A stretch of DNA of 64,000 nt from Hyaloraphidium curvatum. Taxonomy: Eukaryota; Monoblepharomycota; Hyaloraphidiomycetes; Hyaloraphidiales; Hyaloraphidiaceae. The translations under genes were made by a program, and so were the position numbers. Each line of letters opens with the position of its first letter. Positions within the stretch are counted from its first letter, which is position 1. Below the pieces are notes generated by a model that was not told the origin of the DNA, did no database searches, and was given only the letters and a program-made list of their open reading frames with translations. This document shows, piece after piece, positions 1 through 64,000 of this stretch. The stretch spans positions 558,001 through 622,000 of the forward strand of contig JAIVFI010000005.1 in assembly GCA_025558095.1 (NCBI GenBank). Direction: 5' to 3'.

Positions 1-2008
1 GCATTGCCAAGCTTCCACTCACGCCAAACGCTCAAGTAGAACAGCACGCTGACGAACAGAAGAATTGTGTTGACCAGAGCGTCCAGCTTTTGGAGAGCCT
101 GCCAGGCATTCTGGAGGCTCTTGTCCAGAGCGACCTTGTCCTGGTAGATCTCAACCACGGCGTCTTTCATCTCCTGGCGGCTCACGAGGGAATCTCCATT
201 GAGATCAAAGAGCGCAAACGCTTTTTCGGTCAAGCGTGGATCGCCGAAGAAGGTGGAAAAGGAGGAAAAGGGAAGCTGGTAGGTGGGATCCAACCACGAC
301 AGAGTTCGCTGCTGCGGCAAGGTTGACGTTGCGTCGGTAAAGGGGCTTGCCAGCGGCGGCTTTCCATTGCCGTCCGGCACGTTCCCTCCGTCCGCAGGCG
401 GAGCAGTTGCGGCCCCAGAAGAGTTCGCAGCGCCGGAATTGCTAGCCAAATGCGCCAAGCTGACGAACAGGTCGCGAGCCAACGTCTTTGCGTCCGTCAG
501 GGTAGAGAACTTGAACTCGTCCGTCTTCAATACGCGAAGCAGCTCTTCCTCCACGGTATGATGGGCAGTAAAATGGTGGGTCACGTTCTTCAAGGTCGCC
601 CAGTGCTTGAGCCCAGGGGAGCCACTGTTGGCTTCCCGATCGATGCCCGTTGCAGCCGCACCCGTCGTCTTGGTGACCTGAGGATGCGGCGCGGGGGCGT
701 GCACCTCGTGCGATTCGGGTGATGGTTCCGCGGAATGGTCCGGCTCCGCATTCCCCGGCGTGGGAACCTCCCCAGGATCTCGCGGATCAGTGACGCTTGC
801 GCTCGCCAGCGCCCGACACTGAATGACGGCCTTGTACAGCCGCTCCAAAACAAACTCCTCGAAGCGCGACTTCTCGCGCCGCTCCTGGTAGATGCGGCGC
901 TGGAAGGAGCGCGCAAAGCGAGACATGGAAAAGCGCGACATGAGCCAGATCCAGCAAACGACCGTGGCCACGAAGAGGAAGCTGTCCACCGTGCTGGTGA
1001 TGCCGGTGGGATTCGTGAATGCGGACCGGAACACAACAAGCGAAACGGTCGTCGAGGTCGTCAGGATTGCGAACTTCTTCGTGACGCGGATAAACTGGTT
1101 GACTGAGCATGAGGCATGGTTAGCGCGTTGCCAGAAAGGGATCGCAACCTACCGTTGTCATGCCAGGTCTCGCTCACGTAGCCGAAGATCGCGTACTGAA
1201 TCGTCAACGAAAGATAGGGAATCAAGGGAACGGTGTACCACGACAGCCAAAAGACGTCCCAGGAAATGACGCTCCATATCGACCACATGACAACGGGGTA
1301 CCCGTTGATGGCAAAGAGCGGGACCCCGTCCACGGTGGTCTTTGCGCGGAAGTTCGTCCACCACGCGAGAGGGTTCTCCACGAAGAGGATCAAATCGATG
1401 ATGCCCGGAATCATGAGAACGATCGTCCCTGCGATCGCCATGAACAAAGCTGCGTCCCCCGGAGTTTTGTTGCGCACAAAGTCAATGATCTTGGTCAGGC
1501 GCGTCTCGCGCTTCGACCAGTCCACTTCCTTGCGGTCATCGACCTCCTCGTCGATCCAAGTGAAGGTGTCCTCGGGCGGCGCGACGCCCGGCGCATTCAG
1601 GGCCGCGCTGGGGTCCTTCTGGTGCGCATCGAGGTTCTTGAGCGTCGGCACCCGCTGCGGTGGTGCCACTTTGAGAGCAGAGTTCGGCACGGGTTCGAGC
1701 GGTTGAAGAATTTCATCGTGAAGGCGCTGCTCCTCGCGGTTCGTCACGGCCGTCGAGTCCGAGAGAGCAGAGGCAGGCCGCGGCGGGACCCCGAGTCCGG
1801 TGGTCGCCGACGGCGCAATGTGGACGGCCAAAGGATCGTTCTGTACAGCTGATTCGGAGGCCCACGGCTCAAATGTTGCCCCGGAGGCAGCCGTCAACTG
1901 TATAGGCGACACGTTCGGGATCTCCGGCAGCACGGGTACTGTCCGAGAGCCCTCATCCTCGTGCGATGGCTCCAAAGGAAACCCGTCCTCGTCGATTCGC
2001 GTCGCCAT
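1..2008 (-). CDS. MscS-family mechanosensitive channel with EF-hand, 3' end cut by window
   Basis: Exons read as complement(1103-1152 intron), with exon 1 at 2008-1153 and exon 2 from 1102 to beyond base 1. The first ~180 residues are polar and disordered. Hydrophobic segments follow (around AGTIVLMIPGIIDLIL and VVMWSIWSVISWDVFWL in exon 1, and TVDSFLFVATVVCWIWLMS in exon 2). Near the window edge is a canonical EF-hand loop, DLNGDSLVSRQE, just before the final visible membrane helix. This order (helices, EF-hand, pore helix, MscS beta domain) is that of fungal and plant MscS-like Ca-responsive channels of the ER or plasma membrane, which release osmotic tension. The pore helix and beta domain lie outside the window. 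A gtgagt at bases 15-20 on the minus strand could be another donor. Start chosen at the ATG giving MATRIDEDG. It is divergent from twinfilin with a 138 bp gap. Confidence 0.82.
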
Positions 2009-2146
2009 TGGCGGCCGACGCGGATCAGGGTCCCCGGTTGGTGGGGGTCGCAGGGAGCCTCGCCAGGCTGCTGGCTGCTGGTGATGGCCGAGTTGTGATC
2101 GGGCCCCGTCGCTTCCCTGCTCCCCCGCCCGCCGTTTGACGCTAGA
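2009..2146. promoter_or_regulatory. bidirectional promoter gap, MscS channel / twinfilin
   Basis: The 138 bp between two divergent start codons must hold both promoters and 5' leaders. No TATA-like box stands out. Confidence 0.4.
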
Positions 2147-3735
2147 ATGTCCACTCAATCGGGGATCAAGCCGTCGGCGGACCTGGCCGCTGTCTTTGCG
2201 GACGCGACGAACGCGTCTACGCCGACGACGACGCGTGCGATTGCGGTGGCAATCGAGAATGGTAAACCCCCCCTGGACCCCGCGTTTCGCCCCCTCACCC
2301 CCGGCCAAACCTCAGAATCGATGGTCATCTCGAAGACATCTCCCTCCTCGGGCGACTGGGAGTCGGACTGGGAGGCCGCGGTGGCTCCACTGGCCGAGGA
2401 GAAAGCTCCGCGTCTGATCCTGTATCGGACCGACAAGCGTAGCGCCAAAGTCGGCTGGGAGTGGATCGTCCTGGAATGGGTGCCCGAGGGAGCGCGTGTC
2501 AGAGACAAGATGTTGGTGGCCGCCAGCAAGGCTACTTTGACCAAGAGCCTGGGCCAGGCCGCCTTCGTGGACAGCCTTTACGCGACCACGGCGACGGACC
2601 TCTCGCTTGAGTCGTACAAGAAGCACCTGGAATCCAAGGCGGCCGGTGGTCCTCTGTCCGAGACGGAGAAAATGCTGCTGCAGGTGAAGCTTGAGGAGCA
2701 GCAGGCGGAGCAGATTGCCCAGCGCCGGACGCCCGTGCCGAGCGCCAGGGTCACCGCCCCGATTGATACCGACGCAAAGTCGGCCTTGGAGGGCTTCGAC
2801 AAGAACAAGCTGAACCTCGTCGTGCTGGTCGGTGGATTTCGCTAGAGCTGGATGGCATGGTCGTTTATGGTGCTTCCGATCAGCTTGTCGACGGCGAGAC
2901 CATCAAGCTGGACAAGGATCCCGTGTCTGAGCCCGTGTCGACCAAGGACATCGGAAGCCACGTCCCTGCCGCTGAGCCCCGTTTCGTCGTCTTCCGCTAC
3001 CAGCGGCGAGGGGACTCGAACGGCGGCGGCCACATTCTGTTCTTCTACTGCTGCCCGCCTTCTGCCAAGATCAAGCTGAAGATGGTCTACTCCTCCTCTA
3101 AGGCCGGACTGCTCACTTTCCTCGAGAAGGACGCCGGGCTGATCCTGGCTCGCAAGTACGAGGTCGACGGACCGGCCGAAATCACGGACGAGCTCATTGA
3201 GCCGGATCTCGAATCCGCAAAGGCCTCATCGTCGGCCGCTGCAGCTCCCGCATCCCCCGCGAAGCTGGCCTTCAAGCGGCCCGCGGCACCGGGCCGCCCA
3301 CGGAGCGCGGCATCCAACGAAGGGGAGGCTTCGGGCGGATCGGTCTCTTCCCGCGTTGCGGCTTTCGAGAATCTCGAGCGCGAGGTCAGGCAGCCGGCGC
3401 CCAAGCCGGCGGCAGCCAAGGCAAAGCCTGCGACCAAGGTCGAACCTGCCAAGGTGGAACCCGAGGGGAAGAAGGAGGAGCCGGTCGCCGCGGAGCCCGA
3501 GCCTACCAGCGCCTCTGCCGAGGAGGTTCCCGATGCGGCCCCCAAGCCCACGGAAGCGCCTGCCGAGGAGGTTCCCGATGCGGCACCCGCGTCAGCTGAA
3601 GAGGCTCCCCGTGAAACGGGATCGGAGGAGGGGAAGGAGCCTGAGGCCCCGATCGCGGTTGCGGAAGCGACGAAGGAGGAGGCCTCGAAGCCGGACGAAA
3701 ACGACGAGCCCGTCAAGGATGACGAATGGGATTAG
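2147..3735 (+). CDS. twinfilin, two ADF-H domains plus long acidic tail
   Basis: Actin-monomer-binding and capping protein of the ADF/cofilin superfamily. The first ADF-H domain starts at about residue 4 (SGIKPSADLAAVF) and runs to ~140. The second runs from ~210 to ~350 and includes the family hallmarks ILFFYCCP and KMVYSSSK. About 170 residues of low-complexity Ala/Glu/Pro/Lys sequence follow, with a repeated AEEVPDAAP unit; usual fungal twinfilins (~330 aa) lack such a tail. The reading frame breaks inside the second domain: frame 2147 reaches a TAG at 2843-2845, while the domain continues in another frame. Removing the 14 nt GT...AG segment 2832-2845 gives NLVVLVELDGMVVYG, a seamless ADF-H strand, and a 524 aa protein. 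A single missing base in the assembly would also restore frame. The family is certain; the junction is not. Confidence 0.88.
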
Positions 3736-4055
3736 CCTGCAATGCATGTTGTAAGGGTTAAATGACGCGGCGCCGTGGCATTGCGTTCGGGATGCCATTC
3801 CCCTGTGGTCTGATGCCGCCTGATCCCTGAAAGTCTGGAAGTGGGTCCAAACGTGGCGCAGCGGGACCCCGTCAAACTCCCTCTTTCTCCCTCGTCCTTT
3901 GACGGATCTCGGTCCGCACAGAGCGCAGGAAGTGTATCTTCCTCCGTGCGGCTCTGCATCGTCCTTGTGCCGCCTGCCGAACCCGTGGGGACGACGGCCG
4001 CCACCTCCCGCTGCTCCTGCCGCTCCGGGGCGCCGTGCAGCCCCCGAACGGCACG
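3736..4055. other. intergenic region, no feature seen
   Basis: 320 bp between the twinfilin stop and the GH9 start. It must include the GH9 promoter. No conserved ORF, repeat or RNA gene was recognised. Confidence 0.5.
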
Positions 4056-6187
4056 ATGGGCACCGAGAGCTCATTACGTCTCGTTGTGCTCGGACTTTTG
4101 CTGATCCTTGTGGTCGCTGCGTGTCTCGATGGCGTCGAAGCCCAGAAAAAGACGACCACCAAGCGTCCCACGACCACGAAGCGCACCGCAGTGACAACGC
4201 CGTCTCCAAACCCCGCCAGGGCAAGGTTCGACTATAGCACAGCAATCCACTATGTCTATCTCTACTTCTGGGCACAACGCTCGGGCAGAATGCCGTATCA
4301 CCGGCTTGCCTGGCGTTCCCATTCCTGTCTTGATTGCAAGGGCCCCAACGGGGAGGACATGAGCGGCGGGTGGTACGAGGCGTCGAACGCCCTACATTTT
4401 GGACTGTTGAACCACTTCACGCACACGCAACTTGGATGGATTGCATGGGAATTCAGCAGGCAGTTGGACCAGATCGGACAGCTGCGCGAGGCCCGGGACT
4501 GGGTCCGCGTGGGGGCCGACCATACCTTCAATGCTCACTCCGCTCCCGATCGCCTGGTGGCCATGATGGGCATTGCCGAAGGCTCGGACTTCCTGTGGCA
4601 GGGCCCGCCGGAGGAATGGGTTCAGGGCCTTGGATATGACCGGAGCAACGGCACGTTCAGCGACTACATCAACAACAGCACCCAGCCGGGCGCGGAGATT
4701 GCCGCGCAGGCATCAGCCGGGATGTCGCTTTGCTACCTTAACTTCCGAGACACGGATGCTCCTTACGCCGAAAGGTGCTTGGCTGCGGCACGCAGCCTGC
4801 TCAAAATCGCCACAGATCGCCCCGTAAGTTTTGTGGCTGGGACTTGGGCTGACCGCTCGCCTTCCATGAAGTACCATAAGAGGTGGGTTGTTGCTGTGGA
4901 GGTCCGGATCTGGCGGTGACAGGTCTGATTTGCGGTGCTTCAGATACTACGAATCAGGCGGGGTCCAGGACGAGATTGCCCTCGCCAGCGCCTTCCTCTA
5001 CCTCGCAACGAACGAGACAACGTATTTGACCAGCGCCAGGACGGCCTTCAACGCGGCAAGCCGCGCCGCTCGGGGCTGGAGCGTTGCCTATTCCTGGGAC
5101 GACAAGTTACCAGGAGTTGCCCTCCTTCTGATGAGGATCGACAACAGGCGCAACACTGTCTACGAGCAGTTTTTGCAGCGCGCCTTTGCTTTCTGGTTCC
5201 GCGACTGCGTCGGACGCAAGTGCGGCCCCGACCAAGCCCCGGGGTCGAACGGTTGCCGCTGCGTCTTCTACTCGCCGCGGGGCTTGGCCATCCGCGACGG
5301 CTGGGGCAGTCTTGCGTGAGTGTGATGCTTGGAATGCGCACCTTATCAGGGCTGATACAGAGTCTCACAGCTCGTCGACCAACATGGGATTCCTTGCCAT
5401 GCAGTATGCTCGATGGTTGCGCACATTCAACCCCGCCGATCCCTACGCCGCCAAGCTCATCGACTGGACGATCAGTCAGGTGAATTACGTTTTGGGTGGC
5501 AGCAACGGTGGATACAGCTTCATGGTCGGCTTTGGGCGCCGCTGTGAGTGGAGAGAGCGTACGTCGACGTCTCCACCTCTGACCAGACAAACGTCTCCCT
5601 ACCCTCATTCCTAATGGTCCTACCGTCGAAACAGCGGCGGTTTATCCCCTTCATATCAGCAGCTACAACTCCTTCATTGATTTTCCCATGCGCGGCCAGA
5701 CGCCGTTTGCGATCCAGCAGGACTTCACTCCCCAGGGTTACGGCGCGACCGACAAAAGGTTGGCCGAGGAATTCACAGTGAACTTGCCGTTTCTGATCGC
5801 TTTCCGCCATGCTGCGTAAATCAGATTTGATGTGCCCAGGTTCAAGAAACCCCAGCGATTCATCCTCTACGGAGGAGTTCAGGGCGGCCCGGAGTGGTAC
5901 AACGACCGCATCATTGACGATCACTGGTGTGTCATTGAAGCGAGAATCATGCCTTGGGGATCGTAAGCTTACCCGACTCTTCGCTGTGCAGGAACTTTAC
6001 CTACACCGAACCTACGGTGGACTACTCGGCCGCTTTCCTCGGGGCTGCCATTGGACTGGTGGACGTCTACCGCATAACCAAGAAGGGGACGGACTGCGGG
6101 CTCAACCTGGGCTGGAGCCATCGGAACGCCAGGGCCAATCTGCGGCCCACATACAATGCAACCGACTGCTACCACCGCTGCTGTTGA
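4056..6187 (+). CDS. secreted glycoside hydrolase family 9 homologue lacking the catalytic aspartates
   Basis: Seven exons: 4056-4823, 4872-4882 (only 11 nt), 4944-5315, 5350-5543, 5635-5758, 5825-5926, 5992-6187; 588 aa. A signal peptide (VVLGLLLILVVAACLDGVEA) is followed by a Lys/Thr-rich linker KKTTTKRPTTTKR. The GH9 fold is clear: an FDYSTAIHYVYLYFWAQRSG start, a GGWY block, SWDDK, INYVLG..GGYSFMVGFG read as VNYVLG, GVQGGPEWYNDR and a C-terminal TEPTVDYSAAF that carries the general acid Glu (E530). GH9 enzymes cleave beta-1,4-glucans by inversion, using the two Asp of WYDAGD as base. Here that block reads WYEASN (E108, N111), so both Asp are replaced. It may be inactive, a binding protein, or altered in mechanism. 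An upstream in-frame ATG at 4035 would weaken the signal peptide only slightly. Confidence 0.88.
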
Positions 6188-6213
6188 GGGGATCGTGATG
6201 CCGTTGTATCTCA

Positions 6214-9200
6214 TTATTGCAGCCAATCGATCGCAACACGACAGTAATGGATCGCTCCCTGCAAGTCCTTTTGGCCCTCGGAGTCGTTCTCCCTGAGCAT
6301 TTCGTTCGCCGCTTGGACAAGTTGCCTGCCAGAAGTGGTGTCGTCTGGGGCACGAACAACCGATTCTTCAGCAGCTGGAGACCCTTTGCTCGACGAAGCT
6401 AGCTTTGCGAGCCGTTGATGGAAGCAAGTCGATGCAAACAGCTGCGTTGAATCATTCGGATGAGAGAGAGAACGTGATCGGTCTTTGTGCTCCTCACTTG
6501 CGCTTTTTCGGCTGCGACCAACTTCCGCCTCTCCCACAGGCTTGCAACTTGGACTTGCTTGGATGCCACATCTTGCCGGTGCTGTTCCAGGACCGACTTC
6601 GCTGCCTCCAGCTCGCCAAAGTTCGTGGAAATGTCTGCAATGCCAGATCAGCTTACGCCAACTAGACTGAAGACTTCGCCTACCGCTCTCGAGCTTCCTC
6701 CATTCCTTTTCGTGGCCCCTCAGGATGCTTCGGATCTCCGCGATGCGCCGCTCAAAGCCCTTGGCGCCCACGCCGGCCTTGACTACGACCTGCATTTGCG
6801 CGGACGAATCCATCGCCTGCTTCAGCTCCGCCAGCAGGCGCTCCCTCTGCTCCACCTCGCGGTCGAGCTGCGAGCGCGCTTCCTGCGCCTCCTTGCGGAG
6901 CACGGGAAGATCGTCGCATCCCGACTCGGGGTCGATCCCGCAGAGCAACTTCTCGCACGTCGCTATCCGGGACTTCCACTGCTGGCGCGCGATGCAGAGC
7001 TGCGCGAGGAGATGGCGTGCATCCCCGTGGGCGGAAGTGATATCGCGGAGGAGCGTGTGGGCGCTGGTGGCCGCGGTTTCGAGCTTGTGCAGGGCTTCCG
7101 TGGCCCTGGCCTCCCAGGTAAGGAACGAGTCCGTCTTGCCGTCCTTCATCAACTGCACCTCCCAGATGCTCGAATCCATCTTTGAAAGAGTGATCCGGAG
7201 TCTTTGCAAATTTCTCGAACTCGTAGCAATAAACAGCCCCTCCCGCGCGATCTGGCGCACGAGGTGTGCGCAGGTCTTCTCTCGATCCGCAACCTCCTGC
7301 CTGCACTGCGACAGATTCTGCACCTCCTCATCCGTCTGCTTGGTAAGCTGACCAAGGGCGCGCGATCGGTGGGCAAACTCCCCGCTGTGCGCCCCCAGAA
7401 GCCCCCTGATCTCGGCCACCTGCGCCTCCAGGTCCCGGATGGTGGCCTGATGAGGGCCGAGCAGCTCCCCTGACCGTTCCAGCTGCTCCTTCAGTCGGTT
7501 GGCATCCTTTGTCAGCTTCTGCTCCTCGGCGATGGACCTCGCCACGGCCTTCTTTGCCTTTTCTAGGCTTCCCTGGACGGAGGCCAGCTCCTTGCTCCGC
7601 TCCGCGTAGCGGTCGTCGACGCCGCGCTGCGTGCTCCTCGCTGCAGCAAGCTGAAGCTCCGCAGCTTCGACCTTTGCAACGGCGTGTCCAACGTCGGTCT
7701 TGCAGAGGTCGATCAGCTTCTCGACCGCCGTGCACCGGCCGGCGAGCTCCGAGAGCCGGAGGTTGAGCGCCTTGGCAATCGTGGCATGCTGGGACGAGCC
7801 CATGCCCGAAAAGACGGAGCACATTTCGTGCAGCATGCTCTTGAGCTCGGCGACCTTCCTGATCGCGGATTCCGTGGCCCGCTCGAGCGCCGCGTTTTCG
7901 GCCTGCTGCTTTTCGACCGCACGCTCGGCTTCCCGGACGCCGGCCCGGGCGCGGAAGAGCTCGGATGATAGCTCGGAAGCCTGCCTCTCCGCCTCGACGG
8001 TCTGGTCGGCGATCGCGGCACCGTCCGTCTCCATGGAAGCGAGCGCGTCTTGAAGCTTGCGCCGCTGCTCGGCCACATCCTCCGCGTCCGCGCGGATCCT
8101 TTCGAGCTGCTGGTCGTGCGCCGCTCCCTCGGCTCGCACTGCTTCCAGCGAGGCGTTGGCTCCCGCGAGCTCGTTGTTGCGCTCCTGCAGCTTCCGCACG
8201 GCCGACTCGTAGGCCGAAGTGACGCCGCCCAGGTCGAAGCCGACGACGTCGATATCGGCGGACGCGCGGCCGATCTCGGCTTCGAGCCTCTGGTTCTCCG
8301 CAGCGGCCTGCTCCAGCCTCGCCGACAAGTCCGTCCGCCTGCTCTCCAGCTTGGCCCTCGCCTCGCGCAGGTTTGCATCCAGCCTGCGCAGCCGCACCTC
8401 CGCATCTTCCGCCGGCGGTCGGCCCCTCGCCTCGTTCCCCAGCTGCACCGTCCTCAGCTCCTCCCGCACCCCCTCGAGCTCCCTCCTCGCGCGCCAGTTC
8501 CCCGCCTCGAGCGCCCCCAGCTCCGCCCGCAGCGCCGCCGCGTCCTTCCTCCGCGCCGCCAGCCCGGTTCTCCCCGCCTCCCACCGTTCCCGCGCCATCT
8601 CGTTGCGCGCGTCGGCGACCTCGCGCTCCCGCCTGCGGCGCTCCGCGGCGTCCGAGAGGTCCTTGGCCGAGGACTGCACCCGCTTCTGCTCTTCGAGGAC
8701 AGAGTACAGCCGCACGCCGGCCTCCTCGCGGGCCTTGGAGGCCGCGGCGAGGTCCCGCTGCGCGGAGCGGATGCGGGACGAGAGGGCGCCGAGGGTTTCG
8801 GAGAGGCGGGCGCGTAGGCGCTCCTGCAGGGGGGCCAGCAGGGGCTGCGACGAGGTGTGAGGTGAGAATGAAGTGGCAGCAAAGGACGAGAAAGGTGACC
8901 CACGTCGTTGGGATCCATGGAGGCTGCGTCATCCGGGTCCTCGCCAACCAGCGGTTCCGGCGGGTCTAGCGCCGCGTTGGCCCCCGACAGCATAGGCATA
9001 GGGTTGGAAGGAATGTCGTCTGCTCCGAGCGGTGGGCCCGCCGGAGGATCCGAGGACGAAACGGTGTACCACTCCGACGCTCCAGCGGCGGACTCTGCAC
9101 GGGGTTCGCCGCCCCGCGGGCCGCCATCCTCCAGCCTGCTTTCCGCGAGGGACACGGCGTTGCCGGGCACGGTTTCCGACACCGATGTCCATTCGTCCGC

Positions 9201-9326
9201 GCTGGTATCGGGGTTGTGCATAGACTCCGCGGCGTCGAAGTAGCGGTCCGGCTCCGCAGGCGCGGCCTGCATCGCATTTTCGGAGCCTTGGTCCCCTGAC
9301 GGGGGCATATGGAGTGGCCCGTCCAT
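6214..9326 (-). CDS. long coiled-coil protein of unknown function
   Basis: Four exons: complement of 9326-8904, 8844-6684, 6634-6498, 6441-6214; 982 aa. The N-terminal ~140 residues are acidic, Ser/Pro-rich and disordered. From ~145 to ~900 the protein is almost continuous Arg/Glu/Ala/Leu heptads typical of a long parallel coiled coil, with no kinesin, SMC hinge or ATPase motif. The last ~80 residues are mixed and could be globular. It shares a divergent intergenic region with CDC6. Structural roles in spindle pole, centrosome or Golgi tethers are usual for such proteins, but nothing here decides. A GTG at 9395 extends the frame but the first ATG is at 9326. Confidence 0.75.
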
Positions 9327-9647
9327 TGACCGGGCGCCGCCGGATGTTTCAGGAGAACGGAATGCGTTGAACCAGGGGATTCCGGGGTGGGGCACGGTGC
9401 GCGTCGGAGCTCCTCTGCGGCCGCACTACGCGGTCAGGGGCCTCCGCATCGGCGCCTGCAGACGAGCTGGTAGCCTGCTTCGCGCTGGACACGGGATCGG
9501 CACCCGAGTCGGAGTTTCGACAGTTGCTTCGGAGGCCTCCGCGAGCGGGGCAAGCGTCGTTGCCGCGCCAACATCCGCGACCCCAACCGTCGTCCGCACC
9601 CCGAATCAAACCACTCCCGGCGCCCGCGAGACCCGGCGCGCCCCGCC
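9327..9647. promoter_or_regulatory. bidirectional promoter region, coiled-coil gene / CDC6
   Basis: 321 bp between divergent start codons. It is very GC-rich. No MluI cell-cycle box was recognised by eye near the CDC6 start. Confidence 0.35.
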
Positions 9648-12027
9648 ATGATGCTCGGCACGCGGAGTGCGGGCACGCCCCGCGGCGCCGGAGCCGCCGA
9701 GAACCGCCGCACCCCGCGGGCCGCCGCGCCCGCCAAGGCACCGCGCAGCGCCGGCCGCGCGCGCGGATCCGCGGAGAACGCGCGGCCGGGCAGCGACTCG
9801 GAGGACGACGCCGTCGTGGCGCCGCCCGCGCCGAAGATGAAGAAGCGCCAGCGGGTCGCCGCGGCACCCGCGGACGGGCCCGCCCAACCGGCGGACGCGG
9901 GCAACGGTGGGCACACCGGCACACACCCGCAGCGCCGCAGATTCTGACTGATCCGACCCGCTTAAACAACAGACAAGCCGTCGCCGGCCGAAAAGGCGGA
10001 AAAGGCAGCCGTCCCGCCCGCGACCGCTCCCTCGCCGGCCCGCCCTACACCGCTCTCGCCCTCGCGCTCCAACAACAGGCCGCTGCCCGAGAAGCTGCTG
10101 CTCTCCCCGCACGCGCCAAAAACCCCCTCCTCGCTCCGGATGGCCGTCCTCCCCGCCGGATCCGCCGAGCGCGACGGGCCCGACTCGTCGCCGACGGCCG
10201 GGCAGGAGAACGTGGCGCCCACCGCGGACACCCCCTCGAACCGGGCGTCGAAGCACCCGCCCAAACCGCCCAAGCTGGCCACCGAGTCGTCTCCCCACAC
10301 CCCGACCAACCCGCCCGACCCGTCCGTCGGCCTCGTCACGCCGCAGCACCACCGCCCCTCGCTCAACCCGTACCTCTCCCAGGCGAAGCGGCTCTTCCGC
10401 CGGTCGACGAAGCCGCAGCGCCTCGTGGGCAGGGAGAAGGAGCGCGCGGCGCTTGCGGAGCTCGTCGAAAACGCCAAGGCCGGCCGCACCGAGGCGCTCT
10501 ACGTCGCGGGGTGCCCGGGCTCGGGCAAGACGGCGCTTGTCAGGGACGTGCTCAAGACCACGGCCGAGGCGGACGGCTCGCCGCTCAGGGTCGTGTTCGT
10601 CAACTGCATGTCGCTGCAGACCCCGCAGGCCGTGTGGTCGCGCATCCTCGAAGAGCTGGAGGGGGTCACGTCGCCGACCACGCCGACCGGCAAGGGCAAG
10701 GCGGTCAAGCAGGTCGAGAGCATCCTGCTGGGCGAGGAGGAGCCGCCGTCCAAGAAGCGCAAGGCGTCGCAGATGAAGTCGGACAAGAAATAGTGGGCAT
10801 CCGTGCGACCCGACTTGCGGCCCGTGGGCCTCACGAATCGATCTCGCAGCCTCCTGGTCCTCGACGAGGTCGACTACCTCGCCAAGCACGCCTCGACCAT
10901 GTCCTCGGGCTCCTCCAAGAGCGACGAGGACTCGGACGCGCTCATTCGCATCTTTTCGTGGCCGCGGAGGGCGGGGTCCAAGGTCTCGGTCATCGGCATC
11001 GCCAACGCCCTCGACTTGACGGAACGAGTCTGCGGGCGTCTCAAGATGGCCGGCTGTGCGTGTACATGCCATCCCTTGCCAATTCGGGGCTGACAAACTT
11101 GTGTGCAGGGGAACCGCAGGTGCTCCACTTTGTCCCGTACACGGTCGAGGAGATCAGCGCCATCATCAAGGACCGGCTTGACAGCGCCGCTGAGGCGGAC
11201 GGGATCGACAGCAAGGAGCCGCTGATGCAGCCCCAGGCCATCCTGCTGGCGGCGCGCAAGTGCGCGGGCACGGGGGACCTGCGGAAGGCGCTGGACGTCT
11301 GCAGGTGCGTTTTGTTGGCAGGTTTCCTGCAAAGGACCGCCTTGACCTTTCTCCCCGATTTCGCAGACAAGCGATCGAGCTCTACGAGGCCGATTTGCGG
11401 CAGCAGTCTCCCTTCCCGAGCAGCCCGACCACTCCGACGGGATCGGCGGCGCCGTCTCCGGCCGTCGTCCCCAAGATCACCCTGCGACACATCAACCAGG
11501 TCACGACCGCCTCGCTCGGCGCCGCATCCACGGGCTCGGAAAAGATCCGCAACCTCAGCTTCATCCAGAAGACGCTCCTCATGACCGTCTGGCTCGCCCG
11601 CAAAAAGGCCAAGCAGAACGCGCCGAACAAAGTTGGAGGCTCAAAGACTACGGGCGCCGTGTCGCTCAAGCAGATCTTTGCCGAGTTTGACAACCTCGCG
11701 CTCAAGAAGCTGCACATCCCCACCGTCTCGCGAACGGAGCTCCAGGATATCATCATGACGCTGCAGACCTATTCCCTGGTCGCGCGCGCGTCGGCGTCGG
11801 GGACGGGCAGGGCGTCGACGCCCAAGGACACGGACTCGTTCCGCCTCGAAATCTCCGAGTCGGCGCTCAAAATCGGCCTGGAAGATCCGCTGGCGGCGCA
11901 CGAGGACGAGGCGGCGGGGAACAAGGGGGGCACGAAGCTGCTGCTGCGGGTGTACGAGGAGCAGGAGAGGCTCGAGAAGAGGCTGAAGCAGCTGGGCGGG
12001 GAAGGGGACGACCTCGCGGAGGAGTGA
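9648..12027 (+). CDS. CDC6: DNA replication licensing AAA+ ATPase CDC6 (Cdc18 type)
   Basis: Exons 9648-9906, 9973-10792, 10850-11055, 11109-11304, 11367-12027; 713 aa. CDC6 loads the MCM2-7 helicase with ORC and Cdt1 at origins in G1. The N-terminal ~230 residues are disordered, basic and rich in SP/TP sites (SPSPSRS, SPHAPKTP, TPQHH), as expected for CDK-controlled turnover. The AAA+ core shows Walker A GCPGSGKTA, Walker B YLLVLDEVDYL (completed across the 10793-10849 intron), sensor-1 IGIANALDLTERV and sensor-2 DLRKALDVCR. A winged-helix domain follows (FIQKTLLMTVWLA, then DIIMTLQTYSLV). The last ~30 residues form a short charged helix. ORC1 is the alternative, but there is no BAH domain and the length and RLK..PQ.L.F.PYT block fit CDC6. 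Confidence 0.9.
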
Positions 12028-12139
12028 AGCACGCAGCTTGCAAGCACTGGGAATGGAACCGCTTGTATCCAAGCGATTGCTCACACCGGAAGCCCTCTCC
12101 AAATGTCACGTTCGCCCATAATCACTTTGTCCCGGCACC

Positions 12140-13018
12140 TTACTTCGCAGCAGCAGCAGCCCACTGGCCCCGGAGGCTGATGTAGCCCGTGATCATACCG
12201 GCGAGGCCGCTCTGGAAGCCGTCCAGGACCTTGAGGTCGGGGCGCACGGCGCCGAGCTGTCGAGGGATCAGGGTCCGTCCCCGCCGTGCCAATGCGCGCG
12301 TTACTCACCACGACGGGCACGAGGGCCGCGGTGGCGATGATCGACATGGTGTTGATGCGGGCCTTGACGGCCTGGGCGGAGCGGTCCTTCTCGTCGCCGG
12401 CGCCCTGGGTCTGCAGCTTCTTGCGCTCGAGGTAGAGCCGCACCAGCGTGGTCAGGAGGTTGACCAGCGTGGCCTGGCCGGCGCGGAGGCCGTGGCGTCC
12501 GATCGCGGCCTGTTGGGTGGGCGGCGTCGGCAACGGACTCCGTAGGGGGACAGGGCTTTACCCACGGCGTCCAGGTTGAGGACTCCCTTGCCTCCGAGGA
12601 ACGCCAGGTTCTCGGAAACGTAGTAGACGAGGTTCGACGCGAGCTCCAGGCGCGTGAGGTTGAGGATGGTGGAGTCCGTCACCTCGGTGTTCGCCTCGAG
12701 GGCCTTCCAGCCTGTTGAGCAGTGCCCGCCGGTCAGACATGTCGCGTCAATCTCCCGAATCAACCAACTGTTGATCACGCCCAAGCTGCCGGGCAGGCGG
12801 AGCGTGTAGCCGACGTCCGACAGGACGGCCAGCAGGGCGGCCATCTTCTTGACGAGGTCCGGGGCGGCCGAAGCGAGCGACGAGTTGGACACCGCTTGCG
12901 TGAGGAACGTGAAGAAAAGGATGAAGGAGCCGATCCCGCCGGTCGTGCCGGTGAACTTCACGACCTGCTGCAAACGCGGGTCGGGGGCGCCGACGAGGGT
13001 GCTCAGAACGCCGGGCAT
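12140..13018 (-). CDS. PEX11: peroxisomal membrane protein PEX11
   Basis: Exons complement of 13018-12539, 12509-12309, 12256-12140; 265 aa, the normal PEX11 size. PEX11 elongates and divides peroxisomes through an amphipathic helix and membrane insertion. Visible family features are the N-terminal amphipathic stretch, LSDVGYTLRLPGSLG, the LELASNLVYYVSENLAFLG block and a C-terminal hydrophobic segment (TMSIIATAALVPVVV) followed by GMITGYISLRGQW. The first intron, 12510-12538, is only 29 nt (GT..AG) and is needed to join YGA to AIGRHGLR. The gene is tail-to-tail with CDC6, 112 bp between stops. Confidence 0.85.
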
Positions 13019-13452
13019 CTTGGCTCGGCTGCGGTCGCCACGTCCGGATCAGATCGCAGGAATGCGCGTGGAAGAATCAGGGGGGAATGTTGAGTTCCAA
13101 GCGGAATGGACGAAGTCGCGGGATGCGGAGCCGGGAGACGTTGTCGAGATGGCCAACGGGAGGGGACGACGGAGTCAGCTCGATAAACTAAATGGGCGAA
13201 ACGATCTCGCCAGGAAACTGACGATATAGGCCTGAGGACGCGAAGGGGTCGGTTCGGGAACCGGGTGTTTGCGTCGGCCCGATCTTGCTCGCCTCGTGCA
13301 CCTCCCAGGGCCCTCTTGGCTACATGGACACGCGCCGACACAATACACATTCGATTCGGGGAAAAGTGGGAGGCGTTGAATATCCACCCGCTGCCGGGTT
13401 CGGCCGATCAATCCTGCTCGCACAAGTGAGGCTGCTAGTGACCTTTTCTAGA
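13019..13452. other. intergenic region between PEX11 and F-box-like gene
   Basis: 434 bp. It holds the PEX11 promoter and the 3' region of the F-box-like gene, both on the minus strand. Nothing else was recognised. Confidence 0.45.
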
Positions 13453-15345
13453 TTACTTCAACAAGCCCTCGATCGCCCTAACAGCAGCACGCGTAGCGAG
13501 CCTGACGAGGGTCGGCCGCGAGTCGCTCGACCACCGCGCGGAAGTCGGTGCGTAGCTGCGCTCAAACTGAACCTGCCATGCCCAGTAGTCCACGTGATCG
13601 GAGAAGACGTTCTTCAGGGTGTTGAATTCCTGTTCCGCAAGCCCAGTGACCTCCACGTCCCGCAGTTTGCCGAAGCGGGTCACGAAAGCGGCCAGATCAT
13701 GTGCCGACATGACGATCTCCGGGCCGAAAGCAACCTTTTCCAGGGTGTCTGCCCACCGTGCAGCTGCCAGCTCGCAGCAAAGGGTTCCAAACTCCAGGCG
13801 ATTGGCCACGTGGAAGCGATCGGCGAAGGGGAGGATAATGGTCTTCAAGTTAGGGGAAACGATAGCCGACAGCAGCTGCGCAACGTCCTCATCCGGTAGG
13901 GCGCGGTTTGTGCCGACGCCTGTTAGCGAGAACGTTTCCAGCTGCAGGCATTCCCCGATCGATTCTCTCAGCGAAGCACGGAACTCGGCCGAATGAAGGG
14001 CAGCTCGACTAGGGCACTCGACTCCGAAGTGCCGGATCTGAGGAAACGCGGACAGAAGTGATCCGTCCAGCGTTGGCTCGCTTCCGAGGCGAGCAAAGTC
14101 GCCAACCAAGTGCACCATCTCCACAGAGTCAGGCCTTATCTGATAGGGATAGTTGGAAAGCCAGCGCAGCGTCGTCAGGTTCGTGTTTCTAAAGGCCAAA
14201 GTTCTCAGTGGCTGCTCTCCTTTGGGAATGGGACTGGTGCGGAAGAGGCTGCCCAAGATGTTCTGGTTCGGATCGAGCTGGTTCTCGATAACAATCCACT
14301 GCAGCTTGGAGCACGCCTCAAGCCCCGCACTGCCGGACAGCCGGGCGCCGGCAAGACCCATGCTCGCGTTCAGCGCCAGAGCATCCACAACCAGACCCTC
14401 AAGCGTTGAACCAAGCGATTCGAGGACCACCCTGAGCTTGCTGGTGTCATCCAAAGTGTTGCCGATGCACAAGACCAGCAATCCGCGGCGCTCGGCGTCT
14501 TCGGCATCCGAAAGCATCGGCAGGTTCCCAAGGCTTTTCAGACAAGCCGCGTAGAGGTCCACCCAGCCCGCCCGACGAAGGCTCTGAGCCAATTCCTCGC
14601 CCTTTTGCCGCTTGGACTTTGTGACTCCTTTGGTCGCAGCGCCCGACCTCTTGGCAGAACGCAATACCCACGCACGCGAAACGTCGAGATACTCTAAGTT
14701 TCGAGAAAGGTGCGAAAAGGGAGACTCCGGGTGGCCCACAACCAGAGTGTCCCGGCTGTCATACACGACACCTCGCATGTCCAAGACTTGAAGTTGCTTT
14801 CCGACAGCCCTCAACAGAGGCAGCACCTCACCCAGTTTCCGTCGCCGAACGGCCAGCTTCCTCAGCAACGACGGATAATCGAACTCCAAAGACGCCGAGG
14901 AATCCGAAGTCCTAGAGCTCCGCTGAACCTTCAATTTCAGAATTGAAGCAATGCTTGGGGGCATTCTGTTTGTCCGGAGGACGGAAACCGTGTCGCGCCT
15001 GTCGCTCCGGAGGCCGCGAGTGTAAAACCAGTCGGACATGTAGGCAGCCAAATCATGGTTGTCATCGTCGAAGAAGACGTCGCCCTCCTCCTCGTCTCCG
15101 AGAGCGGACAGATTCAGCGTCCGCGTCGCCCAGAGTCGCGGGATCGCGGAAACAGCGAAGCTCCTTGCCGTCAGCGCAAGGGCGAACAAATCATTGGGAT
15201 GCACGTGCAGAGATATAATGGTGGCAAGCTCTGGAGGGACGTATCGCTCTCCATGCTCCTCCACCGCAGCCATTGTGTCCGGACTTGCGGTGCGCGATCG
15301 CGCCCCATGCACCCCCATGCGAGCACCTCCGCGGCGGAGATTCAT
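13453..15345 (-). CDS. F-box/LRR-like protein, intronless
   Basis: One open frame ending at 13453. The first ATG is at 15345, with in-frame alternatives at 15318 and 15273 (MAAVEEHGERY). A degenerate F-box lies directly after the third ATG: VPPELATIISLHVHPNDLFALALTARSFAVSAIPRLW, broken here as VPPELATIISLHV...NDLFALALTARSF...PRLW. The rest (~550 aa) has irregular leucine-rich segments (LEYLDVS, LQWIVIENQL, LRTLAFRNTNL, VEMVHLVG), as in fungal F-box proteins without canonical LRRs. Such proteins are SCF ubiquitin-ligase substrate receptors; the substrate cannot be guessed. Its 5' end lies only ~75 bp from the left arm of the inverted repeat, so its promoter is inside or overlaps that arm. Confidence 0.65.
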   Translation of the reverse strand: MNLRRGGARMGVHGARSRTASPDTMAAVEEHGERYVPPELATIISLHVHPNDLFALALTARSFAVSAIPRLWATRTLNLSALGDEEEGDVFFDDDNHDLAAYMSDWFYTRGLRSDRRDTVSVLRTNRMPPSIASILKLKVQRSSRTSDSSASLEFDYPSLLRKLAVRRRKLGEVLPLLRAVGKQLQVLDMRGVVYDSRDTLVVGHPESPFSHLSRNLEYLDVSRAWVLRSAKRSGAATKGVTKSKRQKGEELAQSLRRAGWVDLYAACLKSLGNLPMLSDAEDAERRGLLVLCIGNTLDDTSKLRVVLESLGSTLEGLVVDALALNASMGLAGARLSGSAGLEACSKLQWIVIENQLDPNQNILGSLFRTSPIPKGEQPLRTLAFRNTNLTTLRWLSNYPYQIRPDSVEMVHLVGDFARLGSEPTLDGSLLSAFPQIRHFGVECPSRAALHSAEFRASLRESIGECLQLETFSLTGVGTNRALPDEDVAQLLSAIVSPNLKTIILPFADRFHVANRLEFGTLCCELAAARWADTLEKVAFGPEIVMSAHDLAAFVTRFGKLRDVEVTGLAEQEFNTLKNVFSDHVDYWAWQVQFERSYAPTSARWSSDSRPTLVRLATRAAVRAIEGLLK

Positions 15346-15485
15346 CACGACGACCGAAGCAATGTGCAAGCAAGAAACTGCGCCAACAAAATCCTGTTCT
15401 GCTCTCTTTTACAACGTCCGTCGCCAATCCAATGCATCCGTTCCCGCACCAAACTCGCCCCCCATCGCCTCCAAGGCACACCGGC

Positions 15486-18056
15486 TCAGCGCTTGCGGTA
15501 GTTGCGCGAGAACATGAGACCCGTGAGACCCCTGGAGTTGAGCGTGGTCAGCATCGGGGCGATCGTCGAACCGCAAGCGAGACACGCACATGAACGCAAA
15601 GAAGACAAACAAGGCCGAGTTGACGGCGTAGCTGACATTGGTCGTCGCAATGTCGTTGGGCTTGACGCCGTTGATGTAGGTGATGAAGTCCGCGCCCTGG
15701 CCGATGGGGCAGTACGATCCGGCGGGGAAGATGTTCGGCTCCCGTACGGCCGTCTCTGCCGCGGTCGTCCCGGCGTCATACACAGAGTAGCCGCCGAGCA
15801 CCCGCGTGGTCTGGGCTTGGGTGGTGAAGTTTCCGGGGGTCGTCGAGGCCGGCGCGAGGCGGTTCTGGATGGCGAGGGAGTTGGCGGCGAGCGCGGCCTG
15901 CGTCGCGGGGGTGACGGATTGGAGCTTGGCGGTCTCGGTGTTGGCGTTGACGACGTCCATGCCGGCCCTGGGACAAGGTTAGCGCGCGTGCTCGTTGCGG
16001 AATCAAGGAGGCAAACGCACCAGAACGTGGTGACGGCGACGGCGTTGGCCTTGTCAGCGACAAAGCTGGCGTTCTGGGCGTGCGCAAAGCCGCTGGCCAC
16101 GGCCTCGGAGATGCCGGCCGAAGGGAGAGGCCCGCAGGGCACCTTGAGGTCGTAGAAGATCTGCCAGCACACGTACATGAGGCACCAGCGCCAGTAGTTG
16201 ACGTCGGCGATCCAGCGCAAGCCGGGGGACATGGTGTCGAGCGGGGCCTGCACGCCGCAGAAGATCCAGAAGATGAGGCCGGCGGCCCAGAGCGCGGTGT
16301 AGGCCTGCACGAGGGTCTTGGACCATGCGGACCAGGCCTGGGCGACGGCGGTGGCGAGCCAGAACTGCAGGAACATCATGGGATAGATCCGGCCGAAGGC
16401 GTACGACAGCCAGGGGTTCGCCATGTAGAAGATGATGATCATGATGATGGTGGTGATGACGGTGACAAAGCAGCCCTCGAGGACGAGGTACGTGAGCCAG
16501 AAGGGCGGGGTCGTGTAGAAGGCGCCGTCCATCTCCTGCAGGTACAGCTCGCGGTCCTCGAGGAATTGGGGCACCGAGGCAATTGCGACGAAGATGGAGA
16601 AGAAGGTGTAGGTCGTCGTGATTTGCCGCAGGGTGCCGAGGTTCGTGGGGTCGATCTGGTGCGGAAAGGCCAGCGGTGAGCCGGGGCAGTCCGCGGCACC
16701 GAGCAGCGGATGTACTCACGCCGTAGAAAATGCCGCCCATGAAGAGTGCCAAGACCAGGAAGAGGAACAGCCGTCCCCACGAGGTCGAGGGGTTGCGCCA
16801 GTAGCGCATGAGGCAGCGCCAGCCCAGCAGCCGCATGAGGTCCCACCACTGCCTCTCGACAATGTGCTCGGAGTACCTCACTGCGCTGTAGGTCTGCGAC
16901 TTGAGCCTGTTGAGCTCGGCGAGGTTCGCGCCGGCGAGGGGCGACTTGTCGTAGTAGGTCGCGGCGGCCTGGGTGTTGGCGCTGATGACGTCGAGGTAGT
17001 GCTCGATGGGGTTCTGCAGCTTCGGCGTCGGGTAGCCCATCGTGCTGAAGTACGGCTCGGCGGCGGCGACGGGGCCGAAGTAGCACGTGCGGCCCTCGGA
17101 GAGCAGCATGGTGTTGTCGAAGAGGTTGAAGACGGCCTCGGAAGGCTGGTGGATGACTGGACGTGCCATCCGTTTGGCGTGAGCTGGGGATAAGGTGCAC
17201 GACGCAGCGATTCGAACGCACCAATGACGACGCACACGTTCTCCGACTTGACATACTTGAGCACGAGCTCCATGGTGAAGCGGGCGCCAAAGTCGTCGAG
17301 ACCCCTTTGCAGAGGCGGCGAGGGTCAGCGGCGCGATCGGGCGGGGCGAAACCCTGCAACTCACGAAGTGGGCTCGTCGAGGAAGAGCATGCGCGGGCGG
17401 GCAATCATCTCCGTGGCGACTTCGGTGCGCTTCTTCTCGCCCGACGAGACGCCGCGGATAAGCTCGTCGCCGACGGGCGTGTTCTGGGCGTTGGTGAGCT
17501 TGAGCCCGGCGATGACCTCGTCGACGCGGGCGACGCGCTCCTCGTGGGTCGAGTTGCGGGGCATGCGGCACTCGGCGGCGAACATCAGCGTCTCGCGCAC
17601 GGTCATGGTGGGGATGTGCGCCATCATGGTGGTGATCTGCCCGAGCCGCCTCTTGAAGAAGACGTCGGGCTTGGTGCCGTTGACGAGGACTTCGCCGGTG
17701 ATCTCGCCGAGCGACTTGCGCTGCGACAGGATGTCTGACGAGGCACCTACGGTCAGCAGCGTGAAACGCTAGGGACGACAACCGACGCACCGAGCAGCGT
17801 GGTCTTCCCCGCGCCCGAGGGCCCGATGATGGCCAGCGACTCTCCGGGCCGGGCAAAGCCGGTGTTATCGATGAGGGAGTGCACGACCTTGGGCTTGCTG
17901 AAGAGCCCGCCAGACTTGAGCTTGCAGTTGACATTCTCCCACGTCACGGTGTCTGTGTCCCGAGCGTGCTGGTGAGCGAGGAGTCCGGTGGGCGCAAAGG
18001 AGATCCGTACAGCCGGCGTGGTCGCTCGCGGCCGCGGCGCTGGGGTTCGCCTCCAT
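15486..18056 (-). CDS. ABCG half-transporter A, left copy
   Basis: Mirror copy of the gene at 34937-37507; eight exons, predicted 722 aa, stop at 15486. Order is ATPase domain then membrane domain, the ABCG (White/ABCG2) topology, so it must dimerise. Walker A GPSGAGKTTLL, Q-loop LGQITTMMAHIPTMTV, signature VSSGEKKR, Walker B MLFLDEPTSGLDD and H-loop VVIVIHQPSEAVF are all present. The membrane half has about six helices, with a long external loop between the last two (around residues 570-690) before NSALFVFFAFM. ABCG proteins export lipids, sterols or drugs, or import pigment precursors; the substrate is not predictable. It shares the divergent promoter at 18057-18491 with half-transporter B. 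Confidence 0.88.
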
Positions 18057-18491
18057 GTCTGGACGTGCGGCGCAAGTTCGGAGTGGAGCTGGTCTTGCGT
18101 TCGCAGGCTGCCTTGGTCGTTAGGGAGCGGCGTTTGTGAGGGGTGGCGGGTTGGGAGACAGCAACCAGGTGGCGGCTCGGAGACAGATAGATTGCACCTG
18201 GTGACCGGAAAGTCGAGACCCACACTTCCGTTGCACCGCGACCGTCCTCCCTTCTACAGGGCTAATTCCGATGCTTGTGATGAATTATTCGGCGGTGTCT
18301 TGAGTCCTTCCATGCACGTTCGATTGGTTCGACCAGTGCGGTACCCGTCCCCCTTTTCGCCGCTGTTGCCACGGCCTGGACCCAGGCTGTCTCCCACGGT
18401 CGCCGCCCGGTGTGGTCAACAGCCATCAGTTCCGTTCGCGCCTGAGGCAGCCTATAGGCACTGCTCCAATCGACCGAGGGCCAACCAAGCC
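18057..18491. promoter_or_regulatory. shared divergent promoter of the left ABCG pair
   Basis: 435 bp between the two ABCG starts. It is copied almost base for base at 34501-34936, with a one-base G-run difference. A single region drives both half-transporters, which would give coordinated expression. Confidence 0.55.
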
Positions 18492-21363
18492 ATGTCGGGA
18501 GCCCCCGAGACCGTCGCGGCGCAGACCGTGGTGGCCGACGCCGCTGCCACCGTGCAGGACGCGGCGGCCGCCGCCGGCGAGCAGAAGATCGCCACGGGCC
18601 AGGCGTCCATCGCCCTGCCCAAGGCCGGCGACAAGATCGCGCGGCTGGCTTCCTGGTGAGTCCAGCTGCCGCTCCCGGCGCGCCCTTCTGACCCGCGACT
18701 TGCAGGGCCGTGACGGACCCGAACCAGCTCAACCCCGCCTTCTTCTCGTTCAAGGACATCTCATGCGTGCTCAAGTCGGACGGCAAGCCCAAGGTCCTGC
18801 TCGACATGGTCTCGGGCTACTGCAAGGTGCGCCTCGCCGCGCCGGTGCCGCGACCCGCCTGACCGTTCCCCGCCGCAGCCCGGCGAGACGCTCGCCATCA
18901 TGGGCCCCTCGGGCGCCGGCAAGTCGACGCTGCTCGACATCCTGGCCTTCCGCAAGACCACCGGCAAGTGGACGCAGGACATCCGCCTCAACGGCGCCCT
19001 GCTCTCCAAGCGCACCTTCGTCAAGGAGTCCGGCTACGTCACCTCGGACGACCTGCTCACGCCCGAGCTCACCTGCAAGGAGATGCTCCAGTTCGGCGCC
19101 GCGCTGCGGCTGCCGCCCAACTGGACCACCCCGCAGCGCGAGCAGCGCATCTCCGACGTGCTCGAGGTCATGCGCCTCGGGTACTGCTCGGATCGGCGCA
19201 TCGGCGGCGCCCTCCAGCGCGGCCTGTCCACCGGCGAGCGCAAGCGCCTCAACGTCGCCATGGAATTGCTCCCCGTCGCCTCGGTGCTCTTCCTCGACGA
19301 GCCCACGACCGGCCTCGACTCCAACACCGGCCGCGAGATCATCGCCAACGTCGTCGAGGTCACGCGCCTGCGTATGCTGGCCTGTGTCGCCACCATCCAC
19401 CAGCCGTCCTACACCATCCTCGCGCAGTTCGACTACCTGCTCATGCTCGCCAAGGGCAAGCTCTGCTACTACGGCCGCGTCGTCGATGCCATCCTGTACT
19501 TCGAGTCCCTCGGCATCCCCGTCGCCGGCAACCCCGGTGAGTTCTGGCGGGCTGGCCGCGGCGGATCACTCTGACGATCGTCGTGTTCCAGCCGAGATTT
19601 ACGCCGACGCCCTCGCGGCCCAGCCCGACCGCCTCATCGAGGCCTGGGAGGGTTCGGCCGAGAGGACCATCCTCGCCAAGAAGGTCGAGGCAATCCACTC
19701 GGGCCAGGGCTCCATCAACGATGTCGTGTCCAAGGCCGACCAGACGCCGACATTCGCCGACAAGATGGGATTCTACCAGGTCGCGCCCGTCTGGCAGCAG
19801 TTCTTCCAGCTCTTCAAGCGCCAGGTGCTCGTCTACGCGCGCAACCCCGTCATGTCGACCTCTCGCATCATCTCGGCCATCATCGTCGCGCTCTTCTTTG
19901 GCGGTGCCTTCTTCAATCTCCCCCGCACGCTCACCGGCATGCTGTCGCGCGAGAACGAGATCTTTGCCTACGCAGTCATGATTCCCGGATGGGGCTCCTC
20001 CGTGATCGCGTACTGGGTCGAGAAGCGCAAGGCCTACTACCACGAGGAAGCTGCAGGATACTACCACCGATTCGGCCACCTGCTCGTCATGTTCTGGGTC
20101 GAGTTCATCTTTTTGTCGTGCATCATGCTGGTCCAGGTGGGTTCCGACAACGGCCGCTTTCGCGAGCGATCTGACCTCGATGGACACTGTCTCCAGGGCG
20201 CGATCATGTTCACCATGTCCGGGTGGATCCAGCGCAACGTGGGCATGTACCTCGGCTTTGGCGTCGCCGTGACCTTCGGCTCGACCGGGATGAACCTGCT
20301 CTGCGCTTACTGTTCGTTTGTCGTGCGCGGTCGTCGGTGCGTGCCTCTGACGTCGCACCATCACAGGCGCCGCCTCGATCCCCTACGCCAACGCGGCCTT
20401 CACGCTCAACTTCTTCTACAGTCTGGCTCTTAGTTCGGTCTGCATCGCCGGCACGCTCGCTCGTTCGCGCCTGGGCTGACGCGACCGACGTACCCGTTCC
20501 GCCTCATCAGATCTACTGCACGGACGCCTTCCTCTTCCCGCGCTCGCCTTCGGCCCGCGAGTTCTGGTCGTGGTTCTCGTACGCCCGCAGCTTCATCGTC
20601 CCCGTCGTGCGGCATGAGGCCCTCGACGAACCCCTGTCGTGCACCCAGACCGACGACCCGCAGACCAGCCTCATCAAGCCCCTCGACTTGGGGGGCACCG
20701 CTCTGACGGGGTACTACGGCGCGGCCAAGAACCTCACGGCCCAGGCGGCGGCCGCCAACCCCACCATCGTGCAAACGCTCAACTCGTTCGGTTCCTTCCC
20801 GCAAGCCACGGCGGAGCAGAACGCGACCATCACCAGCTTCTGGAACTCGGGCACGACGCTCAAGAATGCGCAGACGTCGCTCGCCACCGCCCAGGCGGCC
20901 AACAATCCCGCCGACGTGATCTCGAACCTGCAGAGCATCGTCGCCGCCGCAACCGCCGTCTTTGCCGCCGCCGCCAACATCCCCGCCAGCAACACGGCCG
21001 CGATCCAACAGGCGCTCAACCAGACGGTGACGGCCAAGAGCATCATGAACATGGCCACCGTGCTCGTCGAGAACCCGCTGCCGGGCTTCACGCCGTGCGT
21101 CTTCGACACCGGGGAGGGCTTCCTCGACGCCATCAGTGGTCTCGAGTGGTACGTCCGTAACTCGTCGGGTGCGATCGTCGGTCCCGGCAAGGACAACTTT
21201 GCAGCGACCTCGGACGGTTTCTACGTGGTAAGTTGCTGCTACGGGCGTCGGCGTCGGTTCGGAGCTCACTCTGTGCTGTTAGGCGGTTGCGTTCATCACG
21301 GGCGTGGGCTGGTTCATCCTGGCGTACCTGTGCTTGTGGTTCTGCAACTTCAGGCAGAAGTAG
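18492..21363 (+). CDS. ABCG half-transporter B, left copy
   Basis: Exons 18492-18655, 18706-18826, 18879-19536, 19592-20136, 20197-20311, 20367-20437, 20511-21227, 21283-21363; 823 aa. ATPase-then-membrane half-transporter. After a ~50 residue Ala-rich N-terminus come Walker A GPSGAGKSTLLD, signature LSTGERKR, Walker B VLFLDEPTTGLDS and H-loop CVATIHQPS. Five helices are grouped between ~residues 420 and 560. Then comes an unusually long, probably extracellular, Ala/Asn/Thr-rich loop (~residues 560-790, TAQAAAANPTIVQTLN, AAATAVFAAAANIP) before the last helix GVGWFILAYLCLWF. Typical ABCG loops there are under 100 residues. It differs clearly from half-transporter A, so the pair is not a simple tandem copy. 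Confidence 0.88.
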
Positions 21364-21893
21364 GCCTCAGGGACGACGGGCGCTGCAATTGGATAGGGAA
21401 GACGGAGAGAGGCCTCTTGTACGAGTTTTAATAGGGACGCCGTTGGATTCACCGATGCCTTCGGAGTTGTGTCGACCTGCGAAGCCACCCCCGCTCCCGC
21501 CAAAAAGCAGCCTGCTCCTGACAAGGTCCGCCAAACCCTCAAACAGTCTGGCACCGCGCGACAATGATGACGATGATTGGGAGAACCAGTCACGGCGCGA
21601 TCGAGGCCGTAAGGGTTGCATGTGGATTTGCGGGGACGGTGGCTTTCTGTTCGATGGCGATCAATCCCCAAGTGGAGACGGACCTTCTCTTCCGGGTTCC
21701 ACAAGCTTTGAACTTGCTTCGTCCGACAACTCAATCGACGATGCAGCTGGGGATCAGAACCACAAAGTCGATTGCACGCGAGTCGCCGACGTACAATGCG
21801 ACGCGACGGCACGACGTCGCTGAAACTCTCCCTAGAAAGCTAGTCGGGTATCATTGCATCACAGCATTAAGATATCGCTACGCAATCAAGAAA
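21364..21893. other. inner boundary of left arm; convergent 3' region
   Basis: 530 bp between the stops of half-transporter B and the UCH gene. Bases 21364-21630 belong to the inverted repeat. 21631-21893 is unique spacer sequence with no recognised feature. Confidence 0.6.
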
Positions 21894-23792
21894 TCACTTT
21901 TTCGCCTTGCGCTTGCCGCCCGCTTTCTTAGCCCCTGCTATCCCCACGAACGTCCGCTGCTCACTCGTCCGGAGCGCATCGGGAAGCTCCTCGGCGATTC
22001 TCCCATGTGAAGCTATTTGCTGGCGAGCCCAGTCCAACTGCTCGGGCTGATTGGGATCCAGCCAACCTTCCATAACGGCCTCCAGCAACCCGAGCCGGGC
22101 AAGCTCCCGGAAGTAGCCGTCCAAGAAGGGAGCAAAGTCTTGGTTCCTGTCGATCCCCTCCGCCTGCGGCACTCGCGGTCAGCAATGCACGTGAAAGGCG
22201 TCTGCATCCTCCCACCTCCCATCCGTGCCGCGTTTCCCAGGCGCTCTCGACCTCGCGCGTTGCAAACTGGTGGCTTTGTTTCACCCTTTCAAGCGCGACT
22301 TCGACGGCATGCTTTCGCTCGGAGCCGAGCTTCTCCAGCTGCTCGAGCAGCGGCGTGACTTTGACAACATCGTTGAAGTCGGTGGACTCCCACAATGAGG
22401 CCGAATCAGTGACGCTATCAACGACGACGGCCCTCTGCGCATCGGAATGCGCGGCAAGCCACTCTTCCATGGCCGACTTGAGCTTCGCCGTCGCACTTCG
22501 CACTTCAGCGAGATACGGCAGCCTGTCTAGACATACAGCAAGCAACGAGCAGGCGACATCGCTCGAACTGCCCCGGTGAGACTATGGCCATGCGACGGGG
22601 ATCCGGAGTTACCTTTTCATGACTTTTCGGATGTCCGCCATGGCCTTCTCCAACCACTTGTCCTTGCCGCGGCTTCCCAAGGTCGCTACCAGAACCGGAT
22701 TGACCTGCAAGCCGTCGAGCTTCCACACCTCCAGGCTGTCGCTGAGCCCGTCGGGACGGACGCCGACGTAAGCGATGAAGTGGTAGGCGTCCTCGAAATC
22801 GTAGTCGATCCCGTCGTCCTCCTCCTTCTGCCGCTCGTTCTCGTACGTTTGCTTCCGTATCGCGAGGATCTCGGAGGGCCGACCGTAGTTGGTGTGGATG
22901 TGGTGCAGTTCTTCGGAGTTGGAAATCAGCAGTCCTTTCATCTATGTGCAGAGAGCATGATTGACGTGCGCAGGAGACAGCGTCGCAACCCACCTGGCTG
23001 CTGAAGTCGGCCGAGAACCTCTTGAAATTCTCCAGCATCTCTCCCACGGAGACGTTCGACTCGTGTGCCAGATTCATGACGATGTTGATCAGGCCATGCG
23101 TAGCACACGCATTGGGCACCACTTGGTTCGAGAAGAAGAGATGCGGGGGTGCGGGGGTCGAGTCCTTGTCAGCCGCGCCAACAACATCGTTAAACTTGAA
23201 GCACAGGATGAGCCCGAGGATCCGGTCGCTGGGGATGAAACCGGGTCCCGCCCGATTGTAAGGGCGCAGTTGGTCGGCCGCCCAATTCCCTCACCGAAAG
23301 GACTCCCAGGCCCACTCATCGGTGTCCAGCACCTCGAGGATCTCGATGCCCCGCACACCTGCGTCTCGCAACATGTTGTGGAACGATCCCGGATCGCTGT
23401 CCACCGTTGGCCATGGAACTGTCGATTGCCCATCACTTGGCTGCCAAACCACGGAGAAACCTCTCGCTTAGCCCACATGATCGCAGCGGAATCCCGGATT
23501 TGGAAAAGGCCGGGTGTGCTTCCTGGGGCTTGTGCGGCTTCGGTGCCGGCGATGACCGGGCCTCGCCGGGCGTGCAAGCGCTTGGCTCCGCTACGTCCAC
23601 GTCCATGTCGGCTGTCTCTGGCAGCTGAGGCACGGAATCCGACGGAGGATCCTGCTCGTGTCCTGAAGCAAGGCGTAGCAAAGCTTCTGTTGCATCCTCC
23701 TCCGTTCCCCTCGAGCCGTTGCTAAAAGTGCCGACAGGAACGACCGCTTCCCGGGCCGCAGGCGCACCGGGATCTGCAATAGAGCACGTCAT
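21894..23792 (-). CDS. UCH-family deubiquitinase, UCHL5/BAP1 type
   Basis: Exons complement of 23792-23477, 23418-23295, 23228-22994, 22941-22613, 22522-22216, 22163-21894; 526 aa. A ~110 residue acidic, Pro/Ser-rich N-terminus precedes the peptidase C12 domain (WPTVDSDPGSFHNML onward). The catalytic set is intact: oxyanion Gln Q182 and Cys C188 in NQVVPNACATHG, His H279 in DAYHFIAYV, and Asp D301 in VWKLDG. After a helical region comes the UCHL5/BAP1-specific C-terminal (ULD) block NQDFAPFLDGYFREL, then a basic tail KKAGGKRKAKK like those of BAP1/Calypso and UCHL5. These enzymes remove ubiquitin at proteasomes, INO80 or, as PR-DUB, from histone H2A, and need a DEUBAD partner. The divergent neighbour encodes just such a protein. 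The first intron (23419-23476) is the least certain. Confidence 0.9.
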
Positions 23793-23961
23793 CGTCAGGT
23801 TGGATATTCAAAGATGCAGCCGCTTGCCTCCGGACGCCATCGCCGGACTACGGCAGACGGCAGCGACGCCGCCCTCTGAGATGCGTGACTGATGATCTAA
23901 TCGACGATGAATTGGAGCACGCCCCTGACAGGGGTTCCTGGAGGACGCGTCGCGTAGTGCG
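23793..23961. promoter_or_regulatory. shared promoter gap, UCH deubiquitinase / DEUBAD protein
   Basis: Only 169 bp separate the two start codons, so both genes must use overlapping control sequence. No specific site was recognised. Confidence 0.5.
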
Positions 23962-25759
23962 ATGAAGCGTCCAGGCCGTGACGCAATGGAAGAAGGTCCC
24001 CAGTTGGAGAGCGACGCGTCGTCGGAGCTGAGCGAGCACTCGGACTCCTCGGACTCGGACGACGACCGGCGAAAGGCAGCGGGTTCAGCGCCGCGGCCTG
24101 CGGCCACCGTACCTCCTTTGGCTCGCACTGAGGCCCAACCTGCCGAGGCCGTGGAGCCGGAGCCCGTTCCGGAGATTCTGGACACTGCCCCCCACGGTCG
24201 AAGACCGAGGCGATCGCCACCTTCTCCAGTCGCAAGGAACGCAGAACCTCAGGATAATTGTTCTGTGCCTAGTCCAGCGGCATCCAGCCCACGGGGACGG
24301 TCAAAGTCGGTCACTATGGAGGTTGATGAAGAGGCCAACCTCGGACAAGGTCGCAAATCTACACGCGGCCGCGAAAAGCCGTCCAAATCTTCTGAGCCCG
24401 TCGAGATTGAAGATAGGGCGGTCGGTGCAAGCGGAGGACGTGGCCACCAGAAGGTTGCACGCCATCAGTATGCCCGCCTCTCGAGCGCATTGCACACGGC
24501 GGAGGAGAAACCAGACTATGATCCCAACACCGTGACGGGCAGCCCTGCGTCCCCCCGTGGTGTACTTCGAGAACGGCGACATGGTGAGCGCGCATCCATC
24601 GCCCGTCTATGTGCTTTGCTCATGAAGAGTCCAGAAATCATTGGGCTTCAAACTGTTTTCGATTCTTCCCGAGGAAAGCCGGTCGCGGCTTACCAATCTC
24701 CTTCCCGAGTACGAAAGGGAGAAGCTGAAGGCGAGCAGTGTTTTGGCGGACAAGGCTGCCGTGAATGAAACAGTGAGGGGCCTGGTGGAAAATTTCCGAG
24801 CTATTCAGCTCCGGGATCGCACGGCCGCGGACAAGCGCGGTGCCTACAGCGGAGAGGAAGACCCTACGCCCGAGTACGATGAGGACGCTGTCAAGGCCGC
24901 TTTGGACGGGTACCGCAGATTCGCTGCCGAGCACGCAAATACCCCCGTTCCACCAGAGGCCCTGCGGAAGCTTTTCGAAAGCAACCTGTTCCTGCAAACG
25001 GACTTCGACATCTGGCGGAACGAAATCGCTGTCGGCCACATGACTCCTGCTTTCCTTGCCGGGTTTGAAAAGTGGGCGAAGGAGAAGGAGCACACGACTT
25101 CGCAGAAAGACCAGCATTTCGAGGCGTGGTGGGGTGAGAGGCGGATCGAACGAGGCTGGTAGCAGGGTCGGAAAGCTTGCCCTCGCACGCGAAAGGCATT
25201 GACTAACACTTACCGCCACTCAGGGCCTCGAGAGAGATCACCCTACTAATGCTCATCAAGCGGAAGCTGGTATTGGCGGGCGACAGGCTGGTGTTCCGGC
25301 GCAACTTTTCCTTGATCAAGAAAGAGATTGAGCGAACCGTCGAGGTGGGAGTGGGGTCCGAATTCTGCACACCAAGTTTCTCACTCAAGTGGCCAGATTG
25401 AAGGCGTGGACATATCGTCCGGCCTGACGATCAGGATGCTGCCCGGAGGGGAGGGTCAGGAGGGCTCCGCGTCGAGCGCGGGCATGCTGATCGAAAAGTT
25501 GGACGCCCCGACTGCGATTGAACACGCCATTTTGGACGCCGATGGCCGCGTGGGAAGGCTACAGAGGCCCAACGGGAACGCGTGGAAGTGCCTGAAGCTT
25601 CTTCGCCAGGGCGGCGATGGGACGTGGATCGATCTCGGGACGCTGTGGCACGTGAGGTTGGACGAGTGGGAGCGCAAGACCGGGCAGGTCAACTCCCGGG
25701 AGGCAGCAGCTGCAGCCAAAGAGGAGAAATCGGGCAAAAGCAAGGGTAGGCGAAAATAG
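23962..25759 (+). CDS. ASXH/DEUBAD protein with RAMA-like C-terminal domain
   Basis: Best model: exons 23962-24424, 24543-24583, 24635-25158, 25224-25344, 25397-25759; 503 aa. The donor of the first intron is uncertain (24350, 24425 or 24440 all keep frame). The N-terminal ~150 residues are acidic and Ser/Pro-rich with basic patches. The DEUBAD/ASXH module begins at FKLFSILPEESRSRLTNLLPE and continues through LRKLFESNLFLQTDF..W and GHMTPAFL, matching the helix pattern by which ASXL, RPN13 and NFRKB bind and regulate UCH enzymes. The C-terminus (REITLLMLIKRKLVLAGDRLVF, then ILDADGRVGRL and NAWKCLKLL) resembles the RAMA domain, linked to adenine-methylation reading or modification systems. It is divergent from the UCH gene. 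Confidence 0.8.
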
Positions 25760-25873
25760 AAGCAGCCGTTCGCGCCCAAAGTCGATACCGGGTTTGATCT
25801 GGAGCGCCGGTGGCGGCCCCCGATCAACCCGCGCCTGCTCGTCGCACAGAACCGCGTGCGCGTCGTTTGCGAA

Positions 25874-26662
25874 ATGGCGTCCTCCTCGGCAACATCGGGG
25901 TCTTCTGCTTCGGCATGGGCCCTTTCCCTGCCGTCAACATCGTCGGCCGTGGCCAGGAGCGGGTTCGCCGAGCCGGCCGGCTTCAGCGCGTCCTCGTACG
26001 AGATTACCCGGCAAACAGGACCCGGCAAGGTGGAACGCTTCTCGAAAGAGCGGACGGACGGTCTCTGATCATCCCTGGATCGCGCAGAGGACAGACCGTA
26101 CGGTGGCCGCCGAGGACAACCAAGCCGAGCTGAAGCTCAAGGTTCGTCGACCCTGCGCCGGCATGGCTGCGCTTACGGCACGCTCTAACGTCTGGCACGG
26201 GCCCTCGCAGAAAGCCTGGGACGTGGTCTCGAACTCGGCGAAGGGCATTCCGATGAATGCCTTCATGCTATACATGTCCGGAGGCGGTGTCCAGATTTTC
26301 TCCATCATGATGACAGGAATGCAGCTGTGGAACGGCTTCCAGGGCCTCATGAACACGGACAAGGGTGGGACGAGGATCCGCGTGTCCGCGGCGGACTTCT
26401 GACAAGGGTGCCAACTGCAGTCTTCGAGCGATTCGTGATTGCGCCCGGCCCCACCAACCTAGCCAGCTTGGTCCAGCGCTCGAACCCGAATGCGCCCCTA
26501 CTTGGTCCTAAGCTGCTGTACATCCTGCTGCAGCTGGTGATCGCGGGTCTAGGACTCTACAAGATGTCGTCGATGGGCCTGTTGCCCACCGCGAAATCGG
26601 ACTGGCTGGCTTGGGAGTCGCCGCAGCCGTGGACTGAATGGAGCGGAGGCGGAGTGCGGTAG
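25874..26662 (+). CDS. EMC4: ER membrane protein complex subunit 4
   Basis: Exons 25874-26029, 26088-26141, 26211-26364, 26421-26662; 201 aa, the normal EMC4 size. EMC inserts tail-anchored and multi-pass proteins into the ER membrane. Family features are KKAWDVVSNSAKGIPMNAFMLYMSG, the first helix at VQIFSIMMTGMQLW, a second helix ILLQLVIAGLGLYKMSSMGLLP and the C-terminal SDWLAW...EWSGGG motif. The start is the first ATG of the frame; a GTG at 25856 is in frame upstream. It follows the DEUBAD gene by 114 bp on the same strand. Confidence 0.88.
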
Positions 26663-27223
26663 CTTTCTCGTGCGAGAAAGGGGAAACAATACCACGGTGT
26701 CGAGCAGGGCCGGGCCGGGCCTCGAATCCGAATAGCAGACCGGGAACCAGTTTCGGTCGGATACACCCGTGGATGTAATTCACGTCGGCTTGGACACGGA
26801 TCTTACGCTCCCGCGTTGATTTGCTGGGTCGGGGGCGTCGTTGTCAGCAGAGCTAGGTCCCTCTGACTACTGACGAACGCCCGCCCAACGCGCCCGCACA
26901 GCGTGTCCAAAGCGAGCAACCCGCGATAGGCCGAACCTCTATTAGGGAGCCGTCTGCTAGGCTGGGCTTTCCCTGTTGGCCGTTGCCCCTTGGCCCACCG
27001 CGTGGCACAGTTGGCCTGCCAGGGACTGCGCGGGGTCTACCCCACGCTACATTGCGGACCGAAGCGGCGCACCAGGCCGGATCATGACCATTCGGCTTAG
27101 CTAGCGCCCTTCTAACTCCGTCGCAACTGCGAGACCGACCCTGCGCGCGTGCCACTGCTGCAGGATCAAGTAATGGGCGGCCAGGGAGCACGCGTCGTCG
27201 GCTGAACAGCCTTTGCGACGCCA
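26663..27223. other. intergenic region, EMC4 to RasGEF
   Basis: 561 bp with no supported ORF, repeat or RNA gene. It contains the RasGEF promoter. Confidence 0.45.
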
Positions 27224-30200
27224 ATGGACGGGGATCCGCCCGTAGAGACTCTGCTGAGGGAAGCCAAAGGGCAGTACGCGGTTGGAAAGCGCAAGGTGGG
27301 GTTGGGCAAACAATGGTTCATGGCCTCGTCCCAACGCGGCCGCCCGACAGGACGCCTACCATGTTTACATTCGCGCCTTGGAGTCTATCGTGAAGGAGTT
27401 ACGGGATCCTCTGATTACCGGAGATGGTGCGCGGCTGCCGAAGCTCCCAAACGGGGTTCTGACAACGTTGTTTCCGCGCAGATAGGGACACTCCGACACG
27501 ACGCGAGGTTGCCCTCCGAGCAATGTCCACCGCGAGGACATGCTTGGACGAAGCCGGTCAAATCCTTCGATCTCTGCCGCCTCCTGGGATCGCTCCCCCT
27601 GCCCCTCCTTTCGCGTCGCGGTCTGCCCCCCTGCCCGCGCCACCTTCCAACGCACCTCCCCTGGCTCCTTTGAAGCCGCCTCGACTCCCTGTTGCTGCAG
27701 AAAGTTCTGCGGAAGTCTCTGCTGGTCCTGGAAGCGAGGACGGCACCCCACCGAGCAGCAGCATAACCGGAACGCCTCCCGCTTACTACGATGCGAATCA
27801 GTCGACGGAAAAGCCCAAGCCGAAACCTCCATTGCCGCCCAAGCCCCAGGGCGCGTCCACTTGGACGGCGCCCTTGCCGATGCCGATGCCTCTTTCCGGA
27901 GACGGCGGCACACCTGGACCCGGCTCCGCACCGCCTCCCAGCGTGTCGTCGCCGCTGCCAAACGCCACGCCTTTGATGCCCCCCGCACTTCCGGCTCGAG
28001 CAATTGCAAAGATACAGACGACGGAGATCTTATCCAAGGATCTGGATGCCCCTGCAGTGTCCGGAGGTCCTCCACCTCAACCGCCCCGGCCGACGTTACT
28101 TGGCGGGCGGCCACCCGTTCCCCCTCCCATCGTTGCGACGCCGTCTGCGACCGTATCCTGGTCATCTTCCGTCGGCGCCATTGGAAGTAGCTCGGAGTCT
28201 TTCGGTGAGGCGGGCTCCGACAGCTCGCTAACCGAGCATCGGGCGCCATCTTCAGCGTCGCCGACGCCTACTTCCTCGCGACCTCGATCCGTACCGGGGC
28301 GATTGGAGGGCAATCTGAAAAGCGACGTTTCACCGGGTCCGATGAGGCCTGCGAGTTCTTACTCGACGCAGCAGCAGAAGAAGCCGGGCGTTCCCAAGTC
28401 GTCCTTGGTCAAATGGCACAGCGACCTCGTCCAGCAGCTCGACCGCGTCTCCGCAGATCTAAAGCAAGTGCAGCTCGGAAGGGGCCGGAGGCACAGTGAT
28501 AGCGACTTCTCCGAAGGAGCGAAGACCGCCGTTGGGGACGTGCAATCTGCTTACGTCGCTGGAAACGGCGATCAGACGACGCTGTCCAGCAGCAACTACC
28601 TCTTCAACTCGTCGTCTCCTGACCCGGATAACGTGAACCATCTCAAGGGCTTGAAGGCTACGTTGGAGGTCCGCGCGGGCCGGGTCCTGTATCTCATCGA
28701 CCTTGCGCGCCGTACGAGTCTGCTTCAGCTCAAGCCGCACCATCTGGCCCATCAGCTTACGATCACGGAGCAGTTGCTGTTTCTCCAAATCAAGCCGCAG
28801 GATCTCTTGAACCACCACCCTCCACAGAATCCGAACCCAGCAATCCAAGCTTCCACGGACTTCTTCAACTACATCGCCCGCATCGTCGAGCACTCGATCC
28901 TGTCCGAGCCGACGCTGACAAACAGGGCGCGTGCCATCCACCAGTGGGCCAAGGTTTCGAGCCACCTGCTCCAGATCAGGAACGTGCAGACCCTGCGGGC
29001 CGTTTCTGCGGCGATGCGAACCCCCCCGGTGGTTCGCCTCAAAAAGACGTGGGCCGTGGTGCCCAAGAAGTCGATGAACTCGATCGAAGCCATCAGGAGC
29101 CTGCTCAGCGAGCAGAATAACTACTACGTTTACCGCGAATGGTGCGCAAGGGGCGGGGGCATAAACATCTCGGACATTCTGGGGAGCGCGCCGACGTCCA
29201 TCTCTTCGAGCCACAGCCACGGATCCGCGCTGCGCCTTCCGCGGCCCGCGGTCCCGTTCTTCGGCATTTTCATACACGACACGTACTACCTTTTGGCCGC
29301 GATGAAGAAGGAAGGCGTCGTCGGTCGTGAGTGCCGTCTCTCGTGTAATCGGTCGTCGTCTGACACCGCGGCAGCTTCAGGGACTTTGGACAACGAGACG
29401 GTGCTCAAGGATAAGCGAGTGCAGGACATTGTGGAGCAGATCGTCTACTATCAGTCCGGCGGCACTTACGCGCCTGTTTCGGGCGGAAAAGGGGACCTTG
29501 CCATGGGTAGCGGGAGTCGCGAAAGCAGCAGGGACTCGTTACACTTCAGGGAAGGTGGCACGCTCGGCGTGCTCAAGGGTATCGGGAGCGCCACGGCGAA
29601 TCTCGCTCGGAGGAGCACCAAATCTAGTGGTGTCGGCGCTACCGACGGTCCGGCCACGGCTGGAGCTCCCAACCTTCCTCCGACAATCGTGTCGGGTTCT
29701 GTCGACGAGCAGCTAAAGGAAATGGACGACGAAACCATGTCGCTCTTTACCCAGCATTGGATCCTTTCCCGCGATTGGTACACGGAGAAGGAGGTCGACG
29801 ACCTATCGGTCCAACGCGAACCGAAGGTGGAAGAAGACGTTCCGAGCCATTCCTACAGCGGACCCACCGTGGTGCATGTCGCCGAGAGGGCGGCGTCGTC
29901 GGCGATCTCCATGAGCTCAACCAGCACTGGAGTCACCCTCGTGGAGCGCGACAGCAACCGCGACAGCGTGGCGTCCAACTACCACGCCTTCCGCGACTCT
30001 ACCGCCTCCGATGTCTCTTTCTCGGAGATCGTGGACGCCGCAGCGGGGGCTTCCCAGGGTGCGAAGAAGTCATGGAGTCTGAAGAAGATGATCGGAGGGT
30101 TTTCCATCAGCGGAAGACCGGACAGCATCGCTTCGGATGCTATCGCGGAGCACCAAGGCCCCGAAGAAGAGCGGCGGGACGAGAAGAGAAAATCGGGCGG

Positions 30201-31062
30201 CGATGTCGTGGGGGAACCATCGACGGCGCCCGCAGCGTTCGGAACGCGCCCCAGCTCCGGCGCCTCGCCAACCCCGCGAGAGCTCATGGCACAGGCCGGC
30301 ATGCAGGCCAAGTCGTTGGCTGGGAAGCGAGGAATGGGATCTGGATCTGCTTCCGGAAACGTGGACGGCTCTTCGCTTGAGTTTTCGGACTCGTCGATCC
30401 TCAGCTCGCCCTTCTCGAGTCCTGGAACGTCGCGGCCAACCAGCGCGATTTCCACGCCAAACAACGCGAGCCTGGACGATGTCGAACCTCCGGGACCGCT
30501 GCCTGTGCGCCAACGGTCTTCGCGTTCCCCAGACCGCGACTATTCCTCATCCGCAGGCAGCACCGTCAGCGATCTTGCGCCTCGGCCCTTTTCGTATTTT
30601 GCACCGGCGTCTGGTGGAGCAATCGCATCTGATGCGATTGTTCAATCGACCGTCCACCGTCGGACATACAGCGGCGGCGATTCGCCCGTCTCTGCTCCGC
30701 CTGGAAAGCCCCCGCTGGGCGAGGATGCCCCTCGGGATGGCGGTGCACATGGATCCTTTTCAACGCTCAAGGCACACCAGCGAACGCATTCTGCGGGCCG
30801 GATGGTGGCAGGAATTCCGCCCCCTGCCTTCGGTGGTCAGCCACAGGGCCCGAGTCAGGCGGAGAAGTCGCTAGCAAGGCGGTCGACCGCGGCCACGGTG
30901 GCACGGATGCCTCCTAGCCCCGGTAAGGAGCGGCCTTTGTCTGCTGCGTCTGCAGCTGGACCCAAGGGACCTGTTGACCCGGGGAATGAGGCGAAGAGGA
31001 AGGCCATGAAGGGCGTGGCTCTCCCGGGGATGGCGGCGGGGCCAGGCGGGGCCCCACCTTAG
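27224..31062 (+). CDS. Ras guanine-nucleotide exchange factor with MIT-like N-terminus
   Basis: Exons 27224-27295, 27351-27426, 27482-29326, 29381-31062; 1224 aa. Residues ~5-80 (VETLLREAKGQY, DAYHVYIRALESIVKEL, REVALRAMSTARTCLDEAG) form a three-helix pattern like an MIT domain. A long proline-rich region with PPxPP and PKPKPPLPPKP SH3-type ligands follows. The CDC25/RasGEF catalytic domain spans about residues 460-720: LARRTSLLQLKPHHLAHQL, TNRARAIHQWAKV, LRAVSAAM, LKKTW and the helical-hairpin region ending VPFFGIFIHDTYYL. It should load Ras-family GTPases with GTP at membranes. The C-terminal ~450 residues are Ser/Pro-rich. There is no clear RasGEF-N (REM) domain. The last intron (54 nt) is in frame and stop-free, so it could be retained. 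Confidence 0.82.
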
Positions 31063-31628
31063 CTTCTGCACGGTTTCTTGAGGTCTCATGGTCTGTTGTT
31101 TCGTCGTCATGGAATGTCTATTGCTGCGCCGTTCGCCCTTAAGGTCCGGCCGCGTCTCCCACTCAAATCACTCCGGCGCAGCATGTGTCGCGCGGAGCGT
31201 CAGCTCGCCGCGTGGGAGGCGCTGCCGGACCTGGCGCCGCCGTTGAGGTGCGCAGGGCCACGGCGCGTCCCAGCTCGCTGAGCAGCGCTGGATTGTGCAT
31301 CCGGTCTCTCCTACCCGGTACGTGTTGTGGTAGCTACCATCCAATGACAGCGAGCCCCAAGTCAAATCCACATGCAACCCTTAGGCCTCGATCGCGCCGT
31401 GACTGGTTCTCCCAATCATCGTCATCATTGCCGCGCGGTGCCAGACTGTTTGGGGGTTTGGCGGACCTTGTCAGGAGCAGGCTGCTTTTTGGCGGGAGCG
31501 GGGGTGGCTTCGCAGGTCGACACAACTCCGAAGGCATCGGTGAATCCAACGGCGTCCCTATTAAAACTCGTACAAGAGGCCTCTCTCCGTCTTCCCTATC
31601 CAATTGCAGCGCCCGTCGTCCCTGAGGC
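31063..31628. other. inner boundary of right arm; convergent 3' region
   Basis: 566 bp. 31063-31362 is unique sequence after the RasGEF stop. 31363-31628 belongs to the right arm, downstream of half-transporter B'. Confidence 0.55.
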
Positions 31629-34500
31629 CTACTTCTGCCTGAAGTTGCAGAACCACAAGCACAGGTACGCCAGGATGAACCAGCCCACGCCCGTGATGAA
31701 CGCAACCGCCTAACAGCACAGAGTGAGCTCCGAACCGACGCCGACGCCCGTAGCAGCAACTTACCACGTAGAAACCGTCCGAGGTCGCTGCAAAGTTGTC
31801 CTTGCCGGGACCGACGATCGCACCCGACGAGTTACGGACGTACCACTCGAGACCACTGATGGCGTCGAGGAAGCCCTCCCCGGTGTCGAAGACGCACGGC
31901 GTGAAGCCCGGCAGCGGGTTCTCGACGAGCACGGTGGCCATGTTCATGATGCTCTTGGCCGTCACCGTCTGGTTGAGCGCCTGTTGGATCGCGGCCGTGT
32001 TGCTGGCGGGGATGTTGGCGGCGGCGGCAAAGACGGCGGTTGCGGCGGCGACGATGCTCTGCAGGTTCGAGATCACGTCGGCGGGATTGTTGGCCGCCTG
32101 GGCGGTGGCGAGCGACGTCTGCGCATTCTTGAGCGTCGTGCCCGAGTTCCAGAAGCTGGTGATGGTCGCGTTCTGCTCCGCCGTGGCTTGCGGGAAGGAA
32201 CCGAACGAGTTGAGCGTTTGCACGATGGTGGGGTTGGCGGCCGCCGCCTGGGCCGTGAGGTTCTTGGCCGCGCCGTAGTACCCCGTCAGAGCGGTGCCCC
32301 CCAAGTCGAGGGGCTTGATGAGGCTGGTCTGCGGGTCGTCGGTCTGGGTGCACGACAGGGGTTCGTCGAGGGCCTCATGCCGCACGACGGGGACGATGAA
32401 GCTGCGGGCGTACGAGAACCACGACCAGAACTCGCGGGCCGAAGGCGAGCGCGGGAAGAGGAAGGCGTCCGTGCAGTAGATCTGATGAGGCGGAACGGGT
32501 ACGTCGGTCGCGTCAGCCCAGGCGCGAACGAGCGAGCGTGCCGGCGATGCAGACCGAACTAAGAGCCAGACTGTAGAAGAAGTTGAGCGTGAAGGCCGCG
32601 TTGGCGTAGGGGATCGAGGCGGCGCCTGTGATGGTGCGACGTCAGAGGCACGCACCGACGACCGCGCACGACAAACGAACAGTAAGCGCAGAGCAGGTTC
32701 ATCCCGGTCGAGCCGAAGGTCACGGCGACGCCAAAGCCGAGGTACATGCCCACGTTGCGCTGGATCCACCCGGACATGGTGAACATGATCGCGCCCTGGA
32801 GACAGTGTCCATCGAGGTCAGATCGCTCGCGAAAGCGGCCGTTGTCGGAACCCACCTGGACCAGCATGATGCACGACAAAAAGATGAACTCGACCCAGAA
32901 CATGACGAGCAGGTGGCCGAATCGGTGGTAGTATCCTGCAGCTTCCTCGTGGTAGTAGGCCTTGCGCTTCTCGACCCAGTACGCGATCACGGAGGAGCCC
33001 CATCCGGGAATCATGACTGCGTAGGCAAAGATCTCGTTCTCGCGCGACAGCATGCCGGTGAGCGTGCGGGGGAGATTGAAGAAGGCACCGCCAAAGAAGA
33101 GCGCGACGATGATGGCCGAGATGATGCGAGAGGTCGACATGACGGGGTTGCGCGCGTAGACGAGCACCTGGCGCTTGAAGAGCTGGAAGAACTGCTGCCA
33201 GACGGGCGCGACCTGGTAGAATCCCATCTTGTCGGCGAATGTCGGCGTCTGGTCGGCCTTGGACACGACATCGTTGATGGAGCCCTGGCCCGAGTGGATT
33301 GCCTCGACCTTCTTGGCGAGGATGGTCCTCTCGGCCGAACCCTCCCAGGCCTCGATGAGGCGGTCGGGCTGGGCCGCGAGGGCGTCGGCGTAAATCTCGG
33401 CTGGAACACGACGATCGTCAGAGTGATCCGCCGCGGCCAGCCCGCCAGAACTCACCGGGGTTGCCGGCGACGGGGATGCCGAGGGACTCGAAGTACAGGA
33501 TGGCATCGACGACGCGGCCGTAGTAGCAGAGCTTGCCCTTGGCGAGCATGAGCAGGTAGTCGAACTGCGCGAGGATGGTGTAGGACGGCTGGTGGATGGT
33601 GGCGACACAGGCCAGCATACGCAGGCGCGTGACCTCGACGACGTTGGCGATGATCTCGCGGCCGGTGTTGGAGTCGAGGCCGGTCGTGGGCTCGTCGAGG
33701 AAGAGCACCGAGGCGACGGGGAGCAATTCCATGGCGACGTTGAGGCGCTTGCGCTCGCCGGTGGACAGGCCGCGCTGGAGGGCGCCGCCGATGCGCCGAT
33801 CCGAGCAGTACCCGAGGCGCATGACCTCGAGCACGTCGGAGATGCGCTGCTCGCGCTGCGGGGTGGTCCAGTTGGGCGGCAGCCGCAGCGCGGCGCCGAA
33901 CTGGAGCATCTCCTTGCAGGTGAGCTCGGGCGTGAGCAGGTCGTCCGAGGTGACGTAGCCGGACTCCTTGACGAAGGTGCGCTTGGAGAGCAGGGCGCCG
34001 TTGAGGCGGATGTCCTGCGTCCACTTGCCGGTGGTCTTGCGGAAGGCCAGGATGTCGAGCAGCGTCGACTTGCCGGCGCCCGAGGGGCCCATGATGGCGA
34101 GCGTCTCGCCGGGCTGCGGCGGGGAACGGTCAGGCGGGTCGCGGCACCGGCGCGGCGAGGCGCACCTTGCAGTAGCCCGAGACCATGTCGAGCAGGACCT
34201 TGGGCTTGCCGTCCGACTTGAGCACGCATGAGATGTCCTTGAACGAGAAGAAGGCGGGGTTGAGCTGGTTCGGGTCCGTCACGGCCCTGCAAGTCGCGGG
34301 TCAGAAGGGCGCGCCGGGAGCGGCAGCTGGACTCACCAGGAAGCCAGCCGCGCGATCTTGTCGCCGGCCTTGGGCAGGGCGATGGACGCCTGGCCCGTGG
34401 CGATCTTCTGCTCGCCGGCGGCGGCCGCCGCGTCCTGCACGGTGGCAGCGGCGTCGGCCACCACGGTCTGCGCCGCGACGGTCTCGGGGGCTCCCGACAT
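31629..34500 (-). CDS. ABCG half-transporter B', right copy
   Basis: Mirror of 18492-21363; the predicted 823 aa protein is the same wherever I compared the two copies, including Walker A GPSGAGKSTLLD, signature LSTGERKR and the Ala/Asn/Thr-rich external loop. Stop TAG at 31629-31631. Its 3' end faces the RasGEF gene, whereas the left copy faces the UCH gene. Confidence 0.87.
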
Positions 34501-34936
34501 GGCTTGGTTGGCCCTCGGTCGATTGGAGCAGTGCCTATAGGCTGCCTCAGGCGCGAACGGAACTGATGGCTGTTGACCACACCGGGCGGCGACCGTGGGA
34601 GACAGCCTGGGTCCAGGCCGTGGCAACAGCGGCGAAAAGGGGGACGGGTACCGCACTGGTCGAACCAATCGAACGTGCATGGAAGGACTCAAGACACCGC
34701 CGAATAATTCATCACAAGCATCGGAATTAGCCCTGTAGAAGGGAGGACGGTCGCGGTGCAACGGAAGTGTGGGTCTCGACTTTCCGGTCACCAGGTGCAA
34801 TCTATCTGTCTCCGAGCCGCCACCTGGTTGCTGTCTCCCAACCCCGCCACCCCTCACAAACGCCGCTCCCTAACGACCAAGGCAGCCTGCGAACGCAAGA
34901 CCAGCTCCACTCCGAACTTGCGCCGCACGTCCAGAC
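34501..34936. promoter_or_regulatory. shared divergent promoter of the right ABCG pair
   Basis: 436 bp, one base longer than the left copy because of a G-run difference. Otherwise identical as far as read. Confidence 0.55.
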
Positions 34937-37507
34937 ATGGAGGCGAACCCCAGCGCCGCGGCCGCGAGCGACCACGCCGGCTGTACGGATCTCCTTTGCG
35001 CCCACCGGACTCCTCGCTCACCAGCACGCTCGGGACACAGACACCGTGACGTGGGAGAATGTCAACTGCAAGCTCAAGTCTGGCGGGCTCTTCAGCAAGC
35101 CCAAGGTCGTGCACTCCCTCATCGATAACACCGGCTTTGCCCGGCCCGGAGAGTCGCTGGCCATCATCGGGCCCTCGGGCGCGGGGAAGACCACGCTGCT
35201 CGGTGCGTCGGTTGTCGTCCCTAGCGTTTCACGCTGCTGACCGTAGGTGCCTCGTCAGACATCCTGTCGCAGCGCAAGTCGCTCGGCGAGATCACCGGCG
35301 AAGTCCTCGTCAACGGCACCAAGCCCGACGTCTTCTTCAAGAGGCGGCTCGGGCAGATCACCACCATGATGGCGCACATCCCCACCATGACCGTGCGCGA
35401 GACGCTGATGTTCGCCGCCGAGTGCCGCATGCCCCGCAACTCGACCCACGAGGAGCGCGTCGCCCGCGTCGACGAGGTCATCGCCGGGCTCAAGCTCACC
35501 AACGCCCAGAACACGCCCGTCGGCGACGAGCTTATCCGCGGCGTCTCGTCGGGCGAGAAGAAGCGCACCGAAGTCGCCACGGAGATGATTGCCCGCCCGC
35601 GCATGCTCTTCCTCGACGAGCCCACTTCGTGAGTTGCAGGGTTTCGCCCCGCCCGATCGCGCCGCTGACCCTCGCCGCCTCTGCAAAGGGGTCTCGACGA
35701 CTTTGGCGCCCGCTTCACCATGGAGCTCGTGCTCAAGTATGTCAAGTCGGAGAACGTGTGCGTCGTCATTGGTGCGTTCGAATCGCTGCGTCGTGCACCT
35801 TATCCCCAGCTCACGCCAAACGGATGGCACGTCCAGTCATCCACCAGCCTTCCGAGGCCGTCTTCAACCTCTTCGACAACACCATGCTGCTCTCCGAGGG
35901 CCGCACGTGCTACTTCGGCCCCGTCGCCGCCGCCGAGCCGTACTTCAGCACGATGGGCTACCCGACGCCGAAGCTGCAGAACCCCATCGAGCACTACCTC
36001 GACGTCATCAGCGCCAACACCCAGGCCGCCGCGACCTACTACGACAAGTCGCCCCTCGCCGGCGCGAACCTCGCCGAGCTCAACAGGCTCAAGTCGCAGA
36101 CCTACAGCGCAGTGAGGTACTCCGAGCACATTGTCGAGAGGCAGTGGTGGGACCTCATGCGGCTGCTGGGCTGGCGCTGCCTCATGCGCTACTGGCGCAA
36201 CCCCTCGACCTCGTGGGGACGGCTGTTCCTCTTCCTGGTCTTGGCACTCTTCATGGGCGGCATTTTCTACGGCGTGAGTACATCCGCTGCTCGGTGCCGC
36301 GGACTGCCCCGGCTCACCGCTGGCCTTTCCGCACCAGATCGACCCCACGAACCTCGGCACCCTGCGGCAAATCACGACGACCTACACCTTCTTCTCCATC
36401 TTCGTCGCAATTGCCTCGGTGCCCCAATTCCTCGAGGACCGCGAGCTGTACCTGCAGGAGATGGACGGCGCCTTCTACACGACCCCGCCCTTCTGGCTCA
36501 CGTACCTCGTCCTCGAGGGCTGCTTTGTCACCGTCATCACCACCATCATCATGATCATCATCTTCTACATGGCGAACCCCTGGCTGTCGTACGCCTTCGG
36601 CCGGATCTATCCCATGATGTTCCTGCAGTTCTGGCTCGCCACCGCCGTCGCCCAGGCCTGGTCCGCATGGTCCAAGACCCTCGTGCAGGCCTACACCGCG
36701 CTCTGGGCCGCCGGCCTCATCTTCTGGATCTTCTGCGGCGTGCAGGCCCCGCTCGACACCATGTCCCCCGGCTTGCGCTGGATCGCCGACGTCAACTACT
36801 GGCGCTGGTGCCTCATGTACGTGTGCTGGCAGATCTTCTACGACCTCAAGGTGCCCTGCGGGCCTCTCCCTTCGGCCGGCATCTCCGAGGCCGTGGCCAG
36901 CGGCTTTGCGCACGCCCAGAACGCCAGCTTTGTCGCTGACAAGGCCAACGCCGTCGCCGTCACCACGTTCTGGTGCGTTTGCCTCCTTGATTCCGCAACG
37001 AGCACGCGCGCTAACCTTGTCCCAGGGCCGGCATGGACGTCGTCAACGCCAACACCGAGACCGCCAAGCTCCAATCCGTCACCCCCGCGACGCAGGCCGC
37101 GCTCGCCGCCAACTCCCTCGCCATCCAGAACCGCCTCGCGCCGGCCTCGACGACCCCCGGAAACTTCACCACCCAAGCCCAGACCACGCGGGTGCTCGGC
37201 GGCTACTCTGTGTATGACGCCGGGACGACCGCGGCAGAGACGGCCGTACGGGAGCCGAACATCTTCCCCGCCGGATCGTACTGCCCCATCGGCCAGGGCG
37301 CGGACTTCATCACCTACATCAACGGCGTCAAGCCCAACGACATTGCGACGACCAATGTCAGCTACGCCGTCAACTCGGCCTTGTTTGTCTTCTTTGCGTT
37401 CATGTGCGTGTCTCGCTTGCGGTTCGACGATCGCCCCGATGCTGACCACGCTCAACTCCAGGGGTCTCACGGGTCTCATGTTCTCGCGCAACTACCGCAA
37501 GCGCTGA
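34937..37507 (+). CDS. ABCG half-transporter A', right copy
   Basis: Exons 34937-34982, 35041-35202, 35247-35628, 35689-35771, 35837-36273, 36338-36972, 37026-37403, 37462-37507; 722 aa. First exon MEANPSAAAASDHAG joins YTVTWENVNCKLKSGG across a 58 nt intron. ATPase motifs as in the left copy. Membrane helices include FLFLVLALFMGGIFYG, TYFFSIF-like FFSIFVAIASV, LEGCFVTVITTIIMIIIFY and LWAAGLIFWIFCGV. The C-terminus is GLTGLMFSRNYRKR. An upstream in-frame extension from 34767 is open only in this copy because of the G-run indel, and is not conserved in the left copy, which supports the 34937 start. Confidence 0.88.
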
Positions 37508-37689
37508 GCCGGTGTGCCTTGGAGGCGATGGGGGGCGAGTTTGGTGCGGGAACGGATGCATTGGATCGGCGACTTGTACGAGAGAGCTTCAGAATAGGAG
37601 CTTGGTTTGGCATTTTGTTTGCAGATGGTTTTCCCTCACCCCATTCTAACTTGCCCCGCTTGTTGTCCCTCCTGCTACTGTGGCTTGGT

Positions 37690-37880
37690 CGGTTTGCAGG
37701 GTTGGCTGGATCCCAATCCCATCAGGCCTAGCAGCTGGATTGGGCGAGTCGGGAGATAGGAAAGCGCCGAGGAGCTTCCCGATGCGCTCCGGACCAATAA
37801 GCAGGGCACTGTCGTTGCGGAAGCAGCGCCAAGTAAAAGGGCGGCGTTGGGGAAGCAGCGCCAAGTAAAGGGGCGGCCAG
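37690..37880 (+). pseudogene. decayed fragment of the UCH deubiquitinase C-terminus
   Basis: Translating with frame kept gives GWLDPN..RPSSWIGRVGR, a stop, then AEELPDALRTNKQGTVVAEAAPSKR and a basic end. The intact UCH gene has GWLDPNQPEQLDWARQQ, then AEELPDALRTSEQRTFV and its Lys-rich tail. A 28 base block (around gccgaggagcttcccgatgc) is identical to 21961-21990 in reverse complement. The fragment is in sense on the plus strand, lacks the catalytic domain and has an in-frame stop. Confidence 0.8.
37819..37877 (+). repeat. short direct repeat, two copies
   Basis: Two copies of a ~27 bp unit starting ggaagcagcgccaagtaaa at 37819 and 37851, differing at one base. They fall at the Lys/Arg-rich end of the UCH pseudogene fragment. 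Confidence 0.7.
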
Positions 37881-38027
37881 CAGAAAGGTTTCTATGCTGG
37901 AATCAATGGACCGAGCTCCTTACATAGTAGCTGAGAAGCTCAGGGCGCTTGTCCTCCGGTTGGCGGCGATCGAGGGAACGATCGTGTCTGTGTTCCGCCC
38001 AGCGCCCGCCCTGCTGCATCGCCGAAA

Positions 38028-41000
38028 ATGTCGGAGGAAGCAACTCCAAACCCTGTAGAACTCGAAAGAGAAGGTCTATCTGCACGCAGAGGCCGCGATG
38101 CGCCAGTGGAGGCGACTTCCGGGCGCGCCGCGCCACGCTCCGGCTCCGCAAGCGGCGAACGCGATCAGCCGAACCAGGGGACGACAGAAGGCGCCTCACC
38201 GGTGCGGCCTGTGCAGCCTCTTCGTTTTGAGTTTGCGAAGCGCCCCGACTCCGGAGGCTCTGCCGGCGTCGGGGTGAACTGCCGCGCAAACTTCTTGGCA
38301 ATGCACCTGCTGCAGGTCGCGGACTTCATCATGTAGTAGGTTCCCGACGGCGGCCGATGCTCCGACCACTATTTGACAACGGCTTGGCAGCGACGTCGTG
38401 ATTTCCTCCTTTGGCAAGGATTCGGTGCTTGGGAAGGTTTCGACACGGAGGACCCTGAACAACCTCGTTTTTGCCGAATGGCAACGAAGGGAGCAGTCTG
38501 GCGACGGCGTCCTTGCCGGCCACCAGAAAGCATGGTGTCTGTTTGACGGAATGAGGATTCTGTACGCTTCCCGCGAGCTCGACGTGGAGTCGCACGGACG
38601 GAGTTTTGTCGTTGCGGTGCAAGACGGCGAGGAGAGAAGAGATTTCCAGCTCACATTGAAACGAACGTCGGCTGTTCACGGCAAGGAGTTGATTGAGTAC
38701 CAACAAGCGGCGATGGATTCCGGGAAACCACGTCGTAAGGCGCCACCGCCGGAGTTCCTTGCTGCCCTGGAGTTTCTCGTTCGGCAGTATGCACTGGCTT
38801 CGCCGAGGCTTGTGGCATCCGGCCGCTCGTTCTGGCGGCCCGATTCCCGGCAAGAGATTGCCCGTAGTGTTCTGAGCATGATGAAGGGCGTCTACGGCAG
38901 TGTCAGATGGACGGAGGGCGGAACGGGTGCCGCCGTGAATGTGGATGTTTCCCACGGCGCCTTCCACCCCAGCGGCCCGTTGTTGCCGATTGTGCGCAAA
39001 ACGCTTAATCTGCAGACCATGCCCGAGGCGCTCAACGACGCGCAGCGACAGGCGATCGTATCTAAGCTGCGCAATGTGCTGTTCCGGGTCACCCACCGCG
39101 GCAAGGCCGGTGGCAAGTACAGGCTCTCTGGCCTGACAAAAACGGACGCCAACACTTGCACGTTCGAAGTATCCGGGGTCCAAACGAGCGCCATGGACTA
39201 CTACGCGACTGTCTACGTGAGTTCCGCCACAGCTGCTCTATGTTTTGCTCATTCATTCGTCGACAGAACCTCGTTTTGAACCATCCCAAGCTTCCGCTCA
39301 TCATGGTGCGCGGCACGAGGGGAGTTTCGTACTTTCCGATCGAACTATGCGAGATTTTGCCGAATCAGCGCTATCTGGGTCGCCTGAACGAGGATGAGAC
39401 GACGGCTCTGGTGCGCTTCGCTACGGCGTGGCCCAGTGACAAGGAACGCGACGTGAACCATGCCCAAGAGACCCTCGGTCTCGGCGGGAACGATTATCTC
39501 AACGCATTCGGCGCCACCGTGAACACCAAAATGCTTCAAGTGGCGGCGCGAAGGATCAGATCACCTCGCGTACTGTATCGGAACGTGGGGCAGGGCGCGC
39601 AGTTTGTCGCTTCGGATCCAGGCACCAGAGGGTTCTGGCAGCTGCCACGTGACGCGAGGCTGCTGGGTGGCGCTCGACTGACGGGCATTTGCGTTGCGGT
39701 GCTGGCCGACAACCGAGCCATGTCCGTGCGCAATAACCCCCAAGATGCCGAAAGGAATCTGAACGCCTTCCTGAGGCAGCTCGAGGACTCGTGTCGCAGC
39801 CACGGCATGCGTCTTGATCGGGAGCTTGTTGTTGTCGGGCCAGAACGTCCAGCCGTGCTGCGGCGTGATCTTGCGCGGATGGTATCGAAGGCCGGGGCAG
39901 CTTGCAACCTGCTTCTCGTTGTGCTGCCGACCGACAATGCCAAGAATCCCGTCTACACGGACATCAAGAGGATTGCGGACACGGAGCTCGGCATCGCGTC
40001 GCAGTGCATCAAACCCAAATGGATTCAAGGCATGGAGTCATCCGCTGAACCTCCCGTCGGAGGCCGCGGTGGCGCCCGCGCTGGGCAACGAGGCCCGCCG
40101 GCAAGGGGCACCGATAAGACTGTGTTCTCTCAGCTCGTGCTCAAGATCAACGCCAAGCTTGGCGGGCAGAACACTGCGATCGACGGTGGTCTGCACGTTG
40201 TTTCGCGGGAGCCGACGATGCTTCTCGGTATCGATGTCACGCATCCGCCCCCGGGATCTCAAGCACAGTCCATCGCCGCAGTCGTTGGTGAGTTGGGGAC
40301 CTGTGATACCTGCAAACGGATCTGATGTTTGCGTTCAGCTTCCGTCGACAGGGACTGTTCGCGGTACCACGCGTCCATCGCACTCGCGCCGTCGCGGTCA
40401 GAGACGGTGCCGGACCTTGACAAGATCGTGGTCGATCTGATCAATCTTTGGCGCATCGCAAGCACCGCGCCCGACGGGCAGTACATGCTGCCCGCCCGCA
40501 TCATCTGCTACCGTGACGGCGTCTCGGAGGGCCAGTTCGGCCGTGTTCTGGACACCGAAGTCGGCGCCATCAAGGAGGCCATCAGATGGATTCGAAACCA
40601 ACCCGGATTCGCCGGGTATTCGCCGAAGCTCACGTACGTCATCGTTCAGAAAAGGCACCATGCGCGCTTCTTCTTCGACGCGGACAACGCGGACCGCCGC
40701 GGCAACGGCCTTCCCGGAACAGTCATGGATCGGACGATCGTTCATCCCGACTTCTTCGAGTTCTACCTGCTATCCCATGCAGGCATCCAAGGGACCTCGC
40801 GGGCAACCAAGTACATCGTTCTGTTTGACGAGAACAAGCTCGCCTCGGACGAAATGCAACAGCTCACCTTCGAGCTTTGCCACTTGTTTGCCAGGTCCCA
40901 GCGATCCGTATCGCTGCCTCAGCCTGTTTTCTATAGCCATCTCGTCGCCGAAAGGGCGCGTTGTCACCTGACGGGCGGAGATGCGAGCGAGACGGGCAGC

Positions 41001-41093
41001 ACGACAGCCAGTGCAGCTGACGCTCTGCCCGAGGTGAAGCTGGAAGCCTTGGCCAAGGATCTTCGGACGAACGGCTCTCTCTGGTTCATCTGA
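38028..41093 (+). CDS. Argonaute with intact slicer residues
   Basis: Exons 38028-38332, 38391-39216, 39267-40287, 40339-41093; 968 aa. Domains in order: disordered N-terminus with Arg/Gly/Pro; N domain from ~65 (FEFAKRPDSGG); PAZ around 290-410 (LVLNHPKLPLIMV, YFPIELCEILPNQRY); MID with the guide-binding stretch ending YTDIKRIADTELGIASQC; PIWI to the end. The catalytic set is complete: Asp D700 in GIDVTHPPPG, Glu E739 in SRSETV, Asp D777 in YRDGVSEGQF and His H918 in YSHLVAERAR. It should cut RNA guided by small RNAs in an RNAi pathway. Between MID and PIWI is a short Gly/Arg insert (GGRGGARAGQRG). It starts ~450 bp from the right arm of the inverted repeat. Confidence 0.92.
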
Positions 41094-41167
41094 TCAAGAG
41101 TATCTATGTCCCATTGCTAACAAGATGTACTTCGCGACAACGTGCCGGTCTGAGCTGTATCGGAGGT

Positions 41168-41544
41168 CTACACGGCCGACGTCGCGGCCGGGGCCCCAGT
41201 TTCGATCACGGGCTTGATCTGAGGCGCGCTCGACTGCGAGAACAGACCCCCAGGCGCCGGCTCCGCTGCAGCTCCGGCGCCGGAACCCGGAACCGTGAGC
41301 CGATCCGCGCCCGCGACGTGGCTGGGGGGCGTCTGCTGGATCGAGGTCGACGACTGGGCGCCCTTGGTCCCACGCTGCATCTCGTATTCTTGGCTGACGC
41401 GGTGCTCCGCGATGAGCTGGGTTCGAAGTGTAAGAACACCGTTTGCGCCAATTGGAGACGGTGTCCTCTCACGGCGTTCTCGGCGATCCTCTTGCGTTCC
41501 TGCGGATCCGATATGTCCGAAACGGTGCCGCCTCCACCAGCCAT
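41168..41544 (-). CDS. small conserved-looking hypothetical protein
   Basis: Exons complement of 41544-41473 and 41416-41168, 106 aa. Begins MAGGGGTVSDISDPQERKRIAENAL, joined by a 56 nt intron to IAEHRVSQEYEMQRGTK; the charged helix across the splice supports the model. The C-terminus is Ser/Pro/Ala-rich. No family was recognised. It is tail-to-tail with Argonaute, 74 bp between stops. Confidence 0.6.
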
Positions 41545-42104
41545 GGTGTAACCGTGAGGGCCAGGGTTCAGCTCTGGAGCGCAAGTCCGGAGGGAAGGGC
41601 GAGCGGGAAGGGGAGACATACGTGGCGAATGGGATCAGTGATGCCGCAACGCGTCCCGGTTGGCAGGCGCCAACGTACGAGGTTCGGGGTCTGTTTAGCG
41701 ACGTCGTTAGACGGTTCAGGAGGTGGTGCCGCGAGCCGTTCGGACGCGGTCCGTGAGCGGGCCGAAGTTCCGGCGACCGGTCAGGAGGCTTCGCACGTCT
41801 GAGGGTTTAAAGTCCCACCTTGTCCACAAAGACAGCTGCAGCAGCGATCTACAATGTTCCCCATGGGTGATGCGGTGGGGCCCGGGCTCGAAAATGCGTG
41901 CGGGGGCCGTTCGAAGGACGGTTGTCAAAGCGGTGACTGGGCGTCAGGGCCGGAGGGAGGCAATAATGCGCTGTTCCCCCTCTCACGGTTGCTCGAGCAT
42001 CGTTTTCGAAGCTTTACTTCTTCAAACTTGCTAGAAGCGCTCATTCCACGCGTTCATCTCGCCTCTGTCTCCTTCGACGCGGTTTCGCCGTGTTCCCGTC
42101 GACG
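41545..42104. other. divergent intergenic region
   Basis: 560 bp between the start of the small hypothetical gene and the HAD gene. It must contain both promoters; no ORF or repeat was supported. Confidence 0.45.
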
Positions 42105-42866
42105 ATGGCGCCCTTCAGCCCTGCGCCCAAAGCCGTCGTCTTCGACGCGTACGGGACCTTATTTGACGTGAATTCGGCCGTGTTGGCCCTCTCGGAAGAA
42201 GTTGGACCGAAGCATGAGGCATTTGCAGAGCTCTGGCAAGTGCCCGCGCCGTGTGGCCGTGGCTCCTGCCTAGTAGTTGCTGACTTCGAATGATCTCTTT
42301 GGGACCGCAGGAGGACCAAGCAGCTATCGTACACGTGGTTGCGGAGCCTCATGCCCGACGGATACGCCGATTTCGAAGCGGTGACGGCCGACGCGCTGGA
42401 TTTCGCCATGGAGCAGCACGGGTTCCGGAACGACTCAATGCGCGAGCGGCTCATGGAGCAGTACTTCAAGCTGACGTGCTATCCGGAGGTCCCGGCCGTC
42501 CTCAAACAGCTCAGGGAGGCCGGCCTCAAGACCGCGATCCTGTCCAACGGTTCACCTAGGATGCTGGACGCCGCGGTCTCCAACTCGGGGCTGACAAACC
42601 TTCTGGATGCCGTGCTTTACGCCGATGCGGTCAAGGTATACAAGCCGGACCGCAGGGTCTACAACATGGCCGTGGAGAGGTTCTCGATCAGGCCGGAGGA
42701 GGTGCTGTTCGTCTCGTCCAACAGCTGGGACGTGCACGGGGCGAGCCACCACGGCTTCCGCGTCTTCTGGTGCAATCGCAAGTCGGGCGTCGACGACAGG
42801 CTGCCGGGTAAGGCGGACGTGGTGGGCAAGGACCTCACGGAGCTGCCAAAGGCGCTGGGGCTCTAG
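42105..42866 (+). CDS. haloacid dehalogenase-like hydrolase (type II, 2-haloacid dehalogenase family)
   Basis: Exons 42105-42250 and 42311-42866; 233 aa. HAD motif I is KAVVFDAYGTLFDV (nucleophile Asp). RTKQLSYTWLRSLM matches the cap region of (S)-2-haloacid dehalogenases. Motif II Ser/Asn is in TAILSNGSP, the conserved Lys in VKVYKPDRRVY, and motif III in VLFVSSNSWDVHGASHHGF. The family hydrolyses 2-haloacids in bacteria, but fungal members often act on unknown substrates. The donor at 42251 (gtgtgg) keeps a VPAP insert; the more obvious gtgccc at 42241 would break frame. Confidence 0.85.
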
Positions 42867-43286
42867 CCACCTGCAGCACGTCCGATCGGACGCCCGGCTT
42901 CTTCTTTCGACATGGAACTGTTGCGTGACGGTCTTTTGAGGCCGATTTTGACGAGCTTTGTCTCGGAAATAGAGGGGGGAAGCGCCGCGCCGTGGCTGAC
43001 GACGACGCCCCCTATCTGTTTGGCAGTGTTTGACGCTTCGAATCCCGTCCCCTCGAACCCGCGGCTGCAACCCGATGGTCCACTGCAGACGGCCGTGAAC
43101 CGAAGATCGGACGACGGCATCATACTGCCTTGTCGCAGGCGGGAGGTTGGCCGCGATTGGACCGGGCAACCGCCGCCGCGCGTGCCGGCCACCACCCGTT
43201 CCCGACGGAGCATGGCCGCGCCCGACGGCCCCATCGTGCCCCCCCGACGGCCGGGCGCCAAGCGCCTGATACCGCATCGCACCGCG
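42867..43286. other. intergenic region upstream of Mid2-like gene
   Basis: 420 bp. The downstream frame is open through it from an ATG at 42912 and another at 43212, so the next protein could have an N-terminal extension, but that would bury the signal peptide. Confidence 0.4.
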
Positions 43287-45315
43287 ATGCGGTCTCTTGA
43301 GCCTCCCCGCCCCCGCACGCCCGCCGGCCGCGCCAAAACATCCGCGCTCCCCTTGCTCGCCGCCCTGCTCCTCCTCCTCCTCCTCGCCGCCGGCCGCGCA
43401 TCCGCGCAATCGAGCAGGTCTCTCGCAACCCCCATCACGCGGCAGTTTGCCTTCCCCACCGCCTTCTCGCGGCCCGCGCTCGCCACGAAGCAGGCGCTGC
43501 CCTCGCAGGCGTCGCAGAGCACCGCGACGGGGTCGGCGGCGGACGGGAGGACGGCGTCGGCGGCGTCGGCGACCGGCACGCAGTCTGCGGGAATGGCGAG
43601 CGGGACGGTGCTGGCGTCGGGGTCGCTGACCCGCACGGGAAGCGCCCTGCCGTCGGCGACGAGGACGGGCACCTTCTCCGGCCCGTCGTCCGCGCTCCCC
43701 GGGTCCCCCCAGGGACAGCAGACGGCGACGGCCCGCACGACGCCGCCGTCCGATTCGAACCACTCGCCGACGGCGACGAGGACCTTTGGCGGGAACGGGA
43801 ACCCGTTCATACCGCAAGTCACAAACCCGATCCCCAAGACGCTGGTGATTTACATGACCACGACGGCGGCGACCACCAGTGCGTACAGCCGCTTCCGTAA
43901 AATCCGCTTTCGAAACTGATGCCGAGCTCCACCCGGAACCAGCAACGCAGCCCGTGGTCCTCATCACCACGCAGCTCCCCGACGGCTCCATCATCACCAT
44001 CGCCGCGCCCCCCAACAACACCAACGGCGACACCGTCGGCGGCGTCCCCGTCAAGAACCTCGTCATCGCCGGCTGCGTCGTGGGCGGCGCCATCGTCGTC
44101 GGGCTGGCGGGCGTGTACGGGTACAAGTGGCTCCGCGGGGGCCGCCGCGAGACGCTCGAGGAGCGCAAGGGGATCAGGGGGGAAAGCCACTGGACGCGGC
44201 CGCCGCCCAAGTACGACAGGGGGGGAGGGGACGACGAGGGGCAGTGGGACCGGAGCTACGCGTGGGATGCGGCGCCGGCGGCGGCGGCCGCGGGGGGAGG
44301 GAGCAAGCGCGGGTCGCAGGTGATCCTTTGGCAGGCGCCGCCGGCGGCGGGGACGCCGGCGTTTTCGCCGCCGTCGGGGCCGGCGCCGAGCTGGTCCACG
44401 CCGGGGGGGGGATCGGGGATCAACAGCGCCGAGGACCTGATGGCTGCGCTGACGCAGAACATCCACGGGTCGGCGGGGAGCGTGCAGGTGCCGACGGTCA
44501 TTCCGAGGAGCTCGACGGATCCCGACCTGGCGCTCGCAGCCGCGGCGCTGGCGGCGGGCGCGGTGGTGCCGCCCATCAGCACGCCGAGGCAGGAGCCGGC
44601 CAAGGCGCCGACGCCGCCGCCGGCCGCCGAGCCCAAGAGGATGTCGCGCGGGCCGATCCCGGCGGCGATCGACACCAAGATGGTCCGATCGGCCACGGCG
44701 CCCTCGCTCCCCGTCGCGGCGCAGCCTCCCGCGCGGTTCGCGGGGCCGGAGATGGCGCAGGTCGCCATGCCGCCCCCCGCCGCCGCGCAGGGACCGCCGG
44801 GCACGACGAGCATCAACGCCGCGCTGGCGATCGCCGCCGGCGCGCCCGGCCAGCGCCCGCGCACGGTGGCCACCAACGACATCACCGTCGAGGTGTACCG
44901 CCACGCCGGCGCCTCGGGGTCGGACACGCTGCAGCGCTACGCCAAGGCCGGCAAGCGCCCCGCGGGGCCCAAGCCCGGCCCGGGGCGGTCGTCGACGATG
45001 CAGGGCGTCTCGCCGCGGCTCATGGAGCAGGGGTACGCCCCCGGGCCCGGGGACGGCACCTGGCCCGGCCCGCTGCACCGCGCGAGCACGTACGGCGACG
45101 AGGCGATCGCGCGGCACGGCGAGGCGGTGCCCGCGCGGGCGGACGGGCAGCTCAAGCGGCAGTCGCGGGTGCCCAAGCCCGGGATGCCGCAGAGCCCGGC
45201 GTCGGGCAAGCCGAAAAAGGCCAGGGAGGCGCAGACGTGGGACGCGGTGGTCGACGTCGGGGGGGAGTTCTACGCGGGGACGGAGGGGCAGGGGAGGCAG
45301 GGCGGGACGCGGTGA
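43287..45315 (+). CDS. single-pass membrane protein, Mid2/Wsc-like architecture
   Basis: Exons 43287-43878 and 43943-45315; 654 aa. Signal peptide LPLLAALLLLLLLAAGRASA, then a ~170 residue Ser/Thr/Ala-rich ectodomain likely to be O-mannosylated, then a short QLPDGSIITIAAPP stretch and one transmembrane helix (NLVIAGCVVGGAIVVGLAGVYGYKW) ending in basic residues. The ~430 residue cytoplasmic part is disordered, Ala/Pro/Gly-rich. No enzymatic domain. The layout recalls fungal wall-stress sensors, but no WSC or other named domain was found. Confidence 0.72.
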
Positions 45316-45519
45316 TCGGCGGCCGGACCGGCCGGGTGCCAAGGGGATTTGAACGAAGGGCGTTGTAGCCAGCCTTTGGTCGAATTAACGAAGCAAATGC
45401 TCGCGAGCGGGGATGAAGAGAAGGGAGGCGTCCTTCCCAGTGCCGTTCTTCCCTTGCCTGGTGCACCACTACATAAACGAGTTCGTTTCCGTTTCGCAGC
45501 CCCGGACGCGGCTCCCGCC

Positions 45520-48500
45520 ATGGACCGCGGCTACGGCTACGCGTCGACGGCGACGCCCCCGCGCATGTCGGTGGACGAGCAGCGGCGCGGGCGCGGGCCG
45601 GCGGGCGGGGAGGGCCGGCGCGACTACGGCGGCCCTCGCCGGCGCTCCCGGTCGCGCGACGCCCCGCAGCGCGACTGGCGCGATTCCGGGTTTGAGAGGG
45701 ACGCGCGGGATGGGCGCCGCGACGAGCGGGACGGCGGGCGCGGCGGGCAGCGGGACCGCGGGCGGCCGCGCAGCCGCTCCCGCGAGCGCTACAACGCCCT
45801 GCCGTCGCCGCAGTCGCCGCAGCGGTACTCTCAGAACGCCTACGGACAGCAGGGCGGCGGGCTCGACGGGCGGGGCTTCGGCGACCGCGGCCACGACGCC
45901 CAGTGGGCCGCGCAGCAGCCGCCCGCCGACGGGCAGTGGTTCGCCCAGCGCGGCGGGCCCCAACCGGGAATGGCCCCTTCCGCGCAGCCGCAGTTTGCGC
46001 TGACGCCCGACGCGCTGGAGCTGCTCGGCAGGTTGCATTCTCAACTGCAGCAGCAGCAGGCTGCGCCGTATCAGGCGTACGCCGGCGCCCCGCAGCAGCA
46101 GCAGCACATCCCTGCCCCGCAGCCGCCGCCGCCGCACGGTTACGGCCGCGACCAGTACGGCTACCAGGACACGCCGCAGAGAACGGCAGAGCCGTCGTAC
46201 GGCGAGCCGAGGCGCGACGAGCCCCGCTACGGCGATCGCCGCCACAGCGAGCCGCGCTACGACGAGCCTCGCTACGCCGAGCGGCGCTACGATGACAGGC
46301 GGTACAACGAGCCGCGCCAGAACGAACCCAAGTACGGCGAGCCGCGATTCAACGACGCGCAGCGGTTCGCCGAGCCGCCCAGGTACGGCGACCAGCGGTA
46401 CGGCGAACCCCGGCGACCCGACCCAGGCTACGGCGAGCCCAGGTTCGAGCAACCACCCTACCGCGGCGAGCCGCCCCAGCGGCAGCACTCATTCCGCGAG
46501 CCGGCCTACCCCGATCCCGCCGGCGGCGGGTACCCGCCCCCGCACGCGGGCGGCTTCCGCCCCGCCGAGCCCGCGGAGGAGGAATCTGCCTTCCTCCCCC
46601 TCCTGGACGACGCCATTCCGCCCACCTCGGCACGCACCAATTCGCCCCCTTACCACCCCGTCCCGGGGATCTCCACGCCCCCGCGCTCGGAACCGCCGCA
46701 CGCGAGCCCCGCATCCACATCCGCCTCGGCGCCCCGCGCGGAACCCCCGCGCCCGCCATCCCCCGCTTCCAGGCTGGAGGAGCTCCTCCGCCTGCTGCGC
46801 CGCCGTCCTGTTCCCGCCGCCGCGGCGTCGCAGGCGACCGCCGAGGTGCTCCCGCTACTCGCCGCCGCCTACGGAACGAGGCTGTGGACGAGGGGCAGGG
46901 AGAACGCGCTGGTGTGCGTGCTGGTGGCTGCGGCGAGGCACCGTGCGAGGGTGGAGCAGGGCGGGTGGGAGGGGCTGGATGCAGCGGGGCTGTGGGAGGT
47001 CGAGGCCGTAAAGGTGCGTTGAAACCGGGCCGGTTGCGTTGCGTTTTTGCTGACGCCACTCCCGCCGTTGCAGCTGATCGACTTTGCCATTTCGGATCCC
47101 CCGCTGCCGCCTGTCTTCCCCGACGATGCGCCGGAGCCGCTCGAGCAGGGCAGCAGGACGTCGCCGGCCGCTCTCGCCGCCCTGTTGCGACCGCTGGTCA
47201 TGGTCACCGACAGGCGCTACCCTCCCAACTTCCGCACCCTCGCCGACTCGCTCTCGTGGCTCGGACGAGATTTCGACCTCGATCCCACCGACCTCGAAGG
47301 CATCCCAGGGCCGTCGCAGGACCCGCTGGGCATCTACGCTCCCCCGACGCCGCCCTCCGACCCCGATTCGGCGGCCCCCGCCGTCCCTTGGTCCCTCCCC
47401 GCCAACCACCCCACCTCCCTCGCCCCTCGCGACCGCTGGGCATCCTACGGCGTCCCCTCGCGCGAGCTCGACGCCCTCTTTGCCCCGCAGGCAAGGCAAG
47501 AGGCCCCGCAGGCCGCCGCGCCGGCGGCCTCGTTCCTCGTGCGAAAGAGGGCGGCGGTGCCGGCGCCCAGGCCCGCGGCGGCGGCGTCGGGGGGGCAGCC
47601 GCCGGACAGGCCCGGCGGCAGGCCCGCGGGGCATGCTGATGCGGTACATTCGCCGGCGGCGGGCGGCGACGGGAGGAAGGAGGGGCTGCGCGGGGGTACG
47701 GGGGAACCGGGCGCGCTGGTGGAGGCGGAGGTTCCGGCCGCGGAGGTGCCGGCGAACGGGGAGCAGCATGCGCATGCGGAGACCAACGGCGTCGCGGAGC
47801 ACGCGGACCATGCGGAGGAAGCGCCCGCGGTGCCCATGGACGTGGACGCACCTGGTCCTGTGGCTGCTGCGGAGCCCGAGGCCCCGACCGCCGACGGCAG
47901 GCCGCACCCGCAGAAGCCGACGCCGCCCAAGATCAGCACCGCCGGCTCGGCGTCGCCGCCCTCGCTTCCCACGGGCGGCGCGACCCCGACGCCCACGCCG
48001 ACCTCGTCCGTCGGCATGCTCCGCTCGCTCTCCAAGCCCGCCGCCGCCAAGCCGCAGGCCGCCGTCGTCGAGCTCTCGCTGGACGACCTCGCGGGGCTCA
48101 AGGCGGATGAAGGCCCCGGCGGGCGCAGGGAAAAGGAGCGCAGGGAGAAGAAGGCCGCGGCCCCGGCCGCCGTCAAGCGCGAGAAGCCGCCCTCCCGCGG
48201 GCGCGACCCGGACGACGAGGGCGCCACCTCGTCCGAGGACGACCCGGACAAGAAGCCGACCAAGCGCGCCCGCGCGGCGTCGCCCGCGAGCGACGAGGCG
48301 GCGCGCCGTTCGGCCGAGGAGCGCCGCGCCAAGGCCGAGGCCAAGCGCCGCGCGGCCGAGGAGACCGAGGCGCAGCGCGTGGAGCGGGAGGAGGCCAAGC
48401 GCGCGGCCAAGCGCGAGGCGAGCGCCAAGCGCAAGGAGGAGAAGAAGGCCAAGGACGAGGGGGACCGCAAGGCCAAGGAGGCGCAGAGGACGGCGGAAGA

Positions 48501-49629
48501 GGTGGTGGCGGCCATGGTGAACGCGGTGGTCTACTCGATCGAGATCGACGAGCGCCGCGCGAGGGGGGAGGACGTTAAGACGGTGCTGGACGAGGAGAGG
48601 GAGCGCGAGGCGGCCGAGCGCCGCAGGGAGGCCGAGAAGGAGAAGCGCAGGCTGCAGAGGATCAAGGCCAAGGCCAAGCAAGCTGGCGAGGCGGCCGGTG
48701 CCAAGCGCAGGATCGAGGGGCCGCTGCCGCCGGCCAAGCGGGGCAGGCCGCCCAACAACTACGGGCCCATGCCGCCCGCGGGGAGCTTCGGCCCGCCCCC
48801 GGGCATGTACCCGGGCTACCACCTGCCGTACGGGTACCCCATGCCCGCTGGATTCCCCATGCATGCGCCGGGGATGCCGCCCGTGCCCGGCGTGCCCGGC
48901 GTCGCGGGCATGGCGATGCCGCTGCCGCAGGGCATGCCCGGATCGGGGATCCCGCCCCCCATGTACCCCAACGCGTACAACGGGCCCGGGGTGCCGATGC
49001 CGGCGCAGATGCAGGCGCCCGCCGCGTCGGCTGCGAGCCAGCTGCAGGCCGGGGACCCGCTCGAGGGGCTGCCGTTCCTCAAGGACCCGTCGGTCAAGCT
49101 GTCGAACGCGGACATGGACCTCATGCGGGACTTTTTGCGGGGCAGGTTTGGTGGGTCCTTTTCCGCGGGCTTGCAGCGGCACGGCGCTGACGACTCGGCA
49201 GCGGCGATCGGCGGAGCCGGCCAGTCGGACACGCGCACCGTCACCCTCGCGTCCTTCCTTGTGCCCGAGCCGGGCTGCGACCCGCCGCGTTCGCGCTGGA
49301 TCAAGGAAACCGTCGAGTTCGAGATGTCCTTCTCGACGGGCATGTGGAGGCGCAGCAGGAAGAAGCGCCGCGGCATCACGCTGGAGCAGGCCATGACGAT
49401 GGGGCTCGAGATGCGCGAGCACGGCGAGGGGGCGCTGTCGGAGGGGCTGCCGCCGCACGGGCCGCCCGAGACGCGTGGGGCGAGCGCCGAGCCGCACCAC
49501 CATGCTGCCGCTGCGGCGGGGCCTCCGTCCGACGTGCCGACGCCAGCGGCCGACGGGCTTTCGCCCTTGCCGGCGAATGATATGGCTGCGGAGCCAGCTG
49601 CGGGTTTCGCTGGTGCGGATCAGAGCTAG
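45520..49629 (+). CDS. large disordered protein with YGEPR-type repeats and charged coiled coil
   Basis: Exons 45520-47013 and 47074-49629; 1349 aa. It begins with RS/RD dipeptide-rich sequence (SRSRDAPQRDWRD, RPRSRSRERYN), as in splicing-related proteins. A block of irregular ~8-residue tandem repeats of type YGEPR/YDEPR/YAERR follows at about 46190-46480. A short folded-looking region spans the intron (LEELLRLLRRRP to VKLIDFAISDPP, then WLGRDFDLDPTDLEGIPG). Later comes a Lys/Glu/Arg/Ala helix (~48120-48720), a Pro/Gly/Met-rich segment and a C-terminal FLVPEPGCDPPRSRWIKETVEF block. No known domain; nuclear RNA or chromatin roles are only a guess. An ATG at 45349 extends the frame by 57 residues. 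Confidence 0.65.
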
Positions 49630-49785
49630 GCGACGATGGACCCGCAATATACAGGGAAAGCGGACAAATACCAGATGCCCTTGTCTCCACACGCACTCAC
49701 TCTTTTCCAAGAGGTGCAAATGCTGCTACCGATTACCATTCCCTGTGGACGGTTCAATTTGGTGCCTCTCGACAAAATCGTAAAC

Positions 49786-50421
49786 TCAATAGGTTTGACC
49801 ACTGCGTATCCACCTCTCGATTGCGTTCTCCAATCTCGCATAATGCGGGTTAAGCTGTTCGACCACCCATTGGTGGGCCCAACCTAATCGATTTTTCACA
49901 TCGATCAAAGCTCTCTGCAAACTTTCCTTATGGACGTGCCAGTGTAGCACAAGGTCCCCAGCTTGGCAAACGTAGCTCGCTGTGCCCAAGAAACTCTTAA
50001 CAGCCGCAATGTGACCCAGATCCGGCAAATTGCTCGCGCCGGCATCATTTGCGGCATTCACTGTCAAACAAAATGCGTCCGCAGCATCTTGGAGTAAACT
50101 TTGGGCTCTTCGCACGCCTTGCCAACTGCCAGGATGGCTGCTCAGCTTGTGTCCACATGCTGTGCAACGAGAAGAGTCGTAGACAGTGTTGCTTTCCCCC
50201 CTAAAGGATGCACAAAAGCAGTCTTCGGTGTCGGCGTGTATGGCAGGCCGAGGAATTTGGCTCTGCGGGACAGGCCGCGGACCAGGCTCCGGAGCAGGCT
50301 TTGGAGCTGACAGCGCGTACGGGTTGCTGGAGGAACCAGTTTGCGCGTACGAGTTGGTGGAGAAAGACGATTGTTTGTACGGATTTGTGGCGGTCGTCTG
50401 CGTGTACGGGTTTGATGCCAT
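49786..50421 (-). CDS. hypothetical protein, NPY-repeat N-terminus and zinc-ribbon-like cysteines
   Basis: Intronless, 211 aa, starting at a good ATG (MASNPYTQ). The first 35 residues repeat NPY/NSY with Thr/Gln/Ser (TNPYKQ, TNSYAQ, SNPYALS). Then Pro-rich sequence, then CFCASF and RCTACGHKL, four cysteines spaced like a small zinc-binding knuckle. The C-terminal ~110 residues look helical (LLQDAADAFCLTVNAA, ALIDVKNRLGWAHQWVVEQL). No family recognised. Codon use is less GC-biased than in neighbours. Confidence 0.55.
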   Translation of the reverse strand: MASNPYTQTTATNPYKQSSFSTNSYAQTGSSSNPYALSAPKPAPEPGPRPVPQSQIPRPAIHADTEDCFCASFRGESNTVYDSSRCTACGHKLSSHPGSWQGVRRAQSLLQDAADAFCLTVNAANDAGASNLPDLGHIAAVKSFLGTASYVCQAGDLVLHWHVHKESLQRALIDVKNRLGWAHQWVVEQLNPHYARLENAIERWIRSGQTY

Positions 50422-50885
50422 AGTGCGGACGACTGAGGTTGGCGGCCAGCGGGAGACGAGGGAGGGGCGGTCACGCGACTTCTATTTCATTTCCCGTGCA
50501 CGTCCCTTGTTTCCCGCCCTCCAAAGGATCGCGAAAGACTTGGTCTGGGCAGTGGTGGAACTGCACTGCTCCGCCCGCTGCCCACCCCCCTGCCCACTCC
50601 CCTGCAGTCCGCAAGTGGGGCAGAGGAAGCTTCACGACCTTTTGTTCCCAACTACCAGCAATTGCTAAACGGCATGTCGTACGTTGACCAAATGGGTTCT
50701 GTGTGGTTTTGGAAGGCGCCTGGACTACCAAAAGGCTGCGGGAGGCTCTTCATACTACCCAAGGGCACCTTCTTCTTGTTCAATCGTTTCTGTTGCGGGC
50801 GCCAGTGGATGACTTCATTTGGCCAGAAAGTTTCTTTCTGCTCATTGTGCGTCCACCACTCGATTCAAATGGATCTGAAGCGTAC
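50422..50885. other. region between the two island ORFs
   Basis: 464 bp. The frame of the next gene is open from 50703 but has no ATG before 50886; another frame has an ATG at 50674 and runs to ~50889, so a missed 5' exon is possible. Confidence 0.4.
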
Positions 50886-51584
50886 ATGATTGAAAAACAA
50901 GGATGCAATAAGCCTTTCAGGGCACCTGACAATAGCACTTTTCGTTGCGGGTTTGCAAACGATTTCGACGTGTGGTGGGACGCAAATCACAAGCGCTTTT
51001 GTTCGAAGTGTGCACCTGAATTTGGTCAATTCCGTTCCGCTGGTCTACTTGGTCACTTCGGTTCCAATCAGTGGGTATGGGGGTGTGGTAAAGTATGCTA
51101 CGAAAGGAATTGCGATGGCATTTTTGTTGAAGTCACATGTGGGAACTTCCTCGAAGGAAAACTTGTGCTCCATCAATCGTGTCACTTTGAACACTATATG
51201 CGGGAGCAAAACGCTAAGCAAGAACAGGAACGCAGACTAAATGCCATGAAGCAGATGGAAGCTCAGAAACTAATTGCCAGGAAGCGGATAGAAGCTCAGG
51301 AAGATGCCGACGGCCTGAGGAACTATACGCTTTTTGCGCAAGCGGTCAAGTCAGGCATTGGACCTTCCCCCATCACCGCACGGAGGGCAAACAGCCGCCC
51401 CGATACCCACATGGTACTTCAACCAGCTACAGGTCCTAGTTTTGTCGTCGAAAACCGCGCATACTCAGAAGTTAAGAGCTTTTTGCTGAGGCATGGCTAC
51501 GAGAATACAACTACTAACCCAGATGTCTGGGTCCGATATATGTTGGTAGCTGCATGGCGTGCGTTACGTTTGGCAGGCTTCTAA
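50886..51584 (+). CDS. hypothetical cysteine-rich protein
   Basis: Intronless, 232 aa from the first ATG (MIEKQGCNKPF). About eleven Cys/His in the first 100 residues (CNKPF, FRCGF, FCSKC, WGCGKVC, RNCDG, VTCGNF, HQSCHFEHY) suggest two or three zinc-binding loops, in a GRF-like spacing but not assignable. A Lys/Glu/Gln-rich helix follows (QEQERRLNAMKQMEAQKLIARKRIEAQ region), then a ~90 residue C-terminal segment. Composition is AT-richer than flanking genes. Family unknown. Confidence 0.55.
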   Translation: MIEKQGCNKPFRAPDNSTFRCGFANDFDVWWDANHKRFCSKCAPEFGQFRSAGLLGHFGSNQWVWGCGKVCYERNCDGIFVEVTCGNFLEGKLVLHQSCHFEHYMREQNAKQEQERRLNAMKQMEAQKLIARKRIEAQEDADGLRNYTLFAQAVKSGIGPSPITARRANSRPDTHMVLQPATGPSFVVENRAYSEVKSFLLRHGYENTTTNPDVWVRYMLVAAWRALRLAGF

Positions 51585-51735
51585 CGGCTTGTGTTTGCAG
51601 TGCACCATAACTGACTTTTGTCTTTCACGCACTCTCTTTTTCCAAGACGTACAAATCCCAGTTCACCGATTTTCCAGCGCCGTTCCTCCCCAGTCCCGCG
51701 CCCACGTGCGAGCCCAATTCCGTACGATTCCGCTT

Positions 51736-54171
51736 TCACCTCTTGCTCTTCCTGTATTCTATCAGCCGCTCCAGGACTTCGCCCTCGACCTTTGCCTCGG
51801 CGCCCTCCAGCCACGGATGCCTCGCCAGCTCGGCCGGCTTGGCCCTCTTGCTCGGGTCCTTGTCCAGGCAGCGCGAGAGGAACAACCGCAGGTCCGGCGA
51901 CGCCTCGTGCGAATCCGGGATCGACGGCGCGGGCCCGTTGACGATCGCGTCCAGCAGATCGAACACGCTCGGCGGCTCGGGCACGCGGTCGACGGTGAGC
52001 TTGGGGGGCGGCGGCGGCGGGCGGGGCTCCACGGCGGGGAGGAAGTCGGCCGAGGTGCCGGCGAGCAGCGACGCCGTCGACGAGGAAAAGTCCGTCCCGA
52101 GCGAGACCACGGATCCCAAGCTGGACATGGTCTCGGAGCGCGTGCCTATCCCCGCGCGGGTGCCGTACGAAGGCGAGGCGGGGGAAGCCTCGGCGCTCGA
52201 GGCCGTGCGGCCGCCGGCGCTGTGCGCCTCCTGCTCCTCCTCCAGCATCCGCTCCCGCGCGCGGCGCTCCAGGTCGTACGGGTGCTTGCCCGAGATGAGC
52301 TCCACGGCCATGACGCCGAGGGACCACACGTCGGCCTGGACCGAGTAGCCCTGGCCGGGTGCGGGCGGGTTGATCCGCTCGGGCTGGAATCGAAGTCGTC
52401 AGATCTCGATCCGCGATTGAAGGGCTTCGACGAAGAAACTCACCGACATGTAGACCCCGGTGCCGACAAAAGATTGGGCGTAGCCCTCGTCGCCCAGCGT
52501 TCCCAGCTCGCCCAGGTCCGCCAGCTTCACCTGCCCCTTGGAGTTGAGCAGCACGTTGGCCGGCTTGATATCTGTGCGAGAGCCCCCTCGATCATCAGCC
52601 TCAGAAAGGAAGACGATCGTCCGGGGACACGCACCCCTGTGCACGGCCCTGAACCCCTCATAGAGGTATTCCATCGCCCCCACGACGGCTTTGACCACCT
52701 CCCTCACGAACCCCTCCTCCACCGTCCCGTCCGCCCTCCTCAGTGCGGGCATAAGCTCCTCCACGTTGCCGAGGTCCATGAACTCGAGGCATATCGAGGC
52801 CTCGGCAAAGGACAGCGTCGTGTCGGGCTGCTGGGAGATGAAGCAGCCGAAGAAGCCGATGAGGTAGGGCGAGGCGTTGAGGGAGAGGATGAGCATGGCG
52901 CGGTGCATGTGGCGGAGGGAGCGGGGGCGGTTGAGGTCGAGTGCGACGACCTGTGGGTGGATAGGTGGATAGGGAGTCAGCACCACTCAACGCCGAACCC
53001 CCATCCTACGACCCACCTTGCGCGCCATCAGCATGCCCGACGGCTTGTGCCGCACCAGCGTCACGACGCCCGAGTTTCCGTACCCCAGGCTGCGCACCGT
53101 CTCCAGGTCCACCTCGGCGATCCCCATCGCGTTGGGCACAGGGAAGTTGTGCGGGTCGTACGTGCCCGGGGCGAACGTCGGCTGGTCCTTGAGCGGGATC
53201 AGCAGCTTCTTGTCCGCCATGGATTTGCGCCTGCGGGCCTGGGTCGAGGCCGTGCGCCGCACCGTGCCGGTCGTGTTGCTCCGCGGGACCGAGGACCGCA
53301 CGGATTCCGAGTAGGTCGTCGCCAGCGACTTTTCGTCGTCGCTGTCGCCGAACGAGTTGTAGCCCTCGCCATCGGGTGCGGATGCCGGCACTTCGGCTGG
53401 CGAAGGCGAGGGCGGGGAGCTCCCCGAGCCCGCGGGCGGCCCGAGGTCCGACCCGACCTTCAGAGCCAGCCCGGGGCCCTTCTTGCCCCCCAGCTTCAGT
53501 CCTTTGATCCCGTTGGCCGCTAGCGCCGTGGGGCTCGCGGCCCCGGAGGAGGGAGTGTGCACGTTCCTCGCGATCCGCAGCGGGGTGATTGCGGGGGACA
53601 ACTTGCGGCGCAGGTGTTTGCCCCCGGGCGAGGAATCCGGGGCCGGCGACGATGTCGGCGAGGCATCCTCCGAGTCTTCGTTGGAGGACATCGAGGTGGA
53701 AGGGCGGCCGGGCGGCGTGGAGGCGGTGGGGAGGGAGAGTGTTGCCGGCCGGTTCGAGCGGGCGAATCGCGGCGAGGGGATGGGGGACGGGCGGGCGTCC
53801 GAGGCGTCGGACGACGCGGGGCCGCCATCCGAGGGCGTTGCCGACAGGCCGGCCGACGAGGCGTTGGGCGACGGGTCCGAGGGCAGCTCGGCGGGCTCCG
53901 CGTCCTCGCCGTGGCTCGCGCCGCCGGCATCCTCCGCGAACGAGACCTTGTTGACGGAGATGCGCGGGCGGCCGTTGCGGCGCGCCGGCTGCGCCGGAGG
54001 AGGCGGCGGCGGCAGAGCGGCGGACTGCTCCCCGTCGGCGCCCTCAGCGAGCTTGGCCGCGTAGTATTTCCGCAGCTCCTCCTTCGTCGGCGGCGGCGCG
54101 AGGGCGCGCCCGCGCCGCGGCACAGGCGACCGCGTAGGCCGCGCAGCGTCGGCGGTGCCGTCCGACGGCAT
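51736..54171 (-). CDS. MAP kinase kinase (MEK family) with long disordered N-terminus
   Basis: Exons complement of 54171-53017, 52950-52635, 52571-52444, 52383-51736; 748 aa. ~340 residues of Ser/Pro/Ala-rich sequence precede the kinase domain. Gly-rich loop LGYGNSGVVTLV, ATP-binding Lys in LMARKVVAL, catalytic loop AVHRDIKPANVLLN, metal motif LADLGE (DLG in place of DFG), and FVGTGVYMSPERI, the MAPKK P+1 signature. The HRD motif is completed across the 52572-52634 intron. In the activation loop GYAQSFVGT, the first of the two serines phosphorylated in MEK1 (SMANSFVGT) is Gly; the second is kept. A ~90 residue Ser/Ala-rich insert interrupts the C-lobe after ELISGKHPYDL. It would activate a MAPK; the pathway is not clear. 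Confidence 0.85.
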
Positions 54172-54768
54172 TTCACGGCATCGGGGAGTGGGAGAGGGGG
54201 TTCAGGGCTCTCCTGTTTCGGCAGCGGGCCGCCGTGACCCGATGCGTTGGCATCTGGCAACTCGTCCCCCGGCCCGTTCCCAGGGAAACTCCGTTCAAGA
54301 CCGCGGGAAAATCCCTGCCGACTGAATGCATTTCATTGGTCATGTTGCGGGCCTGGAAGATTGGTTTCGAAGGGAAAGCAGAAGAGGTGGCTTCCCAATC
54401 TCCGCCCTTCTAGCCCATTCCCAGAGACTCTGCGAGAAGATCCGCCAGAGCTGTTCGCTCCACTTCTCTCCCAGGCTTTGCGCCATCTCTTTTTCAGCAG
54501 GTGTCATTGTGCCCGCGAGCCCCGGAATCGGGAACTGTCACATGATGTTCGGTTCGAGACCCCAAACCCGCCAACAGTCAGCACATTTCAAAGGAGGAAG
54601 AGCAGGGGCTGGAGAAGAATCGAATGTTGCTTGACTGGCTCTGTTAATCAAAGATTGGGAGGCCTGGCGTGACACATTTTTGGGATGTTCAGCCTCGGGT
54701 CGCTCCCCAGCCACCACCGGCAGGCATCGCTCTGACTCCGCCAACAATCCCGACGGTGCGTTCGGGGC
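54172..54768. other. divergent intergenic region
   Basis: 597 bp between the MAPKK start and the fucosyltransferase-like start; contains both promoters. No other feature was recognised. Confidence 0.45.
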
Positions 54769-55869
54769 ATGCTCGACAAGCCTGGTCCCGGCGCCGTGGG
54801 AGCTGCCTGCGCCCTGCTCGTGCTGGGGACCCTCGCGCTCGCGCCGCTGTCTTCCTTCCCCCCGGGCCGTGCTGCGGCACATGAGGGCCCGCGCGGCGAC
54901 TCATGCGGGTGCCCCTACATGGTGCCCTTGCCCGAGGGCACAAGTCCCTCGATGCACGTGAACTCCACCGACATGAGCCACGTGAGGACGGCCAACATGT
55001 TCCAGGGCCTCGCGGCCGCGATCCGGGTCGCGCATGCCTGCAAGGTCACGCTCAAGTTTCCCGACGAGGACGACAGGTTCAGAGCCTTTGTTCCGCCGCC
55101 GGGATCCTCTTTCCTCGATTTCTCGAAGCGCAGGGGGCCGAGGCACCCCGATTGCGACGACGATCGCTACGGGGCGCGGCTCAAGGACATCGCCGCGCCC
55201 TTCCGGGATCTGCCCCGCCTGCCCGGCGACACGCCCCTCGGCAAGGTTTTCTACGAGGTGTACGATCCAGAGACAACGGTGCAGCAGGAGTGCCTGCGCA
55301 AGTATCTCGGGTACTGCGAGCCGGGATTCTGCGCGCCGTTCGCGGACTGGGACGACACGCTCGTGGCACACATCCGCCAAGGTGACCTCTTTGACCGGAA
55401 GGGGTGGATACACCCCTACTACGGGCAGCCACCCCTCGCCGGCTTGCTCGCCGCGCTCGCGTGGCGGGACTTTTCCAGGCTGGTGCTGGTGGCCGAGGAC
55501 ACGCCGCACATGAGCCCCGTTTTCCGCGTGCTGAAGATGATGCGCAAGTACCGGGCATTGAAGGTCCCCGTCGAGCTGGCCCCTGGAAACTGGTCAGACC
55601 ATCTCAGGACCTTGGTCTGCGCGCCGAACCTGCTCTTCGGCTTCTCCACCCTCAACTTCCTCCTCAAGTCGGTCCCGAGGAAGCTCACGTTTGCAGTCAA
55701 GAACTGCTTCCGGCCCCTGCCGGGGGGCCAGGTCGTGCTGATCCGGCCCAACAACACCTACCTGCCGTACCGAAGGCACGACAACAGCAGTGACGTGTGG
55801 CTGGCAATGCTGCTCGAGGACGTCGGAGGGGCGCAGCGCTGCACCGAGGACACCGGGTCGTGGAGGTAG
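54769..55869 (+). CDS. fucosyltransferase-like type II membrane protein
   Basis: Intronless, 366 aa. One N-terminal signal-anchor (AACALLVLGTLALAPLSSF) then a luminal domain. HIRQGDLF resembles the HxRRGD donor-binding motif of the alpha-1,2/O-fucosyltransferase superfamily. Later LVLVAEDTPHMSPV and LVCAPNLLFGFSTLNFLLK match the distal donor-binding region, where SxFS/SSFS-type motifs occur. It probably uses GDP-fucose in the Golgi, but substrate and linkage are not predictable. Several N-glycosylation sequons (NST, NWS, NNT, NSS). A fragment of its 5' end recurs ~1.2 kb downstream. Confidence 0.6.
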   Translation: MLDKPGPGAVGAACALLVLGTLALAPLSSFPPGRAAAHEGPRGDSCGCPYMVPLPEGTSPSMHVNSTDMSHVRTANMFQGLAAAIRVAHACKVTLKFPDEDDRFRAFVPPPGSSFLDFSKRRGPRHPDCDDDRYGARLKDIAAPFRDLPRLPGDTPLGKVFYEVYDPETTVQQECLRKYLGYCEPGFCAPFADWDDTLVAHIRQGDLFDRKGWIHPYYGQPPLAGLLAALAWRDFSRLVLVAEDTPHMSPVFRVLKMMRKYRALKVPVELAPGNWSDHLRTLVCAPNLLFGFSTLNFLLKSVPRKLTFAVKNCFRPLPGGQVVLIRPNNTYLPYRRHDNSSDVWLAMLLEDVGGAQRCTEDTGSWR

Positions 55870-56227
55870 TCAGTCCTGCAGCCGGTCCTGCACTGACTGG
55901 AGTGTCTTGCTCCCGATCCGCTCTGCGATCGAGCATTACCGTGACTTTTGCGCCCGGCGGGTTTCTTTCTGCTTCCAACTGGCCTTTTCAGGAAATTAGC
56001 GAATTGATGTCTGCCTCCACCAACGGTCCTGCCGCGGTCGGGCATCAAAAGCTGGTCCCGGCGTAGTGGCAGCTGTTTTACCCCGCTATGCACTCTGCTC
56101 GTGCTGGGGACCCTCGCGCTACTCTATCGCTCCGAAGTTCAATATCACTACATACATTCAGCAGATCCAGCAGGTCACCCAACCAGCCGCTCTACCGCTT
56201 CTTTGCCGTCGTCAACCTTCGCTTGGT
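55870..56227. other. intergenic region with remnants
   Basis: 358 bp. Includes a partial copy of the fucosyltransferase-like gene start (56053-56127). No complete ORF. Confidence 0.5.
56053..56127 (+). pseudogene. fragment of the fucosyltransferase-like gene 5' end
   Basis: ctggtcccggcgtagtggca matches the region after the start codon of the upstream gene (ctggtcccggcgccgtggga), and 25 bases around gctcgtgctggggaccctcg are identical to 54815-54839. The copy lacks a start codon in frame and carries a TAG, and similarity ends after ~75 bp. Confidence 0.7.
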
Positions 56228-56527
56228 CTAAGTCTTCTTCACCGTCCTTTTGGTCGTCGTCTTGCGCTTCGTGGTCGTCTTTATTGTGGTACAGCGCGAC
56301 GCGGCCCTCGTCGAGTAAACGAGCACTCGAACGTCGTAAGGACCTTGGTGGGCGCGATCAGGGCGCCTGCGGCAAACGGCCGGTGCGTGAGATGGACCAT
56401 GGCGGCGATGGCGAAAGTTGCCCCCAAGGTTCGGCGACAGGGCGCGGGGGCCGACGAGAGGCGCAGAATGGCCCGGCACGGCCACGGCGGCTGTGGCGAG
56501 TAGCGCGAGCCGGGCGGCGGCGGCCAT
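56228..56527 (-). pseudogene. frameshifted trypsin-fold (S1) protein remnant
   Basis: An ATG at 56527 gives a signal peptide (MAAAARLALLATAAVAVPGHS). After SPNLGG the similarity to the neighbouring S1-like gene continues only in another frame (ATFAIAAM, RPFAAGALIAPTKVLTTFEC against YPFAV, TGVLVSRNWVLTSAGC), and then in a third (EGRVALYHNK against EKLALYH). A one-base gain in the G run after CCGAACCTT explains the first break. The original frame ends in a Lys/Thr-rich KTTTKRKTTTKRTVKKT, which may be a remnant or chance. Confidence 0.65.
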
Positions 56528-56911
56528 TGTCGGCGTGGTGGGGGACGGCGGCTGGACGAGGCGTGGAATCTTCGTCGGCCCGGTCGGTCGGCGGGAACTT
56601 CTTCAAGCCTTCTAGATGACCCGTCAGCCGCTTTCGCCGCAGCCGCCCGCCTCGCCGCTTCCCACCCAGCTCGCCGGAGCCGGCCGGCCCGATGCCAGGG
56701 CGAGAGTTGGAGGTCAGCCTGTAGTCAAAAGGCTTCGCTTCAATGCGTCTCCATGTAATTGCACGCATTTGCCCGAGGTTTTCGCGAGCCGCACGGGGCC
56801 GAGAACGACGCCTGGCTGACTTGGAATGGTTTCGTCGAAAACTCTCCCCCAACAGCCATTCAAAAGGAATGGGATCAGCATCTGCCGCCGATCTCCAGAA
56901 CCGGCACGGCG
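56528..56911. other. region between the S1 pseudogene and the S1-like gene
   Basis: 384 bp between divergent starts. No feature recognised beyond the promoter of the 56912 gene. Confidence 0.4.
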
Positions 56912-57816
56912 ATGCTCCGCGCTGCCCTCCCCCTCGCGCTGGCCGCGCTCTGCGCCTTCCCCGCCCTCGCTGTCCCCACCCCGCACGGCATCGTGCCCAA
57001 CCTCGTCGGCGCCGCGACGGACGTCGCCGACCTGTCCGCATACCCGTTCGCCGTGCGGTTCCTCAGCCCCGACGGCGTGCTGTCGTCCTGCACCGGTGCG
57101 CCCGCGCGCCGCGCCCCCCTCGCCGAGACTGACCTCGAGTCCCAGGCGTGCTCGTCTCCCGGAATTGGGTCCTCACCTCCGCCGGCTGCGCCTACGGCAT
57201 GCTCCGCGGCGAGAAGCTGGCACTGTACCACACCGTGCGCAACGCGACGACGAAGGCGCAGGGCGGCACCCTCTACGCGGCGGGCCTCGTGGCCGTCGCG
57301 CGGCAAGGGGACATCGGCATGGTCGAGCTCGGGACCAAGATCTTTGATGGGGGCAAGTCGCTGGTGCCGGTGGCGTGGAACGGGGATCCGGGTGTCCCGG
57401 CGGCGGACACCGACGTGGATGTGCTTGGATTCGGCCTGACGAACCCTGCCCCTCCGATCGCCGGAAGCCCGGGCTCACGCGCCCACGACCCGCAACGCCT
57501 GCAGCTGTACCGCGCTAGGACCGCCCCCATCGCCAACTGCACCGTCAAGCCGCTTGCGGGCGGGATCGATGCCGCCACCTTGGACGCCTCGTTCGTCTGC
57601 GCCAAGTCGGTCGATGCCGCCGTGTGCGGCAGCGATCCCGGGGCGTTCGTGCTCGGAGCCATCGACGGGACACCGACGGTGCTGGGTCTGGCAGTGTTCG
57701 TCGACGGGTGCGAGAAGCCCTCGGCGGACTCGTTCTTCGTGCGGACGTCGCTCCGGGCCGGGTTCATCGACAACGTGCTGTCGGCTTCACGGCCACGACC
57801 AGCAGGAGGAGGATGA
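56912..57816 (+). CDS. secreted trypsin-fold (S1) protein without catalytic His and Ser
   Basis: Exons 56912-57095 and 57146-57816; 284 aa. Signal peptide LRAALPLALAALCAFPALA, then IVPNLVGAA..SAYPFAVRF as in S1 N-termini. The catalytic-His block VLTAAHC reads VLTSAGC (G75), the Asp block is retained as DIGMVEL (D117), and the Ser block GDSGGP reads GSDPGAF (P226 at the Ser position). It is therefore a probable non-enzymatic protease homologue. The C-terminus is short; just beyond the stop another frame encodes Lys/Thr/Arg-rich sequence (STKRKTTSRRKTSTKK), so a late frameshift is possible. Confidence 0.75.
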
Positions 57817-57998
57817 GCACGAAGAGGAAAACGACGAGCAGGAGGAAGACGAGCACCAAGAAAATGACCGCGAAATCGACGGCCAGGAGGAGGTAGCCAG
57901 ACGGGGAGGGCAACGACCGATTGTAAGATAGCCACCTCGTGAAGAACGCAGCCCTCCTGGAGCAAGCCACGGCCCACCACCCGACTTTGGATGGAATC

Positions 57999-58892
57999 TC
58001 ACAGTCTGCTGCTGTCCACGACGTCGGCGGCCTTGTCCACGACGTCGGCGGCCTTGTCCACGACGTCGGCGGCCTTGTCCACGACGTCGGCGGCCTTGTC
58101 CACGACGTCGGCGGCCTTGTCCACGTGTTCGACAGCCTTGTGCGCCGCCTCCTCGACGTCGCGCTCCCACCTCCCCAGCGTGCGCCACAACCTCCTCCTT
58201 CCGACAGTCATGAAGCTCCTCTTCCCTCTTCTAGAAAACGCCAGCGCCACGACCACCTGCGCGAGCCCCGACGCGATCCCGAACACGTTGGGCAGCCAGA
58301 CGAATATCCTCCCCAGAAAGGCGCCGTACATGAGCCAGAAAGCGCAGTTGACGCACAGTCCCAGGGCCACGGGGATGTAGATCCCCGAGGCGTCGCGGTG
58401 CGAAATGGCATGCGGGAGGGAGGTCAGCGGGGCGAGGTCCATGGCGATCAGGATGACGGTGGAGGAGATCCCCAGGATGTGGTCCGAGAGTTCGGGGTCG
58501 ATCCGGAAGAACTGCACCATGCAGAGGGCGACGAGGAAGGCGGCGAGAAAGCCCGAAAGCGAGAGGAACAGCGCGAGGTAGGTGAACCTATCCTCGGCGG
58601 CGAACTTGAGGAGGACGACCGAGTAGAAGAGTCCCAAAGGAAACGCGAGCAGGTTCGGCACGCAGATCCACCAGTTCTCGAGAACGAGCCCGTATCCTAG
58701 GCCCACGAGCGAGGTGGGCACCATCATCAGCGAGAACGCCGGGTTCATGTGGGACGCGTCCTTCGTCCTTTGAATGTGCAGGACGCCGCGGAGGGGTGCG
58801 GCGTTTAGGGCAAACGCGAGCACGTTTCCGCAGAGCGGGGCGGCGATGGAGAAGAAGATTTGGCAGGCATTGTTGTCCGCAGCGCAGGGCAT
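57999..58892 (-). CDS. SWEET sugar transporter with heptad-repeat tail
   Basis: Intronless, 297 aa from the first ATG (MPCAADNN); a GTG at 59006 extends the frame. Two MtN3/saliva triple-helix bundles: APLCGNVLAFALNAAPLRGVL and MNPAFSLMMVPTSLVGLGYGL in the first, TVILIAMDLAPLTSLPHAIS and IPVALGLCVNCAFWLMYGAFL in the second, with NVFGIASGLAQVVVALAF as helix 7. The Asn and Pro residues that line the SWEET pore are seen (FALNAAP, LCVNCAF). SWEETs let sugars diffuse across membranes and are rare in fungi. The cytosolic tail ends in five exact DKAADVV heptads. Confidence 0.86.
   Translation of the reverse strand: MPCAADNNACQIFFSIAAPLCGNVLAFALNAAPLRGVLHIQRTKDASHMNPAFSLMMVPTSLVGLGYGLVLENWWICVPNLLAFPLGLFYSVVLLKFAAEDRFTYLALFLSLSGFLAAFLVALCMVQFFRIDPELSDHILGISSTVILIAMDLAPLTSLPHAISHRDASGIYIPVALGLCVNCAFWLMYGAFLGRIFVWLPNVFGIASGLAQVVVALAFSRRGKRSFMTVGRRRLWRTLGRWERDVEEAAHKAVEHVDKAADVVDKAADVVDKAADVVDKAADVVDKAADVVDSSRL
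58014..58139 (-). repeat. 21 bp tandem repeat in the SWEET coding tail
   Basis: Five identical units (gtccacgacgtcggcggcct t on the plus strand, starting 58014, 58035, 58056, 58077, 58098) and a sixth degenerate unit to 58139. Each encodes DKAADVV, with hydrophobics spaced as in a coiled coil. Confidence 0.95.
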
Positions 58893-59155
58893 CGGGGGGT
58901 TGGGGACGAAGATTTGGCGTGCGGAGGTTCGGGTCGCTTTCGGGTCTCCCAAGGGCCGAGACCCGAAACCGCCGTCGATCAACGGATCCCGGATGCGACG
59001 TAACACGGCCGGTGCGCGGGATCAATCAGTTTTGAATCGTGATTTGTCCTGAGCCTGATGTATTGATTGAAGCTTCACGCCTGCAGACCGGCCGAACTCA
59101 GACGTGGCCGTGACGTCCGTGGCTTCCTCGCGACGATTCCACCCCGTTCCACGCC

Positions 59156-60801
59156 CTATCCAGGACACGCGCTGTTCATGGTCACTCCAACACCGAGGCT
59201 CCTCAGCACGCCCCAGAGTCCAAACGTCACCGTCGCAACGGTCACGACCAGCACGCGTATGCTCCCGAAATCGACGACGAAGCCCATGAACCGCGCGTGG
59301 GCGTCCCGTCCCTCCGACGAGACGTATCCCTCCAGGACGGCAGCGTGTTCGGAAGCCTTGCGAGCCTCGATCCCGGGGAGCAATGCGGGCGACGCGAGCA
59401 TTTCTCGGATTTCCCGCGCGGCCGAAGCGTACTCGACCGCCACGGAATCAATCTGGGAGTTCCAGGTTGCGACGCCGCGCAGCTCGATAAGGAGCATGAG
59501 GAGGCCATAGGCAGACATGACGAGCGTCCAGGCAGGAATGCACAGGCCAGAGGCCACGTACAGGGCCGCGGCAACGAGCGCGGGCAGGATCAAGGTGATG
59601 GTGATCGCACCGGTGAACAACCCTCCTCGGTGGCCGTGACGCCAGTTGGCGAGGAGGTCGGCGTGCAAGACCATATAGGTGGACCGCATGTCGACGTCGC
59701 CTCGATCCTTGCCGGCGTTGTCGGGCAGGCCGTGATCTCGAGTGCCGGCGTGGTCTTCAGCTGTTGCGTCTTCGTCGCCCCGCAGCGTCCTCCGCAATTC
59801 ACCAACGAGATCACGAAGGGAAACCTTGATCGCTCGTACGCGAACCCGCCCAACGAGGCCGTTGAGGGATGCGGAAGGTGTGACCGAGGGCACAATCTCT
59901 GGCAACTGGCCAGCGGTGACGATGACTGAAGGTTCGTCACCATCCCCTCATCACCATATCGTCGGAGGGCAAAGACGCACCATAGATCACGAGAAGCAGT
60001 GTGCCCCACCAGGAGGCAACGAGAGCCGAGCTCAACGTCACAATCGGAGTCCAGACCGACGTAATTTGCAAAAGGAAGACCAGCGATGCGCGCATGACGA
60101 GGTCCAGCGACCGGAACAGGGTATAGCGCGCCGGGATTGCGGCGCAGCAGCGCGAACACGGGCACTTTTCGTCGCCGGGCTCATGGAACATTATTCTCGA
60201 CACGTCGTCGGGCCCTGCCGCCTCCAATGCCCTGGTGTCGGGAGCGAATTCGTCGGCATTTGGCAACGTGCGGCTGGCCAGACGCCCCCAGTAGGCGAGA
60301 CCGAGGTACGGAGCTGCAACGTCTTCGACAATGCTCGAAGCCGCGCGAGCGAACGTGCGCGGGTTCCAGATGTTGAAAAAGGTCAGCCCCCCGGCCCTCC
60401 TCTCGATGCTCCTCGAAAAGAACGAGTTCAGCACGATCCGGTGAGCGCCCATTATTGCGACCGCCCATGCCAGGTGAACCGTTGAAAAGAGGCCTTCCGT
60501 GTCCAACGCGAACGAGAGCGCGTTGAGGGTCACCGCGAGCACGCCGTGAAGCGGCACCCTGACTTGTTGGATTCCGAGCGCCGGGGCCAAGAGCAGCTGC
60601 AGCCGCACGAGCCGACCCAACGCAGGCCATTTCGCGAGTTCGGGCAGCACGGTCTTAACGTTGGATTCGCCGCGGACCGAGGCGGCCGGGTCTTTGGGTG
60701 GGACGCGTCCCGAAGGGCAGGGCGACCGCGACGGGGAATGCGGCGGCCCATTCCGCGGCCGACAAGAGCGGCGGCGACGCGTCAGCTTTCTGGGCCGCCA
60801 T
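59156..60801 (-). CDS. multi-pass membrane protein of unknown function
   Basis: Best model: exons complement of 60801-60727, 60653-59955, 59905-59156; 507 aa. The first junction uses a weak donor (gtcgcc) and is uncertain; the second (59906-59954, 49 nt) is better. About seven hydrophobic segments, including LAWAVAIMGAHRIVL, LVFLLQITSVWTPIVTL, SWWGTLLLVIYGA, ITITLILPALVAAALYVA and VLVVTVATVTFGLWGV. A CPCSRC cysteine cluster lies in a loop near residue 190. No family recognised. Confidence 0.6.
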
Positions 60802-60921
60802 GGTAGCGATGCAGCGGGGTACGACGGGTCATTTGCTCGCGAGAATGTTCGACGGAGCACGCTTTTGACTTTGCCACACTTCAGTACTTGCGAGGACGCC
60901 GGTGACCCCAGTCCCCGGGAA

Positions 60922-63900
60922 ATGGAGCGGCTCTCCGGCCTCACGGCCGCGGCCGTCGCGGCCCGCACCGGGTCGCACTATGCCAGCCGCGCGCCGACGC
61001 TGCTCCGCAGCGGCGGCGGTCGTTGGGAGTTCACCGTGCCGGGGCAGTCGACCGGGTCCAGTTACGCGGTCGTCGTCGAAAAGGGCGCGTCCCCGGGGGC
61101 GTTTCGGGCCACATGCTCGTGCCCAGACGCGGCCGGACGGGCGCCGACGGGGATGCTCTGCAAGCACGCCGTGCGGTGCGCTTCCGAGCTTGTGGACCCG
61201 GAGGCGGGCGGGGTGGCACGAGCGCCGGACGCGGTCCCCGCGCGGCCGGCCAAGCGGAGGCGCGTCGGGTCTGTCTCCCTTGCGGACGATCAAGAAGACG
61301 AAGAGGACGATGAGGAGAAGGATGGCGAGAGCGGGGAGGACGAGGACGCATCGGAGGACGGCGACGAGGCTTCTGAGGACGGCGACGACGACCCCGAAGC
61401 CGAGATCGGCGACTGGGACGACTTTGGGGGCGACTGCACGCGTCCTGCATACGTGACCGAGCTCCGCGACGTCCTTTCGCGGTCGGAAAGCGCCGCCGCG
61501 TTCGCCTCCGACGTGCCTGTGCCGGACACCAACCCTTACCTCTCGGTCGCCGGCTTCGGCGTCGTCCCGCTCCCCCTCATCCCTCTGGTTGCCGATGCCC
61601 TCAAGCCCCATCTGGAACCCAGCAAGTTTGGGCGGGGCGCAAAGACCCTTCTCGACAAGTCGGTGCGCAACAGCCTCGAGGCGCCGCCCGACAAGCTGGC
61701 CGTTGGCAACTCCGAGTGGGACCCTGCCATCCAGCGCGCCGCGCGGCTGCTTGCAGACCACCTCGGCGTGTCAGCCACCGTCGACGTCGAAACCCAGCTC
61801 TGGAGATTGGTCCTATACGAGCCGGGAAGTTTCTTCACGGCCCACCGGGACTCGGAAAAGGCGCCGGGCATGTTTGCCACCCTTGTGCTGCAGCTCCCAT
61901 GTTCGGAGCCCCAAAGAGGAGGCGCCCTGGTCGTCTCACACGGCAGCTCGACCAAGAAGTTCGCACCGGCGGGCGACGGAGCCCAGGGCGGCAGGGCGGG
62001 CTTCGGCTTCTTTGCCGACTGCGCGCACGAGGTCGAGCGGCTAGATTCCGGCCGTCGCCTGGTGCTCATCTACAACGTCGTACGCCGCGGCACCGGCGCC
62101 GTTCCTTCCCTGCGTGGCGACGCATCCCACGACGCCGCCGTCGCGCGGATCGCGCGGTGTGCCCGGCTGGCCGCCCAGTTCGGGACGAGGTACCTGCTTT
62201 ACCCTCTCGAGCACTCCTACACGCCGGCCTCGCTGGCGCACTCGGGCGCCAGCGCTTTCAAGGGCCGGGATGCGGCCGCCTGGCGCCTCCTCTCGGATCC
62301 CGACTCTGGCTTCGCTGTCGGCGCCGCCGAGATCGAGCTCAAGGCCTCCGGGCAGGGAGACGGGTACTACGACCGCCGGTACGGCAGCAGCGAGGCCTCG
62401 ATGGACTGGCATCCGGACGACGGAGGCGAGATCGACCTTAGCAGGGGAGCGATGCTGCACGCTGCGCTCAAGGGGGTCGCGCCGGCGGTGCTTCTGGAGC
62501 CGGGAGGTGCCCCGCTGCCGGCGTTTGGGACGATGCAGATGGTCGGCTCGGACACGGACTTTTTCCGTTCGAGGGACAGGCCCAAGGATCGGCACGCGCA
62601 CTACACCGGCAACGCCAGCGTCGATGTTGGTCACCCTTGCGATCATCGGTACCTTCTCGCTGACTGTCCGTGCGCAGGTCGAGTATCAGTACCGCACCAT
62701 GGCCCTCGTACTGTTTCCTGACGACGCCGGATCCACGATCGCCGCGTGTTCCTCCGCGCCCGGCAAGCTCACCGAGCATGCACTTCGTGCGTGGCGCGTC
62801 GCACCGACCGGGTCGCAGGCCAAATTGGATGGATTGGAACTCCTGCAGAGGGCCGTGGGCGCCGGCGCTACCTCAGCCCGGGGCGATGTTGCTCTGGAGA
62901 CCCTCCGCGCACTGCCGGAACAAGTCAGCAAGGGCCCGATTGAGGAGCACCTGAAGCTGGCCCCGGCGGGAACGGCGCTCGTGATTGCCGGCGACAAAAA
63001 GCTTCTCGGCCTCGTCGGATGGCAGCGTGCGGTGGCGTGCGTGTCGGCGAGGGACATGCGGACGGATCCGGCTGGGGAGCTCGACCTCCTGCTCAAGCTG
63101 AAGGAACTCGATCCGACCCCGTCCTCTATCAAGACCGCCAAGGAACGCGAGCGGCTCGGCGCAGGCATAGTGGGCGCAATCTCGTCGGCGACGCACCCGC
63201 GCATCCTGGGCCAAATCGCCGTCAAGGCCAAGGCGTCCGGCGTCGCCGGTGGTGCGGGGATTGCAGCCGCCTGCACCGCCCTCTCGCGCATGCCCTTGCG
63301 TTGGGCCGGCGGGGCCGAGGGCGAGCTGCCCGTTTCATTCGTGGCCGTGGCCTCGCTCGCCGAGGGCGAGGACGAGCTTGGCAAGGTCGCATCGACTCTC
63401 GTGGCGGCACAACGACCGGAGCTGTTGACGGGCTGCCGCTCGCTGCGGGAAGCTTTTGCGCAGTGCGGGATCTGGGAATCGAAGATCCGCCCGGCGCTGC
63501 TCAAACTCTGCCCCGGGAGTGGGACCCGCGGCGCAGGAGGACCTCCTTCGGGGATGGCATTCCGGGAACTGCTGGACGCATGTGCGGACGATTCGGATGC
63601 GGGGAGCTTCGCCGTTGAAGCCTGCGCGATATGGGTTTCCCACGACCGCCAAGAGGCTTTCAAAGCGCTGCGCTGGGGTTCATGGTGGGCCGTGGCGCTC
63701 GCCGACTCGTTGGAATCCCTGCTCCGCGGCACGGGGCTCGACCTCGCGGTCGCCGAATGGACGGTCTCCTGCATGAGCACCGCGCCCGGCGCGGATCTCG
63801 CCCCGCTCGGCCGCGCGATCATGGCGCTCGAGGCGCAGTTCCCGCGCCCGGGGCCGGAGCCGAAAGGATGGCCTCACCTCCATGGATTGGGGCGGACTGC

Positions 63901-64000
63901 GGGGGGGCTGCCGGGCCCGGTAGCGGCGTTCCTGGGAGACGATGCTGCCGGCGCGACAAAGACCTTTGTCTTCCGCCGCAAGATGGACCGCGATCCCGTC
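60922..64000 (+). CDS. SWIM zinc-finger / 2-oxoglutarate Fe(II) oxygenase protein, 3' end cut by window
   Basis: Exon 1 60922-62619, intron 62620-62677, then open to the window end; over 1000 aa. Residues ~60-90 hold a SWIM finger, CSCPDAAG..GMLCKH (CxCxnCxH). An acidic stretch with EDGDEASEDGDDD follows. A 2OG-Fe(II) oxygenase domain shows the HxD pair in FFTAHRDSEKAPG, the distal His in DCAHEVERL and the 2OG-binding Arg in GRRLVLIYN. TGNASVEYQYRTMALVLFP matches a block seen in large fungal proteins of this type. The rest is helical repeat-like. It probably hydroxylates a protein; the SWIM finger may bind DNA or protein. The frame continues upstream without an ATG. Confidence 0.8.

Follow-up and report, generated by a model that had tools for sequence, protein, structure and literature searches.

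The BAP1-ASXL complex is a major tumour-suppressor complex, and BAP1 uses a basic extension on nucleosomes. UCHL5-NFRKB (INO80) is likewise a known case in which a chromatin-type DEUBAD protein partners a UCHL5-like enzyme. Mechanistic analogues for the locus described here are BAP1-ASXL1 (PMC4729829) and Calypso-Asx (PMC7660087), and in ASXL1/2 the NEF motif of the DEUBAD matters for activation (PMC7660087). In S. pombe, both Rpn13 proteins retain a DEUBAD, Rpn1301 co-purifies with Uch2, and Uch2 co-purifies with the proteasome; in S. cerevisiae, RPN13 is without a DEUBAD and UCH37 is also absent (PMC2935449).

We analysed a window of 64,000 nucleotides on contig C5 of the 31.9 Mb assembly of Hyaloraphidium curvatum, a compact genome whose size, short introns and gene content look fungal. 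It contains, head to head, a UCH gene and an ASXH gene, which we regard as encoding a UCH37/BAP1-family enzyme and its Asx-type activating partner, the two probably acting mainly together and most likely on chromatin. Like Calypso-Asx and BAP1-ASXL, the locus combines an enzyme that has a putative ULD and a basic tail with a partner whose DEUBAD is of the ASXH type and has the C-terminal HFE..WGE motif, whereas adjacency of the two genes and the failure to find PRC1 in the genome (a weak negative) set it apart from both. The enzyme differs from that of BAP1-ASXL in being without the 350-residue insert and unseparated from UCHL5, and the partner differs from Asx/ASXL in a DEUBAD insert of ~66 residues, in NLF for NEF and in HARE-HTH and PHD domains that were not detected. 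The architecture of the enzyme, with a catalytic domain nearest to UCHL5, resembles that of UCHL5/UCH37-RPN13 (S. pombe Uch2-Rpn1301), but the RPN13 of this genome is without a DEUBAD and the adjoining DEUBAD is of Asx type; RPN13 is Pru-only as in S. cerevisiae, yet the genome retains a UCHL5-type enzyme. From UCHL5-NFRKB, the locus is distinguished by a partner closer to Asx than to NFRKB and by the NFRKB winged helix, which was not matched. What is new is that the ASXH gene stands head to head with that of the sole UCHL5/BAP1-type enzyme found, that RPN13 is reduced to its Pru domain, and that the ASXH gene has been duplicated.

The UCH gene and its divergent neighbour

The UCH gene lies on the minus strand (23792–21894), and the gene model comprises six exons with a product of 526 residues. 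Exon 1 (23477–23792, ATG at 23792), placed by the gene model and coding potential, encodes a low-complexity N-terminal extension of ~105 residues. Exons 2–4 (23418–23295, 23228–22994 and 22941–22613) encode the catalytic domain, as indicated by a Pfam Peptidase_C12 match (E = 2e-39), by PDB matches and by alignment. The earlier sequence-only reading had described the catalytic residues as complete, and in the alignment with UCHL5 none is missing: the oxyanion Gln and the catalytic Cys, His and Asp are each in register (FFSNQVVPNACATH, DAYHFIAY, KLDGL). Among solved structures in the PDB, UCHL5/UCH37 matched with E values of ~1e-25 to 1e-26, BAP1 with 1e-17 and Calypso with ~3e-15, and the structures of UCHL1/L3 and YUH1 matched weakly. 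At the catalytic Cys, the alignment revealed the motif “PNxCATH”, which is common to the window UCH, BAP1 and Calypso.

Exons 5 and 6 (22522–22216 and 22163–21894) encode a coiled coil, a putative ULD (GIDRNQDFAPFLDGYFRELARLGLLEAVME) and a basic C-terminal tail (KKAGGKRKAKK), the last in agreement with the earlier description. For the ULD block that had also been proposed, the signal is weak: the region is colinear with UCHL5 and BAP1 at low similarity (z 2.5–3.2), its alignment score was equalled by 43 of the 3,048 reported shuffles, and BLASTP against BAP1 returned E = 0.003 in one comparison, but the C-terminal region gave no match to Pfam UCH_C. Judged by its sequence, the putative ULD of the enzyme is only weakly recognisable.

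The ASXH gene is the immediate divergent neighbour of the UCH gene, and the two share an intergenic region of 169 bp (23793–23961) between ATGs at 23792 (minus strand) and 23962 (plus strand), exactly the spacing that had been reported. The interval originally assigned to the pair, 23477–25759, does hold both genes, but it includes only the non-catalytic exon 1 of the UCH gene, and the enzyme extends to 21894. The chance that a given UCH has a DEUBAD neighbour is ~5e-4, an after-the-fact estimate that assumes ~10,000 genes and two to three DEUBAD genes. Scans of prokaryote and virus contig collections returned no relatives.

A 6.2 kb inverted repeat (15420–21630 and 31363–37573; 99.92% identical), which carries an ABC-2 transporter gene, flanks a 9.7 kb segment with the UCH, ASXH, EMC4-like and RasGEF genes. 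The segment between the repeats could invert, or the repeat may have arisen by recent duplication or be an artefact of assembly. Sequence related to the inverted repeat (89%) is also present on contigs C9 and C36.

The ASXH gene and its second copy

The plus-strand ASXH gene (23962–25759) has four exons. Exon 1 (23962–24583) encodes an acidic, low-complexity N-terminus and contains a frame change at a C6 run (24551–24556). Exon 2 (24635–25158) encodes the DEUBAD/ASXH domain, with the Pfam match at ~24653–25138 and an internal insert at ~24743–24940. Exon 3 (25224–25345) and exon 4 (25397–25759), the latter with a conserved C-terminal region and a lysine-rich end, encode a part of the protein that matched no Pfam family and no solved structure; a RAMA domain, considered for this region, was rejected.

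ASXH was the sole Pfam family matched by the partner (E = 1e-4 to 6e-4, 20–22.5 bits, profile positions 37–130). The intact domain scores beneath the curated Pfam cut-off of 25.8 bits because the insert of ~66 residues splits it; with the insert removed as a diagnostic, the score was 29 bits (E = 1.3e-6). The match takes in the ASXH-specific end (HFEAWWGER versus HFEPFWGEK in Asx), whereas human NFRKB reached 17.4 bits against the same profile and stopped at position 94, without this end. The top solved-structure match in the PDB was Drosophila Asx (E = 0.066). In Smith–Waterman comparisons with shuffled sequences, the partner obtained z values of 7.7 with Asx, 4.3 with ASXL1, 1.9 with NFRKB and −0.2 with RPN13, which rules out an NFRKB or RPN13 identity; the PDB alignment supplied the Asx stretches, and the sequences used as references for human ASXL1, NFRKB and RPN13 were confirmed against PDB chains. 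The earlier call of a DEUBAD neighbour is therefore sound, and its sequence assigns the protein to ASXH, of the Asx type rather than that of RPN13 or NFRKB. The NEF motif is degenerate in the partner: NNEFF of ASXL1 aligns with SNLFL, so that N and F are kept and E is lost. A domain search found no HARE-HTH or PHD match in the partner protein. A single-sequence AlphaFold2 model of the DEUBAD exon had a pLDDT of 43, too low to be taken into a fold search.

A DNA search of the genome showed that contig C7 carries another ASXH gene (L015:3842–5807, where L015 denotes C7:257500–266500), which is 88% identical to the window over 23950–25942 and has no UCH beside it. The duplicated block runs from 12 bp upstream of the ASXH start codon (23950) into the first exon of the gene that follows ASXH in the window, which by its sequence we take to be EMC4. 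These limits make the window locus the likely donor, with the UCH left behind, and the C7 gene is likely a duplicate derived from it. Non-adjacency combined with a better DEUBAD partner elsewhere had been named as evidence against the pair; a second DEUBAD gene without a UCH neighbour does exist, but as this window-derived duplicate. The 5′ part of the EMC4-like gene was copied along with it, and the neighbours of the C7 copy include a RING-finger ORF and genes for DUF7719 and RINGv proteins.

Comparison of the two copies yields a dN/dS of 0.29 overall. The value is 0.40 for exon 1 and also for exon 4, and 0.25 for the DEUBAD exon, where the second half alone gives 0.10; in exon 3, all 11 changes are synonymous. 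Purifying selection is apparent in every ASXH exon and in the coding frame only, the two shifted frames being unconstrained. This frame specificity shows that the ASXH gene is real and has been under selection, and it confirms the gene model.

Genome context and rival explanations

No UCH of the UCHL5/BAP1 type other than the window enzyme was found in the genome. The one further UCH found, on contig C9, resembles UCHL3/YUH1, scoring 174 bits with UCHL3 and 56 with UCHL5, and topology tests, run alongside a FastTree phylogeny, reject a grouping of the two (delta lnL 50). For the window enzyme, the UCHL5 placement is best, and the BAP1 placement is 2.6 lnL worse and not rejected. RPN13 was found once (contig C29:301651–301968, L004/L005), with an intact Pru domain (E = 1.3e-26) after which the protein ends, without a C-terminal DEUBAD. 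A converging gene, presumably Pumilio-like from its sequence, lies directly behind it and leaves no room for one. The absence of the RPN13 DEUBAD in a genome that keeps the enzyme beside an Asx-type gene carries the most weight in favour of the pair.

An ordinary proteasomal UCH37 that acts through an unrecognised receptor, with the adjoining ASXH protein an unrelated chromatin factor placed there by coincidence, would agree with a catalytic domain that scores best with UCHL5 and with the behaviour of S. pombe Uch2 at the proteasome (PMC2935449). We consider it unlikely, because RPN13 here stops after the Pru and because S. cerevisiae lacks both the RPN13 DEUBAD and the enzyme (PMC2935449), whereas the present genome retains the enzyme, next to a DEUBAD gene. 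The sequence-only reading had proposed an early fungal PR-DUB, that is, a pair orthologous to BAP1/Calypso-ASXL/Asx that deubiquitinates H2A at the Polycomb site. Such a pair would account for the Asx-type partner, the shared “PNxCATH”, the basic tail and the H2A tails encoded in the genome, which retain LLPKK, the site of K118/K119 in animals, so that a target lysine exists. The enzyme, however, scores higher with UCHL5 and joins it in the best tree (with the BAP1 placement not rejected), the partner has a degenerate NEF motif and no matched HARE-HTH or PHD, and the PRC1/PRC2 core domains RAWUL, VEFS and preSET_CXC had no match in the genome. These last negatives are weak and of uncertain sensitivity, as is that for NFRKB_winged, since the genome profile search for ASXH missed even the window locus. 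According to a review, canonical PRC1 is present in no fungal genome studied (PMC7348808), and a later survey reports PRC1 in fungi only in deep branches (PMC10638273). We consider a true PR-DUB unlikely, somewhat more so than the proteasomal alternative, and we do not retain the label. “Early fungal” is not supported either: annotation of the mushroom Flammulina already includes an ASXH gene (PMC12295547), so that the occurrence of ASXH in fungi is no novelty in itself.

Each gene also has a likely one-base frame slip in its assembled sequence, at a short homopolymer. In the UCH gene, the peptide MAIVS, which should form the final strand of the UCH fold (compare “RFNLMAIVSD” of UCHL5), is found at the homologous place (22591–22577, minus strand; its only exact occurrence in the six frames of the window) but one frame off the preceding exon, behind an A4 run at ~22614–22617. 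In the ASXH gene, the break arises because the C6 run of the window is C5 in the C7 copy, whose exon 1 reads uninterrupted into VVYFEAGDM. Both slips likely represent assembly indels, although they may instead stem from recent decay. If the slips were real, one or both genes would be non-working here and the C7 copy could have taken over the ASXH role, as the C6/C5 difference and the displaced MAIVS strand would allow. This is highly improbable in our judgement: the slips fall at homopolymers, as indel errors predict, and in the 6.2 kb inverted repeat a G run is likewise one base longer in one arm than in the other; no other exon is interrupted, and purifying selection is seen in the ASXH gene; and the C7 copy too has a base of its own, one A more than the window copy ahead of the third splice donor. 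Introns were considered as a way around both breaks. A UCH intron at 22612–22523 splices cleanly but loses the conserved MAIVS strand, so that a frame slip is preferred, and ASXH introns from 24350, 24425 or 24440 to 24542, joining exons 1 and 2, are conceivable but would remove frame-0 coding sequence that is kept in the C7 copy.

For the preferred reading, an enzyme of the UCH37/BAP1 family with an Asx-type activator, the DEUBAD would be expected to dock on the putative ULD, keep the ubiquitin site open and raise the affinity for ubiquitin, by analogy with UCHL5-RPN13, BAP1-ASXL1 and Calypso-Asx; the basic tail could assist in holding the nucleosome. The LLPKK of the H2A tails fits this reading as well. 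As the proteasomal arm is seemingly lost, given the Pru-only RPN13, the enzyme probably acts for the most part together with its Asx-type neighbour, although binding between the two, activation, a place on chromatin and the substrate are inferred. The adjacency, the single UCHL5/BAP1-type enzyme found and the RPN13 without a DEUBAD mark the pair as a promising candidate chromatin deubiquitinase module, with no Polycomb role implied. More speculatively, the lineage might have been rewired: with the RPN13 DEUBAD lost, its sole UCH37-type enzyme would have been kept only for the sake of the Asx-type chromatin partner, the two genes now forming a bidirectional pair and representing a Polycomb-independent, pre-BAP1-like form of BAP1-ASXL. 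The pair bears on the origin of the BAP1-ASXL complex, and a fungus that has it together with a Pru-only RPN13 and no detectable PRC1 would serve to probe the role of the module before or without Polycomb; the same genome would allow asking which ubiquitin mark the UCH-ASXH module removes.

Elsewhere in the window, a region of ~5 kb (43858–49626) is very GC-rich (75%) and has long open frames on both strands, with no Pfam match in the frames tried. An ORF at 60550–62718 matches the 2OG-Fe(II) oxygenase family with 26.7 bits against a cut-off of 27.
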